Assembly: GCF_000003815.2 (NCBI RefSeq) | Contig: NC_049985.1 | Span: 21,796,442-21,860,441, forward strand | Length of the DNA: 64,000 nucleotides | Source of the DNA: Branchiostoma floridae | Lineage: Eukaryota; Chordata; Leptocardii; Amphioxiformes; Branchiostomatidae | Direction: 5' to 3' | In this document: positions 1 to 64,000 of the stretch, piece by piece | Layout of the letters: each line of letters starts with the position of its first letter | How positions within the stretch are numbered: position 1 is the first letter of the stretch | Translations under genes and position numbers: made by a program | The notes under the pieces: generated by a model | What the model saw: the letters and a program-made list of their open reading frames with translations, nothing else | The model's database searches: none | What the model was told of the DNA's origin: nothing

Positions 1-167
1 CGCCATAGCCAACATGTCTTCGTCTCCTGTTTTCTGTGGGTACAACAATTAAAGACAGTAACTATGATATTCGTCCTAAGATCACCTTATTTCCACTAGA
101 CTGATCGACCAAAATCGACCGTCGGACCAACAACACTTACCTACGTACCATATATCATTGAAATCGT

Positions 168-400
168 TTGGAACGTTATGGAGATAGTGATGGTCGTACA
201 CACACACATACAAGCAAACACACATGTCCGGACCTCGAGATATCAAAACAGGAAGTTTCCCTACAGTATCGTAACGAGCCGTTAGGGGTCCCAAAATCTA
301 ATCATTTCCAGGTCTCATCAATACCTACCCATGTTACAAAATTTCAATACAATCCATCCAGGCTTTCTAGAGTCATGCTAATCTTCTAAACACACGAACG
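168..400. repeat. Degenerate copy of dispersed 'CTGCAGTACC' repeat
   Basis: The stretch holds 'ctacagtatcgtaacgagcc', then 'gttaggggtccc', 'cctacccatgtt' and 'caatccatccaggc'. The same ordered phrases recur at about 9.59-10.64 kb, at 39.76-39.90 kb and, inverted, at 11.88-12.15 kb. No coding frame is convincing here. It lies downstream of exon 5 of the minus-strand dehydrogenase, where the last intron should be. Confidence 0.5.
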
Positions 401-486
401 CTACCCAAAATATAACCTTCTTGGCGAAGATAAAAAAAACATACATCTATAAGCGTATTACACTCAACCCTACTTTAAACTCCCAC

Positions 487-2557
487 CTTCATGAGAGAGT
501 CGACATTCGGTGTGTGCACCAAGCCGAGCATGGCGATCGTGACCGACACGTTACGGTTAGCTTTCATCAGCTCCGCCCGGAGGCAACTGAAAAACCCGTC
601 CAGTGCGAACTTTGCCGTGTTGCCATAGGAAAAATACATGGTCGGAATCCTTCCTGTGCGGAAAAGAGAGTAAAAAGATCGTCATTGTAGGCTGTAAAAT
701 TACATTGTGGTTTCTATATAGTGTTTATTTTCTCACAGAAATTTAGGCAAAAATCACGTAAAAAGTAGTTGAATGTGGGTTCGATTTCTGGTAGACCTAG
801 GTAGATGTTCCGTCCTTGAAAAAGACGCTTAGCTTTACACGACTTTTGTCACCTCGGCGTAATAAAGACTTGCATTGCTATATAGGTAGATATTATGTCC
901 GTGGAAAAGGCATCATGCTCCTTTCCGTACTCCGCTCAGGTGTGAAAATGGGCACTTGACTTCGGTTGGCCGGGGAGAGATGTGCTCCGCTTCCCAAACC
1001 CTCACCCTAGACACAGTGCAGAACAAACCACTGCCCCTACGGCTTCAAAAAGGCTATGGGACAATCTTTAATTTACCTATGCTTAATACAAAATAGAATT
1101 CAAGAAGACAAAGTTTTACCTCCGAAAGCAGACATGACCACGATGTGTCCACTGCTCTCCTTCAGTAGAGGCAGGGCCAGGGAGGCCAGCCGGACGTAAC
1201 TGATCATGTTGATGTTTACGAAGTCCACGAAAAAGTCCATATCCGGGTTGTCCTCCCAAAACTTCAGGTTTTCAGCCAATTTACTAATTGGGCCCAAACT
1301 TGACCCAACGTGGTTAAGGACAAGATAGTCCAACCGTCCTGTAAAAAGAAAGAGGACGAAGGAAAATGAAATATAATTGTTACAATTGTTTCTTTTTTTG
1401 TTGTTGTTGTTTTTCTTTGTTTTTGATAAATAAGCACGTTCACGGTTCCGAGTGCGCATATGCAGCGACAGGAATTGTGGGTAATATGTCAAAGGTGAAA
1501 GCCCCTGACTAGTAAACAGTCCTCGTCTCGTGCATTGTCTCCGTTTGCATAGCAGTGTCCAAACGTGCTTTGTTTATGTCTCAGGGGCCTTCAACTTTGA
1601 CATATTACCCACAATTCCTGTGAAGGTGAAGGCCCCTAACTTGTAAACAGTCCTCGCCAGGCTCGTGCATTGTCTCCGTGTGCATAACAGTGTCCAAATG
1701 CGCTTTGTTTATGTCTAAGGGGTCTACAACTTTGACATATTACCCACAATTCCCGTCGCCGCACATGCGTATTTGGAACGGGTAATTTTCTTATTGCTTG
1801 CACATTTCAAAAACTCCATTATATGTAGAGATAATTTTGTGTCCCTACCGAACTTTTCCTTGGCTGTTTGAATGGTTCTCTCACAGTCCTCCGCCTTCCC
1901 CATGTCCCCGGCCACGTAGTGCGCCTCTTGGGCTCCCAGAGACTTCGCCTTGGCCACAACCTGAACAAAACAAGTGCAAAAGGTACTGAGAAGGAGAATG
2001 AAAGACTGTTGATCGTTGCAGTTTGAAGAAAAGTATTCTACATTACATATTGTGGTAGCCTCTACATTGCACATTGCAGTTACCGTATACAAATGCCGAA
2101 ACGTTATTTTCAGTCAAAAGAAAGAAAACATCACCTCCTTTAGTCGGTTCTCCCTCTTGGCTGTGATGAGGATCTTTGCCCCCAGCCGGGCGTACTGGTA
2201 CGCCATCTCTTCACCGATGCCGGTACTGCAGCCAGTAATGAGGACTGTGGCACCTCGTATGGACTCTTGGGGACAAAACGGTGTGAACTTCAATGTATCA
2301 TACAACAAATAGTGTATGTCTGTGTCTTCCAGAATGTCGCAATGTTGCATTTTCAATCTTTAGCAGAATGCGACAGGCAGTGCCCATTTGCCCCTCCCCT
2401 CCTAGACTGCGCTGTCACTGTTATTAGACACCCGGAAGAATGGTAAACCATTGGCCTAAACCAACATACCTGGATTGTAGCCGTCATAGCTCCAGTACAC
2501 ACCAAGGCCTACTGCACCCAACAGGACGCCCAAACTACCCCACACTAGCCGCGACAT
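487..2557 (-). CDS. HSD11B1-like short-chain dehydrogenase, copy A (3' end off window)
   Basis: Five exons on the minus strand: 2557-2470, 2265-2135, 1960-1849, 1338-1120 and 653-487, with phases that join cleanly. The ATG at 2557 opens a hydrophobic signal-anchor (MSRLVWGSLGVLLGAVGLGV), as in ER-lumenal 11-beta-HSD1 relatives. Exon 2 carries the nucleotide-binding TGCSTGIG motif, exon 4 LVLNHVGSS (usually NHAG) and the serine strand HIVVMSAFGG, exon 5 the TAKFALDGFF helix. Family members are NADP(H)-dependent steroid or carbonyl oxidoreductases; the substrate is unknown here. The catalytic Tyr (about 193) is five residues before Lys (about 198), not four. The final exon, matching 12208-12390 of copy B, is expected left of the window. 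It is divergent to copy B. Confidence 0.88.
740..1075 (+). repeat. tRNA-derived SINE copy
   Basis: A B-box-like 'gggttcgattt' lies near 779. It is followed by a body with 'ccttgaaaaagacgctta', 'caggtgtgaaaatgggcac' and 'ccctagacacagtgcagaac'. The last phrase and its surroundings recur in reverse orientation at 27.94-28.21 kb, so this is a dispersed family. It sits in intron 4 of dehydrogenase copy A. The classification as a tRNA-headed SINE is inference from the B box. Confidence 0.5.
1453..1770. mobile_element. MITE-like element with about 40-bp inverted ends and a duplicated core
   Basis: The left end, starting 'tgcgcatatgcagcgacagg', is mirrored at the right end, finishing 'gtcgccgcacatgcgt'; both include 'GGAATTGTGGGTAATATG' in opposite orientation. 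The interior is a tandem duplication of about 135 bp ('gtaaacagtcctcg' to 'ggggccttcaactttgac', then again to 'ggggtctacaactttgac'). It lies in intron 3 of dehydrogenase copy A. Confidence 0.65.
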
Positions 2558-3736
2558 GTTGCATCAGAAAAGATTGTATGTCACAGAGCTGTTCAACTTG
2601 ACATACCGGATTCCGGACTTGTCGAACAGCGTTTTGACGGGTAGGGGTGGAGTTGTCACACTGGAAATCCTTTGAGTCAACTATGCCTGTGCCTACCTTT
2701 TCCTTCAAGGTGAACGTGTTATTCAGGTAACGTAAAATCATTTCTGCAATCTGTTTAACGCCTGTAAACTGGCAAAATCTTATATTTTACCCCCCTTTTC
2801 AGTTGAAGTGGTCCCGTCCGTGTAAAAGAGTCAATGACCTTAGGGAGACAACAGGTAACAACAAAGAACAAGGTGCGGTCCGTCTACAACTAAGTATCTT
2901 GTAAAAAATAATTCTATTTTTAGTTCTTACTCATATCATGGACACGTATTTCTATACTCACTGCACTATATATCTACAATTATCATGATAGACATACCAT
3001 TGAAACGAGACCCTCAGCACAGAAAATCAACCAAACATATGATTCTCTCTATCTATCCATCTTTGTATAGTTAATTAAGCCAAAAGCATCGGTATATACC
3101 CATAAAAACGCACATAAACAAACATGCATGTATGGCATGCATATGGAATAGCCATGTTGCAGATAAAAATTGAATAATGCAAGCCGGGAAATACAGGCGT
3201 CCTCGGTTTTTGTCGTCTTCTCAGCTTTAACAGCCTAACGGCTTTCTTACACTGAATTCCTGTTTAGCGGAGGTTTCCTTTCTTGCTGATTACTTCGTGT
3301 CACTTCCCTAACTAAAGATTGATCAGAATTAGAGGTTGATGAAGGTGAGGAGAAACATGATGATGCGATGTTACTATATGCTGTTCAACAAGTAACTGAC
3401 AAAATAAACACTTCAGTAGACGGATTTATTAAGATATATATACGCAGCAAAGCGACGAAACAAAATCTTCTTGACAGATGTACTAGTATTACCACGAACA
3501 AAGTACGGATGGCAGTTTATACAGGTATCCTTCTATATTCGGCTGATACGCGCTTGTCGAAGGATGGGGCTATGAGTCGACTAGGGTATAGAAAGACTGC
3601 GGTTGGACAGGTGAGCTTTGTTGTTGTTATTCTTGCCCATCTTGGTTTATTTAAAACTTGCATTTTCTCCATGTGTCTTGGAAAAATAAGCTTACTTAGG
3701 TGTGCTATTATTCTTTTCCTCATTCTAGGACTTCTA

Positions 3737-6700
3737 ATGGCTTTACAAATAATAACTTTAAATGCACAAGGGATGAGGGATGATACTACCAGAAGGAGTA
3801 TATACAGATATATGAAAGACCAGAAAGCAGACATAATCTGCTTACAGGAATGCCATGTTAACAATGTTCTGGATCAAGAAACCTGGACGAAACAATGGGG
3901 GGGAAAAGCCATTTGGAATTCCGGGAAATCTAATAGGTGCGCTGGGGTAGGTATTTTGTTTTCTCCCAACACACAGTGGTGTCACACTAATGTTGTTACA
4001 GATCAGAATGGGAGAGTAATCTCTTGTGATATATATAATAAAAAGGATAAATTTAAACTATGCAATGTTTATGCCCCGAACCGGTGTGGCGAGAGGAAAA
4101 AATTCATTTAAGAACTTCCAATCTACTTACAAGGCTCTAACAATACCAACATGATCATATGTGGTGACTTTAATTTTGTCGAAGACTTGGTTTTGGATAA
4201 AAAGGGTGGGATTTCATCAGATGGTGCTGCAGGAAAAGTAGAGATGGAATCACTGTGTGCTCAATTTCAAGTATCAGATCGGTGGAGGGCACTGAATCCG
4301 ACTCAACGCAGGTACACGTGGAGGAACAAACAGTGTTCAATACAAACTCGGCTGGATAGGTTCTACTGTTCTCAAGGTATTCAAATAAAAGGTTTCACTT
4401 ACTTACCTGTCTCTTTTTCAGACCACGACGCGGTTAAGATGCAAATGGATAGTAACATTAAAAAGCAACAAAAAGGGCCTGGTGTATGGAAAATGAATAT
4501 TTCTATTCTGGAGGACTGTGAGTTCCAACAAGAGTATGAGGAAGCTTTCCAATTTTGGTGTCTGTTGAAACCATATTTTGTAAATGAAAGGGAATGGTGG
4601 GATGAAATAAAAGTGAAATCAAAGAGACTGATCATTAAACATTGTTGTAGAAAGGCGAAAGAAAGAAGGCAGCAGAAGGATGATTTGACTAGACAAATCA
4701 AGGATCTTACGTATATTTTAGCACAGCCAAATCCCTCCACAACAACGGCAATGGATTTGGCACGAGCCAAAGAAAAGATGAATAGTTTATTAAAGAAAGA
4801 AGAAGAAGGTGCAAAAGTTAGAGCAAGGATTCAATGGATAGAAAAGGGGGAAAAGCCAACTGCTTTTTTCCTGAAGAAAGAAATTAGAAGGGGTAAGAAG
4901 AAAATAATTGAAGAAATAAAGAACAAAGATGGTGATATCGTGACATCCCAGGAGGGAATAATGGAAGTCTTCAGGGATTTTTATGTTGATCTGTTTTCTG
5001 AGGAGGAGATGGATTTAGAGTGCCAGGAAAAACTTCTTGACAACATACAAAATACTCTGCCGTCTGATGTAAAGGATTTTCTAGATACACCGTTGACAGA
5101 GGATGAGTATCAAATTGCCTTAAAAGATTTAAGTAACAATAAAACGCCAGGTGAGGATGGACTCCCAAAGGAGTTTTATTATCACTTTTGGCCTCTAATA
5201 GGTAAGCATGTTGTTCATGTTTTGAATGAAGGATTGATTAATCAAGAACTAACTTCATCCCAGCGAGGGGGTTTAATAACCCTAATAAATAAGCCGGGAG
5301 ACCCGTTAGAGGTAAAGAACAAGAGACCGATCTCATTACTTAATGTAGATTATAAAATTCTTTCAAGAGCATTGACAAACCGCTTGAAACATGTGCTACA
5401 ATTTGTCATCAATAAAGATCAGACATGTTCTGTTCCCGGAAGAAAGATTACAGACAACCTTTTAGATTTTAGAGACATTATCGAGTATATAAATAGTCAT
5501 AATTCTAAAGCAGTTTTCATGTCGTTGGATCAGGAGAAAGCCTTTGATCGGGTAAATCATAAATACTTAGACAGAGTATTGCAAAAGATGGATTTTGGTC
5601 CTGTATTTCGGAGTTTTGTTCAAACCTTGTACAAGAAAGCTTATTGTAAAATTTCGGTAAATGGTTTCCTTTCTGATGAAATACCCTTTACAAGGGGTGT
5701 CAGACAGGGATGCTCACTTTCCCCTCTACTATACATTATTGCTCTTGAACCTCTTGCTTGTTTAATTAGAAATGACGAAGAAATAAGAGGTGTTAAATTG
5801 CCAAATGGAGATGAGAAGAAACTATCTATGTATGCTGACGATACAAATGGTATCCTTACAACAGATAATTCTATAAACAAATTGTTTGACGATATTAATA
5901 TCTATGAGAAAGGTACAGGAGCCAAGTTGAACAAAGGAAAAACTGAAGCCCTCTGGTTAGGGCAATGGCGTGGGAGAAGAGATGAGCCAATAACAATTAA
6001 AAGATGGACATCCACAATAATCAAATTATTGGGAGTGTATTTCGGCAGCGGAAGAGTGATCAATGTTAACTGGAATGACAGGGTTAAAAAATTTAAAAAT
6101 GCCTTGAGCAAATGGGACGGCAACAGATTGTCTTTCCAAGGCAGAACTGTCGTTTTGAATACACTTGCTGCCCCATGTCTATGGTATATAGCCCCTGTTT
6201 TCCAAATGCCTACCAGATATGCCAATGAAGTCGAAAAAGCCGCTTTTTCATTCTTATGGGGGGGTAAATCGCAACAGATTAAGAGAGACAATCTTTATTT
6301 ACCCAAAGAACAGGGAGGTTTGGGAGTAGTCAACATACCAGTTAAAGCAACTTGTATGTTTGCCTTAAAGTTTAAAGAGTTGTGCAAAGATGACACAATA
6401 GCCTGGAAAGTTTTAGGACGATATTGGTTAGGTCTGTTTTTGAGAAGATTGGGCTATGTCAAGTGGACAAATACAATACCACATACGGTGGAATGGCCTC
6501 CTATACAAAATAGTTTAAAATCCCTAGTGGAATCTGTTAATAAAATGGATACTACCTATGACTGGCAAACTGGTGAACTGTCAAAATTATATGATCTTCT
6601 CACCAAACGATTGATTGTCAAACCAAAAATTGTAGAACAAAACCCAGCCAGGGAATGGAAGAGATTATGGCAAATGGTGCATAATGATATGTTGCCCAAT

Positions 6701-7171
6701 TTTATCAAAGATCTAAATTGGAGGATCATACATCAAATTGTCAAAACTAAAAGTCTCCTTAAAGCATGGAAATATGTGGCAGATAACAAATGTGAATGGC
6801 CTGGTTGTGGGAATGTGGAAACACTGACACATACTTTTTTCTCATGCTCAAAAGCAGAGGAAGTGTGGTGTTGGGTCGAAGGTTTTTTGAGAAAATGGCT
6901 ATGTCCTACTTTCCAAATTAGGAAAAAATATGTGCTGCTGGAAGACCCTGCACTTGTAAGTGGATTGTCTAAACAAAAAGAAGAAATAATCGCTTACATT
7001 GTCTCCATTGTGAGACACCAGCTGTGGGTAGAAAGATGTTGTATGTCTTTTGAGAAAAAACAGACAGCCGCAAAAGGAACAATTGTTACCCTGAAACATC
7101 AATATCGATTTTCAAAGACTCCCAAGAAGCGAATTTGTCAAGAAGTGGAGAACAAATACTCACTGGTTTGA
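3737..7171 (+). pseudogene. LINE ORF2: endonuclease-reverse transcriptase with one in-frame stop
   Basis: The frame begins with MALQIITLNAQGMRDD, typical of the EN start (QxxxxNxxG), then ICLQECHV. It is broken once by TAA at 4109-4111, and the same frame resumes at once with GDFNF and SDHDAV, completing the EN domain. The RT fingers-palm follow: 'NKTPGEDGLPKEFYY', 'RPISLLNVDYKILS', 'SLDQEKAFDRV', 'GVRQGCSLSPLLY' and the catalytic MYADDTN near 5830. The tail has a C-x4-C-x7-H-x4-C knuckle (CEWPGC...H...C). The domain order and RT phrases fit the Tx1/L1 group. With a single stop in more than 1,100 codons, the insertion is probably young; function would need read-through or repair. Confidence 0.85.
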
Positions 7172-7277
7172 AATTAAACAAGATAACGTTTGTTATCGCT
7201 TCTAAGCATAATCTCAATAGTAATTAGTGTATGTGTAGTCCTATCAGGTCGGAGGACTACGGTGTCTGTATTATTGG

Positions 7278-7338
7278 TGTGATGCTCCAATGGCAGGTGC
7301 ACCAGTGAATCAATAAGTCGCCTGACCGGAGCATCACA
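7278..7338 (+). other. Stem-loop in LINE 3' region
   Basis: TGTGATGCTCC at 7278-7288 pairs perfectly with GGAGCATCACA at 7328-7338, an 11-bp stem with a 39-nt loop, about 110 bases after the ORF2 stop. Many LINEs use a 3' RNA structure for recognition by their own RT; that role here is inference. Confidence 0.45.
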
Positions 7339-7651
7339 GTGTATTGACATGTCTAAAGCTGGTCTATGCTGCCATGAGGCGAGGCTAGACTAGTATAGGT
7401 CACCTAGTTCTCAAATAGATTGACATAAGGATTTTTTCCCTTTAGTTTCAGTTTGTTAAGTTTTTAAAGGATTTGTTACTGCCGGTGCCATCTCCCTACC
7501 GTGACTGATTTTCACCACCATCGTATTTTTTGCTTCGCCCGTAGCCTATTGGAAGTTATTTTTATGTAGAAAGAATAGAACTGATGACCGCTATTTTTAT
7601 GGGATACTGTACCTCGTTTTGTCACTATCGGTACTTTCCTCTGGATATCAG

Positions 7652-10600
7652 AGTCCATACGAGGAGCCACAGTCGTCATTACTGGCTGCAGTTCCGGTAT
7701 CGGCGAAGAGATGGTGTATCAGTACGCTCGGCTGGGAGCAAAGATCCTCATCACAGCCAGGAGGGAGAACAGGCTGAAGGAGGTGATGTTTTCCTTCTTT
7801 GTTTCCTCACGTAACTATTCCTGCAGTCTTCTAGGTAGAAGAGATTTTAGCCGATACAATGACTATATATAGTCTCTAATGTCGTGTCTCTGTTTGTTTG
7901 TTTGTTTGTTTGTTTGTTTGTTTAATTCTTCGAATTCTACCACAGGTTGTGGCCAAGGCGATGTCCCTGGGAGCCCAGGAGGCGCACTACGTGGCCGGGG
8001 ACATGGGGAAGGCGGAGGACTGTGAGAGAACCATTCAAACAGCCAAGGAAAAGTTCGGTAGGAAAACAAAACGCCGTTTCATTGCTGTCTTTTTAAAACA
8101 ATTGATACATACATGTCTCTCATATTGGGTACCTACTTGCTGTAATAATACACCAAGGCGAATTATACTAATAAAGAATTGACTCGTAGCGCCTGGCTTT
8201 GTATTTTATTTTATATTTTGTAATAGAGTCCATTCCAAGACACCGTGCGGATGTTTGTTGCCATTGTTTAGAATTGATTTTAAAGTTTTGTAATTATATG
8301 TCTAGGACATTTGATACTTTAGAAATATATTTAACACTGTTTCAACTTTAGAAATATTTCCCTTGTCCTATTAAAGTTTGGAAATAATCATGGTGTGGAA
8401 TTGGATACTTATAATGTTTCTAAATAATGATAACAGCATTCTACCATTATTTACCATTTTCTACCATTTTTTGTAAATGTTTCAGTGGGCTGGGAAGATA
8501 GCAATTCTCACATCCTTGCAAAGTATGGTTGGGTGCCATGCAACAATGGCCCGCCACAAAGGATCCACCAGTGCCCAGCAGTGAAATCTAAAAATATCCA
8601 GATGCAACCATAGGGCTTACTTTTATGGGGCAATAAACTAATTTTACCATTTGGCGAAGTTTACAAAATATTTGTAAATGTGAAATAATCACACAGAGGT
8701 TTCACAATTATTCTAAATAAAGATATTTTTGTACAGTTACTTGCAAAATATTTCTAAAATGTTAAAAGGAATTCCAATAGATGAGTATTTTCTTAGTCAT
8801 TTTTTTTGAAAAGAATTTAATTATTGTGGCTCAGATATTCTTTTATTCAAAATAATTCGGACTAATTACAAATATCACCTAAAAACCCTCATGGTGACTT
8901 GGAATGGACTCTATATTGTCTTCTTTGCAAAGTTTTGCATTATCATTTTGATATAGTACGTTTCTTTCTTCTTACATCAGGAAGGTTGGACTACCTTGTC
9001 CTGAATCACGCGGGCTCAAGTTTTGGACCAATCAGCGAGAGGGTGACAAAGTTACAGACGTGGGACGAGGACCTAGACATGGACTTCTACGTGGACTTCA
9101 TAAACGTCAACATGATCAGTTACGTCCGGTTGGCCTCCCTGGCCCTGCCTCTACTGAAGGAGAGCAGCGGACACATCACAGTCATGGGCTCCCTGGGAGG
9201 TATTTAATTCACCTTTATCCGCGGGGTAACCTATATCCGTTGTTCTTAAAAACGTATTTAGGGATATCAAGGTGACGGATGGTGGTCTCAAACTACAGCA
9301 TTCTGAAACTAGAGTTCAACGAACCCATCTCTTCGCCAAATAATCATGCCTTTATTTAAGACTTTAAGGTCTTATTGTTCCTCACAAACACACAAACATT
9401 ACCAAAACCAGACTGTGACCTAACAGATGACCTGGTAGCATCCCTGGTCAATCAGAATTTCATGCTTGTCAATTTAGACTTTGTCCCCAGTGTAAGGGCG
9501 TCCTCCAGCAAACCATCTGTATAACAGCTGTGTCCATAGATATAGGTCAAAATGAGATATATAGAGCACAGTTTATTTCTGTTAATAAGTTTTGCTGCAG
9601 TACCTTAGGAAGCCGCTAGGGGGCCCACTATCATAATTTATCTTCGTTTTCCTGACCCCTACCCACCTACCAAATATCATCAGGATTTTTTCAAGGCTTC
9701 TCGAGTTATGCATTCCACAAACAAAAGGACGCACACACTCGGCCTGCTACCGTCCTAACGGAAAATGCTACGTCAACTATTTTCGAACACAACCTTCCTT
9801 TCCGCAGCCGCTACTTAAATACTAAATATCATGAAAATCCATACACAGCTTCTTGAGTTATATGCTGTTGGCATGGATTTATGAACTTTCCTCATTAATT
9901 ATGCAAATAAGCTACTAATTTGCATAATTAGTATTACATTGTTTAAGTCATCACTCATTCTATCTACATACCGAAAATCCTGATGATCTGTTTACACGTT
10001 CTCAAGTTATCCTCGTCCAAAGTTTGAACGGAAATCGGTGCCTGCAGTTCCCAAAAAGCCGCTAGGGGGTCCAAACTCACAGCACTTACTCTCTGTTTCA
10101 AGGGCTATCTACCACTCAAAAATCATGACCACAGCATGTCCAGAACACGAAGTGCCAAAATTAAAAGTTTTGCTGCAGTACCTTAGGCAGCCACTAGGGT
10201 GCCCATTATCGAACTTGACCTTCGTTTTCCTAACCCCAATCCACCTAACAAATATAATCAGGATCCATTCAAGGGTTCTCGAGTTATCTTGCTTACAGAC
10301 AAACGCACTTACATACAAATCCCGCTACAGCACCATAGGTAAGAGCCAGGTAAACCATTTTCGCACTTGACCTTCCTCTCCAAAACCGCTACACACCTAC
10401 CAAGTTTCGTGAAAATCGCCCAGCTAGATTTTGACTTATGCTGCCAAAAACAAACCGCAAAAAACATACCAAGCTCGCTGCAGTACCGTAGGAAAACGCC
10501 AGGTAAACCGTTTTCAAACTTGGCATTCCTTTCGACAACTGCTACACACCTACCAAAAATCACAAAGTTCCATCCACAATTTCTCGAGTTATATGCTGTT

Positions 10601-12390
10601 GACCTACATACAGACCCAAGTCAAGCAATCTCATACTCTTCTTGGCGAAGAGAAATATTGCAATTTGAGACCACTGTCTGTCGACTTGATTTCTCTAAAT
10701 AGTTTTTTTTAAAGCAACGGATATAGGTTACCCCGCGGATAAAAGTTAACTAGCGTTAACGTCTTTAAGAAAACTTGAGGCACATCTTAATCAAACAATA
10801 AAGCATTTTGACCAATCTCTTTTTTTAGGGTAGCTATGCACAAAACGTGTAAATGTAGTCTAGTGGTCCATATAACGTTATATAGCTGTGTATTTTGTGC
10901 CGGATCGCAATTCTATTACACATTCGGTCGGTCAAATTCTACCATGTTACCACTGTGAGAGATGTGGACATCAACTAAAAATAGATACTCAAAGAAGGAT
11001 TGCCGCCTGGGCCTGACAAAAAGCATTAGATTCATTATACGCTACGGCCGCGTTGCGCGTTGGTACACCCGATCCCTTTATCTCGGAAGTTAAGTAACGC
11101 GCGGACCGGACAGTGCTTGGAAGGGAGACCCCCAACCAAGGACGTCCGGATTGCTGTAGCCTCACGAAGCTTTCCACGAAATCGTCTTCCGGGAGGGACG
11201 TAAAACGGGGGTCCCGTGCTCGATCGATCGAGGAGGTGCCTCGACCACGTTAGACATAATTTGGGTACCTACTGGCTGGCAAAATACACCTGGTGATTAT
11301 CATTATTATTACCAAAACAATGGATTTTCTTTCTCTCTTTATTTTAGGAAAGATGACGTTCCCCTACTTTACGTACATGAGTACGGCAAAGTTTGGGCTG
11401 GACGGGTTCTTCAGTTCCCTCCGTGTGGAGATGATGAAGACCAACAAGAACGTGACCGTCACCTACGCGGTGATCGGATTCGTGGCCACAGAAGGATCGG
11501 TCAAAATGGTCAAGGTACGCCGCTCTTCGATTTATTTTTGTTCATTAGCCCATGTTGATTTGATTACTAGTATATGGATGAGATCCACACGCGCATCAAC
11601 TTTCGGTCGTTTCCAAAAATGAAATAAAAAGTTTCTAACCATAGTATAAATCGTCCAAAGCAGCTTTGAAATAAGCAAACATATTCCGTGGATTGCAAAA
11701 ACAAATGTCTGAAATCGTGTGCTATTATCATACAATATTCCAAGGTCAAAGAAGATGTGAAAGAACAAAAATGAAGAATCTATTGTATGGTATAATGTAT
11801 TCTGTGTGTGCAATCATTTGCTCAACCTTCCTGACCATTCAGATTTCATAATGAAGGAAACTTTCATTAAGCAGCTGAGTAGTAGTTGTGGAAACGAAGG
11901 TCAAGTTCAAAAATGGTTCACCTGGCATTTTTCGTCGGTACTGGAGTGGGCTGTGCATTTTTGTGTATTTCATTGTGGGCAGCATAACTCAAAAAGCTGT
12001 TGATAGATTTTAATGAAATTTGGTGGGTAAGTGGCGGTTATAGGAAGGAAAGTCAAGTTTGAAAATGGTTCACCTGGCATTTTCTGTCGGTACTGCACTG
12101 GTTTACCTGACATTTTCCGTCGGTACTGCACTGGGCTGTGGGTGTCTATTAACAGCATTACTTGTGGATCTATAACCTTCGTCAACATGCATTTTTCTAT
12201 GTACCAGAAACTGCCTGATGGAGAGAAGATGCTGGAAAGTGCAGCCCCAGTGAATGAGACGGCCCAGGCCATTATCCGCGGAGGGGCGATCCGTGCCAGG
12301 GAGATCTACGTCCCCTCCTACACCTGGCTCATCTCCAAAATCAGACAGTTGCCCGACTGGCTGGAGGATTATATAGTCCTAAATCTTTAA
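7652..12390 (+). CDS. HSD11B1-like short-chain dehydrogenase, copy B (first exon not found)
   Basis: Exons 7652-7782, 7946-8057, 8981-9199, 11348-11514 and 12208-12390 (TAA at 12388-12390) match copy A in length and phase. Motifs: TGCSSGIG (cofactor loop), LVLNHAGSS, ITVMGSLGG where family members have a catalytic Ser strand, then FPYFTYMSTAKFGLDGFF. As in copy A, Tyr is at Lys-5 rather than Lys-4. The last exon encodes LPDGEKMLESAAPVNE and ends IVLNL. With an 88-nt first exon like that of copy A the protein would be 299 residues, the usual family size. No such exon is visible on the plus strand between 2.56 and 7.65 kb, where the LINE lies. The first exon may be deleted, displaced or too diverged to see. 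Confidence 0.87.
7890..7924. repeat. (GTTT)n microsatellite
   Basis: Eight or so GTTT units in intron 2 of copy B, ending just before the exon 3 acceptor and probably contributing to its pyrimidine tract. Confidence 0.9.
8127..8168. repeat. Fragment of the 5S-headed SINE tail
   Basis: 'gggtacctacttgctgtaataatacacc' here resembles 'gggtacctactggctggcaaaatacacc' at 11263-11290 downstream of the 5S-like sequence, suggesting a truncated second copy of that element. Confidence 0.4.
8226..8911. mobile_element. TA-flanked TIR element, copy 1 (Tc1/mariner-like, non-autonomous)
   Basis: GAGTCCATTCCAAGACACC at the left is mirrored by 'ggtgacttggaatggactc' at the right, and both ends abut TA. A near-identical copy lies at 46056-46754. 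There is no transposase frame. It occupies intron 3 of dehydrogenase copy B. The TA flanks suggest the Tc1/mariner group, but TIR sequence alone does not prove it. Confidence 0.8.
9208..10749. mobile_element. Long copy of 'TTCACCTTTATCC' TIR family
   Basis: The left end 'ttcacctttatccgcggggt' is mirrored at 10712-10749 ('accccgcggataaaagttaa'). Subterminal 'tttagggatatcaaggtgac' and 'gaccactgtctgtcgacttg' segments are shared with the 14.75-kb copy. The interior is about 1 kb of degenerate repeat units. Shorter copies are at 14753, 17921 and 29996. It fills most of intron 4 of copy B. Confidence 0.7.
9592..10640. repeat. Degenerate 110-150-bp repeat units ('CTGCAGTACCTTAGG')
   Basis: Successive units start near 9592, 10038, 10170, 10319 and 10470, each with 'gctgcagtacc.tagg', 'gccgctaggggg' or 'gccaggtaaacc', 'cctaccaaatatca' and 'ttctcgagttat'. 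The repeat is dispersed: other copies are at 0.24, 11.9 (inverted) and 39.77 kb. Confidence 0.6.
11041..11162 (+). pseudogene. 5S rRNA-derived sequence (likely SINE head)
   Basis: The sequence opens 'gctacggcc' and holds 'cccgatc', 'atctcggaagttaagtaacg' (A-box region; 5S has AGCTAAGC), 'tgcttggaagggagacc' (C-box region; 5S has TTGGATGGGAGACC) and ends 'tgctgtagcct'. The length (about 122 nt) and element order match 5S rRNA, with many central substitutions. It is followed by non-5S body sequence, which fits 5S-headed SINEs (SINE3-type) better than a functional 5S gene. Confidence 0.75.
11041..11312 (+). mobile_element. 5S-headed SINE in intron 4 of copy B
   Basis: The 5S-like head is followed by a body with 'cttccgggagggacgtaaaa' and 'gggggtcccgtgct', then 'gggtacctactggctggc' and an ATT-rich tail (11297-11312). 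Its tail resembles 8127-8168. It lies just upstream of exon 5. The family assignment is inference. Confidence 0.6.
11880..12150. repeat. Inverted copies of the 'CTGCAGTACC' repeat
   Basis: 'gaaaatggttcacctggcattttctgtcggtactgcac' occurs in two and a half versions (11908, 12059, 12104), the reverse complement of units at 10.47-10.55 kb. It lies in the last intron of copy B. Confidence 0.55.
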
Positions 12391-12682
12391 CGACTTTACA
12401 TAGTCTATGGTGGTGTTAAGTGCGCAAAAACAAATTCATTAACAAGTCTATTTAACTTTTAAGTGCAAAGACCACCAAGTCTCCTATCTAAACATATAGA
12501 AAATATGAAAGAAACAGGCTGCCAAATGCCACATGCCTGAGGTTTAGTCCATGAAAAACTCACATTGGCAGCGTAGCCTATTATTTTAACAAAATCAAAT
12601 TGCCATGTTAACTTTTCAGTGGACTAACTCTCATGGTCACCCTATGTTTGCCGAATTCTACAATCCATACCCCCATAGCAAG

Positions 12683-14134
12683 CGGTGTACCGAAAGTGCG
12701 AAAAGGAACGAAAAGGAGCGAAAAGGAACGAAAAGGAACGAAAAGGAGCGAAAAGGAGCGAAAAGGAACGAAAAGGAACGAAAAGGAACGAAAAGGAACG
12801 AAAAGGAACGAAAAGGAAAGTACTGAAAGTGCGAAAAGGAACGAAAAGGAACGAAAAGGAAAGTACCGAAAGTGCGAAAAAGAACGAAAAGATTGGATAG
12901 GAACGAAAAGGAACGAAAAGGAAAGTACCGAAAGTGCGAAAAGGAACGAAAAGGAACGAAGTATGAAGCAAAGTGAAATAAAATCGATGGGAATATAAGG
13001 TAACGGCACTGTGATCGGCAAATGCATTTGCAACGGACTTTATTTTTGCATTTTGCGACTTGTTCCGCGAAATTCCTAGAGCTCCAATGGTTAAACGGCG
13101 AACCGGCGGGAAAGTGCACGCGTGGAAATAGCTAAATACAAATCAAAGGCGATGGGCGGAGTCACGAATCAGTGCGTCTCGGGTTCCCACGCGGGCTGTC
13201 ACAGATCAAATTCGGGGGGAGGGGGGTAAAAGCCGCTAAGTAGCGCGCCTGAAAAACGTTTGACGGGTTGACATTCTGGTGTAGATTATTTTTCTACGGT
13301 CTCAAAAATGTCACAAAGTCGTTTTCTAGTGGTCCCGGCCTAAATTATATGTGGCCCCGGGCAATCGGGACACCGCGTTGATTTCAATTCGAGGTCTGGT
13401 TCCAAAGACTTTTTCTGTAGAACCCGCACGGGAGACGTGAGTCAACGGCCAAATCTCTCCGTAGTTTCCCAATATCCTTTGCACAAATTCCTCACGTTGT
13501 CCTTTCTTCCCGCCAAAATGATGAATACTCATGGCACAACGTGATGAAAACTCCTTGGTACAATCACTACAATGTATACATGCCTATCCTTTCACACCTT
13601 TTCTTTTGTCGTGAACGAGCAAGAAGATATGTCTCCAGTCTCCAGAAAAACATGTTGTGGGCCGTGTTGAAGGGAGCTGTCATGCTAGTGGGGCAGCAGT
13701 TTATTAGCATATCATTCCAGGCCGGATTTCTATTAGACGTAAACAATCGCAAGAATTGCATGCGGTGCTCCCATCTTGGGAGAACAGAAGTCATCCAAAT
13801 ACAACAGCAACGCTACAATCTTGCCTCATTCTGAAAATGTACGTTAATCGATATTTATCTATCACCCGCCAGTAACTGAATTTTAGTCCTTACTGTCTTA
13901 TCTCAGTTCTGTTTCCTTGTATTTCGCTGATCTTCAGAGAATAATTTAGCCACACAAACACAACAGTCTAAAACAGCGCCGTAAAAAATTCATATTGCCA
14001 AATTCTAAAATAAAACACGTTTTAAAACACGTTTCATAGGCTTCTAACGCCCGCCGTACCGGTTCCTTATATTCTCATTGATTTTATTTTAGTTTGCTTC
14101 ATACTTCCTTCCTTTTCGCACTTTCGGTAGACCC
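12683..14134. mobile_element. 1.45-kb TIR element with 8-bp target duplication (hAT-like)
   Basis: The left end CGGTGTACCGAAAGTGCG and the reverse complement of the right end GGGTCTACCGAAAGTGCG agree over about 24 of 26 bases. Both sides are flanked by the 8-bp direct repeat ATAGCAAG (12675-12682 and 14135-14142). An 8-bp duplication fits hAT, P or similar superfamilies. No transposase frame is seen. The left TIR runs into the tandem array at 12697-12960. Confidence 0.75.
12697..12960. repeat. Decanucleotide tandem array (CGAAAAGGAA)n
   Basis: More than twenty copies of a 10-bp unit alternating CGAAAAGGAA and CGAAAAGGAG, punctuated three times by AAAGTACYGAAAGTG, which is the TIR sequence itself. 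All six frames stay partly open only because of the repeat; no protein is proposed. Confidence 0.9.
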
Positions 14135-14752
14135 ATAGCAAGGCCTGGTGGAGGCTATTGAATAACTTATAAGTGACTTGTTACATGTTGGATATTCTTA
14201 AATTCAATATAAAGACGTATATATAGCTACATTGCTGTTACACTGTAAAAAGAAGTATTTTACTTAAAAAGTAATGTAACAACCGTAATTTTAAGACATG
14301 AAAATTATGTCGTTATTGATGATATAATTCTCCATGAGGCTTTTTATAGTCTCATTCCTTACTAAATCAAAATTTTACAGACTACTGTAAAGGATATAAA
14401 TACATCAACTTTTAATTAAAACTTTGGCAATGTTGGCTGAATAAATGACATAGTTGTGTCATATACATGTATATGTGTACGTGCACTATTACAACTACAT
14501 GTTATATTATGTATAACAAATGTCAAATAGTGCTACTCAACAAGAATTCTATGGAACTTTTCTACTCTATGAAAGACTGTCATAACACACTAGTATGAGG
14601 TGAGAATATAGGCTATACATATATGTACTGTAATTTTCAAGAACATTCTTGTAAATTTCTAACAGTTTCATCTCATATAGGTGATATTTGAAGCAAAATA
14701 TGACACTGTCACATTTACATCCATGTAGACATAAGAAAACAACTAACACTCA

Positions 14753-14960
14753 TTCACCTTTATCCGTGGGATAACCTATATCCGTTGTGTATACTAGGGT
14801 ATTGGGGAAGGTCAAGACAATAGACAGTGGCTTTTAATTGCTTTTTTGCAATACTTAAAATAAATTATAGTTTGAAACCACTGTCCGTCGACTTGACATC
14901 CCTATACATATACACCCTGTTTCAAAAACGGATATAGGTTATCCCACAGATAAAGGTGAA
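14753..14960. mobile_element. 'TTCACCTTTATCC' TIR family, short copy
   Basis: Left end 'ttcacctttatccgtgggat' and right end 'atcccacagataaaggtgaa' are mirror images, with internal 'accactgtccgtcgacttg' shared with the 9.2-10.7-kb copy. Flanks extend the TIR (CTAACACT...AGTGTTAG). Confidence 0.75.
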
Positions 14961-15124
14961 CTAGTGTTAGCACAATTGAGTTGGGAATTCACAGATGATC
15001 ATCTGATGCCCTTGGTAGCCAACTGTGCTGCCACTCTCTCTAGATACCCTGGGTCTGGGTAGCCATTTCTGCAGGAAGAAAGCACATGTTGGAGTTATTT
15101 CCCAATGCAGTACTGTATTCGGTA

Positions 15125-15575
15125 CTTTTGAAATAGTTTCATCAGGTTGGTAGAGTATAGGATATAGGAGAATTCTTTTTACACAACCAGCAGGTACTTA
15201 CATTGCTTACGTTTCGATGTCTCTCAGACACCTTCCTCAGAGCTTCTAACTATAGTTCTGCTTCTCACCGCTATATGTAGCCGATGTAGGTGGCGCTTTT
15301 GCGGTGAGAAAACATTCGCAAAGGAGGTGATCTGGATAAGAAAGCCAACCCCAGTGATGGACCGGGACGAGGGGGATACAAGCTTAGCTACGTTTCGGAT
15401 TGTTTTCTCATCGCAAAAGCGCCACCTACATCGGCTACATACATTGGACTGTATGGCGGTGAGAAGTAGAACTCCAGTTAGAAACTCTGACGAAGGTGTC
15501 TGAGAGACATCGAAACGTAAGCAATGTAAGTACCTGATAGTTGTGTAAAAAGAATTCTCCTATATGCTGTATTGG
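15125..15575. mobile_element. Fold-back element with about 150-bp inverted arms
   Basis: The left arm ('aggagaattctttttacaca', 'cttacgtttcgatgtctctc', 'gatgtaggtggcgcttttgc') reappears inverted on the right ('gcaaaagcgccacctacatc', 'gagagacatcgaaacgtaag', 'aaaaagaattctcctat'). A relative with the same ends surrounds the assembly gap at 61.9-62.09 kb. Confidence 0.7.
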
Positions 15576-15933
15576 TACTGTATTAAGACCACCACATGCA
15601 ACTGACCATAGCCTTCCTACAACCTTTCTCTGACCATAGTTGATGGTGAACGATGTCATCTGGGGTCGGTGAAGCTGCTAGCTACTTGTGTTTGAACGTT
15701 GTTTGCATCATCCCACAACGAATTTTGACAAACCAATATCAGGAAAGTCATATTCTTCTCCGATGCAATCAGAAAATTTAACTGGAGCTATACAGGGTTC
15801 TAGACAACACCCAGCCAAGTGCCAACATTGGTTGGGGAGTGATTGGGAGCTGCCATGGAAAGGTTCTGAGTGTGTAACCAGAGCTTAAGTAGGCATGCTA
15901 AAGCAAAAATTAAAAGCCCTTGCTGTTTTGTCA

Positions 15934-16360
15934 TAGCCTGGGTACCATCCGGAAAATAGTTTGCTCCTGCATTTATTATACACTATGTAAAGTCGCTTTT
16001 TGCTCTGACATTCATTATATACTGTTGCTTCTCTGATGTTGCGTCTGGGGTCCTTGACCACGTTAATGTCTGGAACCGTCCAAATTTTGGACAAGGGCGC
16101 TGATTGGTCCCTACACATGAGTAAAGTAAGGAATTGGTTCAAGTGCTCGTTCGAACAGGCGTTCCAACATAAAAAAAGCCCTCCGTTCGCTTGCGGGAGG
16201 GCCTATTGTCATCAGTGTCATCAAACAAGCGCTCTAGAACCCATTCCTTAATTCGCTCATTAACTGAAGTAACCACCAAACGGTTTGAATGCGCACGTCT
16301 CCAGACAAGTAGCAGAAGCGAACATAGGAGCGAGCTACTACCCGAATGATACCCAGGCTA
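15934..16360. mobile_element. TIR element 'TAGCCTGGGTACCATCCGG'
   Basis: 'tagcctgggtaccatccgg' at 15934 is mirrored by 'cccgaatgatacccaggcta' ending at 16360. It contains a strong GC hairpin at 16170-16203 ('gccctccg...cgggagggc'). No coding content was found; it lies just downstream of the TRIM-Deltex stop. Confidence 0.6.
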
Positions 16361-16391
16361 ATTTCATCATAAAACAACAAAAAATAAAAAT

Positions 16392-16625
16392 TCACTTTTG
16401 ATAAAGCACATACACTTTTGGCCCTCCATATGTGCTTGATTTCAGCTCAATGTCACTGCAGGCCACTTTATCACTGCCCCCTCTTGATGCCCTGATGGTG
16501 AACATCAGCTTCTGGTTGAAGGCCTTCTCCAGGAGATGCAGAACTCTTAACCCATCAGAAGTATACGGTAGGTAGGCCCGGTACAACATGCCACTGTAGC
16601 GCTTTCCTGGATTGGGATGCTCCGG
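16392..16625 (-). other. Exon: DTC core, short C-terminus
   Basis: The exon opens PEHPNPGKRYSG, then LLEKAFNQKLMFTI and SDIELKSSTYGGP, ending VYVLYQK-stop. Deltex proteins normally continue with a YPDPxYL-type C-terminal stretch, which is absent. Where family members have NEIHHKT this exon has SDIELKS. A further exon was searched for by eye in 15.6-16.39 kb and not found; a TIR element occupies that space. Confidence 0.7.
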
Positions 16626-19600
16626 CTGAAGATTAAAGATAAGGTCACGGTTAGGCCAAACATAAATGTTGTGTTTGTGGTTACCCAATAGCCTGGCTGC
16701 CAGACTGTTTCGAGGGCCTTACCACAAGCCAAATCCTTGGCTATAGGGCCAAAATGCCATCAAGTAAGTTCTTAGGTCCCTGAGTCAATTATTCCTTTTC
16801 TGACTTATCTTCTTGGAACTTTTTGTGAAAAATGCCCCTGCAATTCCAGAATTAGATGCTAAGGGGCCCAAAGTTATGTCACTCCTTTTCGAGTACAAGA
16901 GCTATCTTCCACCTAGAAATTGTGACTATTATTAATAGCATGTCCAGAACACTGTGGTGTGGAAGTTCAGCCCAAAATCTTGTCATTTCCAGTTTTCGTC
17001 ATAACCTACCGATACACCAAATATGAAACCAATCCATGAAGCCATTAATGAATATTTCATGGCCTGATAGTAATAAAATGTTGAATGTTCTTTCTTCGAA
17101 CTCTGTTTATGTCATTGTATACAGGGTACGCCTGTAAAGTAGTGTGTTAACAATGATGAGGGTACCTATCCTGTGTGAAGAAAACAGAAACAAAATAAAT
17201 AAACTTACCCCATCCTGAATTCCATCTTGAAAGACAAAGTCTACGAGGATGGCCCCAAATTGGTGGTAGCCTTCGAGAGACACGTCACTACTGGTGGAAT
17301 TAACCTTCATCCTTCCTTTAGGCTGATTGGTCAACACCAGACTGGGCACAAAGGTCAGACAGACAGGGCACCGAGGGTCATTCTTCAGTGCCCTGACTAG
17401 GCACTTTGTGCAGAATGTGCCCTTGCAACCTTAAGAAGAAGTGAAGAAGTTAGCTTGAAGATAAACAGCTTTGCAGGATAAACTAGATTTCCCCGGTATT
17501 TGGAATAAAAGCCGCTGGAATAAAAGCTAATCTTACAGCATTGAAAATTAGCATATCAAAGCGATAAACATTTTCAATCATGTCATAAACCAGTAAACCA
17601 AGTTTGTATATGCATAATTGTATGCATATACATATAATGTAATATATTATATCAAGGTGTAACCTAGTATACTTGCCAAATAAGTGAACAGTCCACTGAA
17701 CCGATCACTGCAATGCTGACACGTATAGCCTCTACCAGGCTATGTAGATCGGTGGTCTAATTGTAGAAATTGGACAAATAGAGTCTATAGTACGCTAGGG
17801 GGTCGGCCAGTAGATAATGTTTTTACTGTTTTTACTATTTGTCCATTTTCTACAATTAGACCACCAATCTACATAGCCTGGTAGATGCTAGACACATATA
17901 CCACACAAGTGTAATGCTAGTTCACCTTTTAATCCACCGGGTATTACCCACCATATATGATAGATATGGTGTTTTTTACTTTTCGACTTTATATCTCTAC
18001 TTCTAAATGCCCTGTTTTCAACAGCAATGGGTACAGGTTACCCTGAGGATAAAGGTGAACTAGCATGAACAGTATTCACATCACCAGGATCTGATCAGTG
18101 GACCAATCACCCATTCAGCAAGTGTACCAAGAATATATATATATACAAGTATGGGGTTGGACAGTAACCTTGGCTTCTGCAGGGGAGATATGTTGGAGGG
18201 ACTGATACTGTCAACCAGCATCTATAGCAGATGGGGTCCTGCTGGGTGGTTACAGTCCTTACTTGGTCTGCTTTCTTGCCTCCAACAGTAGAATGTCTTC
18301 CAGACAAACTGCTTACTCGTAGCTTGGAAGACAGTTCTTTCTCTGTTGACAGCGACATGCCATATTGGGCATTTGTGGGACTGTTTTTTACCAGCTTTTT
18401 CTTCATGACCGAGTAATCGATTGTAACATTTGCTGATTCAAAATCCACGGTGTGAAAACGTGGTTTAGCCAGTTCACTTAATCTCTGCGTCATCTCTCGT
18501 GAGAACGATGCCGCTTCATAGTCGCCCCCCTCCCGAGCTAGAGTCTCTGCAAACTCGCACGTGCTCTTGGTGCTTGCCAGACTGATCTGCGCTCCCTCTA
18601 TCCCTGCTTCTATCTGTTTTTTCCTGCATCCTACCTCTGTATCAATACAGGCTAGAAGTCGATCGCCTTCTTCCTTCACAAGTGTAAGAAGAGATTGTAC
18701 GGTACTACGCACATTCTTACGTGCTTCCTCCGCATGTTTTAAGAGATGTTGCTTCAAACGCTTCTGGGCGTCTTCTTCCCGGTGAAAGAATTTTATTTGG
18801 GCCTGGCATTGCAGTGTGAGGTCAAGGATCGCCTTTCGCTTTTCTGTAGCCACTTCTTCTATGCGTGTGTAATCGTGCTGCGCGTCTCTGTGTTCGAAAA
18901 GGGCACATTCGTTACATATCGGTGTCTCGCAAGTCCTACAGTAGAGCTTCAGGATTTCTCCAGGATGTTTGGAGCACAGTGGAGCTTTCCTGTCCCTGAA
19001 GATGTTGTCGTATTTTCCTATCTTGAGTTCCTCGAAGGTGAAGAGCGTGTGACCCTTGGTTGCCTTGACGACTCGATGCGCCGACTCACACCTTGTACAG
19101 AGGAACTCTGCACACTCCGAACACCTAGATGTGGCTGCCTTGCCTTCGTCACAGTTTGTACAGTGGATGCCATCTTTACTGTGCCGGATGTAGTTTTGCT
19201 CTGCTAAGGCCTCTACTAGACTCTCCATGAAGAAATTGTCCTTTAGGCCTGCAACTCCGTTTTGTGGTAGAGTGACTTCGTGGCAACACAGAGGGCAAGG
19301 AAAAGTCTCCTTAACATTCCTCTTCACCCATTCTTGAAGACACAGTGTACAGAAGGTGTGAAGACAGGGGATGAGGATCTTGGGTTTCTTGAAGATGTCA
19401 CAACAGATTGAACATTCAAGGAAGTCATTGCTGATTCTTGCAGGCAAATCAGTCTCTCTGGTTCCTGTTGTAGCTTGGGACTTGCCATCTACCTGTTAGA
19501 ACAGAAACAGTTTCTTATCTTTGAGTGTAACCACATTTTGGAAAATACACCCAGTCTTGTTTTTAGAAAATACTGTATCATAACTGATAAAATGAGATGA

Positions 19601-21104
19601 GAGAATTTGAAAGTTGATAAGACATAAAATTTAAATACGTTAGTTAAATATGTTAGTAGACCCTGCATGATGCTTATCAAGCTTCTTTCTATTGCACAGA
19701 AGTTCTTGGCATTATGCATTAGGTTTGATTACAACAATTTATAAACAAAAAAAAAGAGCCCCATATTATTATGTAATGTACATTTTAAGAAAATAAAACT
19801 CTTGCAATGCCGTTTGTTACCTTTGTATTTTCTGGAGGACTCCACCTCTGAACTTTTACTTCAACACCATTCAAGACATGCGGCTTTCCCAAAACTGTCT
19901 CCACAGCTTTAAAACAAAACAAGTGTGTAAAATGTGTGTAAAAATACATGTATCTGTATTTGACATGCATGTATATAAAACCATACATGGACCTGACCTC
20001 TGATCCAACTTTTGGGCATAACACATAATATTTAATACTTCAAAGGTGAAAGGAGGTATAACACTGAAACATTATCCCCATATAATTCTGAGTGATTCAA
20101 ACAACCCTGCAAATCCTAAATGTTCACTTTGAAGTCAGACACTCACCAGTAACTGTAACATTAGTTGCTCCTCAAATTAGCACTCGCATATAGACAGACC
20201 AGTTTGGTCCTATTTTCTGTATTGCACTTGACTAAGAAAGTGGGGAAAAAATCAACTCTACCCTAAATGACATCTTATAAAATACCTGCAGGATCCAGAA
20301 AGGTGACCTTTGCCTCAGTCTCTGTTGCCATGATGACAGACTCCACTGTATTTCCGGAAACCCAGGCGATCCCCATGAAGTGGTTCTCCAGCTTGTCCCT
20401 ACTCACAGTCTCGGGGATGTCGGACACCAGAATGGACCTGCTGGCTTCATCCTCCTGTTGCTGAACAATTCTTGAACATTCATGGTAGCGTTTTAGAAAA
20501 TTTGTCAACGTTAACGTTACAACCGGAAACAAGATGGGGCCTGCACGACATTAAAAATAATAAAATTACCAACATAACAACGATGAAAACAAATAACGTT
20601 ACACAGTTTTGTGACAAATATTTCGAATAAAATTAAATTATACTGTAAATGCATTTAAGTTCGCGGGGATTTAATTTCGCAGTAAAAGCGGGAAAAAGGA
20701 CTTTTCGCGGCAGCAACATGCACTGTAGTCTCTTACTGCTATGGAAAAATGTTCGCGAGGAACAATAAACCACCGCGAAAGTTTCTGCATTTACAGGATA
20801 CCATTTGGCTCGCCCCTGCGGCGTCGCCAAAAAGCACAATCCCCTTTAGGCTGCCGAATTGATATAGTCATATATCTCTAGCCTTCTATACTACTTATAT
20901 TGTAACGTGACCCACACAACGGCCGGCCTGCCATGAGAGAGGTTTGTATTGAAGAAAACTAGCAGTCTTTGGTCCATGCAAATCAATAACGGCATCATTC
21001 ATGGAACTGGAAGTGCTCCGCAACGGGCATCTCCTACGGATCACAGCTGTGCTCCAAGACCGCTAGTCTTTTATACAGATCTTTACTCACCCGCCAGTGG
21101 CCAT
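16392..21104 (-). CDS. RRM-TRIM-Deltex fusion, predicted E3 ubiquitin ligase
   Basis: Coding exons on minus: tentative 21104-21091 (ATG in CATCATGGCC, donor GTGAGT), RRM exon (5' edge unsure, 20286 at its 3' edge), 19906-19821, 19492-18169, 17429-17209, 16625-16392 (TGA). The RRM-like part reads SILVSDIPETVSRDKLENHF, then VLNGVEVKVQRWSPPE, like the N-termini of DTX3L/PARP14/NMI. The large exon holds a canonical C3HC4 RING (codons 27-69), B-box 1 (111-139), B-box 2 (173-207) and a coiled coil (about 215-330). A second RING starts at codon 422 and is completed by the next exon (GTFCTKCL...CPVC), leading into a Deltex C-terminal domain with GIQDGPEHPNPGK and AYLPYTSDGLRVL. The predicted role is ubiquitin ligation, with DTC binding of NAD+/ADP-ribose known for Deltex proteins; the fusion's function is unknown. 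Phases join across every internal junction, arguing against two genes. Confidence 0.82.
17209..17429 (-). other. Exon: second RING half and start of DTC domain
   Basis: The acceptor TTCTTAAG and donor GTAAGT are good. Together with the end of the previous exon it gives eight cysteines spaced C-x2-C-x12-C-x4-C-x4-C-x2-C-x10-C-x2-C and no histidine. The usual Deltex pattern is C-x-H-x2-C in the middle. The DTC start ('LTNQPKGRMKV', 'LEGYHQFGAILVDFVFQDG') matches the Deltex TMxW/PGY/GTI-type region in layout. Confidence 0.75.
17731..17885. mobile_element. Fold-back MITE, about 52-bp arms
   Basis: 'tctaccaggctatgtagatc' begins an arm that is repeated inverted and ends 'gatctacatagcctggtaga'-like at 17885; arms differ by a few bases and the loop is about 50 nt. 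It is intronic in the TRIM-Deltex gene. Confidence 0.75.
17921..18059. mobile_element. 'TTCACCTTTATCC' TIR family, 139-bp copy
   Basis: The ends 'ttcaccttttaatccacc' and 'accctgaggataaaggtgaa' are mirrored. It is the shortest of four family members here, in the same intron of the TRIM-Deltex gene as the fold-back at 17731. Confidence 0.65.
20641..20796. mobile_element. 'TACTGTAAATGCA' MITE, copy 1
   Basis: Left 'tactgtaaatgcatttaagttcgcgg', right 'ccgcgaaagtttctgcatttacag'. Internal 'gcactgtagtctcttactgc' is shared with copies at 32460, 47132 and 58631. It lies upstream of the RRM exon. Confidence 0.75.
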
Positions 21105-21292
21105 GATGTCGTCCTCTTCCTTCGTTTCACCCACGGAGGCGTTCTTCGAGTATCTTTATATCGTCTGCCTGGTCACAACATGCTCACAGACGCGCCGTAT
21201 TACTTTTCAAATCAAGATTTGATACATGAAACAGCTAACAAACAGAAATCTGACGCGACGAAATGCACTGTTGCTTGAAACCACGCGGAGTC

Positions 21293-21404
21293 GGCACGGC
21301 TCAAAAGAGACATCTAACGGCTAAAAAGAGTACTGCAACCACATCGTCATTCAGGCGGCTGCAGTACTTCAACTAGCCGTTGCGTGTCTCTTTTGAACCG
21401 TGCC
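21293..21404. repeat. Inverted repeat with about 48-bp arms
   Basis: 'ggcacggctcaaaagagaca' is mirrored by 'tgtctcttttgaaccgtgcc', with 'aacggct' and 'gtactgca' also paired further in. It sits just upstream of the proposed first exon of the TRIM-Deltex gene; MITE or promoter hairpin cannot be told apart. Confidence 0.65.
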
Positions 21405-21409
21405 GCCTG

Positions 21410-23529
21410 TGCGCTATGTTACTCGTACCTTTCCAAAACCAAAAGGACTTTGCTTTCCGCACATTAAATCCTTGCATCACTAGATTCATTTCTTAACGTA
21501 AAGCCATACAACAAGAAAGTGTAGTGAGCAAGATAGGTTTTATTATAAGCAGACCGGATAAAACTTTTCTATAATAAATAGATATAGATTATCGTTTCGA
21601 TTCATTGAGTGATTAATATGAAAACTATATTATTGATCTGAAACTATTTTGTGGCTATAACAAAAATAACGTTACATGGTGAGGGTAAAGTCTTCCAAGA
21701 ACACTTTTTTTAGAGATACAACAAAATGAGGCATCAACACGCAAGATAACTTGACACAAAGTTTCTTATCTGCTTTTATTTACAATATGCAGTAATAAAA
21801 AATACAAAGAGAACATGACATACATGTACATTAAGCACATTGTGTCTTACATAAGAAGCTTGGGTACCACAGATCCATATAACGTTAACATTGCATGTTG
21901 TAGAAATGAAAATTTTAACATAACGTTACATGATTAATACATTATCACTATGCTAACAATTACATGAACAATGCTGGCTGCCTTTGATATCAAATGCTAT
22001 AAACTGAGTTATACCAAAGTACCAAAAATGTCTAAGAAACTACGAAAAAGTTTACTTGCTAATCTACTAATTTCTCCAGTATTTTTTGCATCCAACAACC
22101 TTTAAGAAAAGCACATTCTGAGACATACGAAAAAACAAAGGCCTTTGTTCTGAACAACAAACCTGGCCTGCAAGCTTGTTCAGTTGTACGGAAAAGTCAA
22201 AATCTGCCTGCTTATAAACTAATACAGGTCAAAGAGGTTATATGAGATCATATACTACCTCCTTGCATACAAAAATGTAGGCTAAACAAATGATGCTTTT
22301 AACATACTTATTGTGCCAGCAAGATAATACATTCAAAAATTCAAAAGAAATATCATATAAAATTGAAAGTACATGATGAGTTGCGCTCAGCTCAAAATTT
22401 ATGAAGTAATGCATTTGAAAGACAAACATTCATTGTCTTAAGACAGACATCTCACAAAAAGTCACTTCAATCTTTAAGAAGTGAGGCAGTGACGTAGCTG
22501 GGCTAACTACTGGTTTCTAGCCAGTATAGACAGGAATTTTTTAAAAACACATAACAGTTACATTATCTTTGTACACTGTTTCTTCATATCAGCTCACGAA
22601 ATATTACAAAATAACATTAAGTTCAATGCCTACACTACATACAAATGTAGTTTCTAAGTGGTCTACCCGGAATTATACTATTACTTATCAAAGCACTTAC
22701 TTCTTTTACTAAATTGTTCCTTTTGAAGGTTTATATCATATCATTTTATGTACAGAGAATACAGAAAAAATTGGTCACTCAATGTGACTGCTATCCTGAA
22801 GAAAAATTAAACTGACAATTCAAAATACAAAGTCAAAATACAAAATACATTAAGTTAGAGCAAAAAAACACTTCACCACCAACAAAAGAAGTGAAGCTCT
22901 CCTCCAGCTAGTACACATGTACATATGAAAGGACTAAAACTACACTACTTAGCATATTATGCTTACTACTCTGTTATATATACATCTTTACTGCAGGAAC
23001 ACTACTTTAAAATGTATTGCATGTTGTCCCTCTTGTTACATGTAAAATGTGTGTTAACTAAATTTATACTGTTGACCAGTACTCTACAATAGAGAACTCC
23101 ACAGTGAAGAATCTATCTCCTAACTTCATTATGAAATTCTTATACGTGTACATTCATTCTAGATGTTGAATCAAAAAAGACTTTCTTAAGTATGCTGTTA
23201 GCCTCAAGAGAGCTGCCTCTAACAAATGAGGTATTTGTTCATATGAACTGCAATTGAACTTGATGTAGACAAAAGCAAAATCTAACAGATATGTAAAGAC
23301 AACTATCATTAACTGATTATTCAATGTCATATAGTTGACTGAACGTTTCGTGGGATGAGAAAATTCCATGGAAACATCTTCAATGCTTTGTTACAACACA
23401 ACAGTACTAGTAAACTGGTAAAGTGGTACATGTTTCTTGCATTATACAATTTTGCACAGTCAGACTTTACAATGTAATTAAGTGTGCAACTAACATTTAA
23501 CATTTAGCATTTCCATTCAGAGAAACGTC
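21410..23529 (-). other. Probable long AT-rich 3' UTR of the VEGFR-like gene and short spacer
   Basis: No coding frame or obvious repeat. On minus, the VEGFR-like stop at 23530 is followed by about 1.75 kb to AATAAA (plus-strand tttatt 21775-21780). The absence of repeats here, in contrast to the rest of the window, suggests transcribed 3' UTR. This is inference. Confidence 0.4.
21775..21780 (-). other. Candidate polyadenylation signal AATAAA
   Basis: Reads TGTAAATAAAAGC on minus, downstream of the VEGFR-like stop codon. Another AATAA-type stretch near 21539 is possible. Confidence 0.35.
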
Positions 23530-26500
23530 TCACACATCTGTCGTGACAACCGTGTTGTAGTCCGGGGGTGCTTCGTCGTAGGAGTGGAATCCACTGGAAT
23601 TGTGGGAGTCGCTGGAGGAGACGGAGTCGTTGCTCTTGCTGCTTCCTTGGCCTTTCCGAACACCCAGGCTTACATTGGGTAGGGCCTGTAGAGAGAAAAT
23701 ACCACAAAGGGAAATGAGCAAACGAGTTGAGCATTGGTATGTGGCTTTTCAAAGCAGAGATCGCATATAAAATTCTTATTTTAGTCCATTCGGCTCTACT
23801 CACTGTATGCAAGCAAACTTTAACTTGGCATTTCTCTTTACTTAATAAGCAAACAAGCTGAGAGCATGACACTGCCAGCATAAATCATAGGAATGATGAG
23901 TCTTGCAAGAGTACAATAATTCAAATAACAATAGCAGTAATAATCAAATCAAAAGAACAACAATTTAGCATTGCAGGGACTGTTATCACAAAAGCATTAA
24001 AGTCACAATCCCAACTGCAGTTTTTCAAGTTCAAAGAAAGCAATGTTTGCCAGAAACTTCTAAAAGTTTTGTCCAACACCATATGCATGGCATGTGTTCC
24101 ATGCTGCACATAAGATATACATGGAATATCAGATTTGAACTTCCTGTTGCCTTCCAGTTCCATTAGAATACAGCACCAGTTGTCAATGATGAGGGTCTGC
24201 ATGCCTTTTTGTGTTAGGTGTAGCGAGCAATTTACCAGTCAGCCATCCTAAATTTACTTTTAATCATAGCCATGTCCCCCACATGCAGACCCTCTGTGCA
24301 GACAAAAACAACAGGCACCATGCCATTCTACAACAGCCATCCTCTACATCCATTCCACTCTAAGGCAGGTCCTGAGAGAGGACAGCTATTGTCACTTAAG
24401 CCCCGTTTACANNNNNNNNNNNNNNNNNNNNNNNNNNNNNNNNNNNNNNNNNNNNNNNNNNNNNNNNNNNNNNNNNNNNNNNNNNNNNNNNNNNNNNNNN
24501 NNNNNNNNNNNGGAGGCATGAACCTGATGCCAGCTACGAACATCTGGCAGAGTTTCTTCGTCGGCATCAGGGTCATACCTCCTCATAATTTAGAGCTCGC
24601 TGACAACTCGGCCGAGCTAAATTCTTGATTTGTAAACGGGGCTTTAAGAAGACGGGACCAGAGCAAAGGCAACAGGAACTGCAATATGTTTTATGAATCC
24701 ATGTATATCTTATCACATTATGCACACCCAATGATTGGTTTTGTGATGACCTCTGAGTGACATGAAGGGAAATCAGATGAGTTGTGGTCACACCACCTTG
24801 GCATCGCTATGGTAACTCGCTCGCTGTCCCGGATGGTCCATCAGTATCTTCACAGCCTCTTCCTCGTCCACAATGTCACCGTAGGAATGTCTCTCCGGTC
24901 TGCTGTTGTCGTAGTTTCCGCTGGCGGGGCGGGACGTCCGGCGCTCCTCGTCTGTGGGGAATGTCGGGAGGAAGCTGTCCGTCTCCGTGGGCGAGCTGGG
25001 TATCCCAGAATCCTCGTCGTCATGGATTTCAGGTGAAAGGTCAAGGTACTCCTAAGGGGAGGGGGGTAATGTAAAGTTAGTCATTAATTGCGAAACAAGG
25101 AAGAATCATTGTTAGGATTCTGTCCTTTTATGTGTAAATGATCTCTGTAACTCAGAAAAAAAGGATCAAATTTTGAAAAGGCTTGCAGCTGTCCATTGCA
25201 AGGGAGATACTACATGTAGCTTTTATGTAAAAAAAAGTTACCAATTTCAGAAGTTAAATGTATGTTAGATTACTTGGAGATCATGCTGAAAATGCAGTAA
25301 ATGCCATTTCAGAGGGCTGAATTTTCAAAATTTTCAATTCAAAGGATGCATTCCTCCAGATCCCCCAGAAAAGCTCACGCCTGCAGAACTCCTCCTGCAC
25401 CTGCAGCAATTACTAGTCCAAGAAATCTACAAAAGAACCGGGAACCCCCCCCCCCACCCAAAAAAACAAAAACAGCCATGTTCATGGTCACAGTTGATAC
25501 TTGAAATGAGAGACACACTAATGTCTTGCTTGTTGAGAATCTCTGGCAGGTTTCGACATCCAGAACCACCTGTAAGAGGTCGAAGGTCAGACCCACCTGT
25601 TCAGCCGTTGCCTCCAGCTGGCTGCTCATGCTCTCTGCCAGGTCGGTGAAGGTGGGGCGCTCGGTGGGCTCCAATCTCCAGCAGGTCAGCATCATTTGGT
25701 ACCTGTGGGCACAGGAGCAAAGTATGAAGTTCACATCTTAATTGTTTTAAAGCCTTTTAATAAAATCATAGACTGTCAAAAACCATTAGTATCTATACCA
25801 TAGTCAACAAGCTTTGGCAAAAGGTTGCCAATTTTCTAAAGACAAGTGTATATTTTGGCTGAAAATCTACCGGTAGCACCATATCGCATTGGGCTCATAG
25901 GCCTGAGAACATCTTTGAAAGCCAAGCAACAATTGACAGAACATAATAACAGCAAAAAATGTTATTTGGAGTGAGTAATTTACAGTCCCGCTTGCATCAT
26001 AGTAATCAACTCTGACAAATCTATATGCGATAAGAGCTCATTACTGTCGCATGCGTATCCCATTACAGTTTAGCGCCTCCACCAGCCAGAACGAGTTTTT
26101 CCCTATCGGGACTGTCTCGGCCATTCATATACAGGCGGCGGGTGCATCAAAGACACTTCGAGATACAAAAAATGTACTTAAAGAATCATGATCCAAGAAT
26201 TGATTTTCTGTAAGGGACCACTTCAACAAATTTCAAGTGTGAGAAGCTGTTTTTAATCAATCTTTACAGAATGAAACTTTTAATACTAATAGCATTGCTT
26301 ATAGACCAATGTACATGAACGTTGTGTCATCAAAGTCGACTTACAGATCATCAGACGCATGTTTGGGCTGCCTCATGCGGAAACCTTGTCTCAGCTTGTC
26401 GAAGAAGTCCTCATTGATCTGAACACCAGGGTACGGGGAGCCACCTGACACGGAAAATGAAATAAAGCAGTCTTTAATATCCATGCATTCATCATCATCA

Positions 26501-29500
26501 TCATTTGTCATCCTCTTGAGAGGTGATGCAAACGAAGTTGGCCTTCCAGAATTGCCTGTCCTTCATCGCCGTAAGAAGACCTTTCCCCTCCAGACCTGTT
26601 TCTTCCTCAATGAGCTTCTTGAGAGTTGAGCTTGGACGACCGACTCTTCTCTTAGTGTCGGGGGACCACAACAATAATCTACCAGCTGGTTCGTTGGCTC
26701 GTGCCACGTGACCCGCAAGGCACAGCCGTCGCTGTTTCACTTTTGTAGAGACTTTTGGTAGTGGTCCGTACAATTGTTTGTTTGTAGTATGTTTCCACCA
26801 TGGACAGTTATAGACTAGACGAAGCATCCTTGTATATGTGCCATTGAGTTTTTGGGAATGTGTTTTAGTCATAAGCCAAGATTCAGATCCGTACAACAGA
26901 ATTGTTTCAATACATGTCTGAAAGAGTTTTGTCTTGGTTTGTTTTCTGATGGGGGATTTCCAAACTCTGTGCAATGAGTGAAGGGCACTCCATGCATTAT
27001 GATATCATTACAAAGTAACTTAGGCAAGAAATACAAAAATCTATTCCACAAAAAAATGGTGGTAACCATGTTTTTTAGCATTCTGTATGAAGTGGTCTCA
27101 GTTAAGTTCAATTTTTACTCTACTATGATGTTTGGAGTATGGAATGCCAAAAAAATCATAAATGTCTCTATGAACATTGTTCTAACTATCCATAAAATGC
27201 TGCTCTATAATTTATTTCTACAAGATGCAAAAAAGATGTAAACCTAACATACCAAGCTCAAAGATCTCCCACAGTAGCACACCATAGGACCAACTGTGAA
27301 CCAAACAAAAAGAAAACAGTTAACTCCAAATGAATATGTTTGGCCAAGGCAAGTCAAGTCAAGTCACATAAAAAAGAAGTCTTTCAAAGCAATAAACACT
27401 GCGAATATATAACAGCCAACTTACACGTCACTCTGGATAGTGTAGCTTCTGTCAAAGATAGATTCCGGAGCCATCCACTTCACTGGCAGGGGTGCCTGGG
27501 TCAGAAATTCAAATATTTGAATATTCTTCCATGCTTGAGATAATTTCATATCTTAACTCATATCAAATACTATGGTGACAAACAAAAAACTACGGTTACA
27601 GTACCATAGACAAAGATTGACATGTTTTAGTTTACTTTAGAACGAAAAGTAGTTCGTTTCAAATTGACACTTACATTTCCCATTTTGACGTACTCAGGGT
27701 TGCAGTAGACGTCTCGTGCCAGACCAAAGTCACAGATTTTCACCACGTTGTGTTTGGCAAGTAGGACGTTACGGGCAGCCAGGTCACGGTGGATACACTG
27801 GTGGGAGCAATGGTTTCATAAGAACATCATTCATTGTAGTAATGATTCACACAATGCAACTTTCAAAGGTATTATAGGCATACAGTATGTAGATGTGAAA
27901 GGTAAAGATCCCATAGACTAAGTGGTTACATTTACAGGGCTAATCGGTTGTTATCCACTGTGTCTAGGGCACGGTATTGGAAAGCGAAGCCAAACTCTCC
28001 TTCCACTGCCTTTTACCTCCCCAGCAAAAGCCAGATACCCAGTTTACTTGGGAAGGGTGAGGTTTGTTTGTGTTTGTTTGTGCCTTTAGTTAGACTCGAA
28101 AGTGCTCCATTTCAGCCTTTGGGGCCACTTTTGTGGAGGTCGAGTGTAAGGTGTCTTTTCCAAGGACACATCATCTTCAAGGAAAGATAGGAACCAAATC
28201 ATTGACCTTTCAATCTTGTCTCCACTATCAGCCATTCAACGACACTCCAATATCTATAAGATCTTGATACCACATTTCCACCATCTTTCATTATAATTGA
28301 TTGATATGTCGAAGCATCGTACCTTCTTGGAGGCTAGGTACTCCATGCCACGAGCCACCTGGTAGGAGTAAGACACCAGGTCTTCCAGAGTCAGGGGCTC
28401 CCCATCATCACAGGTGTAGTCATAGTTCATTATTCCTAGGGGGAAAAGCATAGTTAAGTTCATTAGACTTCACAAAAACATGCTCTCTTAAACATAGTAG
28501 ACCTTAAGTCAGCAACATGACAGATTACCGGGGGTATACACATGTATGTCATTAAAGATTAGACATCCAGGAAGCAAGATTTTTATTCTAAATTGCATCT
28601 AACCAACTGAAGCAACTGGATATGATTTTGGAAATGGTCAGATATAACATCCATTTTCTTTTGTCAGTGAAATTGAAGAGATGTTGTTGAAGAGCAGGTT
28701 TTATATCCTAACTAAATGTGAATTGATGTGTACATTTGCTTTTCTGTTTTCCTTTTAAAATTTGCACTTATGAGTATGTTGGCACTGTTATCTACTGAGG
28801 CTACATGTACTTATGTTTTGAGTAGAAGGCTTCATGTAAGCAATGTGCTTGTTGCATGCCTAATACTCACAAAATATATTGTGAATAAAAGAGACAAAAA
28901 AGGTGCTTTGAACTTAAGTACCTTTCTAGGTATGATAAAAAAACTTTCTTTTAACTTTAAGAAACAGATAAAAATTGATGTGTGTGAATGTCTGTATAAT
29001 CAAATTAACATGGCCGAGCAAACAAAAAAGATTTGCATCAGATTGGCAAAAAAAGGCAACTGTACAATGCTTTACAGGTTGCTGCCAGTTAAAAAGGTAT
29101 GGTAGCAAAATTGAAATTACATTAATCAATATATCAAATCTAAAATCCATATCAACTTCTGGCCCAAACAACTGAAGAACTTTTCTCACCTTCCTTGCTA
29201 ACAGTCCTGAGACATTTTCCGTTGGGGCTGTCGACGTAGCGACAGTTGTCGTACCCTGACGATGAGTTGGACCTGGCCAGCTGGTCCTTCGTCTCCACAA
29301 AGCCCTTCCGCTTCCCTCGCAGGTAGTTAGAAAGGTTGCCGTACTTACAACACTCCACAATGACATAGAGCGGGCCTACAGTAGACAAAGAAACAAAATG
29401 GTTTATTTGCACTACTTACTTTTAAGTAAGCATTGCTTTTAAAAAAGCAATGCTTATCAGGCATAGAATTTTGTAGTATTGATCATCTTCTGCCATTCCA

Positions 29501-32500
29501 TTCCCCGGGCTCGAAATACTTTTTAACATTGAAAATTACCTGCACCAGATACACCTAAATAAATAATTAAACAAAGATAAATTTCACCTGCACCACTCTG
29601 AATTTAGAAAGTATGGATCATACCAAAATTGTTCAGGAATCATTGCTATTTATTCTTTTATACTTTTAGGTGGTAACAGCCAATGCAGCTAACACATATA
29701 CAGCTACATTATAGGACATTTATGTATAAAACCCAGTACCTGGACCAGTGCAGGTTAGGTGCATGTAGACAGCAGAAATACCTGCACAGATGCAATTTTA
29801 CCTAGTACCTGCACTAACCTGCATATGCAGGTGGTATTTCGAGTCCTGATTCCAAAAGCTTGCTACTGCTGATTTTAATAGTTATTATTGTTGATGAAGA
29901 GCCCTTAAAACTACACTTCTACTGTTTAACTAAATAGCTTATCCTGTTTTCAATCTTTCTATACCACGAGTAGTGAAAACAACACATGTTACTAGTTAGC
30001 CTTTATCTGTGGGGTAACCTACGTCCATTGTTATTAAAAGTACAGTATTTAGGGATGCTAAATCTACAAATTTTCAAAATATTGCAATTTGAAACCACCC
30101 TCCTGACATTCCTAAAAGCAACAGACATAGGTTACCTCACAGATAAAGGTGAACTAGCATTAGAGGAAGATTGAGGGTTCAGATGATTATTTCATTTGCA
30201 CAGAATCCATTTCTGGCATTAGTTACAACCCTTTTTGGTCTTTGACTTCGACCTACCGTCTTTGGTGCAGGCCCCTAGCAGGTTGACAATGTTCAGGTGC
30301 TGGCCGATGTGGATCAGGATTTTCAGCTCATCCATGAGAGCTTTCACCTCATTGGATGAGGCATCATCTGCAAGCAATGTGATTGGAGAAGATGTCAGTA
30401 TCCGACCAATGAGAATGTTGTACATTTTCTTTAATCTATTAGCATGATATGTTAGCCATTATTTCAAATTTGTATGGCCTTAAAATCATTAGAACAGACT
30501 TTCCGTTTGAATGTTATAGAATCTGATATTCTTTGATCTATTTCAATGGAGATTGTTTTGTCATACCTTTCAGCATCTTGACTGCCACAGTACTGCACTG
30601 TTTGTCCTTCTCGATTCCAAAGGCTGTCGCCTCCATGACTTGTCCAAAAGCACCACGACCCAAAGTTTTACCTGTCAGAACCAAAAGAAAGTCAATCAAA
30701 TCTGGCATAAGGTGCTGTCAAATATAAGGTTCATGACTTTTTGACTTAGGGATTAAAGATTTATTTGTCTGCTGCCACATGTTTTTGAGGCTGTATTTAG
30801 AACAGGTCGATCAAGTGACCCATAGCAGGTCACATGCCTACATGATTGTCTGTCTACCTTCTGGTCAAGATAATGTGCAAGATAAAGAGCCCTGCACTGT
30901 TGCCTTGGGTTGTTACTAACAATGTTAGATGTGTCCATAGCTGGTATGGTGGCAGCTGTGGGTATTTTGACAAGCACCGGTCTTACTATATTGGACAGTA
31001 AGTGTGGTGAGGCTGACATTCAGCACCATGGACAGTAAGGGATGCTGGCTGTCATTCAGTACCAAGGACAGTACGGGTGACTTGCTGTCATTCAGCAGAC
31101 AGAAACATCACAAATCAGTTCAGAGATTGCACAAGACATCCAAGTACAGCCGAAGCAAAAACAGGGCACTGTGCACCATTAATCTTCATCTATCATAAAC
31201 TGGTAAGCATATTTCTATGGATTTTTAACAGTACTCACCTATCTTCATCCTCTCCCTGGAGAACTCCCACTTGCTGTTGTATGGCAGCAGTTCTGTCTGC
31301 TCATCGATGGGTAGGTCTGGGTCCAGCTTGTAGATGTACTGGTACAGTTTCCTCCTCTACACACCAACAAAACATTATCATGGTCACACCTTTGTAGATA
31401 TCGCATATGCAATTTCCGTACACAAAGTAAGACACCAACAAATTTTCAATCAAACTATTTGTAGCTTGTCAGTTTGTGTCCGGATGTGACCAGATCATTA
31501 TTGATCCTAAAGTAGTCATTGAAACTTTGATCCTTTGTGTTGGATGAAAGTTTAGCATTGCACTATGATTACTACCAACACAGATGATCTTTGAATTCCA
31601 TGATAAAACTTTTGAGCGGTCTTTCAACTTCAGGAGGTTCAGAGGACTGATCGAAAGCTTGCTGTCAAGCACTTTTGCTAAGAAAATAGCATAATAGTGT
31701 AAGAAATAGGGAAAGTAGTGTATAAAATGTCTACATTCATGTTAGAAATTGACTGGTAACACTTTGGTACAATGCATAACACTTGTTGCCTGCTGTTCTT
31801 TCCTTTTTGGCACAGCTTGATCACTATAATGCTACTAACAGTTTCCTGTTTTCATCATTTACTTACTCATCTTTCTATGTCTTACCTTGTGCAGTTTCCA
31901 AGCCAGCAACACAATAACAGCACAGACCACAGCCAGTACAACCAGCAGACAACCCAGGATGATTTTCTGGTCAGTGCTCATTAACCCTTGTACAGCTGAG
32001 GGTAAACCTAGCAGAATAACAAACAAAAGGTCAGTTTTTAGTAGATATCATATGTATAGCTATATTTCCATCTCTCTCCTTCTGCAAAGGGCAACAAAGT
32101 TCTTTCGTGTTTTCCTTTCTTCTTCTGCAATAGCAAAATTATGGTAAGCGATTTCTATAATGTATGTTTCCTTCAACATCTACTTGACACTACCTCCACT
32201 CATCGCAACCCCCTGTCACTCATTCAGGTTTCTATTTCTTCTTCCCAATATGCAATCAAATGTTCAGCACCAGGGACAGCACCAATACAGCATCATGAAT
32301 TCACCCATGCTGTCCAGTATGTCTAAAAGTAGAGACTGAAGGACAAGAAGTCTAAAGTTTAGGTCTTCATTCAAATAGGAAACATGAGATTCATGCATGA
32401 GGGTAGCTTCAGCAGGGCATGGTGGAAGTTCTTTGATTTCTTTTTAAAGTTGTCAAAAATACTGTAAATGCATTTAGGTTCGTGGGGATTTAATTTCGCA

Positions 32501-35500
32501 GTAGCGCAAAAAAAGGACTTTTCGCAGTGGTTTTAAGTTCGCGGTAGCACCATGCACTATATTTTCTTACTGCCATGGAAAAAATGTTGCGGTGGTTTTA
32601 AATTCGAAGTTAAGTGGCCATCGCGAAAACCGCGAACATCAAACCACCGCTAACATTTCTGCATTTACAGTACTGTATGTTGGGTTTTAAGACCCTTACC
32701 TTCGATAGTGACTGTCCCGTTGCTGGAGACGCTGCCGGCCCTGTTCACGGCCGTGCAGGTGTATATCCCAGCATCCTCGGCTGATATCCGCTCCACCACC
32801 AATCGCTCACCGCCTGCCTCCAGCTGGATCCCGGCCACGTCTCCCAACACTGCCTCACCGTCATGGAACCAGCGGATCTCGGGGGAAGGCACGCCGTCCG
32901 CTAGGCAGGTTAGCGACATGGAGGTGGTGTTGGACGCGTCTACTGTACGGTCCCATAATCCCACTGTCATTGTGGGTGCAACCATTGCTGGAGAGGGGGT
33001 GAACAAGGTCGAAGTTATCAGGTTGTCATGGTTTGTAATATAGACTTTGTGCCTCAAATAAACAACAACAAACAAACACAGGCCAGTGTCACCATTGGTA
33101 GTAAAACTCTTAAAACAATATCGCTGAACATTTTCAAGTCACGTGCCTAAAGTTTATAAGCCAAAAAACATCAATGTCTTAGTAATGGTGATAGCCAATT
33201 GAAAGTAACCAATAAAATGAAATTCAAAATGATAACTTTATTTCTTTTTAATTTTCAAAACAAAATGATCTTACCTTCAACATATAAGAAAGTCTCAGCC
33301 TTGATAAGCTCGCCATCCTCCCGACTCTCCGCCATGCACACATATTTCCCAGCATCCTCTACTTCCACGCGGCCCAGTGTCAGGACCACCATGTTGGAGT
33401 ATTCTGTATGTTTTGTCTTGATTGCCGAGGTTGGCACGGCTTCTGTCACGTTGTCTGGATACTGGCGGTGCCAGGTGGGGCTGGTGAACTTGAATTTGTT
33501 GGCTTGACAACTGAACGTGATGTCCTCATCGCCTTCTACTTTGTCCAGCAAGTCAAACTGCACACCAAAACCATTTGGGACATCTGCAAAAAATCCAAAG
33601 ATATCAGATGTCAATCTTTTACCTCATTACAGAGTATTGTACTTGAGAGAGCATCTTTTTATGCTATTTTTCAGATACTAAAACACATTTGGTAAATGTC
33701 TGTAAATCAATTTATTTTTTATGGATCTGCTCACTCACTCACTCACTCACTCACTCACTCACTCACTCACTCACTCACTCACTCACTCACAGAATTTTTG
33801 GTTAGTCATGCGTACGTCTTACAAAAAGTCTTGTTACTAAAAATGAGTGTCTTACTCTTATATGATCATTGTCAGGGGTTGGTTTTGTCACATTGTCAAG
33901 CTGCCTGAAAATCCTACGTCTACATGTAAATCGTACAACGACCTATAACGAATGTTATTGTGCCATAACTTACAATCAGCTTTAAACGTATTAAACCTAC
34001 CAGTGACAAGAAACTCGGCCATAGCACTACTGTTGCCGTATCTGTTTGTTGCCGTGCACATGTAGAAGCCGTTCTGTGTTGGGTTGATTAGCGTGAGTCT
34101 GCTGGTGTAGACCTTGGTGCCATCTGTGTCAGACGACATCTCCTGCTGAAGCTGAAGAGGCTCGTTGGGATGGTTCCTGAGGGAGAAGACTTGCCAGGCA
34201 GCCTGCAGTGAAGGCTCACACCTGTAATGTAATAAAACAAAGTGTCAGCCACATTCCTGGACTTCGGGCTGAAGGGAATACGGAGTATATACTGACCGGG
34301 CTATTCCCGCAATGAGGCCTTGCCGTAAGTCGCATCTTCAGCCAAGCACACCAGGTCATCCCTACTCTTTTCGTTATAAGTGTTTTGGGTTCCTTTATGT
34401 GAATTTGAAGAGGTTTTGGTACATGAGGCCTGTAATGTAATTCATGAACGATAGAGTTTGATACCATTTTGGAAGCAGAAAATTGGATATTACATTATAT
34501 GTATCAAGGAGGTTCCCTCTTTCAACCTCCTTGTATGTATGAAACACAAAATAGGTGAAAATTCATCTTATTACTGTTAGTATTCATTGACTGCTTTTCT
34601 GCAGCAATAGCATACTCTCAAAGTTGCCAACTTGTCAACAGCAATTATACCGGTAATATAGATAAAGGAAGGGGTCAAATGCAATTGCAAATCTAAGTAA
34701 AAAATAATACCTGAAATCACCTGACAGGACATTTAGCTCAAGACAAGTGCTTATGGATGACATCCTAGCAATAATATCATTATTATAGAATTTAGAAACA
34801 TTGATGAAGGTTAGACATCTAGGTAATAAGAAATTATGCCAAACAGCAGTTACTCACTACAAGCAACTGGATATGATTTTTGAAATGGTCAGACATTTCA
34901 GATAGCATCCACTATCTTTCGTCCGACACTGAGTAACTGCTCTTGTCTTAGGTGTAACATCATACAAGCTTGCAACATGACGTAGAATAGTTTTGTCATT
35001 GTTTTAAAATTTTTCATTTGTTCTGACCTTAGAGGATTCTCCCCTCCACAGGGTTTCCAGAACCAGCTGAACGTGGGCTCAGGCAGCCCCTCAGATGTAC
35101 AGGTCAACACAGACTTCTCCCCCTTCATCTGGAAGTGTGGACTTGTCTTCTCAATCTGCACTGTGGGCTTCACTGTTGGGAGAAAGAAAACTGTTGAACT
35201 CGAGTACAAAAACTTAATATAACTTGGAGACAAGCCTTAGGTATTATCAAATTAATCTTTTTACGTCGATGAAGGCTAGAAATCCAGGTAATGAGATACA
35301 CAATACAAAAGTTACTCAGATGTCTTTTGTCAGTCATTGTCAGTGACATCATTGATCAGTGACTGTCTCTTGTGTGCATTGGTGAAAGACAGCAGATGTG
35401 GTCTGAAACATCTAGCCATTCACAAAACCTATCCAGTTACTTGAGTAATATCTCATTACCTGGATGTCTAACCTTCATCCAAGTAAAAAATAACAAATTA

Positions 35501-38500
35501 ATACATGCTATGCTACCCATTCTTTAAATCATCTAGTCGAGTAACTTTCATCAATTTGTATCTTTTACTTTTGTGCAATAAGGAAGTTGGATTGAGTTAC
35601 TAAGTTTTAAATTCAGGATTCCTGTAAATTCGTACTCAACAATGACAACACTTCTACTCACTGTAGACAAGTAGTTGCACACTGCTGTTGACGGCGACAT
35701 CTCTGTTGCGGGCCTCTAGTGTGTATATCCCAGCATGCTCTGGGGCCACGTTGAGGATATTGAGGCGCTGGTCCCGAGCCTTGATGAGGAAGTTACTGTC
35801 ACTCTTGTTGATTTTGTGTCCATCCTTCAAAACAAAACAATTAAAAAATTTGGTTTAGATTACAGTCAAAACAGCCCAAGAAGACCACTCATTAGAGACT
35901 GATGAAATCTTGAAACCCGACAGGTGGTCAATATAGACATGATTCTAATTCTTGAGTAGATGGGAAGAAATTATCTTATATACCCCCAAAAAAGTGGTCA
36001 CACTAATATTGGTGAGAGTCTGCATACTCTTTTCCGTAAGGTGTAGGCAGGCTATTTTGATTTTCCATAATTTGTTGGGAAAGCCATCTTATTCACGTAG
36101 TCCATAGCAAGGCGGCCATATTTTGCGTAATTGCCTTCTTTGATTTTAGCGTAATATGTAGGTTGTTCTTCTGAATTCAGTGTTAAGCGTTGGCAAGACC
36201 CCATGCATATCCTCACTGTCGAGGGGGCCCTTATGTCACTTTATGTCACATGTACAGGTTTGACTGTTCTTGACTGTTTTCCAGGTATTGCATGAAAGGT
36301 AATTTTTGATTTGCCTTAATCAAGACAAAAGGACAGTCAGTATTTACCTTGTACCAGGTGAGCTGCACTTGTTCTGGGTAAGCATTGATACTACAGATGA
36401 TCTTGTGCCTGGTGCCCACCATAGCCTGGGTAGTGTTGCCATCAGCACATTCAACGTGAATAAACCCACTCTCTGTTGGAGGATTACAAAAATAGTTGTG
36501 AAGAAAGTTTTATAAAAAAAAATGCAGAGCTACATATACACATATTTAAAAACTTGAAAGTTAAAGTTCTTTCCATACCAGGTGGTGTGTAGGGCAATGC
36601 CCATCTCCAGTTCAATAGCCCTTGGGCCACACAACTTTTGCTTAGTCTTGAGTTGTTGCTAAGACCAAGTTTGACTGACAGTGTACATCTTAAAGAATAA
36701 TAATGACAGTTTAAGTCTTACCCAGGACATTGACACGAATCTTGTCACTCGCTGACCCGGCACGGTTGCGAGCATGACAGACGTATTCGCCACCATTGGC
36801 GACAGTTGCCTCACGTACAGTAAGTACGCTGGTAAACAACATGTATCGCTCTGTGCCCGAGTCTTCCTCTTTCTTGCTGTCATTCTGGATGATGCCTCCT
36901 CCAATCACCTAGTAAGATGTCCAAAAAAGAAGACTTGTTTCAAATGATCATTTAGGTGCAAGCGAATTTTTTTCTTTCAATTTTAGATACACCTAAGGCC
37001 ACACTGCCTTATTTCTATGGATGACCTCAGTGCACATCGGTTTTTACCTGTTCTTCAAAAAAACTGACTACATGTGACCAAATAGCATATCAGATCAATC
37101 AGCATTTTAAAAGATCTAGAGAATCTGTTCTCCAGGGTAAGGGGGCACATGTACAGTCAAAATTGCAAGTTACATGTACATTTGTACCTTAAAGAAAAAA
37201 CAAATTTGTGGGTTTTTATTAGCCTGGTATCCAATTACCTATCATAGCAGCCAAGCCATCCTCTCCACAAACCCTCTGCTATTTGCGGTGAGGAAGAAAG
37301 AGACTCAGCAACTATAACAGGTATGGATACCAGGCTATGTTTTTGTATATTACATGTATCAGCAAGTGATGTCTACTTACATCTGCTCCCGGAAGTGACC
37401 AGTTGAAGAACAGAAGTCCGTCCAGCGGGCCTCGAACTTCACACTTGAGCCGGAACGTCTCCCCTACGGTCACCAGGGGGCTGTTGGTGGTCAGTTTTGG
37501 GTACGGCATCTGGGCCTCACCTGGGTACATTGTTACATTGAGAAGTTATCGCTCAGAGTGTTCTTCAACAAGATTTTGCAAATACCGTGAGTGGGATAAA
37601 AATTCTAATTGTCATACCTGGTGCATAATTATGTCAGTGATATCTGACCCATCACTTTCATTTTTACCAGGAACGTACAGTACAACGTACAACGTAAATA
37701 CAGTCATATAGAAATGCTATATGACTGTATTTACTCCATAAAATTGAGTGCTCTATGCATGGCATAAACCTAGTCCTCAGGCTTTGTAATTTCATTGTTT
37801 TCCCAGTCAACAAATCTTTTTCTTAGATCCAAATCTAACCAACAAGTTACATTTGTGTCGCCAAAGCAGAGCCCTTTTTCAACACATGTACTTTCATTTT
37901 GCTAAGCTATATACAAATGCAGGTAAAGTTGTATACTTTTGTTGTCGTAAAACATCATTCAGCAATTTGAAAGAGATTCCATATGTTCCTACCCATAATA
38001 TTGATATAATCTCACCAAAGTAAAATAGGTAGAAAGTCTGGGACTCCACAGTTGTGTTCCCGACAGTGGCCTTGCACATGTGTGGACCGTTGTTCCGAGG
38101 CGTTGGGTTATACAGCGTGAAGCCCATCGTTTTGTCATACGTAATCTCACTGCCATCAATGATGATTTGTTTCTGAAACAAAACGATGATAAAGATATGA
38201 TGGAAAATGGAAAATTCAGAGTACATTTAATTTTGAAAGCAACAGGTTTATTCAGTTGACAAGTTTTCATCCTTCTCCATATTTTCTCGAATAAAGTACC
38301 CCCTGTTGAAAATTGAAAAGGTGCTACATGTATAAGTTGTTGCCAAAGTTGGGGTGCATATACTTTATTTGAGGTTATTGCAATAAATGGAAAAGTCCAT
38401 CAAATATAGAATAACCTGATATAGTTTTGCACAAGATGCAACACATATTTCTTCTATTCTGAGCAATTTTGTAACTTGCAATTGGCAAAACAAAGTTTGA

Positions 38501-41500
38501 AGAGACATTGACAATAGGGATTTATGCAAAATCTGGGGAAACAAGAAGAAATATCATAGATTTGGATTTGAATTTTATCTGTGTTCAATACAGGTGTGGA
38601 ATGGGTGCGTACTTTACATGTAAATTTGAGTTTTTAAATTTCCATTTCAGTCCCGCAAATTTGATTGCGACTTGCCCCAAATCGGGGGTGTGTATAATCT
38701 AATTGGGGTGAGCACTTTTATAGAGGAAAAATGGTAACCAAAGTGTGGAGCTGACCTCTGGCGTCTTGGTCCACAGCGTTACTTCTGCTTCAGGGTCTGT
38801 CACAAGACACTTAATGGTGACAGGACGGTACTTCTGAGTCGTTAGGACATTCATAGGTGTCATCATCACAAACAGCTGGCTAGCTTCTGAAAAAAAATGT
38901 TATATGAAATATTGTTTACTTTTAAATAACATCATTCTTCAGTACTTGATTTCTTTAGAGTAGTGTAGTTGATTTTCACTAAATAGTGTGGATTTTGCAG
39001 TACTCCTATTTTTCCACAGTAAGAAAGTTTTCAAAGTACTAAGCATTGTACAGTATCTTGCTATTGACAATCTATTAATATATTGATCCACATCCAGCAA
39101 GATCAAATTACAAACGTTTCCTTTCTTGCATGAGGCATACAAAGCCAAATTTGAAATAAAACTGTCTGTGGAGCAAGATAAAAAGAATAAAAAATATGGT
39201 TGAACTGAATCTCACCTTTTACAAACGCGTAGACGCTTGCTGCATTATAGCTGTCTTCAATGTCGGAGGGCAGTGTGTCGCTATAGTAACACCGGTACCT
39301 GCCGGTGTCAGATGACGTCATGTTCCGTATCGTCAGAATACTGGCATATTCTCCCTTCATTGTTCCGTTCCCAAGAACTTCGATGGAAATTTTGCTTGCC
39401 GTGTCGGCGCCAAAGTTTTCGGGATGACTCCAGCTGAGAGGAGCGCGACCCTTGCAGGTCACTGTGAGACTGTCCCCGGGATCTACCGTGAGCTCTGATT
39501 GGTCAGTGTCAAGGAATGGCGGTGGAGCCATTTCTGTGGATTTAAAATAAAAAGTGTCAGGTTAATGTTACGTGAGAAAAGTCGTTCAGTGGGTTATACA
39601 GCCAGCTGCCGCTGCCTTGCTCAGTGTGTTACGGCTTTCTTTAGCCGAAGGGTAGCTATACAGATACAACTCCCAATCCAAAATACTTCATAATATCTCA
39701 GACTCAGTAGATGCTAATCTTACTGTCTGTGAGATATTAATCTGACAAGAGATATGAGAACCGGAAATCCTGCTGCAGTACCAAGGTCGGCCACAAGGAG
39801 GCCAAAAATCAACCTTGACCTTCGAGTTCACAACACCTACCCACATACATAATATGATTACAATCCATCCTGAGGTTTGTTTGTTTTTCAAGATGTTATG
39901 CCAGATACAAGCTCACACACCAAAACTATACCTCCATTTTTTTTAATGGCAGTAACAAAAGGAAGTGTGGGCAAGGATCTCTTTTCCTTTCCCATCAATT
40001 GTCTAAAGCCTGTTTAATTGGCAGCTACTGGTCCTGCTGATAGGAAGCCTACAGGAAGCCAGCAGAGCAGATGTGCTGGAGCAGCAGCCTTATCTACCCT
40101 TCCCATCAGGCACTGGGTCATGTCCTGACTGTCCTGGGAAGGAGAGCAGGTATCCAACCTGTTGATACAGAAATCTGACCCTGCTACCTTTCACCAAATG
40201 ATGAACAGATACTGGATTGAAGGCAATGAGTTGGAGCTTGAAGCAGTTTAATTGGTCATTGCCTTGTTGGTTAGCAAGTGATGGGATAGAATGCCTTAGA
40301 GCCTTAATACTGTAAACATTAAAATCTATGAGGAGGTTTCAACCTGCCAGGTTTCAACAATGGATGTTAAACCTAGAGAGTCTCAGAGAAAGTTTCCTGG
40401 TGACCTTTCCAGGACACTGAGAATATACATTTCCAATGTACTACTACATTTGTATTATAGTACAGAACTATAAAACTGTTTTCACCGCAAATTCAGGAGT
40501 CGGACATCACAATAACCCCCTACTTTTGCTGCCTTCTTTGAAATAAAACTATTACAAAAATAAGTGAATTTACAGTTCCCAACTGTACAACCATACCAGG
40601 TAACCTTTCTTCTCTTCTCAATACTAGTAAGTGTGTTGGGTTTTTAACGTGCAGGGCTTTGAAGGTCAACCCGATCACTGAAAGATACATATACTGGACT
40701 ACGTACAGATTCAAGCAGAAAGCAAAAATGCAGGTGGGCAAAAGCCGTCATGGGAATTACCAGTATACCAGGGTGAGCCTTGTACAGGAGGAGGTAGAAA
40801 TGTAAACATGTGTATAGAAAACCTGGAAACAACTACAACCACCCGAAAAGGGATTAGAGAAAAGAAAACAATTAAGGAGCAGAAAATCCCACCCACTGTA
40901 GAAATCAAAGTCCCACTTTTTTCTTATCCGTGTTTCTGTTTTGATGTCCATCTAATAACAGAAAATGTAAATATTAATGATCTCAAGATTTTTCATAAGT
41001 CCTTTGTTCTTTTACAGAGAGTTAGTGTTCTCAATTGCAGATCATTCTTTCCCCTCTGCTTGTTATGTTATTACAAGTGTACTCCTGGTCTAATCCCCAC
41101 AAACATGTAAAAGATAGGGCATCTGCTGATAATGGATCTACAGTAATATGAGGGGTGGGCTGGGCCCCTGTCATCTGTCAGGGCAGACAGTAGAGAGGAT
41201 CAGTACAGATATCAGCTGCTATCATGCCAGGCCAGATGGGCTGTTTGTTACTGACAAATTGTTGGCCCCACATCACAGAGGGAGTGTTGTTGACTGGTGT
41301 CAGTCATATTTATCTCGTGGGTAATGTTAGAATTGTGAAAAAAGTGAGCGCTTGTAGATACATTGAATTCACACTTTAAAATGCCAAAAGGAGGGAAAAT
41401 TATATGATGAAGATTAACAAATTTGGACTTTCTTGGCATTTGAATTGAAGAACAGGCATTTGCATTGCCCCATTCCTGTTTTATCAACTCTTCACTTTGT

Positions 41501-42623
41501 CAGTTTATCTTTTAATAACTCTTTGTTTTTGCTTGCCTCATCGTTTTGAATTGAAAAAAAAGTTGCTTTTTCCAACTCAATGTTTTTGGATGCATTTTGT
41601 TCAAATTTATGAGCATTTTGAATGGGTTATTATCAAAAACAGTTGTCACTGCTCCCCTACAACCTTGCACTTGACTTGGCCCATATTGCACCCAGGAAGA
41701 GTGATTGACAAGACCAGGTGACAACCTCTGATGCACCCAGTGTCATAAGTGGAACAACAAGGGGGGTTCAATGCACTTGGTGGTTTCAAAATATGGTCCA
41801 GTGTCAATATTGCTTCACCCTTTGAAATAATAACGTGTGCAAATTTTCTCAAAACAAAAAAGATATTATCAATATTTCCTTTTCACTCCTTCCAGAATTT
41901 CTTGAGGGGTCCTTGATTTTATGTAATTGCACAACAAAAACTGTCTGATTCTCTAAACTTTAAAAAAATCTCATCTTAATACTTTGTTGCGCAACTTATT
42001 TCGCTTATCATTATTTTTATATATGCAATATAAAATCATTAAAGAGCGAAGAAAATCAGCCCTTCAGCTTTACCCCCAATGGTTGTCGGGGCACAGCGCG
42101 TGCAGTTATCCGCGTATGCATTACAGCGGGTGTGATCGTTTTACAAATGATGTTTCACCCTTCCGCTAGATATATGCTCAATCATTGTGGTTTTCACGAA
42201 CAATGAGATTAAAAAGAATAAGAAGAACTAGAAAAATCCATATACATAATCTATAGGACACAACCGATCGTCAGATATTTATACTTTTGTTGTACTTTTA
42301 TCTATCCAAAATATGACAATAGAATCCTCCTAGATTGCTATAATTTGTGAAGAATCACCAAAGTCTTGCTACGCAGCGGATATAACGTTACAATAGCCAA
42401 CCCCATATCCTGGGAAATTTATCGACACCGAAAAATATTGTACGTTGATATCATACATGTTGATATATATGATCAATGATAACTTATCTTATCCTTACTA
42501 TTACTATATAGCTATTTTAAGAATGACTTTGCGGAACTTACCTTGTCCAAAGGAAGCAGCTCCAAGCACGCTGAACAGGACCAAAATCCCCGCGAAATTT
42601 CGGCACGACAGCTTACGTGCCAT
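23530..42623 (-). CDS. VEGF receptor-like receptor tyrosine kinase
   Basis: Twenty-five coding exons with consistent phases give 1,290 codons (human VEGFRs are about 1,300-1,360). The ATG at 42623 has a strong context (GCCATGG) and starts a signal peptide ([20 protein letters not shown]). Then: seven Ig domains (residues about 28-755), one TM helix (about 765-790), juxtamembrane YQYIYK, a split kinase (836-1154) and a tail ending [13 protein letters not shown]. Kinase motifs are intact: [27 protein letters not shown], activation-loop tyrosines in [16 protein letters not shown]. Seven Ig domains plus the phrases [12 protein letters not shown] and NLLGACTK place it with VEGFRs rather than PDGFR/FGFR. 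Predicted role: cell-surface receptor for VEGF/PDGF-type ligands. It is divergent to POMP. Confidence 0.95.
24396..24647. mobile_element. TTAA-flanked MITE interrupted by assembly gap
   Basis: 'TTAAGCCCCGTTTACA' at the left is mirrored by 'TGTAAACGGGGCTTTAA' at the right. Inner sequence is lost in the run of N. TTAA flanks suggest a piggyBac/Kolobok-type duplication. Confidence 0.6.
24412..24511. other. Assembly gap (100 N)
   Basis: Exactly 100 Ns, a placeholder for unknown length, inside an inverted-repeat element whose hairpin probably broke the assembly. It is intronic in the VEGFR-like gene. Confidence 0.99.
26501..27003 (-). pseudogene. 3' fragment of a non-LTR retrotransposon reverse transcriptase
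   Basis: The reading frame contains [46 protein letters not shown] and RRVGRP, the conserved C-terminal phrases of many animal non-LTR RT ORFs, and ends at TAA-equivalent DDK-stop. It starts abruptly, so it is 5'-truncated, as is usual for LINEs. It is followed on the same strand by an ATG/CAT microsatellite (26488-26502). It lies in intron 21 of the VEGFR-like gene. Confidence 0.75.
27944..28215 (-). repeat. tRNA-derived SINE copy (reverse of the 0.74-kb copy)
   Basis: On minus it reads 'tgtccttggaaaagacacct', 'gggtatctggcttttgctgg' and 'ccctagacacagtggataac', matching the body of the copy at 740-1075. It contains a short GTTT-type stretch. It is intronic in the VEGFR-like gene. Confidence 0.5.
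29427..29456. repeat. Perfect 14-bp hairpin
   Basis: TAAGCATTGCTTTT and AAAAGCAATGCTTA are exact mirror images with a 2-nt loop. It is intronic in the VEGFR-like gene, close to exon 17. Confidence 0.6.
29505..29848. mobile_element. 330-bp 'CAGGGCTAGAAAT' family, copy 1
   Basis: Shares long stretches with 59932-60263 ('aacattgaaaattacctgca', 'aaaattgttcaggaa', 'taacctgcatatgcaggtgg'). Degenerate hAT-like ends (CCGGGCTCGAAAT...TTTCGAGTCCTG). It is intronic in the VEGFR-like gene. Confidence 0.7.
29996..30153. mobile_element. 'TTCACCTTTATCC' TIR family, fourth copy
   Basis: Left 'cctttatctgtggggtaacc', right 'ggttacctcacagataaagg'. It is intronic in the VEGFR-like gene. Confidence 0.7.
31239..32007 (-). 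other. VEGFR-like exons 13-14: transmembrane and juxtamembrane
   Basis: Exon 13 (32007-31886) encodes STDQ followed by a hydrophobic helix starting [13 protein letters not shown] and ending LLAWKLHK. Exon 14 (31356-31239) encodes [29 protein letters not shown] and SRERMKI; LPYxxxWEF(P/S)R is a VEGFR/PDGFR juxtamembrane hallmark. Confidence 0.92.
32460..32672. mobile_element. 'TACTGTAAATGCA' MITE, copy 2
   Basis: The ends 'tactgtaaatgcatttagg' and 'tttctgcatttacagta' are mirrored; the interior 'aaaggacttttcgc' matches copy 1. It ends about 27 bases before the donor side of exon 12 of the VEGFR-like gene. Confidence 0.75.
33729..33790. repeat. (ACTC)n microsatellite
   Basis: About fifteen perfect CACT units in an intron of the VEGFR-like gene. 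Confidence 0.95.
35268..35479. mobile_element. TIR element 'GATGAAGGTTAGACATCCAGG'
   Basis: 'gatgaaggctagaaatccagg' is mirrored by 'cctggatgtctaaccttcatc'. Partial relatives ('gatgaaggttagacatctagg', 'aactggatatgattttgaaatggtc') occur at 34.80 and 28.55 kb. It is intronic. Confidence 0.65.
37222..37337. mobile_element. Small MITE with 'TAGCCTGGTATCCA' ends
   Basis: 'agcctggtatcca' at the left, 'tggataccaggcta' at the right, 116 bp. A second copy is at 52267-52361. It is intronic, just downstream of exon 5 of the VEGFR-like gene. Confidence 0.65.
37694..37734. repeat. Perfect 18-bp hairpin
   Basis: GTAAATACAGTCATATAG and CTATATGACTGTATTTAC are exact mirror images around AAATG. It is intronic, between exons 4 and 5 of the VEGFR-like gene. 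Confidence 0.7.
39760..39905. repeat. Copy of the 'CTGCAGTACC' repeat
   Basis: 'ctgctgcagtaccaaggtcgg', 'cttgaccttcgagttc', 'cctacccacataca' and 'caatccatcctgagg' follow the unit order seen at 9.6-10.6 kb. It lies in the large first intron of the VEGFR-like gene. The rest of that intron (39.9-42.5 kb) shows no gene. Confidence 0.5.
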
Positions 42624-43059
42624 GGCGAACTTCTGTCCAGTCGGTCGGTCCGGGTAGAATTGTCCTTCCCGAGCGCAAACCCTGTCGTTTTGAGGGTAGA
42701 AAACTCCCCGTGTAGCTCCTAGAGTCGTGACTGGTAGTAAAGTCTCAGTACGTGTGACAGTTCGGTCCACTTCCTGTGCTTCGACTACTAGCTTTCCCAG
42801 AAGTTTAACATTACCAGCTGACGCTCTTCTATCCTACAACGTTACTCCCTCAGCATATCCCGTTCTTACGTTGTCTTTATTTCTATTTTATCTAAATAGA
42901 AACATATAAATCTACAAACGATAGATTTTGATTAAAAACGTATATCTTACATTGAATAGAATACTTTTTACGTTCATTAAATCAGAATGTGTATTAATAC
43001 ACTTCTTTTCAGGGAGTGTAAATATTAGAGGCAAAAGCCGAAGGCAGGAAGAGCCCGGT

Positions 43060-43095
43060 GATGCATCCTGACGTCACAATATGCAAATGAGGTTT
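43060..43095. promoter_or_regulatory. CRE plus octamer block upstream of the VEGFR-like gene
   Basis: A perfect CRE palindrome TGACGTCA (43069-43076) is followed four bases later by the octamer ATGCAAAT (43081-43088). CCAAT-type 'gattgg' (43172) is nearby. The block is about 450 bases upstream of the VEGFR-like start codon. Regulatory function is inferred from motifs only. Confidence 0.35.
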
Positions 43096-43361
43096 CGCGT
43101 CCTGCCCCAAACCAGAAACGCCTTCTCAGATGATGATGTGTGTTATATCGTTCCCAGAAGTTTACTATCACTACGTCTGTGATTGGTTGATCCGATCTGA
43201 ACGAGGAAGTCGAGCGTTCCAAAAATAGCCAGGGGTCATTACACCCCATTGCAGACTGCTGAACTATCGCCAAACATGACATGACAATCAATTGCATAGG
43301 AATACATGTTTCACTGAGCAGCATAGTCTGATCTTGTAATGTTGTATACCAAAGATATCAT

Positions 43362-43736
43362 ATACAGTCAATACTGCCCAAGATGACCACTCTTGGGACC
43401 GATACAATATGGTCTATGTGGACAGGTGGTCACTATTGACAGGATTCTTAATGATAATTGGGTCAATTTTGGGAAAATACACCAGATATATTAAAAAATG
43501 TTATAAGGAATCACCCAAAAGTGTACTCTCCAAGCAGAGGTTCGGGTATGGCCGATTTTTTTACGTGTTTTAGGCGTTTTTATCAGACTTTCTACTTTGT
43601 GCTGTTTTCTTCATAAATGCAAAAATAGACAGAGTCGGGCCGAAACTCTGCTTGGAGAGTATAGTACAAAAGTGTCCACATTGTTCAAATGGTCATTTGT
43701 AGAGGTGGTGACTTGTTACAGGTTTGACTATATGTC
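43362..43736. mobile_element. TIR element hosting a nested MITE
   Basis: 'atacagtcaatactgccc' at the left is mirrored loosely by 'acaggtttgactatat' at the right. Internally 'gaccactcttggg', 'ggtggtcactattgac'. A related stretch is at 35.86-36.01 kb. Confidence 0.45.
43524..43661. mobile_element. 138-bp nested MITE 'TACTCTCCAAGCAGAG'
   Basis: TACTCTCCAAGCAGAGGTTCGG is mirrored by CCGAAACTCTGCTTGGAGAGTA. It interrupts the 43.36-43.74-kb element; 'caaaagtg' is present on both sides. Confidence 0.75.
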
Positions 43737-45737
43737 AAATAGATATGCCTTAGCTTTGAATTGCGATTGTAGCTGTAGGGCTAAGAAAGAAAAAAGAGAG
43801 CATGCCAGCAATACCCTTCTTTTGTTATTGCCAGATGCTACAGGACAGCTTATTATTCTATTAGAGGAGGGGTCATGACAACCGATACCTGAGATTTATT
43901 TGTTCTGTCCTGATACGCGTAGTACGTCAAGGAAGGAGTCTGAGAAATTTCACCACTAAAATAACAACAGGGGCCTTACTCGGACGCGTGCGTGGCGACG
44001 GGTTGGCGGTGGCATGTCACTCGACACCTGCGATGTTGGCTGCGTTAGGGCATCTTCTAATGGTTTAATTCTCTGGTTGCCATCATTAATGTTTACAACT
44101 TTGGCGCGGCTGAGGTGTTTTCAAACCACATTTTCTGCTACCTGGCATATGTAAATGTCTTTATAAGTTGATTTCGAAAAGAATATCTTTCTCCACTTAC
44201 GTTCCATACCATTTTGGCAAATACACACCTTATTTTTATTTCGGCACAAGGTACCCGGCGACTCTTGAAATGATCCCATGGAAAAAAGCAAATCCCTGAA
44301 GTCAGATTGTCTCTTTAATGTTTTTATTTTTATTCCACTGAGTTCTAAGTTGAACTTCTAACAATGAGATCTAACGAGTTTGTCAACACTTATGACGCTT
44401 GACAAAACCTCCTTCACTTCCCAATTCCTTGTTTGAAAGAAGACATAAACATCGGGCAACCAAAATTAGACTTAGACCCTCCATTAAAAGCTGAATGGGG
44501 GTAACGGTTTTAATAACATCGCATTTATCTTTATCATCGCATCATTAAGTTGTTACCTTAATCACTTGTATCGCGATAAACTTGCAATAAATGAGTCCTC
44601 GTATAGTACAGAACGCTTTACTTGTCTGCTTCGTGTTAACTCTTGATTGACATTAACACAGATGTCAGATACACTTTAGTATGACGGTTTTACAAGCTTG
44701 TATCAAAAGACTGAGACTTTTGTATGAAAACTAGATAGAAGTCCATCAAACTCCCATAATGTAGCATTAACACGACATAGAAAGTAGATTTCCTAGCCGT
44801 TTCGGACCAACATCAAACCAACTAACTCTTCGAGTTCTCTCTTTTTCCTTTGTCAGTCTTAGCTTTTTTTCAGTGGATATCACTTCCAGAATGGTGAATA
44901 GTCAATACACATGTCATCTGTGTATCTTCTAGCTCACAAAACCAATGAGGTTAACGTTATATGCAAAAAGGGTCCAAACACATCGATAGACATTTAGGTA
45001 CATGATCATGATTTTTAACATGTTAACATGATACAAAATTTACTCAAGTCACTGGATTGAAGTTTTGTAAATAGCCAGATGTTCAAGATATCATCCGGTC
45101 TGACAGTCACTGACGAAAGATAGCGGATGCAGTCTGAGGTCTGTGACCATAACAAATCGTGTATACAGTTGCTTGTGTAACTTTTGTAACGTTATATTAT
45201 GTATAACCCTACTGCAGTAAGCAAATACAGTATCCCGTTGTGTTGACAATATTGTAGCTCTCTTTGTTATCAGCCGTTGCAAACCCCTGTATAACATTTG
45301 ACACCACTGCTCTACTCCCAGACGACGCCTCTACGATTAATACTGAACAACAGCCGGAAACATTGTCGTGTGCAGATAAGTTGCTTTGCGTGACACGAAC
45401 AGGAAAAGTCCATTGCTAATCAAAGTTGCTCGTAGCCGATTGTCTTTGTTCGAATGTGTGATTGAAAAGGCTTCTGTAGAGACTCTGAAATTTGAAAGGT
45501 GCCGCGTGGTTTAATGTCTCTTTTGTAGAAAACTCCCAAAAGTTAAAAAGTGTTCTCTTTTGTCACAGGACTTTTATAACGAGTAAGATTGTGGGGAACA
45601 TGTTTTCGGTTCAAGACAGTAATTTTTATGACACTCGAGGCAGTCTTTGATGTATCTGCCCAAGTATGCTAGCTTACAAAAGAAATTGTTCTTTTTTTCT
45701 TTTTTGTCAATCATAAAAAATTTAAGCGCTCAGGAAA

Positions 45738-45824
45738 GGTCATTGACCTTGTCTGAGTCAAACTTCGCGGTGTCCGGCGCAATGCATTGTGGTACACCCA
45801 AAGCGCATGTGCGAGACATCCAAG
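45738..45824 (+). promoter_or_regulatory. Putative POMP promoter and 5' leader
   Basis: It holds an inverted hormone-receptor-like repeat AGGTCATTGACCT (about 45738), 'aatgcattgtgg', an NRF1-like 'gcgcatgtgcg' (45803) and ends in CAAG directly before the ATG. Such motifs are common in TATA-less housekeeping promoters; the assignment is inference. Confidence 0.4.
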
Positions 45825-48800
45825 ATGGTGGGTAACTTGCTGAAATTTTACTAAATTTTGACATTTTGACGTATTTCATAGCTATATTAACCATGTGTTT
45901 GAGCTAGATGTATACTTTACAATGTAAATATAACATACGTCGTATTCTGGGTTGAATCCTGTGTACGTTTCTGGTTCCACAACGAAAAAATGGCTGTTGA
46001 AAATCCAGCGAAGTCATGTGGGGAGGGGGGGCAAAAATATTATTTTGTTCTAGTAGAGTCCATTCCAAGACACCATGCGGATGTTTGTTGCCATTCTTTA
46101 GAATTGATTTTAAAGTTTTGTAATTATATATCTAGGACATTTGATACTTCAGAAATATTTTTAACACTGTTTCAACTTTATAAATATTTCCCTGGTCCTG
46201 TAAAACTTTGGAAATATTCATGGTGTGGAATTGGATACTTCTAATGGTTTCTAAATAATGATAACAGCATTCTACCATTATTTACCATTTTCTACCATTT
46301 TTTGTAAATGGTTCAGTGGTCTGGGAAGATAGCAATTCACACATCCTTGCAAAGTATGGTTGGGTGCCATGCAACAATGGCCCACCACAAAGGATCCACC
46401 AGTGCCCAGCAGTGATAACTAAAAATATACAGATGCAACAATAGGGCTTACTTTTATGGGGGCAATAAACCAATTTTACCATTTGGTTAAGTTGTTTACA
46501 AATATTTGTAAATATTTGTAAATGTGAAATAATCACACAGAGGTTTCATAATTATTCTAAACAATGATATTTTTGTACAGTTACTTTCGAAATGTTTCTA
46601 AAGTATTCAAAGGAATTCAAATAGATGAGTATTTTCTTAGTCAATTTTTTTAAAAGAATTTAATTATTGTGGCTCAGATATTCTTTTATTGAAAATAATT
46701 CAGACTTATTATAAATATCGCCTAAAAACCCTCATGGTGTCTTGGAATGGACTCTAACTCGAAGACCGATTTTTGACAGCAACAAAGCACGTATAGATAT
46801 GGCTTGACATTAAGATACAGCTTACTATTAAAGTATAAGATCGTAGACTAGTTGTACATATTTCATAACTCTCTAGAAGTTGTGTTTCACTAAAAATCAT
46901 TTTGCACCATAAAACAACATACCGGTTCTGTTCTTGGACTTGGAGACTCCTTTCAAGCTGCTTTTTATGAAATTATACTTCTATAGGAAACTGAGCTAAC
47001 TGTCTAGCTGTGACTTTTAACTTGGGGCTGAACTGACAGTTAGTAGACTACAAGTGATCCTCGGTAGGTTGGCTCGACACACTCTAAGATGCAAAATGGC
47101 CAGTAAAAAATAGAAGTGTGTTGATGACATATACTGTAAAATTTACAGTATATGTCATCATATGTCATGCAGCGTATGTCATTATGAATAAGGACTTTTC
47201 GCTGTGGTTTTCGGTAGCACCATGCACTGTAATCTCTTACTGCAATGTAAAAATGTTTGCAGTGTAAAAATGTTTGCGGTGGCTTAGAATTTTAAGTTCG
47301 CAGTGAAACGGCCACTGCAAAAACCGCGAAAGTTTCTGCTTTTACAGTATGCTAGATCTTTAATAAATCTGGACAGAGGGTGTTGAATAGTCTGCGTTTC
47401 ACAAACTCTGCTGTCCAGGGCTGTAACTGGCCCCTCCAGTTCTAGAGGGCCGGTGGATGTTGGGTGGGCTGCTATAAGCGAGATTTACTCAGGCTAGGCA
47501 TTGAAGTGGTTGGGAAAGCTGGGCTAAGGGAGGGTTGAAGCGTTAGGACTGAGGACTAATGAACGGGTAACCGTATGCAGTTTGGGTTGTTATCAACCTC
47601 CCACACCCGTATTTTAGGGGGTAGATAGAACAGCCCAATTTTATTCAGGACAACACATTGTAGACAGGAATTCAGCCACCAATGTTGCAGTCTATAATCA
47701 GCAGATTTGCTAACCCAATAAATACTCTAGATCAACACATGCTGCAAATGCATGTGCTATCCTCGACTCTCTACACGTAACTACCACTCATATAATTTCA
47801 ATGTTCCTTGCAAGTAAATGCAAGCTGTAGGAAGAAATGGAATCTTGAACTTGGTTATGCTTACAAGTACATGTACAACATAAGATTTTACACATGTGTT
47901 ACCCTTTCAAAGCTTCCTCAGCTATACCACAACTGCAGAGATTGAAGTTGGGAAGTACAGTGAAGAAAATACTATTACTAGTACAGGGTTCTCCTCAGAA
48001 TTTTTTAGTATAGTGGAGGGGCTGGCAAAAATAACAAGCACCAACGCACTGTGCTTTCATGAAAATGAGTTCATTTTGCAATGACAGAGGGTGTCAAATA
48101 CTACAAGTATAATATATTGTTGTGATTCCTTTGTTGTGAAGTGACAAAACGACTATTGTTTTGATCATCGCTCATTCACAAGTTTTTGCAGACAATGCTG
48201 ACTGGAAAAGTGATGCCACTTGGCACAAAAATATGTGAATTGTCATTAATCTTAGCAAAACTAACAAAGAAAATAGGGAAGAGACATGTACTAAATTTGA
48301 AAAGTAGTATAGTGGAGCTGGCTAGGAGTATAGTGGAGGGGCCCCCTTATTCCATCCTCTGGGGAGGACTCTGCTAGGGTATCAGGACAACTCGGCACCT
48401 GGGACGACTCGGCACCTAGCCAAGTGGGAAAACTTGGCACCAAGAATATGACATAAAATTGTGAAGGTTTGTGAGAAATGCAAGATGTTTAACTGCAAAA
48501 CATTTCTCTCACTGCAATAACTTGTAAGTCATACAGTCGGCACAATTTTACGGACATTTTGAGGCTCTGAACGTCACTTCAAGGTACGTTAACTTTGAAC
48601 GGCTGAGGCTCTGTCTATATCAGATCGGTCATCTCAACGCGTTTTTGAAACCTACAAACAGTTGTAATTTATGACCAACAAAATATATTGAACTGCTTAT
48701 TACATCTATTTTCATTTGTACTAACTTGCAAACACGGTGATATAGAAGAGAAGTAGAGTGATATCGTGAAAGAACGCCGATATAACAACTAAAAAATGGC

Positions 48801-51800
48801 GTCGCCGGCGCGGCCCGCAACATGTTTTGGGGATCTTGTATCCTAAAAATTTGTATCCAAAACGTTACCTCGTGGGGTGAGATTGATTTGTACATTCTTA
48901 TGTCACTTTTTATGCTGCCGGAATGATAGGATTATCATTCTTCGAGTGCAAAATATAAAAGTTATGTGCCGAGTAAGTATGGTGCCGACTAGGGCCGAGA
49001 TGTCTCAGGTGCCGAGTCGTCTCGAAACCCTCTGCTAGTATATTGTTTCACTGTTTGACTTTTGTGCATGGACTTTATCTTATGTATCTTATAAAAAGAT
49101 ACCATAATAGAATGAAAAAAAAAATGTGTTTATAGAACCTCTTTGGTAGGAACAAGTGTTTGCATGTTCTATCCTGGATTGTATAAAACTTGTCATCAGA
49201 GCTGTCCATTCAAACTCATTTTTTGGCACAATGTCTAAAAGCTTGTTGGTTGTTTTGTGCATTATTTGTGACTCCCAAGGTGTGTACATTTGTAGATGCT
49301 ACTGAAAACTGTAGGAGGTAGCGTGGTGGTTCAAACTACAAAGGGCTATCTCCTTTGGTAGTTTACAAGCAACTAAACAGTTGAGAGTATGTTTACAAGC
49401 TTGTTGGTTGTTTTGTACATCATTCGTGACTCCCAAGGTGTGTAGATGCTACTGAAAACTGTTGGAGGTAGCGTGGTGGTGCAACAGGGCTTTAGCCAGC
49501 TCGAAATTTTTTTCCGTCAGCCAATTACGATCGTCGCGAAAACCGCGAAAATCAACTAGAAGGACTGAACTGAGACCTTGAAAAACGGGTTTTAATGAGA
49601 TTATCGTATGCGAAATGGCGCCGACACACATTGTCAACAATCATAACAATAGCAAAACAAACAGTGTGTGGCTTTTACGGCCGTGGACGGCGTCCCCAAA
49701 CCGCCTGTTGCTTCCACCAAGGATTTTTGTCCGTCAACGTTGACGGATTGGTTTTAAAATTTTTTCCGTCAGACGCAGCACATTTCCGTCAATTGACGGG
49801 AAAACGGACGCTGGCTAGAGCCCTGTGGTGCAAAGTACAAAGGGCTATCCCTTTGTTGTTCTTTCCAACCAACAGTTGAGAGTATGTCAATAAGTTTGTT
49901 GGTTGTTTTGTACATCGTTTTTGACTCCCAAGGTGCATAGATGCTACTGAAAACTGTAGGAGGTAGCATGGTGGTGCAAACTACAAAGGGCCAATCCCTT
50001 TCTTGTTCTTTCCACCCAACAGTTGAGAGTCTGTGGTTCATTAGGCTACCCCAGTGTCCTGGATAGGTGCCAAAGATAAATCCCAGCCAAGCGTCCCCCA
50101 CCAGGTGTCTGGGACCACCTTTAGCCCGGACGCTCGCTCAGTGATCCGACCCCAGCTTTAACTATCACCTGTTAGGATTGGAAGCAAGGCATCAAATTGT
50201 TAGGGTGGGGTTGTCGTATTTCTGGCCACTGTCTTTTGAAAAGTAGCCTGGATACCAGACCTAACTAGTTAGCTCTTTGGCTATAGCCTAGTCTTGTGGC
50301 CAACATTCCCCCAAGGAAAAATTACCACAGTTCCCTGCGCTAGACCCTGAAATTTGGTAGCCTGATTTAATCTCGCTTATAGCAGCCCCCCCAACATCTG
50401 CCGGCCTCCTAGACAGGGGAAGCCAGTTACAGCCCCGAACAGCAGAGTTTGTGTCACACAGACTAGAAATTTGATAATGGTGTAAAACCCCTGTGTTATT
50501 TGACATTAAAAAGAATTACACATGGAACATTTAGTTTGATTTGTGTGGGCAAAGTTATCCTTGTCTATTTGTGTTTTTAGAATAGGCTGCTTAGTGTTTA
50601 ACTAATTTGGCCAAGTGCCCTCTACTTAGGAGTCTAGTCATTATAATGTTTTGTGTAACTAAAGGCTTAGATTCATTAGGTGTAAGTTAGATTAAAAAGC
50701 ATCCAAATTAGATTCCAGCCCTGTAAAAGTTATTGACATGGACCCCTGACCCCCATTTTCACAGTAAACCAGGGTAACAACTTTTAGTTACCAACTACTG
50801 CAAACAATTACAAACAGTAGATATCTGTGCCATCTGATAAGGGTCTCTGTCTGGTCTCTGTGCTGTGAGTGGCAGCTACTTGCACTGTTGGTAGGGAAAG
50901 TGATGATAACAAGGCTCATGATACACTGCCTGCTACACTTCTATTTCTAACCATGTGTTGTTGATAAAGCACTGTAAATGCTGGTCAGAGGTCTTCAGGC
51001 CTTGTTGAGAAGGAAGCTTTTTTGCCTTGGGAGGTGTACATATATGTACATGTAGCTTAGCATTGGACGTTATGGATAAAAGGGTTTTGATACTCTTCAA
51101 GCAGATGTTTAGAGGGAAACATAAATTTTTTTTCTCATATGCCACCATGTTCTTCCCACCATCCTAACTAGAAAATAGGGCATATGAGAGAGTAGATTTT
51201 ACAGGATCAATTGTGTTCAATTCAAATGTTTAGAGACTTGTCAAATTAATTTTCAGATGTTGTATGCATCACTCATAAAGCATATCAAAGTGTTGTACCA
51301 TTATAAAAAAACAATTGCATATTTTATTCAAGAACACCAGTATACAAGCTTAACTCAAGATGTAACATCAATATAATATGCCTCAGTAAATTTGTTAAGT
51401 TTAACCTATTGCAGATATCACAGAAGAAAGTTATTGTACATGATACAATGTATGGCAACAACTAATATGAGGTATAGAAATATTAGAATAAAGCTTAGCA
51501 ACCTAGTTAACATAACAACAATAAGGCCTTTAAGGGCTAACATAATTCTTTGATATAGTATTGCAATGGAGTAGGCTAATCATCAGTTTTGGTATTCTTT
51601 GTAATGGCAGAGCAGTCCTTGATATATTTGCCAATTTTACACACAAAAGACATTGCCACCAGTTGTCATGTGTTAGCAATCGCCCCCCTCCCCACTGTGC
51701 TCCCCTGACAGTACTAATCCTACACTGACGCACATGCCTGAGATGGTAAACAGGTGGCCGGGAGGGCTTTCCTGTCTTAGCACTGATCCAGAATTAGAAC

Positions 51801-54800
51801 CACTTGTTAGGCTGAGTAAAGCCTTTGGACTCTGTTAGGAAGTCGGTTTTGAGAACTGTGGATTAAGAAGACCTCATTCATGATCAATGTGGAACAAAAA
51901 GAAAGAAAAAGTGACAAAAAGTGACCTTGAGCCAGTTTAGTGTACTGAAGAGTTACATGTATTCTTCCATTGGTCGTGACAAAAGAGAGAGACAATATGT
52001 ACAGCAAATTACAGGTTCCTAGTACTGGGGAAAGTGACAACAGTCGGAATTCAAACTCCCAGCCTGTTCAGTTTTGTCCAAAGGCACACTGCTAATTATG
52101 CCTGAAGATATATGTTTTAATGTATTAATCATGAGAAGAAAAAGACATGTCCACAAAGTGATGTTAAAAAAAATTGGCATTAAAAAAAATTTGGTTCAGA
52201 AAACTGTTTTATTCACAACAGCTTTTGGGCCAACCCATGGTTCTTGGATGTAGCCGGGAATATTATAAGGAAATTAGCCTGGTATCCAGCCCTATTATAG
52301 CTCTTCAATTAGAGAGGACAGAAGAGACTCTGGGGCTATAATATGGCTGGATACCAGGCTACAAGGAAATAAGAAGTTTATTTGCAAGTTCGTGCCCGAG
52401 GGCTAATTGCAAGTACATGTACATGGTATACACATAGTGACAATGGACAGCCATAAATAATATTCTAATCTAATACTAGTGTTGGCTATTTCTAAACAGG
52501 TTGGGTTTGACTTCTTTATAGCCAGGACCATAAGTAAAAGGAAGAGGGTCAGTTGCATTGAAGTTTAATGTCCTAACTCATTACATGCTAAGTCAAGTCA
52601 CACCATGTAAAACATGTGACCCATGGACATGTAGACCAGCAGGACCCATGAGAAAATGGGTCAGTGGTATCCAAGTTTATGTCATGACCCATTCTCCACC
52701 CAGTCAAGACACCAAACAACCCCTAAATGCCCTAACAACCAGTTCCCAGTCTTCCAGATGTTATGAGTTGCTATTTCTGGAAAGACGCTGTAATTAATCA
52801 AGACTACTTGGGCTGTAAACTTCCGGAAGGTGATAGCCAGGAGGGCGGTGTGGGGTTTTGTTAGGTGCCTCTGACGTCAGTAGACAAGGGGACGCTTAAA
52901 AAGACCTGTCAGCTGTCAACAGGTGTCAGTAGAACCAGGAAGTCGTGTTTTTGTTGAGGTACAAAAAAGAAAATGTCAGCATGTTTGTAGGGCAGACTGA
53001 ATTTTATTGAAAGCTCTTTGTGAAGTTCGTAAGCATGTCAACCATTTTTATGATGATGGAAGCATGTCAGTGTTGATAGACTAATAATCAATCATAGTAC
53101 AATACTTAACTTTCTTCCAACTCAAAGGTTATACAGGAATAATGTTTCTGTAACTCTTACGGGTTTATGTTCTTTAGTGATTGATCATCAACATTGATCC
53201 TGAAGAAGATGACTGTGGTCGTTGAAAATTTGATCCGTGTAAACCTTTGTGTTGGAAGAAAGTTAACATTGTACTATCAACAAATTTTAATTAGATTGTT
53301 TGCATCAATCCAATTTCTGGACACAATTTTAGTTGTTGTCCGCACACTAGTTTACAGTCTATCTTTCAAGCTTGAAATCAACAACTTGGCACAAATAATC
53401 CAAGGAGAAGATCTTACACAATCTATTATTTGCACATTTCAATTAGCCCACCAAAATACACAATGGTCTTAAAATGAACATCTTATATTTTAAGAATGAA
53501 AAATTCAAAATCAATCCAATTGTACAAACTAGGACTGAATGAAGTTACAGATAAAGTTGTTACGCTCTTATCATTTACATGTATCGAATCTATCATGTAC
53601 TGTTTATTTGTCTTCTGTGTGGCCACTGCACTCTAAGTTGTTAGAAAGTCTACCACTGAGTGAAAAGATGATCTCTTAACTGACAGATAACTACTCTACT
53701 ATACAAAACAGAGGTTTGACATGACTTCTCAGAAGTGTAGTGGTTATGGTGGTTACAGTACTGTACATCTTACTATCATAATATGTCCTGACATAGTGCA
53801 TGATCTTTGAGCAAGCTGTTCAGGGCCAGAAAAACATGGTGGCTGGCAACGAGTCAAACTGTATTGCCTTTGGTGCATATATGCATGAGTCTCATGCTTT
53901 GTCACATGTTCCTGGCCCTGTGCCTGGTTTAGATATTGTTGGGTGTACGGTTCCGGCCTAGGCTTTAAGTTGTAATAGACAGAAGCAGGGTTAAAACTAT
54001 AAATGATTGAAGAAAGGAGAAGAAAACTAGAAAGGAAAAGGAAAGTGGTTGACTGTACATTTCAATTTTAGAACAAGACTGTCTCTAGGACCCGTCCCTC
54101 CGTCCCAGGGTGGAAAATTGTTAGGATGGGAAAAAAATTTACCCCTTGGCTTCAGTCATTGATGAAAATGTATCCTTTTTAATCTTAAACTTAAAAGACA
54201 CAGATTTATCAAGGACATTGGCAAGAGAAATTAACAACATTGGCTCCCAAACAATTAGTAGGATAGAGAAAAATCTAAAGCTGGATACACTCCTGGTTTA
54301 GAAAAAAACTTTTAGTTTGTAGACAAGGTACAATAGTTAAGTAGAATACATGTATGTCAGCAGGTTTGGGTTAGTTCCCACAAAGACTCCACTTAAGTAA
54401 CTGTAGATAGGCTGTAGACTCTGTTACATCGGAATCTTCTTGGCTATGTTCCCAGCTCTCACACACAGGAATAACTAACTGGTGACACTCTGACAACATA
54501 GGAACATTTGGCACTGAACTCTGTCCAACCCCCTTAGTCTGGTGTTGAGAACATGTGAAAAGAACATTCGTGTTGGTAATACAAATGTACCAAACAGTAC
54601 ATGTAATGTGTCACATGTAGGCCAGTAATTCATGAACACAGCATTTGATGTTACACCTCTCTAAAAAGAAGGCAGTGCAAAGGTTCTATAATTACTATTC
54701 GGCAATCACAAGCAAATCTGATGAGCCTTATCAAAGAGAAGTACATTTTGCTAATAAGATTAGTTTTTGTGTATACTGGTAAGTAATACATTTCCTTTTT

Positions 54801-57800
54801 CAAAACTTAACAATGAAGCTTATTTCATTTTAACAAGTGAAGTGTTTTTGTTTTTTTTTCATTCTCTCACACAATCTCCGTTGCCTCTAGAGGATGTTAT
54901 CCTCAAATTCAATTTATTTGGCCTTAGGCCACACCAATTTAATTTCTTTGTTCACAGATTTTTTCATAAAAAATATGGAGCGAGAGGGCGAAATAAAAAT
55001 AAAAATTGTAAAATGGTTGGGGTAAAGGTAATGGCTAATCCAAAACATAAGGAAAAAAAGTTTTCAGCTTGAAAAAAATACAAAAACACTAATTATTGTA
55101 CAGTAACAGCACCTGTACCCACACTTTAAGGAGCTTATCATATAAAGGCCAATTTGCTACACCAGAAAGTTGGTGAATGGTTTTATTAATGGTGAAAATT
55201 TGCTGAGTGGTAATTTTTTTTTTTTTCCAAAAAATAGGAGCAAGCGAATCCGTGAACCAAGAAATTAAATTGGTGTGGCCTTACAGTGTAGAAATGTAGT
55301 ATCATAGCTTTTCAGCTTTCCAAGTTGTTTTTTAGTAAATTTCATTTTCTATCTCCACAAATGAATCCACCACAAACAGAGAACCTAATGATGTCCACAT
55401 GTAGGTAGCGTCTTTAGTTTGGGGTCCTGACCCTTGTTAATAGGTTGGGCTGGTGCCACAGGTGACCCCTTAGTGAGATAGGCAGATTGAAGTGTGATTG
55501 GTGCATCTAGAGAAGGGCTGTCTCCAGGACCTGTCCCTTGGTCCTGGGATGGAAATTTGATTGTTGTTGGGACAGACAATATAATTTCGCCCCATCCGTC
55601 CCTCTGAAGCAGGGTTGTAGCCAGCACCCGTCCTTTGACGGAATTTTGCAGCTGTGGACAGAAAAAGATTTTGCCCATTCCTTCCTCTGTGAGCAAAATT
55701 TACCCCTCAAGAAAAAGCGTTTCTGAGGGTCAAGATTTCAAAATTTTACTTGGGAGCATGCCCCCGTACCCCCTAGGAACGCTGTGCCAAAGCTATTCAA
55801 AATCGAGGGGACGGAAAATGATTTCAGGCTGGCCACAACCCTGCTCTGAAGTTCATGACTTTCATGAAAATACTTTTGTTTTTGCTACAATTGCTTGTCT
55901 TTGTCCCATGCTACCCACTCTCTTACCCCCCAAAAAGACAAGAAAAATATCGAATGGCATGGACAAAAATACACGTGAGCTGAAGATAGACCTGATCTTC
56001 AAAGAAGTTTTCACTCTCTGAAAATTTTCACATTGAGGTAATGTTCATACTGATGTTGAAATTAATATTTGGGATATACATGATCTAAATGATATTTCTG
56101 TGTTATGTTTCAGAGCCTGAACGTCACCACACCAGCTTCCTCCATCGAGGTCCCCCTGCACCAGACTGGGCAGTATGGGGTGAAGGAGACCATGAAGTCA
56201 GTCGAGGGGTAAGAAAAGTCATCAATTATACTTAGTCTAGAAAGGCCACATTTCCACAAAAATCCAGGATGTTCCAAAGGTAAAGAAAAATCATCAGAAA
56301 GGAAATAAAAAGCTGATTGTCAAACGTGTGATGCCTTGTTTGCGAGATGAAAGCGTTGTACATGTGCATGTATAAGATTGTCTAAATAGAAATGGCATGG
56401 TAAAGGGAATACAAAATTTATTACACAAACCACAATCCAAATGGGAGGCACAAACATGATACATTGTATATACCACACGATATACCACACATTGGCTGAC
56501 ATCATCATCCGTTCTGAGTTTTGATTGGCAGAAGAAATAAGAATGGGCCAGTAGGCCAGCAAAAACAATATGTTTTCCTTCGGAAATATGATAAAGATCT
56601 GCTTTGCACATGTTAAGGTTTCATACTTAAATAGAGGTGAAGTGGGTGTATTTCCTTAATTGGGGGTGTATCAACTAATCTTTTATCCAGAAGTGTGAAG
56701 AAATTTGTTCTGGAGTTATTATGAAACAAATTATCCAAGGCTAATAAACATGTATGAATCAGAACAACAACAGTAATTCACATTCTTGCATTGACACTGA
56801 AGATAGTGTCTTGAAAAAAATCTAAAAAGATAGCATAGATAGGCAGGTAAGAGGATGTTGTTGCATGGTGGGATGGATGTGTCCTGCTGGGAGGAGTGTT
56901 GCATGCTGGGAGGGGTGCATCCTCCCCCACCTGTTTGATGTGTAATAGGTGCCATGTGACGTAAAGTACTGTCAATCCCTAAACCTCTGCGGCATTTTTA
57001 ATTTTGTTGTTTTCTCTTCACAACGAATTCATGACACAGCAAATGTCTCCCTTGCATAACTGCTGTACTTCGAATTCAGAATGGTTTCAGTCAAGAATTA
57101 AACCCCCCTTGTCCCTCCTACTGTGAAATAAAATCACTGCGAAAGTTTCACAGTATTTACAGTAAAGACAGACTCAAGGTTGGTTGGTCCAACCCCTGCA
57201 CCAGGGAACAACGGACGCTAAACCGGATAGAAGAAGGTTTACCTGGAATGACTGTTTTTTTAAATTTTATGTTGCTTTTTAAAACTGTCAAAGAACTGTA
57301 GAACAGAAAGTGAACACAGTCAAAGTACAAGATCAGGTGATAGCTGACAGGGCTAAGTAGGTGATAATTTTTGCCTCCCCAAAACAGAAACCAGAAGCCA
57401 GGCATATGATATACAGTACATGTACAGTACCATATGGCTTTCATCACACTGTGGTGTACATGTAGTTACCTCAGCCTAACATACAAACATCTGGGAGAAC
57501 TTCTGGGTTACTACCTGCTGTACATATGGGCTGGATGTTATCAGGTGTTAACTGTAGAGGTCCAATGTGTTGACCTGTATATCTGTGAGCATGTGTGTGG
57601 TTCAGTGGTCAGTGACCCTTGTTATGGTCACAACCTGTTATGGCCCACCTGCACTTAACTGTTGAAGTGACTGTACAACGTGTGTACTAGCTGTACATAG
57701 TTTCAGTCTTCCCATCATGGTCAATGGGAAAGAAGCTTTCTAATGAAGGCCTGCATGGGGGTTACTGATGAGTGATATCACTTTGTTCTTAATTTAGGAG

Positions 57801-60800
57801 AACCCTAAACATCTATCATGCAGGAAGAGATTACGCAAGATTTGGCCATCTTGCTATGAATTATGGAGCAAAACAGTTTGCCTACAAATTACGAGAAATA
57901 AAAATATTTTGTCTACACCTTACCAAAAAGAGGCCTGTACATTATCTGATGCATAAGAAAGGGCATGAATATTTTTGTAGGTACAAAAAATGGACTGTAA
58001 ATTAAAGCAACTCAGAACTTGACAGAAGCAAAATGGCGTAGAAACTGAGAAATTGAGATAGAATATAGAAGGATGAAAGACTTCATCAATCTGCAAAATA
58101 TGACAGTGCCAAAGCCTCCATTTAGACAATGCTTTGTGACTGTATTAGTTACTGAGCATGTGCCAGCCATGGTGGTCAAAATTGACTGCACTTGTTTGGG
58201 TTCTTGCTATCAAGCATCGCCTTTGTTTGTTGACATGTTTACATCGCTCTTCCACCACACCAGTAACACAATCTGTCATCACCTCTTTACCCTGTGGTAT
58301 AAGGCACAAGATACACACACACACAATGGTACACACTACCCAAACTTCCTGTCCTGATAACCATCAGAAGGAAACAGGCTCAGGCAGAAGGCCAAGAAGG
58401 AAGGAAGGCTTCTCCTGATGCCTGGTGACCCCGGGCTACCTTACAAAGGAAACACCTGGAAACCATGGTGGTCACGACAAGGGCGCCAGGTTCTAACAAG
58501 GCCCCCCTAGGGACTACAGGGGCTCCCCGGGGTGGGGATGTTGGCACCAGGCCAGCGTGGGGTATCAAGGCAAACAACTCCAGCTGTCAGTACAGGTGGA
58601 TCAGGCTGTAGGTGGCCTGGTATCCAAACCTACTGTAAATTCAGAAACTTTCGCAGTGGTTTAATGTTCGCAGTTTTCGCGGTGGCTGCTTCACCGCGAA
58701 TTAAAAACCACTGCAAATATTTTTCCATGGCAGTTAGAGACTACAGTGCATGGTGAAGCCACAGCAAAAAGTCCTTTTCCCCGCTCCTGCGAAATTACAT
58801 GTAAATTCCCACGAATTAAGGACTCATTCATGTGTTCTTCCCAGTGTCCCCAAAGTCCCCTCCAATAAAATATAAAAATCATAGATTCCATTTTTGAAGT
58901 ACAAATGATTTGAGAGGATAGCTTGGGTATGCCCGACAGGATTGCATAGGACATTTTTTTAAATTTGAAATATTGTCAGATTGCACTCTGTAAGTCTTTT
59001 TTGTCTGGGAAGGAGTTACAAATAAATGTACGTATGCTTCCTTTTACCTGTTACGTTTTCTGTGGCCTATATTAGACAGATACTAGTATGCTGATCTGAT
59101 CATCTTTTAGCATTAAGTCACTGAAACTGGGACCCAAGATTTAGCTATATGTTAGCTATTAAGTTGAAATCACCATCTCTACAAAGGCTGCCACCTGTAG
59201 GAAGCCTGTGGGGGTCCTCAGTAGAAGCTATATGCTTCTTAGGGGGTGACCATAGGCCAGGCCCCCACATTAAAACCCAGTTATGTGGACTCCTAAATAC
59301 ATATACAGATAACCCACAATGTCACCAAGTTCATGTACATAAGTTTTAATGACTTTAAATAGTTGACACAGGGTGAGGATGTCATATAAAGGGTGAACCT
59401 CCTGGTCTGTGTAGAACACCCAGAAGAGACATTATCTAGGACATTATGGCAGAAGTCACAACCTTACTGTGTGTATAGTGGCTTTAGCGGGCCCTTGTTT
59501 GTGCCCTTCTTCTCTTGTAAGTTTTCATAGTGAGGAGGGGACAGTTTATTGAAAGCTGATGTTGCACGAGGTTTATACGGTTTAGAAAGAAGAAAATTTG
59601 GGCAGCATTTGGCCAAAAGACTCAGAAGAATTGTATAGCTGCATTGCAAGTCTCTTCACCCCACATGTACACATGTATTGTGTGTGGTTGTGTTAGAATT
59701 ACACCATTTTGCAGTTTGTGTTAGAACTGCAGCTTACCTATTTTTTTGTGTCCTTACAGGCTGTCTGGAGTGAAGGGTACTCTTGTTGCTGCTCATCCCC
59801 TGGAAGCATCTGAAGCATTGGTGAGTCTATGTGTGAACCATTTCACTAAAATGGGACAGGCAGCATCATTGAGCGTACAATCAATGTAGGGCTACCGGTA
59901 TGGTGGACTAGGGAGTGCTGCATTATATTTGCAGGGCTAGAAATGCTTTTTTCTGCACGCCTGCTCTGGTGCAGGTACATGTAACATTGAAAATTACCTG
60001 CACCAGACAAATTTTACCTGCACAACTCTGAATTTAGGAAGTGTGGATCATACTAAAATTGTTCAGGAACCATTGCTATTTTTTTTTCTTTTATACTTTT
60101 TAGGTGGTAACATTCAATACAGCTAATAACAATCAACATACACCTACATCATATGACATTTATGTATATAACCCAGTACATGGACCAGTGCACAACAAAA
60201 TACCTGCACAGCTCCAATGTTACCTGCACTAACCTGCATATGCAGGTGGTATTTTGAGCCCTGCTTTGGGAAGTTGTGGGTTCAAATCCTGGTCAGGCTA
60301 TACCAAAAACGTGAGAATGATACATTGTGCTTAGCAATGAGCACTTATCTGATAGAGTATGGGACTTGCAAACACTGCACTTCCAGTGGACTAGCCAGCC
60401 TCATACTGTAGTGGCCAATGTGGCCCTTGTAAACTGAAAATTGTGGGAAGGATTTGAAATGTAACTGTAAAATGTATGGAAATTAAAGTACAGTTAAAAC
60501 CTAAACAAGCTGTACTGATATCTGTTTGTTTTCACTTTGAACTCACTCTCAGTCTTTTTTTTATCATGGCAGGTCCGCAAGAACCAGGATCAAGTGGACT
60601 TCACCATGCTGCGCAATGTACAGGGCATGCACGCCCCCTTGCGGCTACAGATGGAAAGGCACATTGCTGGCAAGGTTAGTGTCAGCAAAACAGTGAATTT
60701 TGATGATTGTAGGACGCTAAAGATACTCTCAAAAACCTACGAAGTAGAATTGTAATACAATTTCATCATTGAGCACCAATAAATGGAAAATGTTGATGTT

Positions 60801-61383
60801 TTCATGTGTTTATTACTTCATTACCCAGGTCCAGCGGTTACCATGTCTACACAGCTCCAACGTGGCCCTGGACACCCTACGTGGTCAGGATGAACACATT
60901 GACTTCAACCATGTTCTGAACGGCAAGGACTCTTCTTTTTCTTTGCAACTCTCTTTATTTAGATCTGAAAAAAGGTTTCTTTTAGGCCCACACTTGAAAA
61001 GCTTTCAATGCCATCTTAACCTGAAGATGTACAGTAGTGTTTCGAATGCTATGTAAAAGAGTATGCTTCCATTTTTTGCTACCCATTCAACCCATTGTAT
61101 GTTAGTCATAAAAGATCAATCTTCTGAGTTTCCCTCTCCATCATCACAGTTATCAGTTTGACCAATTAGAGAATGGCAGTTGGCAGTCGACCAATGAGAG
61201 TGTGGCATTTGAATTTTTATGTTTGGTTGGGAACCAGTCAGAGCTTTGGTATCAGTCTAGTATTGTTCTTGGTACAAATGTATTTAACTACTGTTGCTTT
61301 CCCCCCTTACAGACCCTACAGCTCCAGAAGTAATGGGTGATCCCCACATCATGACAGAGAGAAGGGCTGGCATCCTGCAGTAG
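45825..61383 (+). CDS. POMP: Proteasome maturation protein (POMP/UMP1)
   Basis: Exons: 45825-45827 (ATG only, tentative), 56114-56208, 59760-59820, 60573-60674, 60829-60922, 61313-61383 (TAG). The sum is 426 nt, 141 residues, the length of human POMP. Conserved parts: QTGQYGVKETMKSVEG, AAHPLEASE, VDFTMLRNVQGMHAPLRLQM, VQRLPCLHSSNVALDTLRG, PEVMGDPHIM. POMP is the short-lived chaperone that drives assembly of the 20S proteasome beta-ring. Exon 2 to 6 phases fit perfectly. The fifth intron uses a GC donor (AACG/GCAAGG). Exon 1 rests on the TISU-like CAAGATGG context, frame and length match. AATAAA follows at 61689. Confidence 0.9.
46056..46754. mobile_element. TA-flanked TIR element, copy 2 (Tc1/mariner-like)
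   Basis: Near-identical to 8226-8911 throughout, with the same GAGTCCATTCC ends next to TA. It is inserted in POMP intron 1, about 230 bases after exon 1. Confidence 0.82.
47122..47160. repeat. Perfect palindrome at end of a MITE
   Basis: TGATGACATATACTGTAAA is followed after one A by its exact reverse complement. It includes the TACTGTAAA terminus of the adjoining MITE. Confidence 0.75.
47132..47349. mobile_element. 'TACTGTAAATGCA' MITE, copy 3
   Basis: Right half 'aaaaaccgcgaaagtttctg' to 'tttacagta' and interior 'gcactgtaatctcttactgc' match the family. The left end is rearranged into the palindrome. Confidence 0.65.
47385..47500 (+). repeat. Dispersed repeat, copy related to 50.36-50.47 kb (inverted)
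   Basis: 'ctctgctgtccagggctgtaactggc' and 'ctgctataagcgagat' here match 'atctcgcttatagcag' and 'gccagttacagccccgaacagcagag' at 50.37-50.46 kb in the opposite orientation. Confidence 0.5.
48378..49030. mobile_element. 653-bp TIR element with 8-bp target duplication
   Basis: Direct repeat TCTGCTAG at 48370-48377 and 49031-49038. The TIR is GGGTATCAGGACAACTCGGC at the left and GGGTTTCGAGACGACTCGGC (reverse complement) at the right. Subterminal copies of ACTCGGCACC recur three times at the left and again inverted at the right, like transposase-binding arrays. No transposase frame. Confidence 0.85.
49241..50035. repeat. About 150-bp tandem repeat, interrupted by a MITE
   Basis: Units with 'gttggttgttttgtacatc', 'gactcccaaggtgt', 'gatgctactgaaaactg', 'ggaggtagcgtggtgg' and 'acagttgagagt' start near 49241, 49400 and 49890. 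The MITE at 49485-49825 splits the array. Confidence 0.75.
49485..49825. mobile_element. 341-bp hAT MITE with 8-bp target duplication
   Basis: TIR CAGGGCTTTAGCCAGC and GCTGGCTAGAGCCCTG; target duplication TGGTGCAA at 49477-49484 and 49826-49833. CAGGG ends with 8-bp duplications are typical of hAT. Confidence 0.9.
52267..52361. mobile_element. Small MITE with 'TAGCCTGGTATCCA' ends, copy 2
   Basis: 'tagcctggtatccagcc' and 'ggctggataccaggcta' mirror each other across about 95 bp; relative of 37222-37337. Confidence 0.6.
54927..55280. mobile_element. Harbinger-like MITE with TTA flanks
   Basis: GGCCACACCAATTTAATTTC at the left mirrors GAAATTAAATTGGTGTGGCC at the right, both bordered by TTA. 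A 3-bp TWA duplication is a Harbinger/PIF feature. It is intronic in POMP. Confidence 0.75.
55610..55843. mobile_element. 234-bp hAT MITE with 8-bp target duplication
   Basis: TIR CAGGGTTGTAGCCAGC and GGCTGGCCACAACCCTG; CTCTGAAG is duplicated at 55602-55609 and 55844-55851. It is inserted into another repeat whose relative is at 54.07-54.13 kb ('ctgtctctaggacccgtccc'). Confidence 0.9.
58631..58818. mobile_element. 'TACTGTAAATGCA' MITE, copy 4 (inverted, worn)
   Basis: 'tactgtaaattcagaaacttt', 'gactacagtgcatggtgaagcc' and 'aaaaagtccttttcc' are the reverse of the copy 1 interior. It is intronic in POMP. Confidence 0.6.
59932..60263. mobile_element. 330-bp 'CAGGGCTAGAAAT' family, copy 2
   Basis: Ends CAGGGCTAGAAATGC and TATTTTGAGCCCTG, hAT-like; matches 29505-29848 along its length. 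No clean 8-bp duplication is seen. It is intronic in POMP. Confidence 0.72.
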
Positions 61384-61688
61384 AGGCTCTGTTAGGGGGC
61401 TGACAAGGTTCAAGGATGATTCTCTAGGATTTGGGGGGACAGGGGTCATAGTGTTCATTTGCATCAGTGGTAGGAAGCTAAGTCAATTTCTGGATTCCTC
61501 AACAGACAATTCTGTAAGCCTTAGGTGTAGTATTTTTTGATTCAGTTATAAATGTTATCTAGACAGTGGGCCATATGTTCCTTGTCTATGCTCTCCATAC
61601 AGAAGATATTTCCCTTTAACTCTCTCTGTTCAAGTAGTTGTTTATCAGTACAAGCAAAGAACATGTATCTGAAGGTAGTGATGTCTCA

Positions 61689-61694
61689 AATAAA
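61689..61694 (+). other. POMP polyadenylation signal AATAAA
   Basis: 'ctcaaataaagcac', about 305 bases after the stop codon. Confidence 0.6.
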
Positions 61695-61911
61695 GCACAT
61701 CTTCACAAACAAACATACAAATGCAGTGAAAACAGCCTCCTTTCAAAGTTGTCTTCTTGGTAGCAATGAGTAGTCAGAGTAGTAGAATTTATAGTATGTT
61801 TCTTGCTGGCATTTATATTACATCAAAGGTATCAGTCCTGCATTTGAGACTGCCTACCTTGATATGGTAACCTGATAGTACATCTCATATAGAATACCAC
61901 ACATCCGAAAA

Positions 61912-62090
61912 TAGTTTCATCAGGTTGGTAGAANNNNNNNNNNNNNNNNNNNNNNNNNNNNNNNNNNNNNNNNNNNNNNNNNNNNNNNNNNNNNNNNNNN
62001 NNNNNNNNNNNNNNNNNNNNNNNNNNNNNNNNNTCGAAACGTAAGCTATGTAAGTACCCACTGGTTGTGTAACAAGAATTCTCCTTCATC
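61912..62090. mobile_element. Fold-back element around an assembly gap
   Basis: Left flank 'aatagtttcatcaggttggtag' equals 15130-15152, and right flank 'tcgaaacgtaag...tgtaagtacc' equals 15509-15534. The middle is lost in 100 Ns. Confidence 0.65.
61934..62033. other. Assembly gap (100 N)
   Basis: A run of exactly 100 Ns inside the fold-back element; true length unknown. Confidence 0.99.
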
Positions 62091-62300
62091 GAATATCACA
62101 CATGTTTTAAAAGAAGTTCAGCCACAGTCAACAAAACTTTGAGAGAACAGCCATTTAATCTGTTATTCTGTATATACAGGAATTTACCATCATTGCTAAC
62201 AGAACTGCAGTTATTTGCAAACAAGATATAATTTTACATAATATCATTGTTTCCTCAGCAATGTCCTGATAAATATCAAAATAGACCATGAGACTTAAAA

Positions 62301-62526
62301 CCCTTAAACTGCCAGAGTTTCAGCACTATAAAATGCTATCAGTGCTACCAGGGTTGACTGCTGACCTCCAAAAAGAACCCCCGGAAAAAGGCCAAAGTCC
62401 CTAACTTCTGGGGTTCGTGCGCAAAGTTGCTACTTTGGGGGAATACGCTATCCCGGATATATCCCGGTGCGGCACACAGGACATGTATATGTGTGCCGGA
62501 TATATCTGGGTTTGGCAGTTTAAGGG
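62301..62526. mobile_element. 226-bp MITE 'CCCTTAAACTGCCA'
   Basis: CCCTTAAACTGCCA at the left mirrors TGGCAGTTTAAGGG at the right. Internal palindromic 'ggatatatcccggtgcggcacac' and 'gtgtgccggatatatctgg'. No coding frame is supported. Confidence 0.7.
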
Positions 62527-62920
62527 TTAAGCTGTTTTTAACCCCCTTCCCTGCTGTAGTATCTTTTGGCACCAAATATGTATTAGTCAGATGATGATGA
62601 TATTAGTCACAGGTTGGTAAAGTTATGAAAATTAATATAAAATTAACCCTTTTTTATAAGCTTTCCTTATCCATTCTATTTCTAATTTTATTTCATCTGA
62701 TGACTCATAAAAGTATGCATAACTAAAGATAAGTACATCCCAGTCCTAAACTAAACAAGAAAGCTTCTGAAAAAAGCTGGCCGGTGCGTATTTTGGAAAA
62801 AGCCTGGATGTTAAACAAAATCACACGAAAAAAGAGTTTTTAAACATCGAATTACTGAATTGCTCTTTCTTCTATTAAAAAAACACTACATGAGATTTGT
62901 CTAACAAAGAAAAAAAATTT

Positions 62921-62992
62921 AGCAAGTGGGGTTCGAACCTTCGATCTACGGAAGATAAGTACCGTGCTGTAGACCGCTCGGCCACGCTGGCT
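62921..62992 (-). pseudogene. tRNA-like sequence with intact A and B boxes
   Basis: On minus it reads GCCAGCG, TGGCCGAGCGG (a perfect A box), a weak anticodon arm, then GGTTCGAACCC (a perfect B box). The acceptor and T stems do not pair well and no anticodon loop of normal shape forms, so it is probably a tRNA pseudogene or SINE head rather than a working tRNA. Confidence 0.5.
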
Positions 62993-63045
62993 CGATAACG
63001 CAATAGCACGTATAGAAGGGCTATTTGGTTAAAGTGACCGATTCA

Positions 63046-63075
63046 TGCATCCATCCATCCATCCATGCATCCATA
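63046..63075. repeat. (ATCC)n microsatellite
   Basis: Seven or so imperfect CATC units. The remainder of 62.6-64.0 kb is AT-rich with no recognised gene. Confidence 0.8.
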
Positions 63076-64000
63076 CAACCGCTTCTCCCGTCTCAAAAAA
63101 GAAATATCTTAAACCTACATGAAAATACCCACCTATAATGCAGACTTGTGCTTCAGCTTATGTTGCTCTACTAGAACATGTAATGCTAAAAATTAACTGT
63201 TGAGTCAAATTGGTGGAACATTAGGTTATTGTGGGAGTTCAATTTTGAATCTCATAAAATTTGAAGTTGACTCTTGTTTTCTATTTGACAAATACATGTA
63301 TATATACATGTCTGTATCTAGATAGCATATTTCAGAAAGCACATCATGGAAATTGTCACCTATTTTGCAGACTCAACACATTAATACTTAAATGTTAACA
63401 TCCTTACATACATCAATATACACCTGTTAATTTTGAAACATGCCCATTTTAAGTTTTCTTCTGTGATAGTCACCAAGGGGCATCAAACCTGGGGTAGACT
63501 GACTCAAAAAAGTAGAAATTGTTTTGAACTGGGATTTCTGTGACAAATATCCTTTAAAGGGACACCATCTAAAATCTGGAAAACATACATTTGGACAACA
63601 TTTTCATATAAAGACGTCACCTTAAAAAAAGTAAAAACAAATTCTTCATACCGTTGTAGATACAGTTTTACAGCTAATAGGATATGATCTTGGACTTCTT
63701 GGTCTGGAAAGAACAAGTAATATAATGCTGATAATGCTTACACCCATTTTCCACTAGTGGTGACCACTCAGTGACCAAACATTTGACAGGTCACTCTGCA
63801 AATGTCATGTACAATGAACATATTTTGAGGTTCGTGTTTCCTTTGAATCATACTTTACATCTTGCGTCACATTCCAATTATGAAATCTAGAGTCTCAATT
63901 CTAATTTTGGTCTCTGTAGAGTTGCTGAGTGATTGCCTTTTAGTGGTTTCCCCTGGTTTCATCCTGGTGCTACATGTAGTTGGTGGTGTCTTGATCAATG

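Follow-up and report, generated by a model that had tools for sequence, protein, structure and literature searches.

A predicted Branchiostoma gene that combines RRM, TRIM and Deltex modules and carries an altered Deltex catalytic site

On the minus strand of a 64,000-nt stretch of Branchiostoma DNA (the window), we found six predicted coding exons that join in phase over 701 codons counted from position 20460. Both catalytic residues of the encoded Deltex C-terminal domain (DTC) are replaced. We somewhat favor the explanation that a single RRM - TRIM RBCC - RING-DTC gene encodes a TRIM-type ligase, in which the catalytically altered RING-DTC would serve as a recognition or scaffold module. 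From the domains, intron phases and residue identities that we found, we infer the transcript, activity and function of this gene.

Layout of the gene model

The preliminary description of this DNA had placed RRM, TRIM and Deltex parts in one gene. Profile searches recovered the RRM, RING 1, the B-boxes and the DTC in support of this claim, but the proposed exon layout had to be redrawn (Table 1). GT-AG borders and matching phases were present at all five modeled introns, and every one of the 701 codons was open. Because the phases fit, start codons are missing and a RING is split over a junction, the sequence is best read as one gene carrying all three parts. With the corrections given below, the domain order along the predicted protein, RRM - TRIM RBCC (RING/B-box/B-box/coiled coil) - RING-DTC, holds as a gene model. 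When the predicted protein without exon F was compared with the window by tblastn, only its own exons were matched at E values up to 1.

Table 1. Features of the predicted gene. Donor scores are home-made and approximate, with weights based on general knowledge; a slash marks the exon border.
Feature	Positions	Strand	Remarks
Candidate first coding exon (ATG GCC ACT GGC GG)	21091..21104	-	donor GG/GTGAGT, score 6.2, phase 2; uncertain
Exon A, 5' half of RRM	20286..20460	-	5' limit uncertain; possible acceptors 20540, 20470, 20460, 20454, 20437
Exon B, 3' half of RRM	19821..19906	-	GT-AG on both sides; phase 1 at entry, phase 0 at exit
Exon C, TRIM RBCC, linker, first half of RING 2	18169..19492	-	441 open codons
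RING 1 (C3HC4)	19286..19417	-	eight of eight zinc ligands; zf-C3HC4 E 3e-11
B-box 1	19046..19162	-	ANCHR-like_BBOX, protein residues 198-236
B-box 2	18866..18988	-	zf-B_box, protein residues 256-296
TRIM coiled-coil region	18422..18865	-	alignment to TRIM3 RBCC structure 8amr
Competing donor in exon C	18263..18263	-	CAA/GTAAGG, phase 0; score 4.2 vs 0.4 at 18169
First half of RING 2 (CYRC...LPC), 3' end of exon C	18169..18229	-	weak donor AAG/GTTACT, score 0.4
Exon D, second half of RING 2, DTC start	17209..17429	-	phase 1, matches exon C
Exon E, DTC middle (EHPNPGKRYSG...)	16396..16625	-	donor AAA/GTGAAT, phase 2, score 1.2
Codon at catalytic His (DTX2 His582, DTX3L His707)	16446..16448	-	Glu in 3/3 alignments (DTX3L, DTX2, DTX1)
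Near-palindromic element, last intron (exons E-F)	15156..15571	.	120-nt arms, 92% complementary
Exon F, DTC tail NGYPDPGYLERVAAQLATKGIR and stop (14999-15001)	14999..15068	-	missed in the preliminary description
Codon at catalytic Glu (DTX2 Glu608, DTX3L Glu733)	15023..15025	-	Gln in 3/3 alignments (DTX3L, DTX2, DTX1)

The RRM had been described as a single exon. The domain itself was confirmed by the RRM_PARP14_3 profile, which matched the RRM piece over profile positions 2-74 of 82 (E 4.8e-13; 49.4 bits, cut-off 24), but the RRM spans two exons. An N-terminal RRM is a feature of the DTX3L subgroup, and here it is assigned from the match to the PARP14-type profile RRM_PARP14_3. At the 5' end of the gene, the ATG at 21104 is a plausible start, and the donor of its exon had the top score of the seven donors quoted. 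The RRM-exon acceptors whose phase matches that exon (20470, 20440 and 20437) were judged by eye to be poor.

The RING/B-box/B-box/coiled-coil exon was found as described, with zf-C3HC4 matching RING 1, zf-B_box matching two stretches (E 1.1e-16), and the coiled coil assigned from the alignment to 8amr, the second stretch of which (query residues 172-357, i-E 7.6e-12) supports it. The ANCHR-like_BBOX profile gave B-box 1 26.4 bits (cut-off 27) and 34.8 bits in a shorter piece. The sole NCBIfam match was rad18, at 40 bits against a cut-off of 175.05, and Rfam had no match within the window. RING 1, B-box 1, B-box 2 and the coiled coil follow the order of TRIM/RBCC proteins; the RING of such proteins is at the N-terminus, whereas an RRM precedes RING 1 in the gene model. 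Exon C requires an upstream exon, since its first Met falls behind RING 1 and an in-frame stop lies two codons upstream of it. The linchpin position of RING 1, after the last CXXC, is Cys, while alignments place Arg there in TRIM2 and TRIM3. Because this Arg is replaced, it is uncertain whether RING 1, with its zinc ligands complete, would be active as a ubiquitin ligase by itself.

The second RING and the exon C/D junction

Exons C and D each hold one half of the RING of the Deltex part (RING 2), and exon D must be spliced in because an in-frame stop lies directly upstream of it. RING 2 is non-canonical, with eight Cys, no His and a long, odd spacing, and a standard RING pattern was restored by none of the 25 in-frame C/D splice pairs listed, of 84. 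It is equally possible that the RING 2 His was lost at C-K-G-T-F-C or that the domain uses an eight-Cys register that resembles the C4C4 RING of CNOT4.

It is unlikely, but worth weighing, that the locus has two outputs: a TRIM transcript that either uses the donor at 18263 or stops within the C-D intron, and, as a minor or alternative isoform, the full fusion. The donor at 18263 outscores that at 18169 (Table 1), its use would cut out the first RING 2 half and part it from the TRIM module, and the C-D intron has an ATTAAA at 17933 that could end a shorter transcript. On the other hand, no stop interrupts the stretch from one donor to the other, which holds the RING half at its right place; when this 94-nt segment at the exon C end was shuffled, C-x2-C-x(9-18)-C in an open frame arose in 9 of 20000 shuffles, for a pattern picked post hoc with the sequence already in view. 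In addition, exon D lacks its own start, and the best of its acceptors has to be joined to a phase-1 donor.

Separate TRIM and Deltex genes lying head to tail, with the join as an artefact of the model, are improbable. The C/D donor is weak, and RING profiles scored slightly lower when the exon C half was included: zf-RING_2 gave 22.6 bits for the joined RING 2, which is below its cut-off, and 23.9 bits for exon D alone, and zf-C3HC4_2 (cut-off 27) gave 25.3 and 27.5 bits, respectively. Against two genes, exon D begins right after an in-frame stop and carries just the second half of a RING, and by eye the three frames of the 739-nt C-D intron contained no convincing alternative first half. Frame 0 of this intron contained one CQHC, near palindromic repeats.

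The Deltex C-terminal domain and its catalytic site

The Deltex part had been assembled from two exons, and the gene had been closed by a stop at 16392. We found it to be spread over three exons and the 3' end of the TRIM exon. Reading exon E through its donor, a GT that follows 16396, gives a TGA at 16392-16394; this TGA overlaps the donor. Exon F, the sixth, follows at 15068-14999, outside the interval 16392..21104 to which the gene had been assigned. A DTC cut short at 16392 was therefore dropped as an interpretation, the tail being present downstream. With exon F, the Pfam DTC profile (PF18102) was matched at positions 3-133 of 133 (E 7.8e-35), a complete DTC, and its score rose from 95.2 to 120.4 bits. 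Exon F also aligned with the DTX3L tail at a BLOSUM62 score of 72; across 1000 dinucleotide shuffles, the downstream region gave at most 29. Among solved structures at E values up to 0.01, the DTC matched three distinct sequences, DTX3L (3pg6, 1.9e-31), DTX2 (6e-20) and DTX1 (6.4e-16), and the motifs NQPKGRM, EHPNPGKR and GYPDP are kept. The E-F intron has an AATAAA at 15977 where a shorter transcript could end, and an ATTAAA lies at 14838, downstream of exon F.

Published studies report that His582 and Glu608 of DTX2 act in catalysis and are strictly conserved among Deltex proteins (PMC7615817, PMC11460948, PMC10810221). They also report that E608Q in DTX2 impairs the reaction (PMC7615817), and that Ub-DNA formation by DTX3L is abolished by H707A and considerably impaired by E733A (PMC11460948). 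In the predicted protein, these two positions are occupied by Glu and Gln, respectively (Table 1). A third pocket position (DTX2 His594, DTX3L Tyr719) is ambiguous because the alignments disagree, giving Asn with DTX2 and Tyr with DTX3L. The residues at the two catalytic positions argue against ubiquitylation of ADP-ribose or nucleic acid by this DTC, and no such enzyme is expected since the catalytic dyad is replaced.

The alterations in RING 2 and the catalytic residues, together with the weak donors, would also be consistent with a pseudogene or a decaying gene copy, but this is very unlikely given the uninterrupted reading frame, the in-phase introns, and the retention of the remaining DTC and of every RING 1 zinc ligand. 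Least probable of all is the ubiquitin and ADP-ribose signaling ligase of the preliminary description, here an ADP-ribose-ubiquitylating enzyme working with divergent catalytic residues: the match to the DTC profile runs over its length, DTX3L ranks first and the three motifs are retained, but both catalytic positions are altered, one to the tested impairing residue Gln, the DTX3L substitutions cited above weigh against it, and RING 2 is non-canonical. The antiviral or DNA-damage roles suggested in that description would be conjectural.

Relation to known TRIM and Deltex proteins

DTX3L is described as an RRM followed by five KH domains, a RING and a DTC, with the KH domains contacting PARP9 and PARP14 (PMC13224862). 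The predicted protein shares the N-terminal RRM and the C-terminal RING-DTC with DTX3L, whose DTC is its closest solved structure, and, like DTX3L, lacks the two-residue insertion after EHPNPGK that is present in the aligned DTX1 and DTX2 rows. Unlike DTX3L, it has a central TRIM RBCC, replacements of the catalytic His and Glu, and, in RING 2, eight Cys but no His. No KH profile matched the predicted protein at E values up to 1, a search that can miss KH-like domains. However, the stretches left uncovered, 32 residues between the RRM and RING 1 matches and about 64 between the coiled-coil match and RING 2, are too short for the five KH-like domains of DTX3L. TRIM2 and TRIM3 share this order of RING, two B-boxes and coiled coil (TRIM3 8amr being the best match, E 5.1e-30), but the query adds an RRM in front and a RING-DTC behind, and has Cys at the RING linchpin. 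The RRM matches the profile of the third PARP14 RRM, while macrodomain, WWE and ADP-ribosyltransferase matches were absent from the gene model in the profile search.

The RRM-TRIM-Deltex architecture was undescribed among the titles and abstract openings listed from the open-licence literature, which is weak evidence of absence. The main text of a paper on TRIM origin (PMC3503706) contained neither 'deltex' nor 'RRM', and that of a paper on domain shuffling (PMC11788884) neither 'deltex' nor 'DTC'. Two stretches in viral_contigs fitted a pattern, and neither of the two encoded a DTC relative.

We propose that the single gene would have a DTX3L-like frame, with an N-terminal RRM and a C-terminal RING-DTC, and a TRIM2/3-like RBCC where DTX3L has its KH-like domains. 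The TRIM coiled coil would dimerize the protein, RING 1 would bring in E2~ubiquitin for ubiquitylation of the ordinary kind, and the RING-DTC at the C-terminus may fill the slot of the targeting domain in other TRIMs as a recognition or scaffold module. More tentatively, a DTX3L-like protein of this lineage may have swapped its KH-like oligomerization and PARP-binding region for a complete TRIM module and, now carrying two RINGs, lost the ADP-ribose-ubiquitylating chemistry. The DTC would then be a non-catalytic reader joined to a TRIM ligase, a natural pseudo-Deltex.

Two ligase families that are treated as separate, TRIM and Deltex, would be fused in the predicted protein. With its natural His-to-Glu and Glu-to-Gln Deltex site, such a fusion would allow the role of the DTC to be tested without its chemistry, and it would also test whether a TRIM coiled coil can replace the KH-like oligomerization of DTX3L. 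It would further join the unusual TRIM genes reported from Branchiostoma in PMC3503706, where TRIM-MATH genes are put down to recent recombination in that lineage. Those are likewise TRIM genes with an unusual C-terminal domain, which is MATH in place of the Deltex domain found here.

Gene model and 3' end

The modelled fusion gene lies on the minus strand, and splicing of its coding exons (exons A-F) yielded 701 open codons. All five introns of this model are of the GT-AG type, and their phases are in agreement (1, 0, 1, 0, 2).

Coding exons of the modelled fusion gene (window coordinates)
Exon	Position	Strand	Basis
A	20460-20286	-	spliced gene model
B	19906-19821	-	spliced gene model
C	19492-18169	-	spliced gene model
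D	17429-17209	-	spliced gene model
E	16625-16396	-	spliced gene model
F	15068-14999	-	spliced gene model

Pfam searches of the spliced protein matched an RRM of the same type as the third RRM of PARP14, together with a RING of the C3HC4 class, B-boxes and the Deltex C-terminal domain (DTC, PF18102), and the TRIM part could be aligned to the RBCC structure of TRIM3, the coiled coil included. The RRM, TRIM and Deltex architecture proposed in the preliminary description is thus confirmed in part, and its 3' end required the addition of exon F. The gene had been taken to end at a TGA at 16392-16394. A possible phase 2 donor (CAA AA|GTGAAT) is found there, and without exon F the match to the DTC profile stopped at position 113 of 133. 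Downstream of exon E we found a coding tail, NGYPDPGYLERVAAQLATKGIR, followed by a stop and preceded by a pyrimidine-rich acceptor, TTTCTTCCTGCAG, also in phase 2. Addition of this tail as exon F completed the DTC, extending the match to positions 3-133 of 133 and raising its score from 95.2 to 120.4 bits. The similarity of exon F to the tail of DTX3L was 72, a value reached in none of 1000 dinucleotide shuffles of the 1.5 kb downstream (shuffle maximum, 29), and the second-best site after an AG within the window scored 27. An ATTAAA at 14838 is a candidate end signal for the full gene. A near-palindromic element, 416 bp long, also lies at 15156-15571 in the intron between exons E and F.

Continuity of exons C and D

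The model joins the TRIM-bearing exon C to exon D across RING 2, the Deltex-side RING. The exons could instead belong to two genes, or be read in part as shorter transcripts. The donor that ends exon C at 18169 is weak (0.4 on a home-made scale that serves as a rough guide), and a stronger donor (4.2) in phase 0 lies at 18263. Adding the exon C half of RING 2 slightly lowered the Pfam scores, from 23.9 to 22.6 bits for zf-RING_2 and from 27.5 to 25.3 bits for zf-C3HC4_2, and either an ATTAAA at 17933 or an AATAAA at 15977 could terminate a shorter transcript. On the other hand, exon C has no methionine ahead of RING 1, the RING of its TRIM module, and an in-frame stop lies just upstream; exon D starts directly behind an in-frame stop and encodes a RING that lacks its first half. 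Therefore, both exons require upstream exons. The first half of RING 2 (CYRC...LPC) forms the extreme 3' end of exon C, where the phase 1 donor fits, so that the two RING halves meet at the junction in matching phase. When the 94-nt segment at the end of exon C was shuffled 20000 times, an open frame with this pattern, which was picked post hoc, arose 9 times. CYRC and LPC are separated by 12 residues, and the equivalent spacing in the RING of DTX3L is likewise 12 residues. Taken together, a single gene comprising exons A-F is the most likely reading, though unproven. A second near-palindromic element (17723-17893) was observed within the intron between exons C and D.

Predicted activities of the RING and DTC modules

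In DTX2, His582 and Glu608 have been proposed to activate the 3' hydroxyl of ADP-ribose; PMC7615817 reports both as strictly conserved across DTX proteins, and describes an impaired reaction for every substitution tested, E608Q among them. For DTX3L, PMC11460948 reports that formation of Ub-DNA was abolished by H707A and considerably impaired by E733A, and that Y719A was defective; H707 and E733 are also named in PMC10810221. We aligned the DTC of the predicted fusion protein with the sequences of the solved DTX3L, DTX2 and DTX1 structures and counted the positions. In all three alignments, the catalytic His is replaced by Glu and the catalytic Glu by Gln. The position of DTX2 His594 is occupied by Asn in the DTX2 alignment, and in the DTX3L alignment Tyr719 is matched to a Tyr six residues earlier than this Asn, because the fusion protein has a six-residue insertion there; the assignment at this position is therefore ambiguous. 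With eight Cys, in an unusual spacing, and not a single His, RING 2 may bind zinc, and judged from its sequence it is not a standard Deltex RING. With Glu and Gln at the catalytic positions and a non-standard RING 2, the Deltex chemistry has probably been lost, and the substitutions leave unsupported the ADP-ribose function that had been proposed for a single-chain signalling ligase.

RING 1 retains all of its zinc ligands. At the linchpin position, whose role we take from PMC7615817, it has Cys where the aligned TRIM2 and TRIM3 carry Arg, so RING 1 is likely, but not certain, to be active.

Relation to DTX3L and neighbouring features

DTX3L is described as an RRM followed by five KH-like domains, a RING and a DTC, with the KH-like domains serving in dimerisation and in contacts with PARP9 and PARP14 (PMC11080071, PMC13224862). 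The fusion protein likewise has an RRM on one side and a DTX3L-like DTC on the other, but between them a TRIM module stands in place of the KH-like block. From the domain order, the simplest account of its origin would be that an RBCC came to occupy the place of that block in a gene resembling DTX3L, so vertebrate-style binding of PARP9 or PARP14 would not be expected. Further unusual TRIM genes (PMC3503706) and four clustered PARP14-like proteins (PMC13224862) have been reported in Branchiostoma.

Elsewhere in the window, a LINE-like retroelement at 3323-7168 (+) carries reverse transcriptase and zf-RVT domains, with endonuclease-like matches under the Pfam cut-off, in two open frames, divided at 4109-4111. 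Short-chain dehydrogenase-like exons, singly each under the cut-off, flank it on both sides and on opposite strands (1103-1573, minus; 8866-9204 and 11260-11619, plus). The minus-strand open frames at 23507-23884, 25378-25737 and 26504-27004 had no Pfam match. Immunoglobulin-domain exons were found at 32668-33138 (-) and 39106-39561 (-), the latter matching the VEGFR1-3 N-terminal Ig-like profile at its cut-off. A tandem array at 12699-12960 consists of 25.4 copies of a 10-bp unit with 76% matches.
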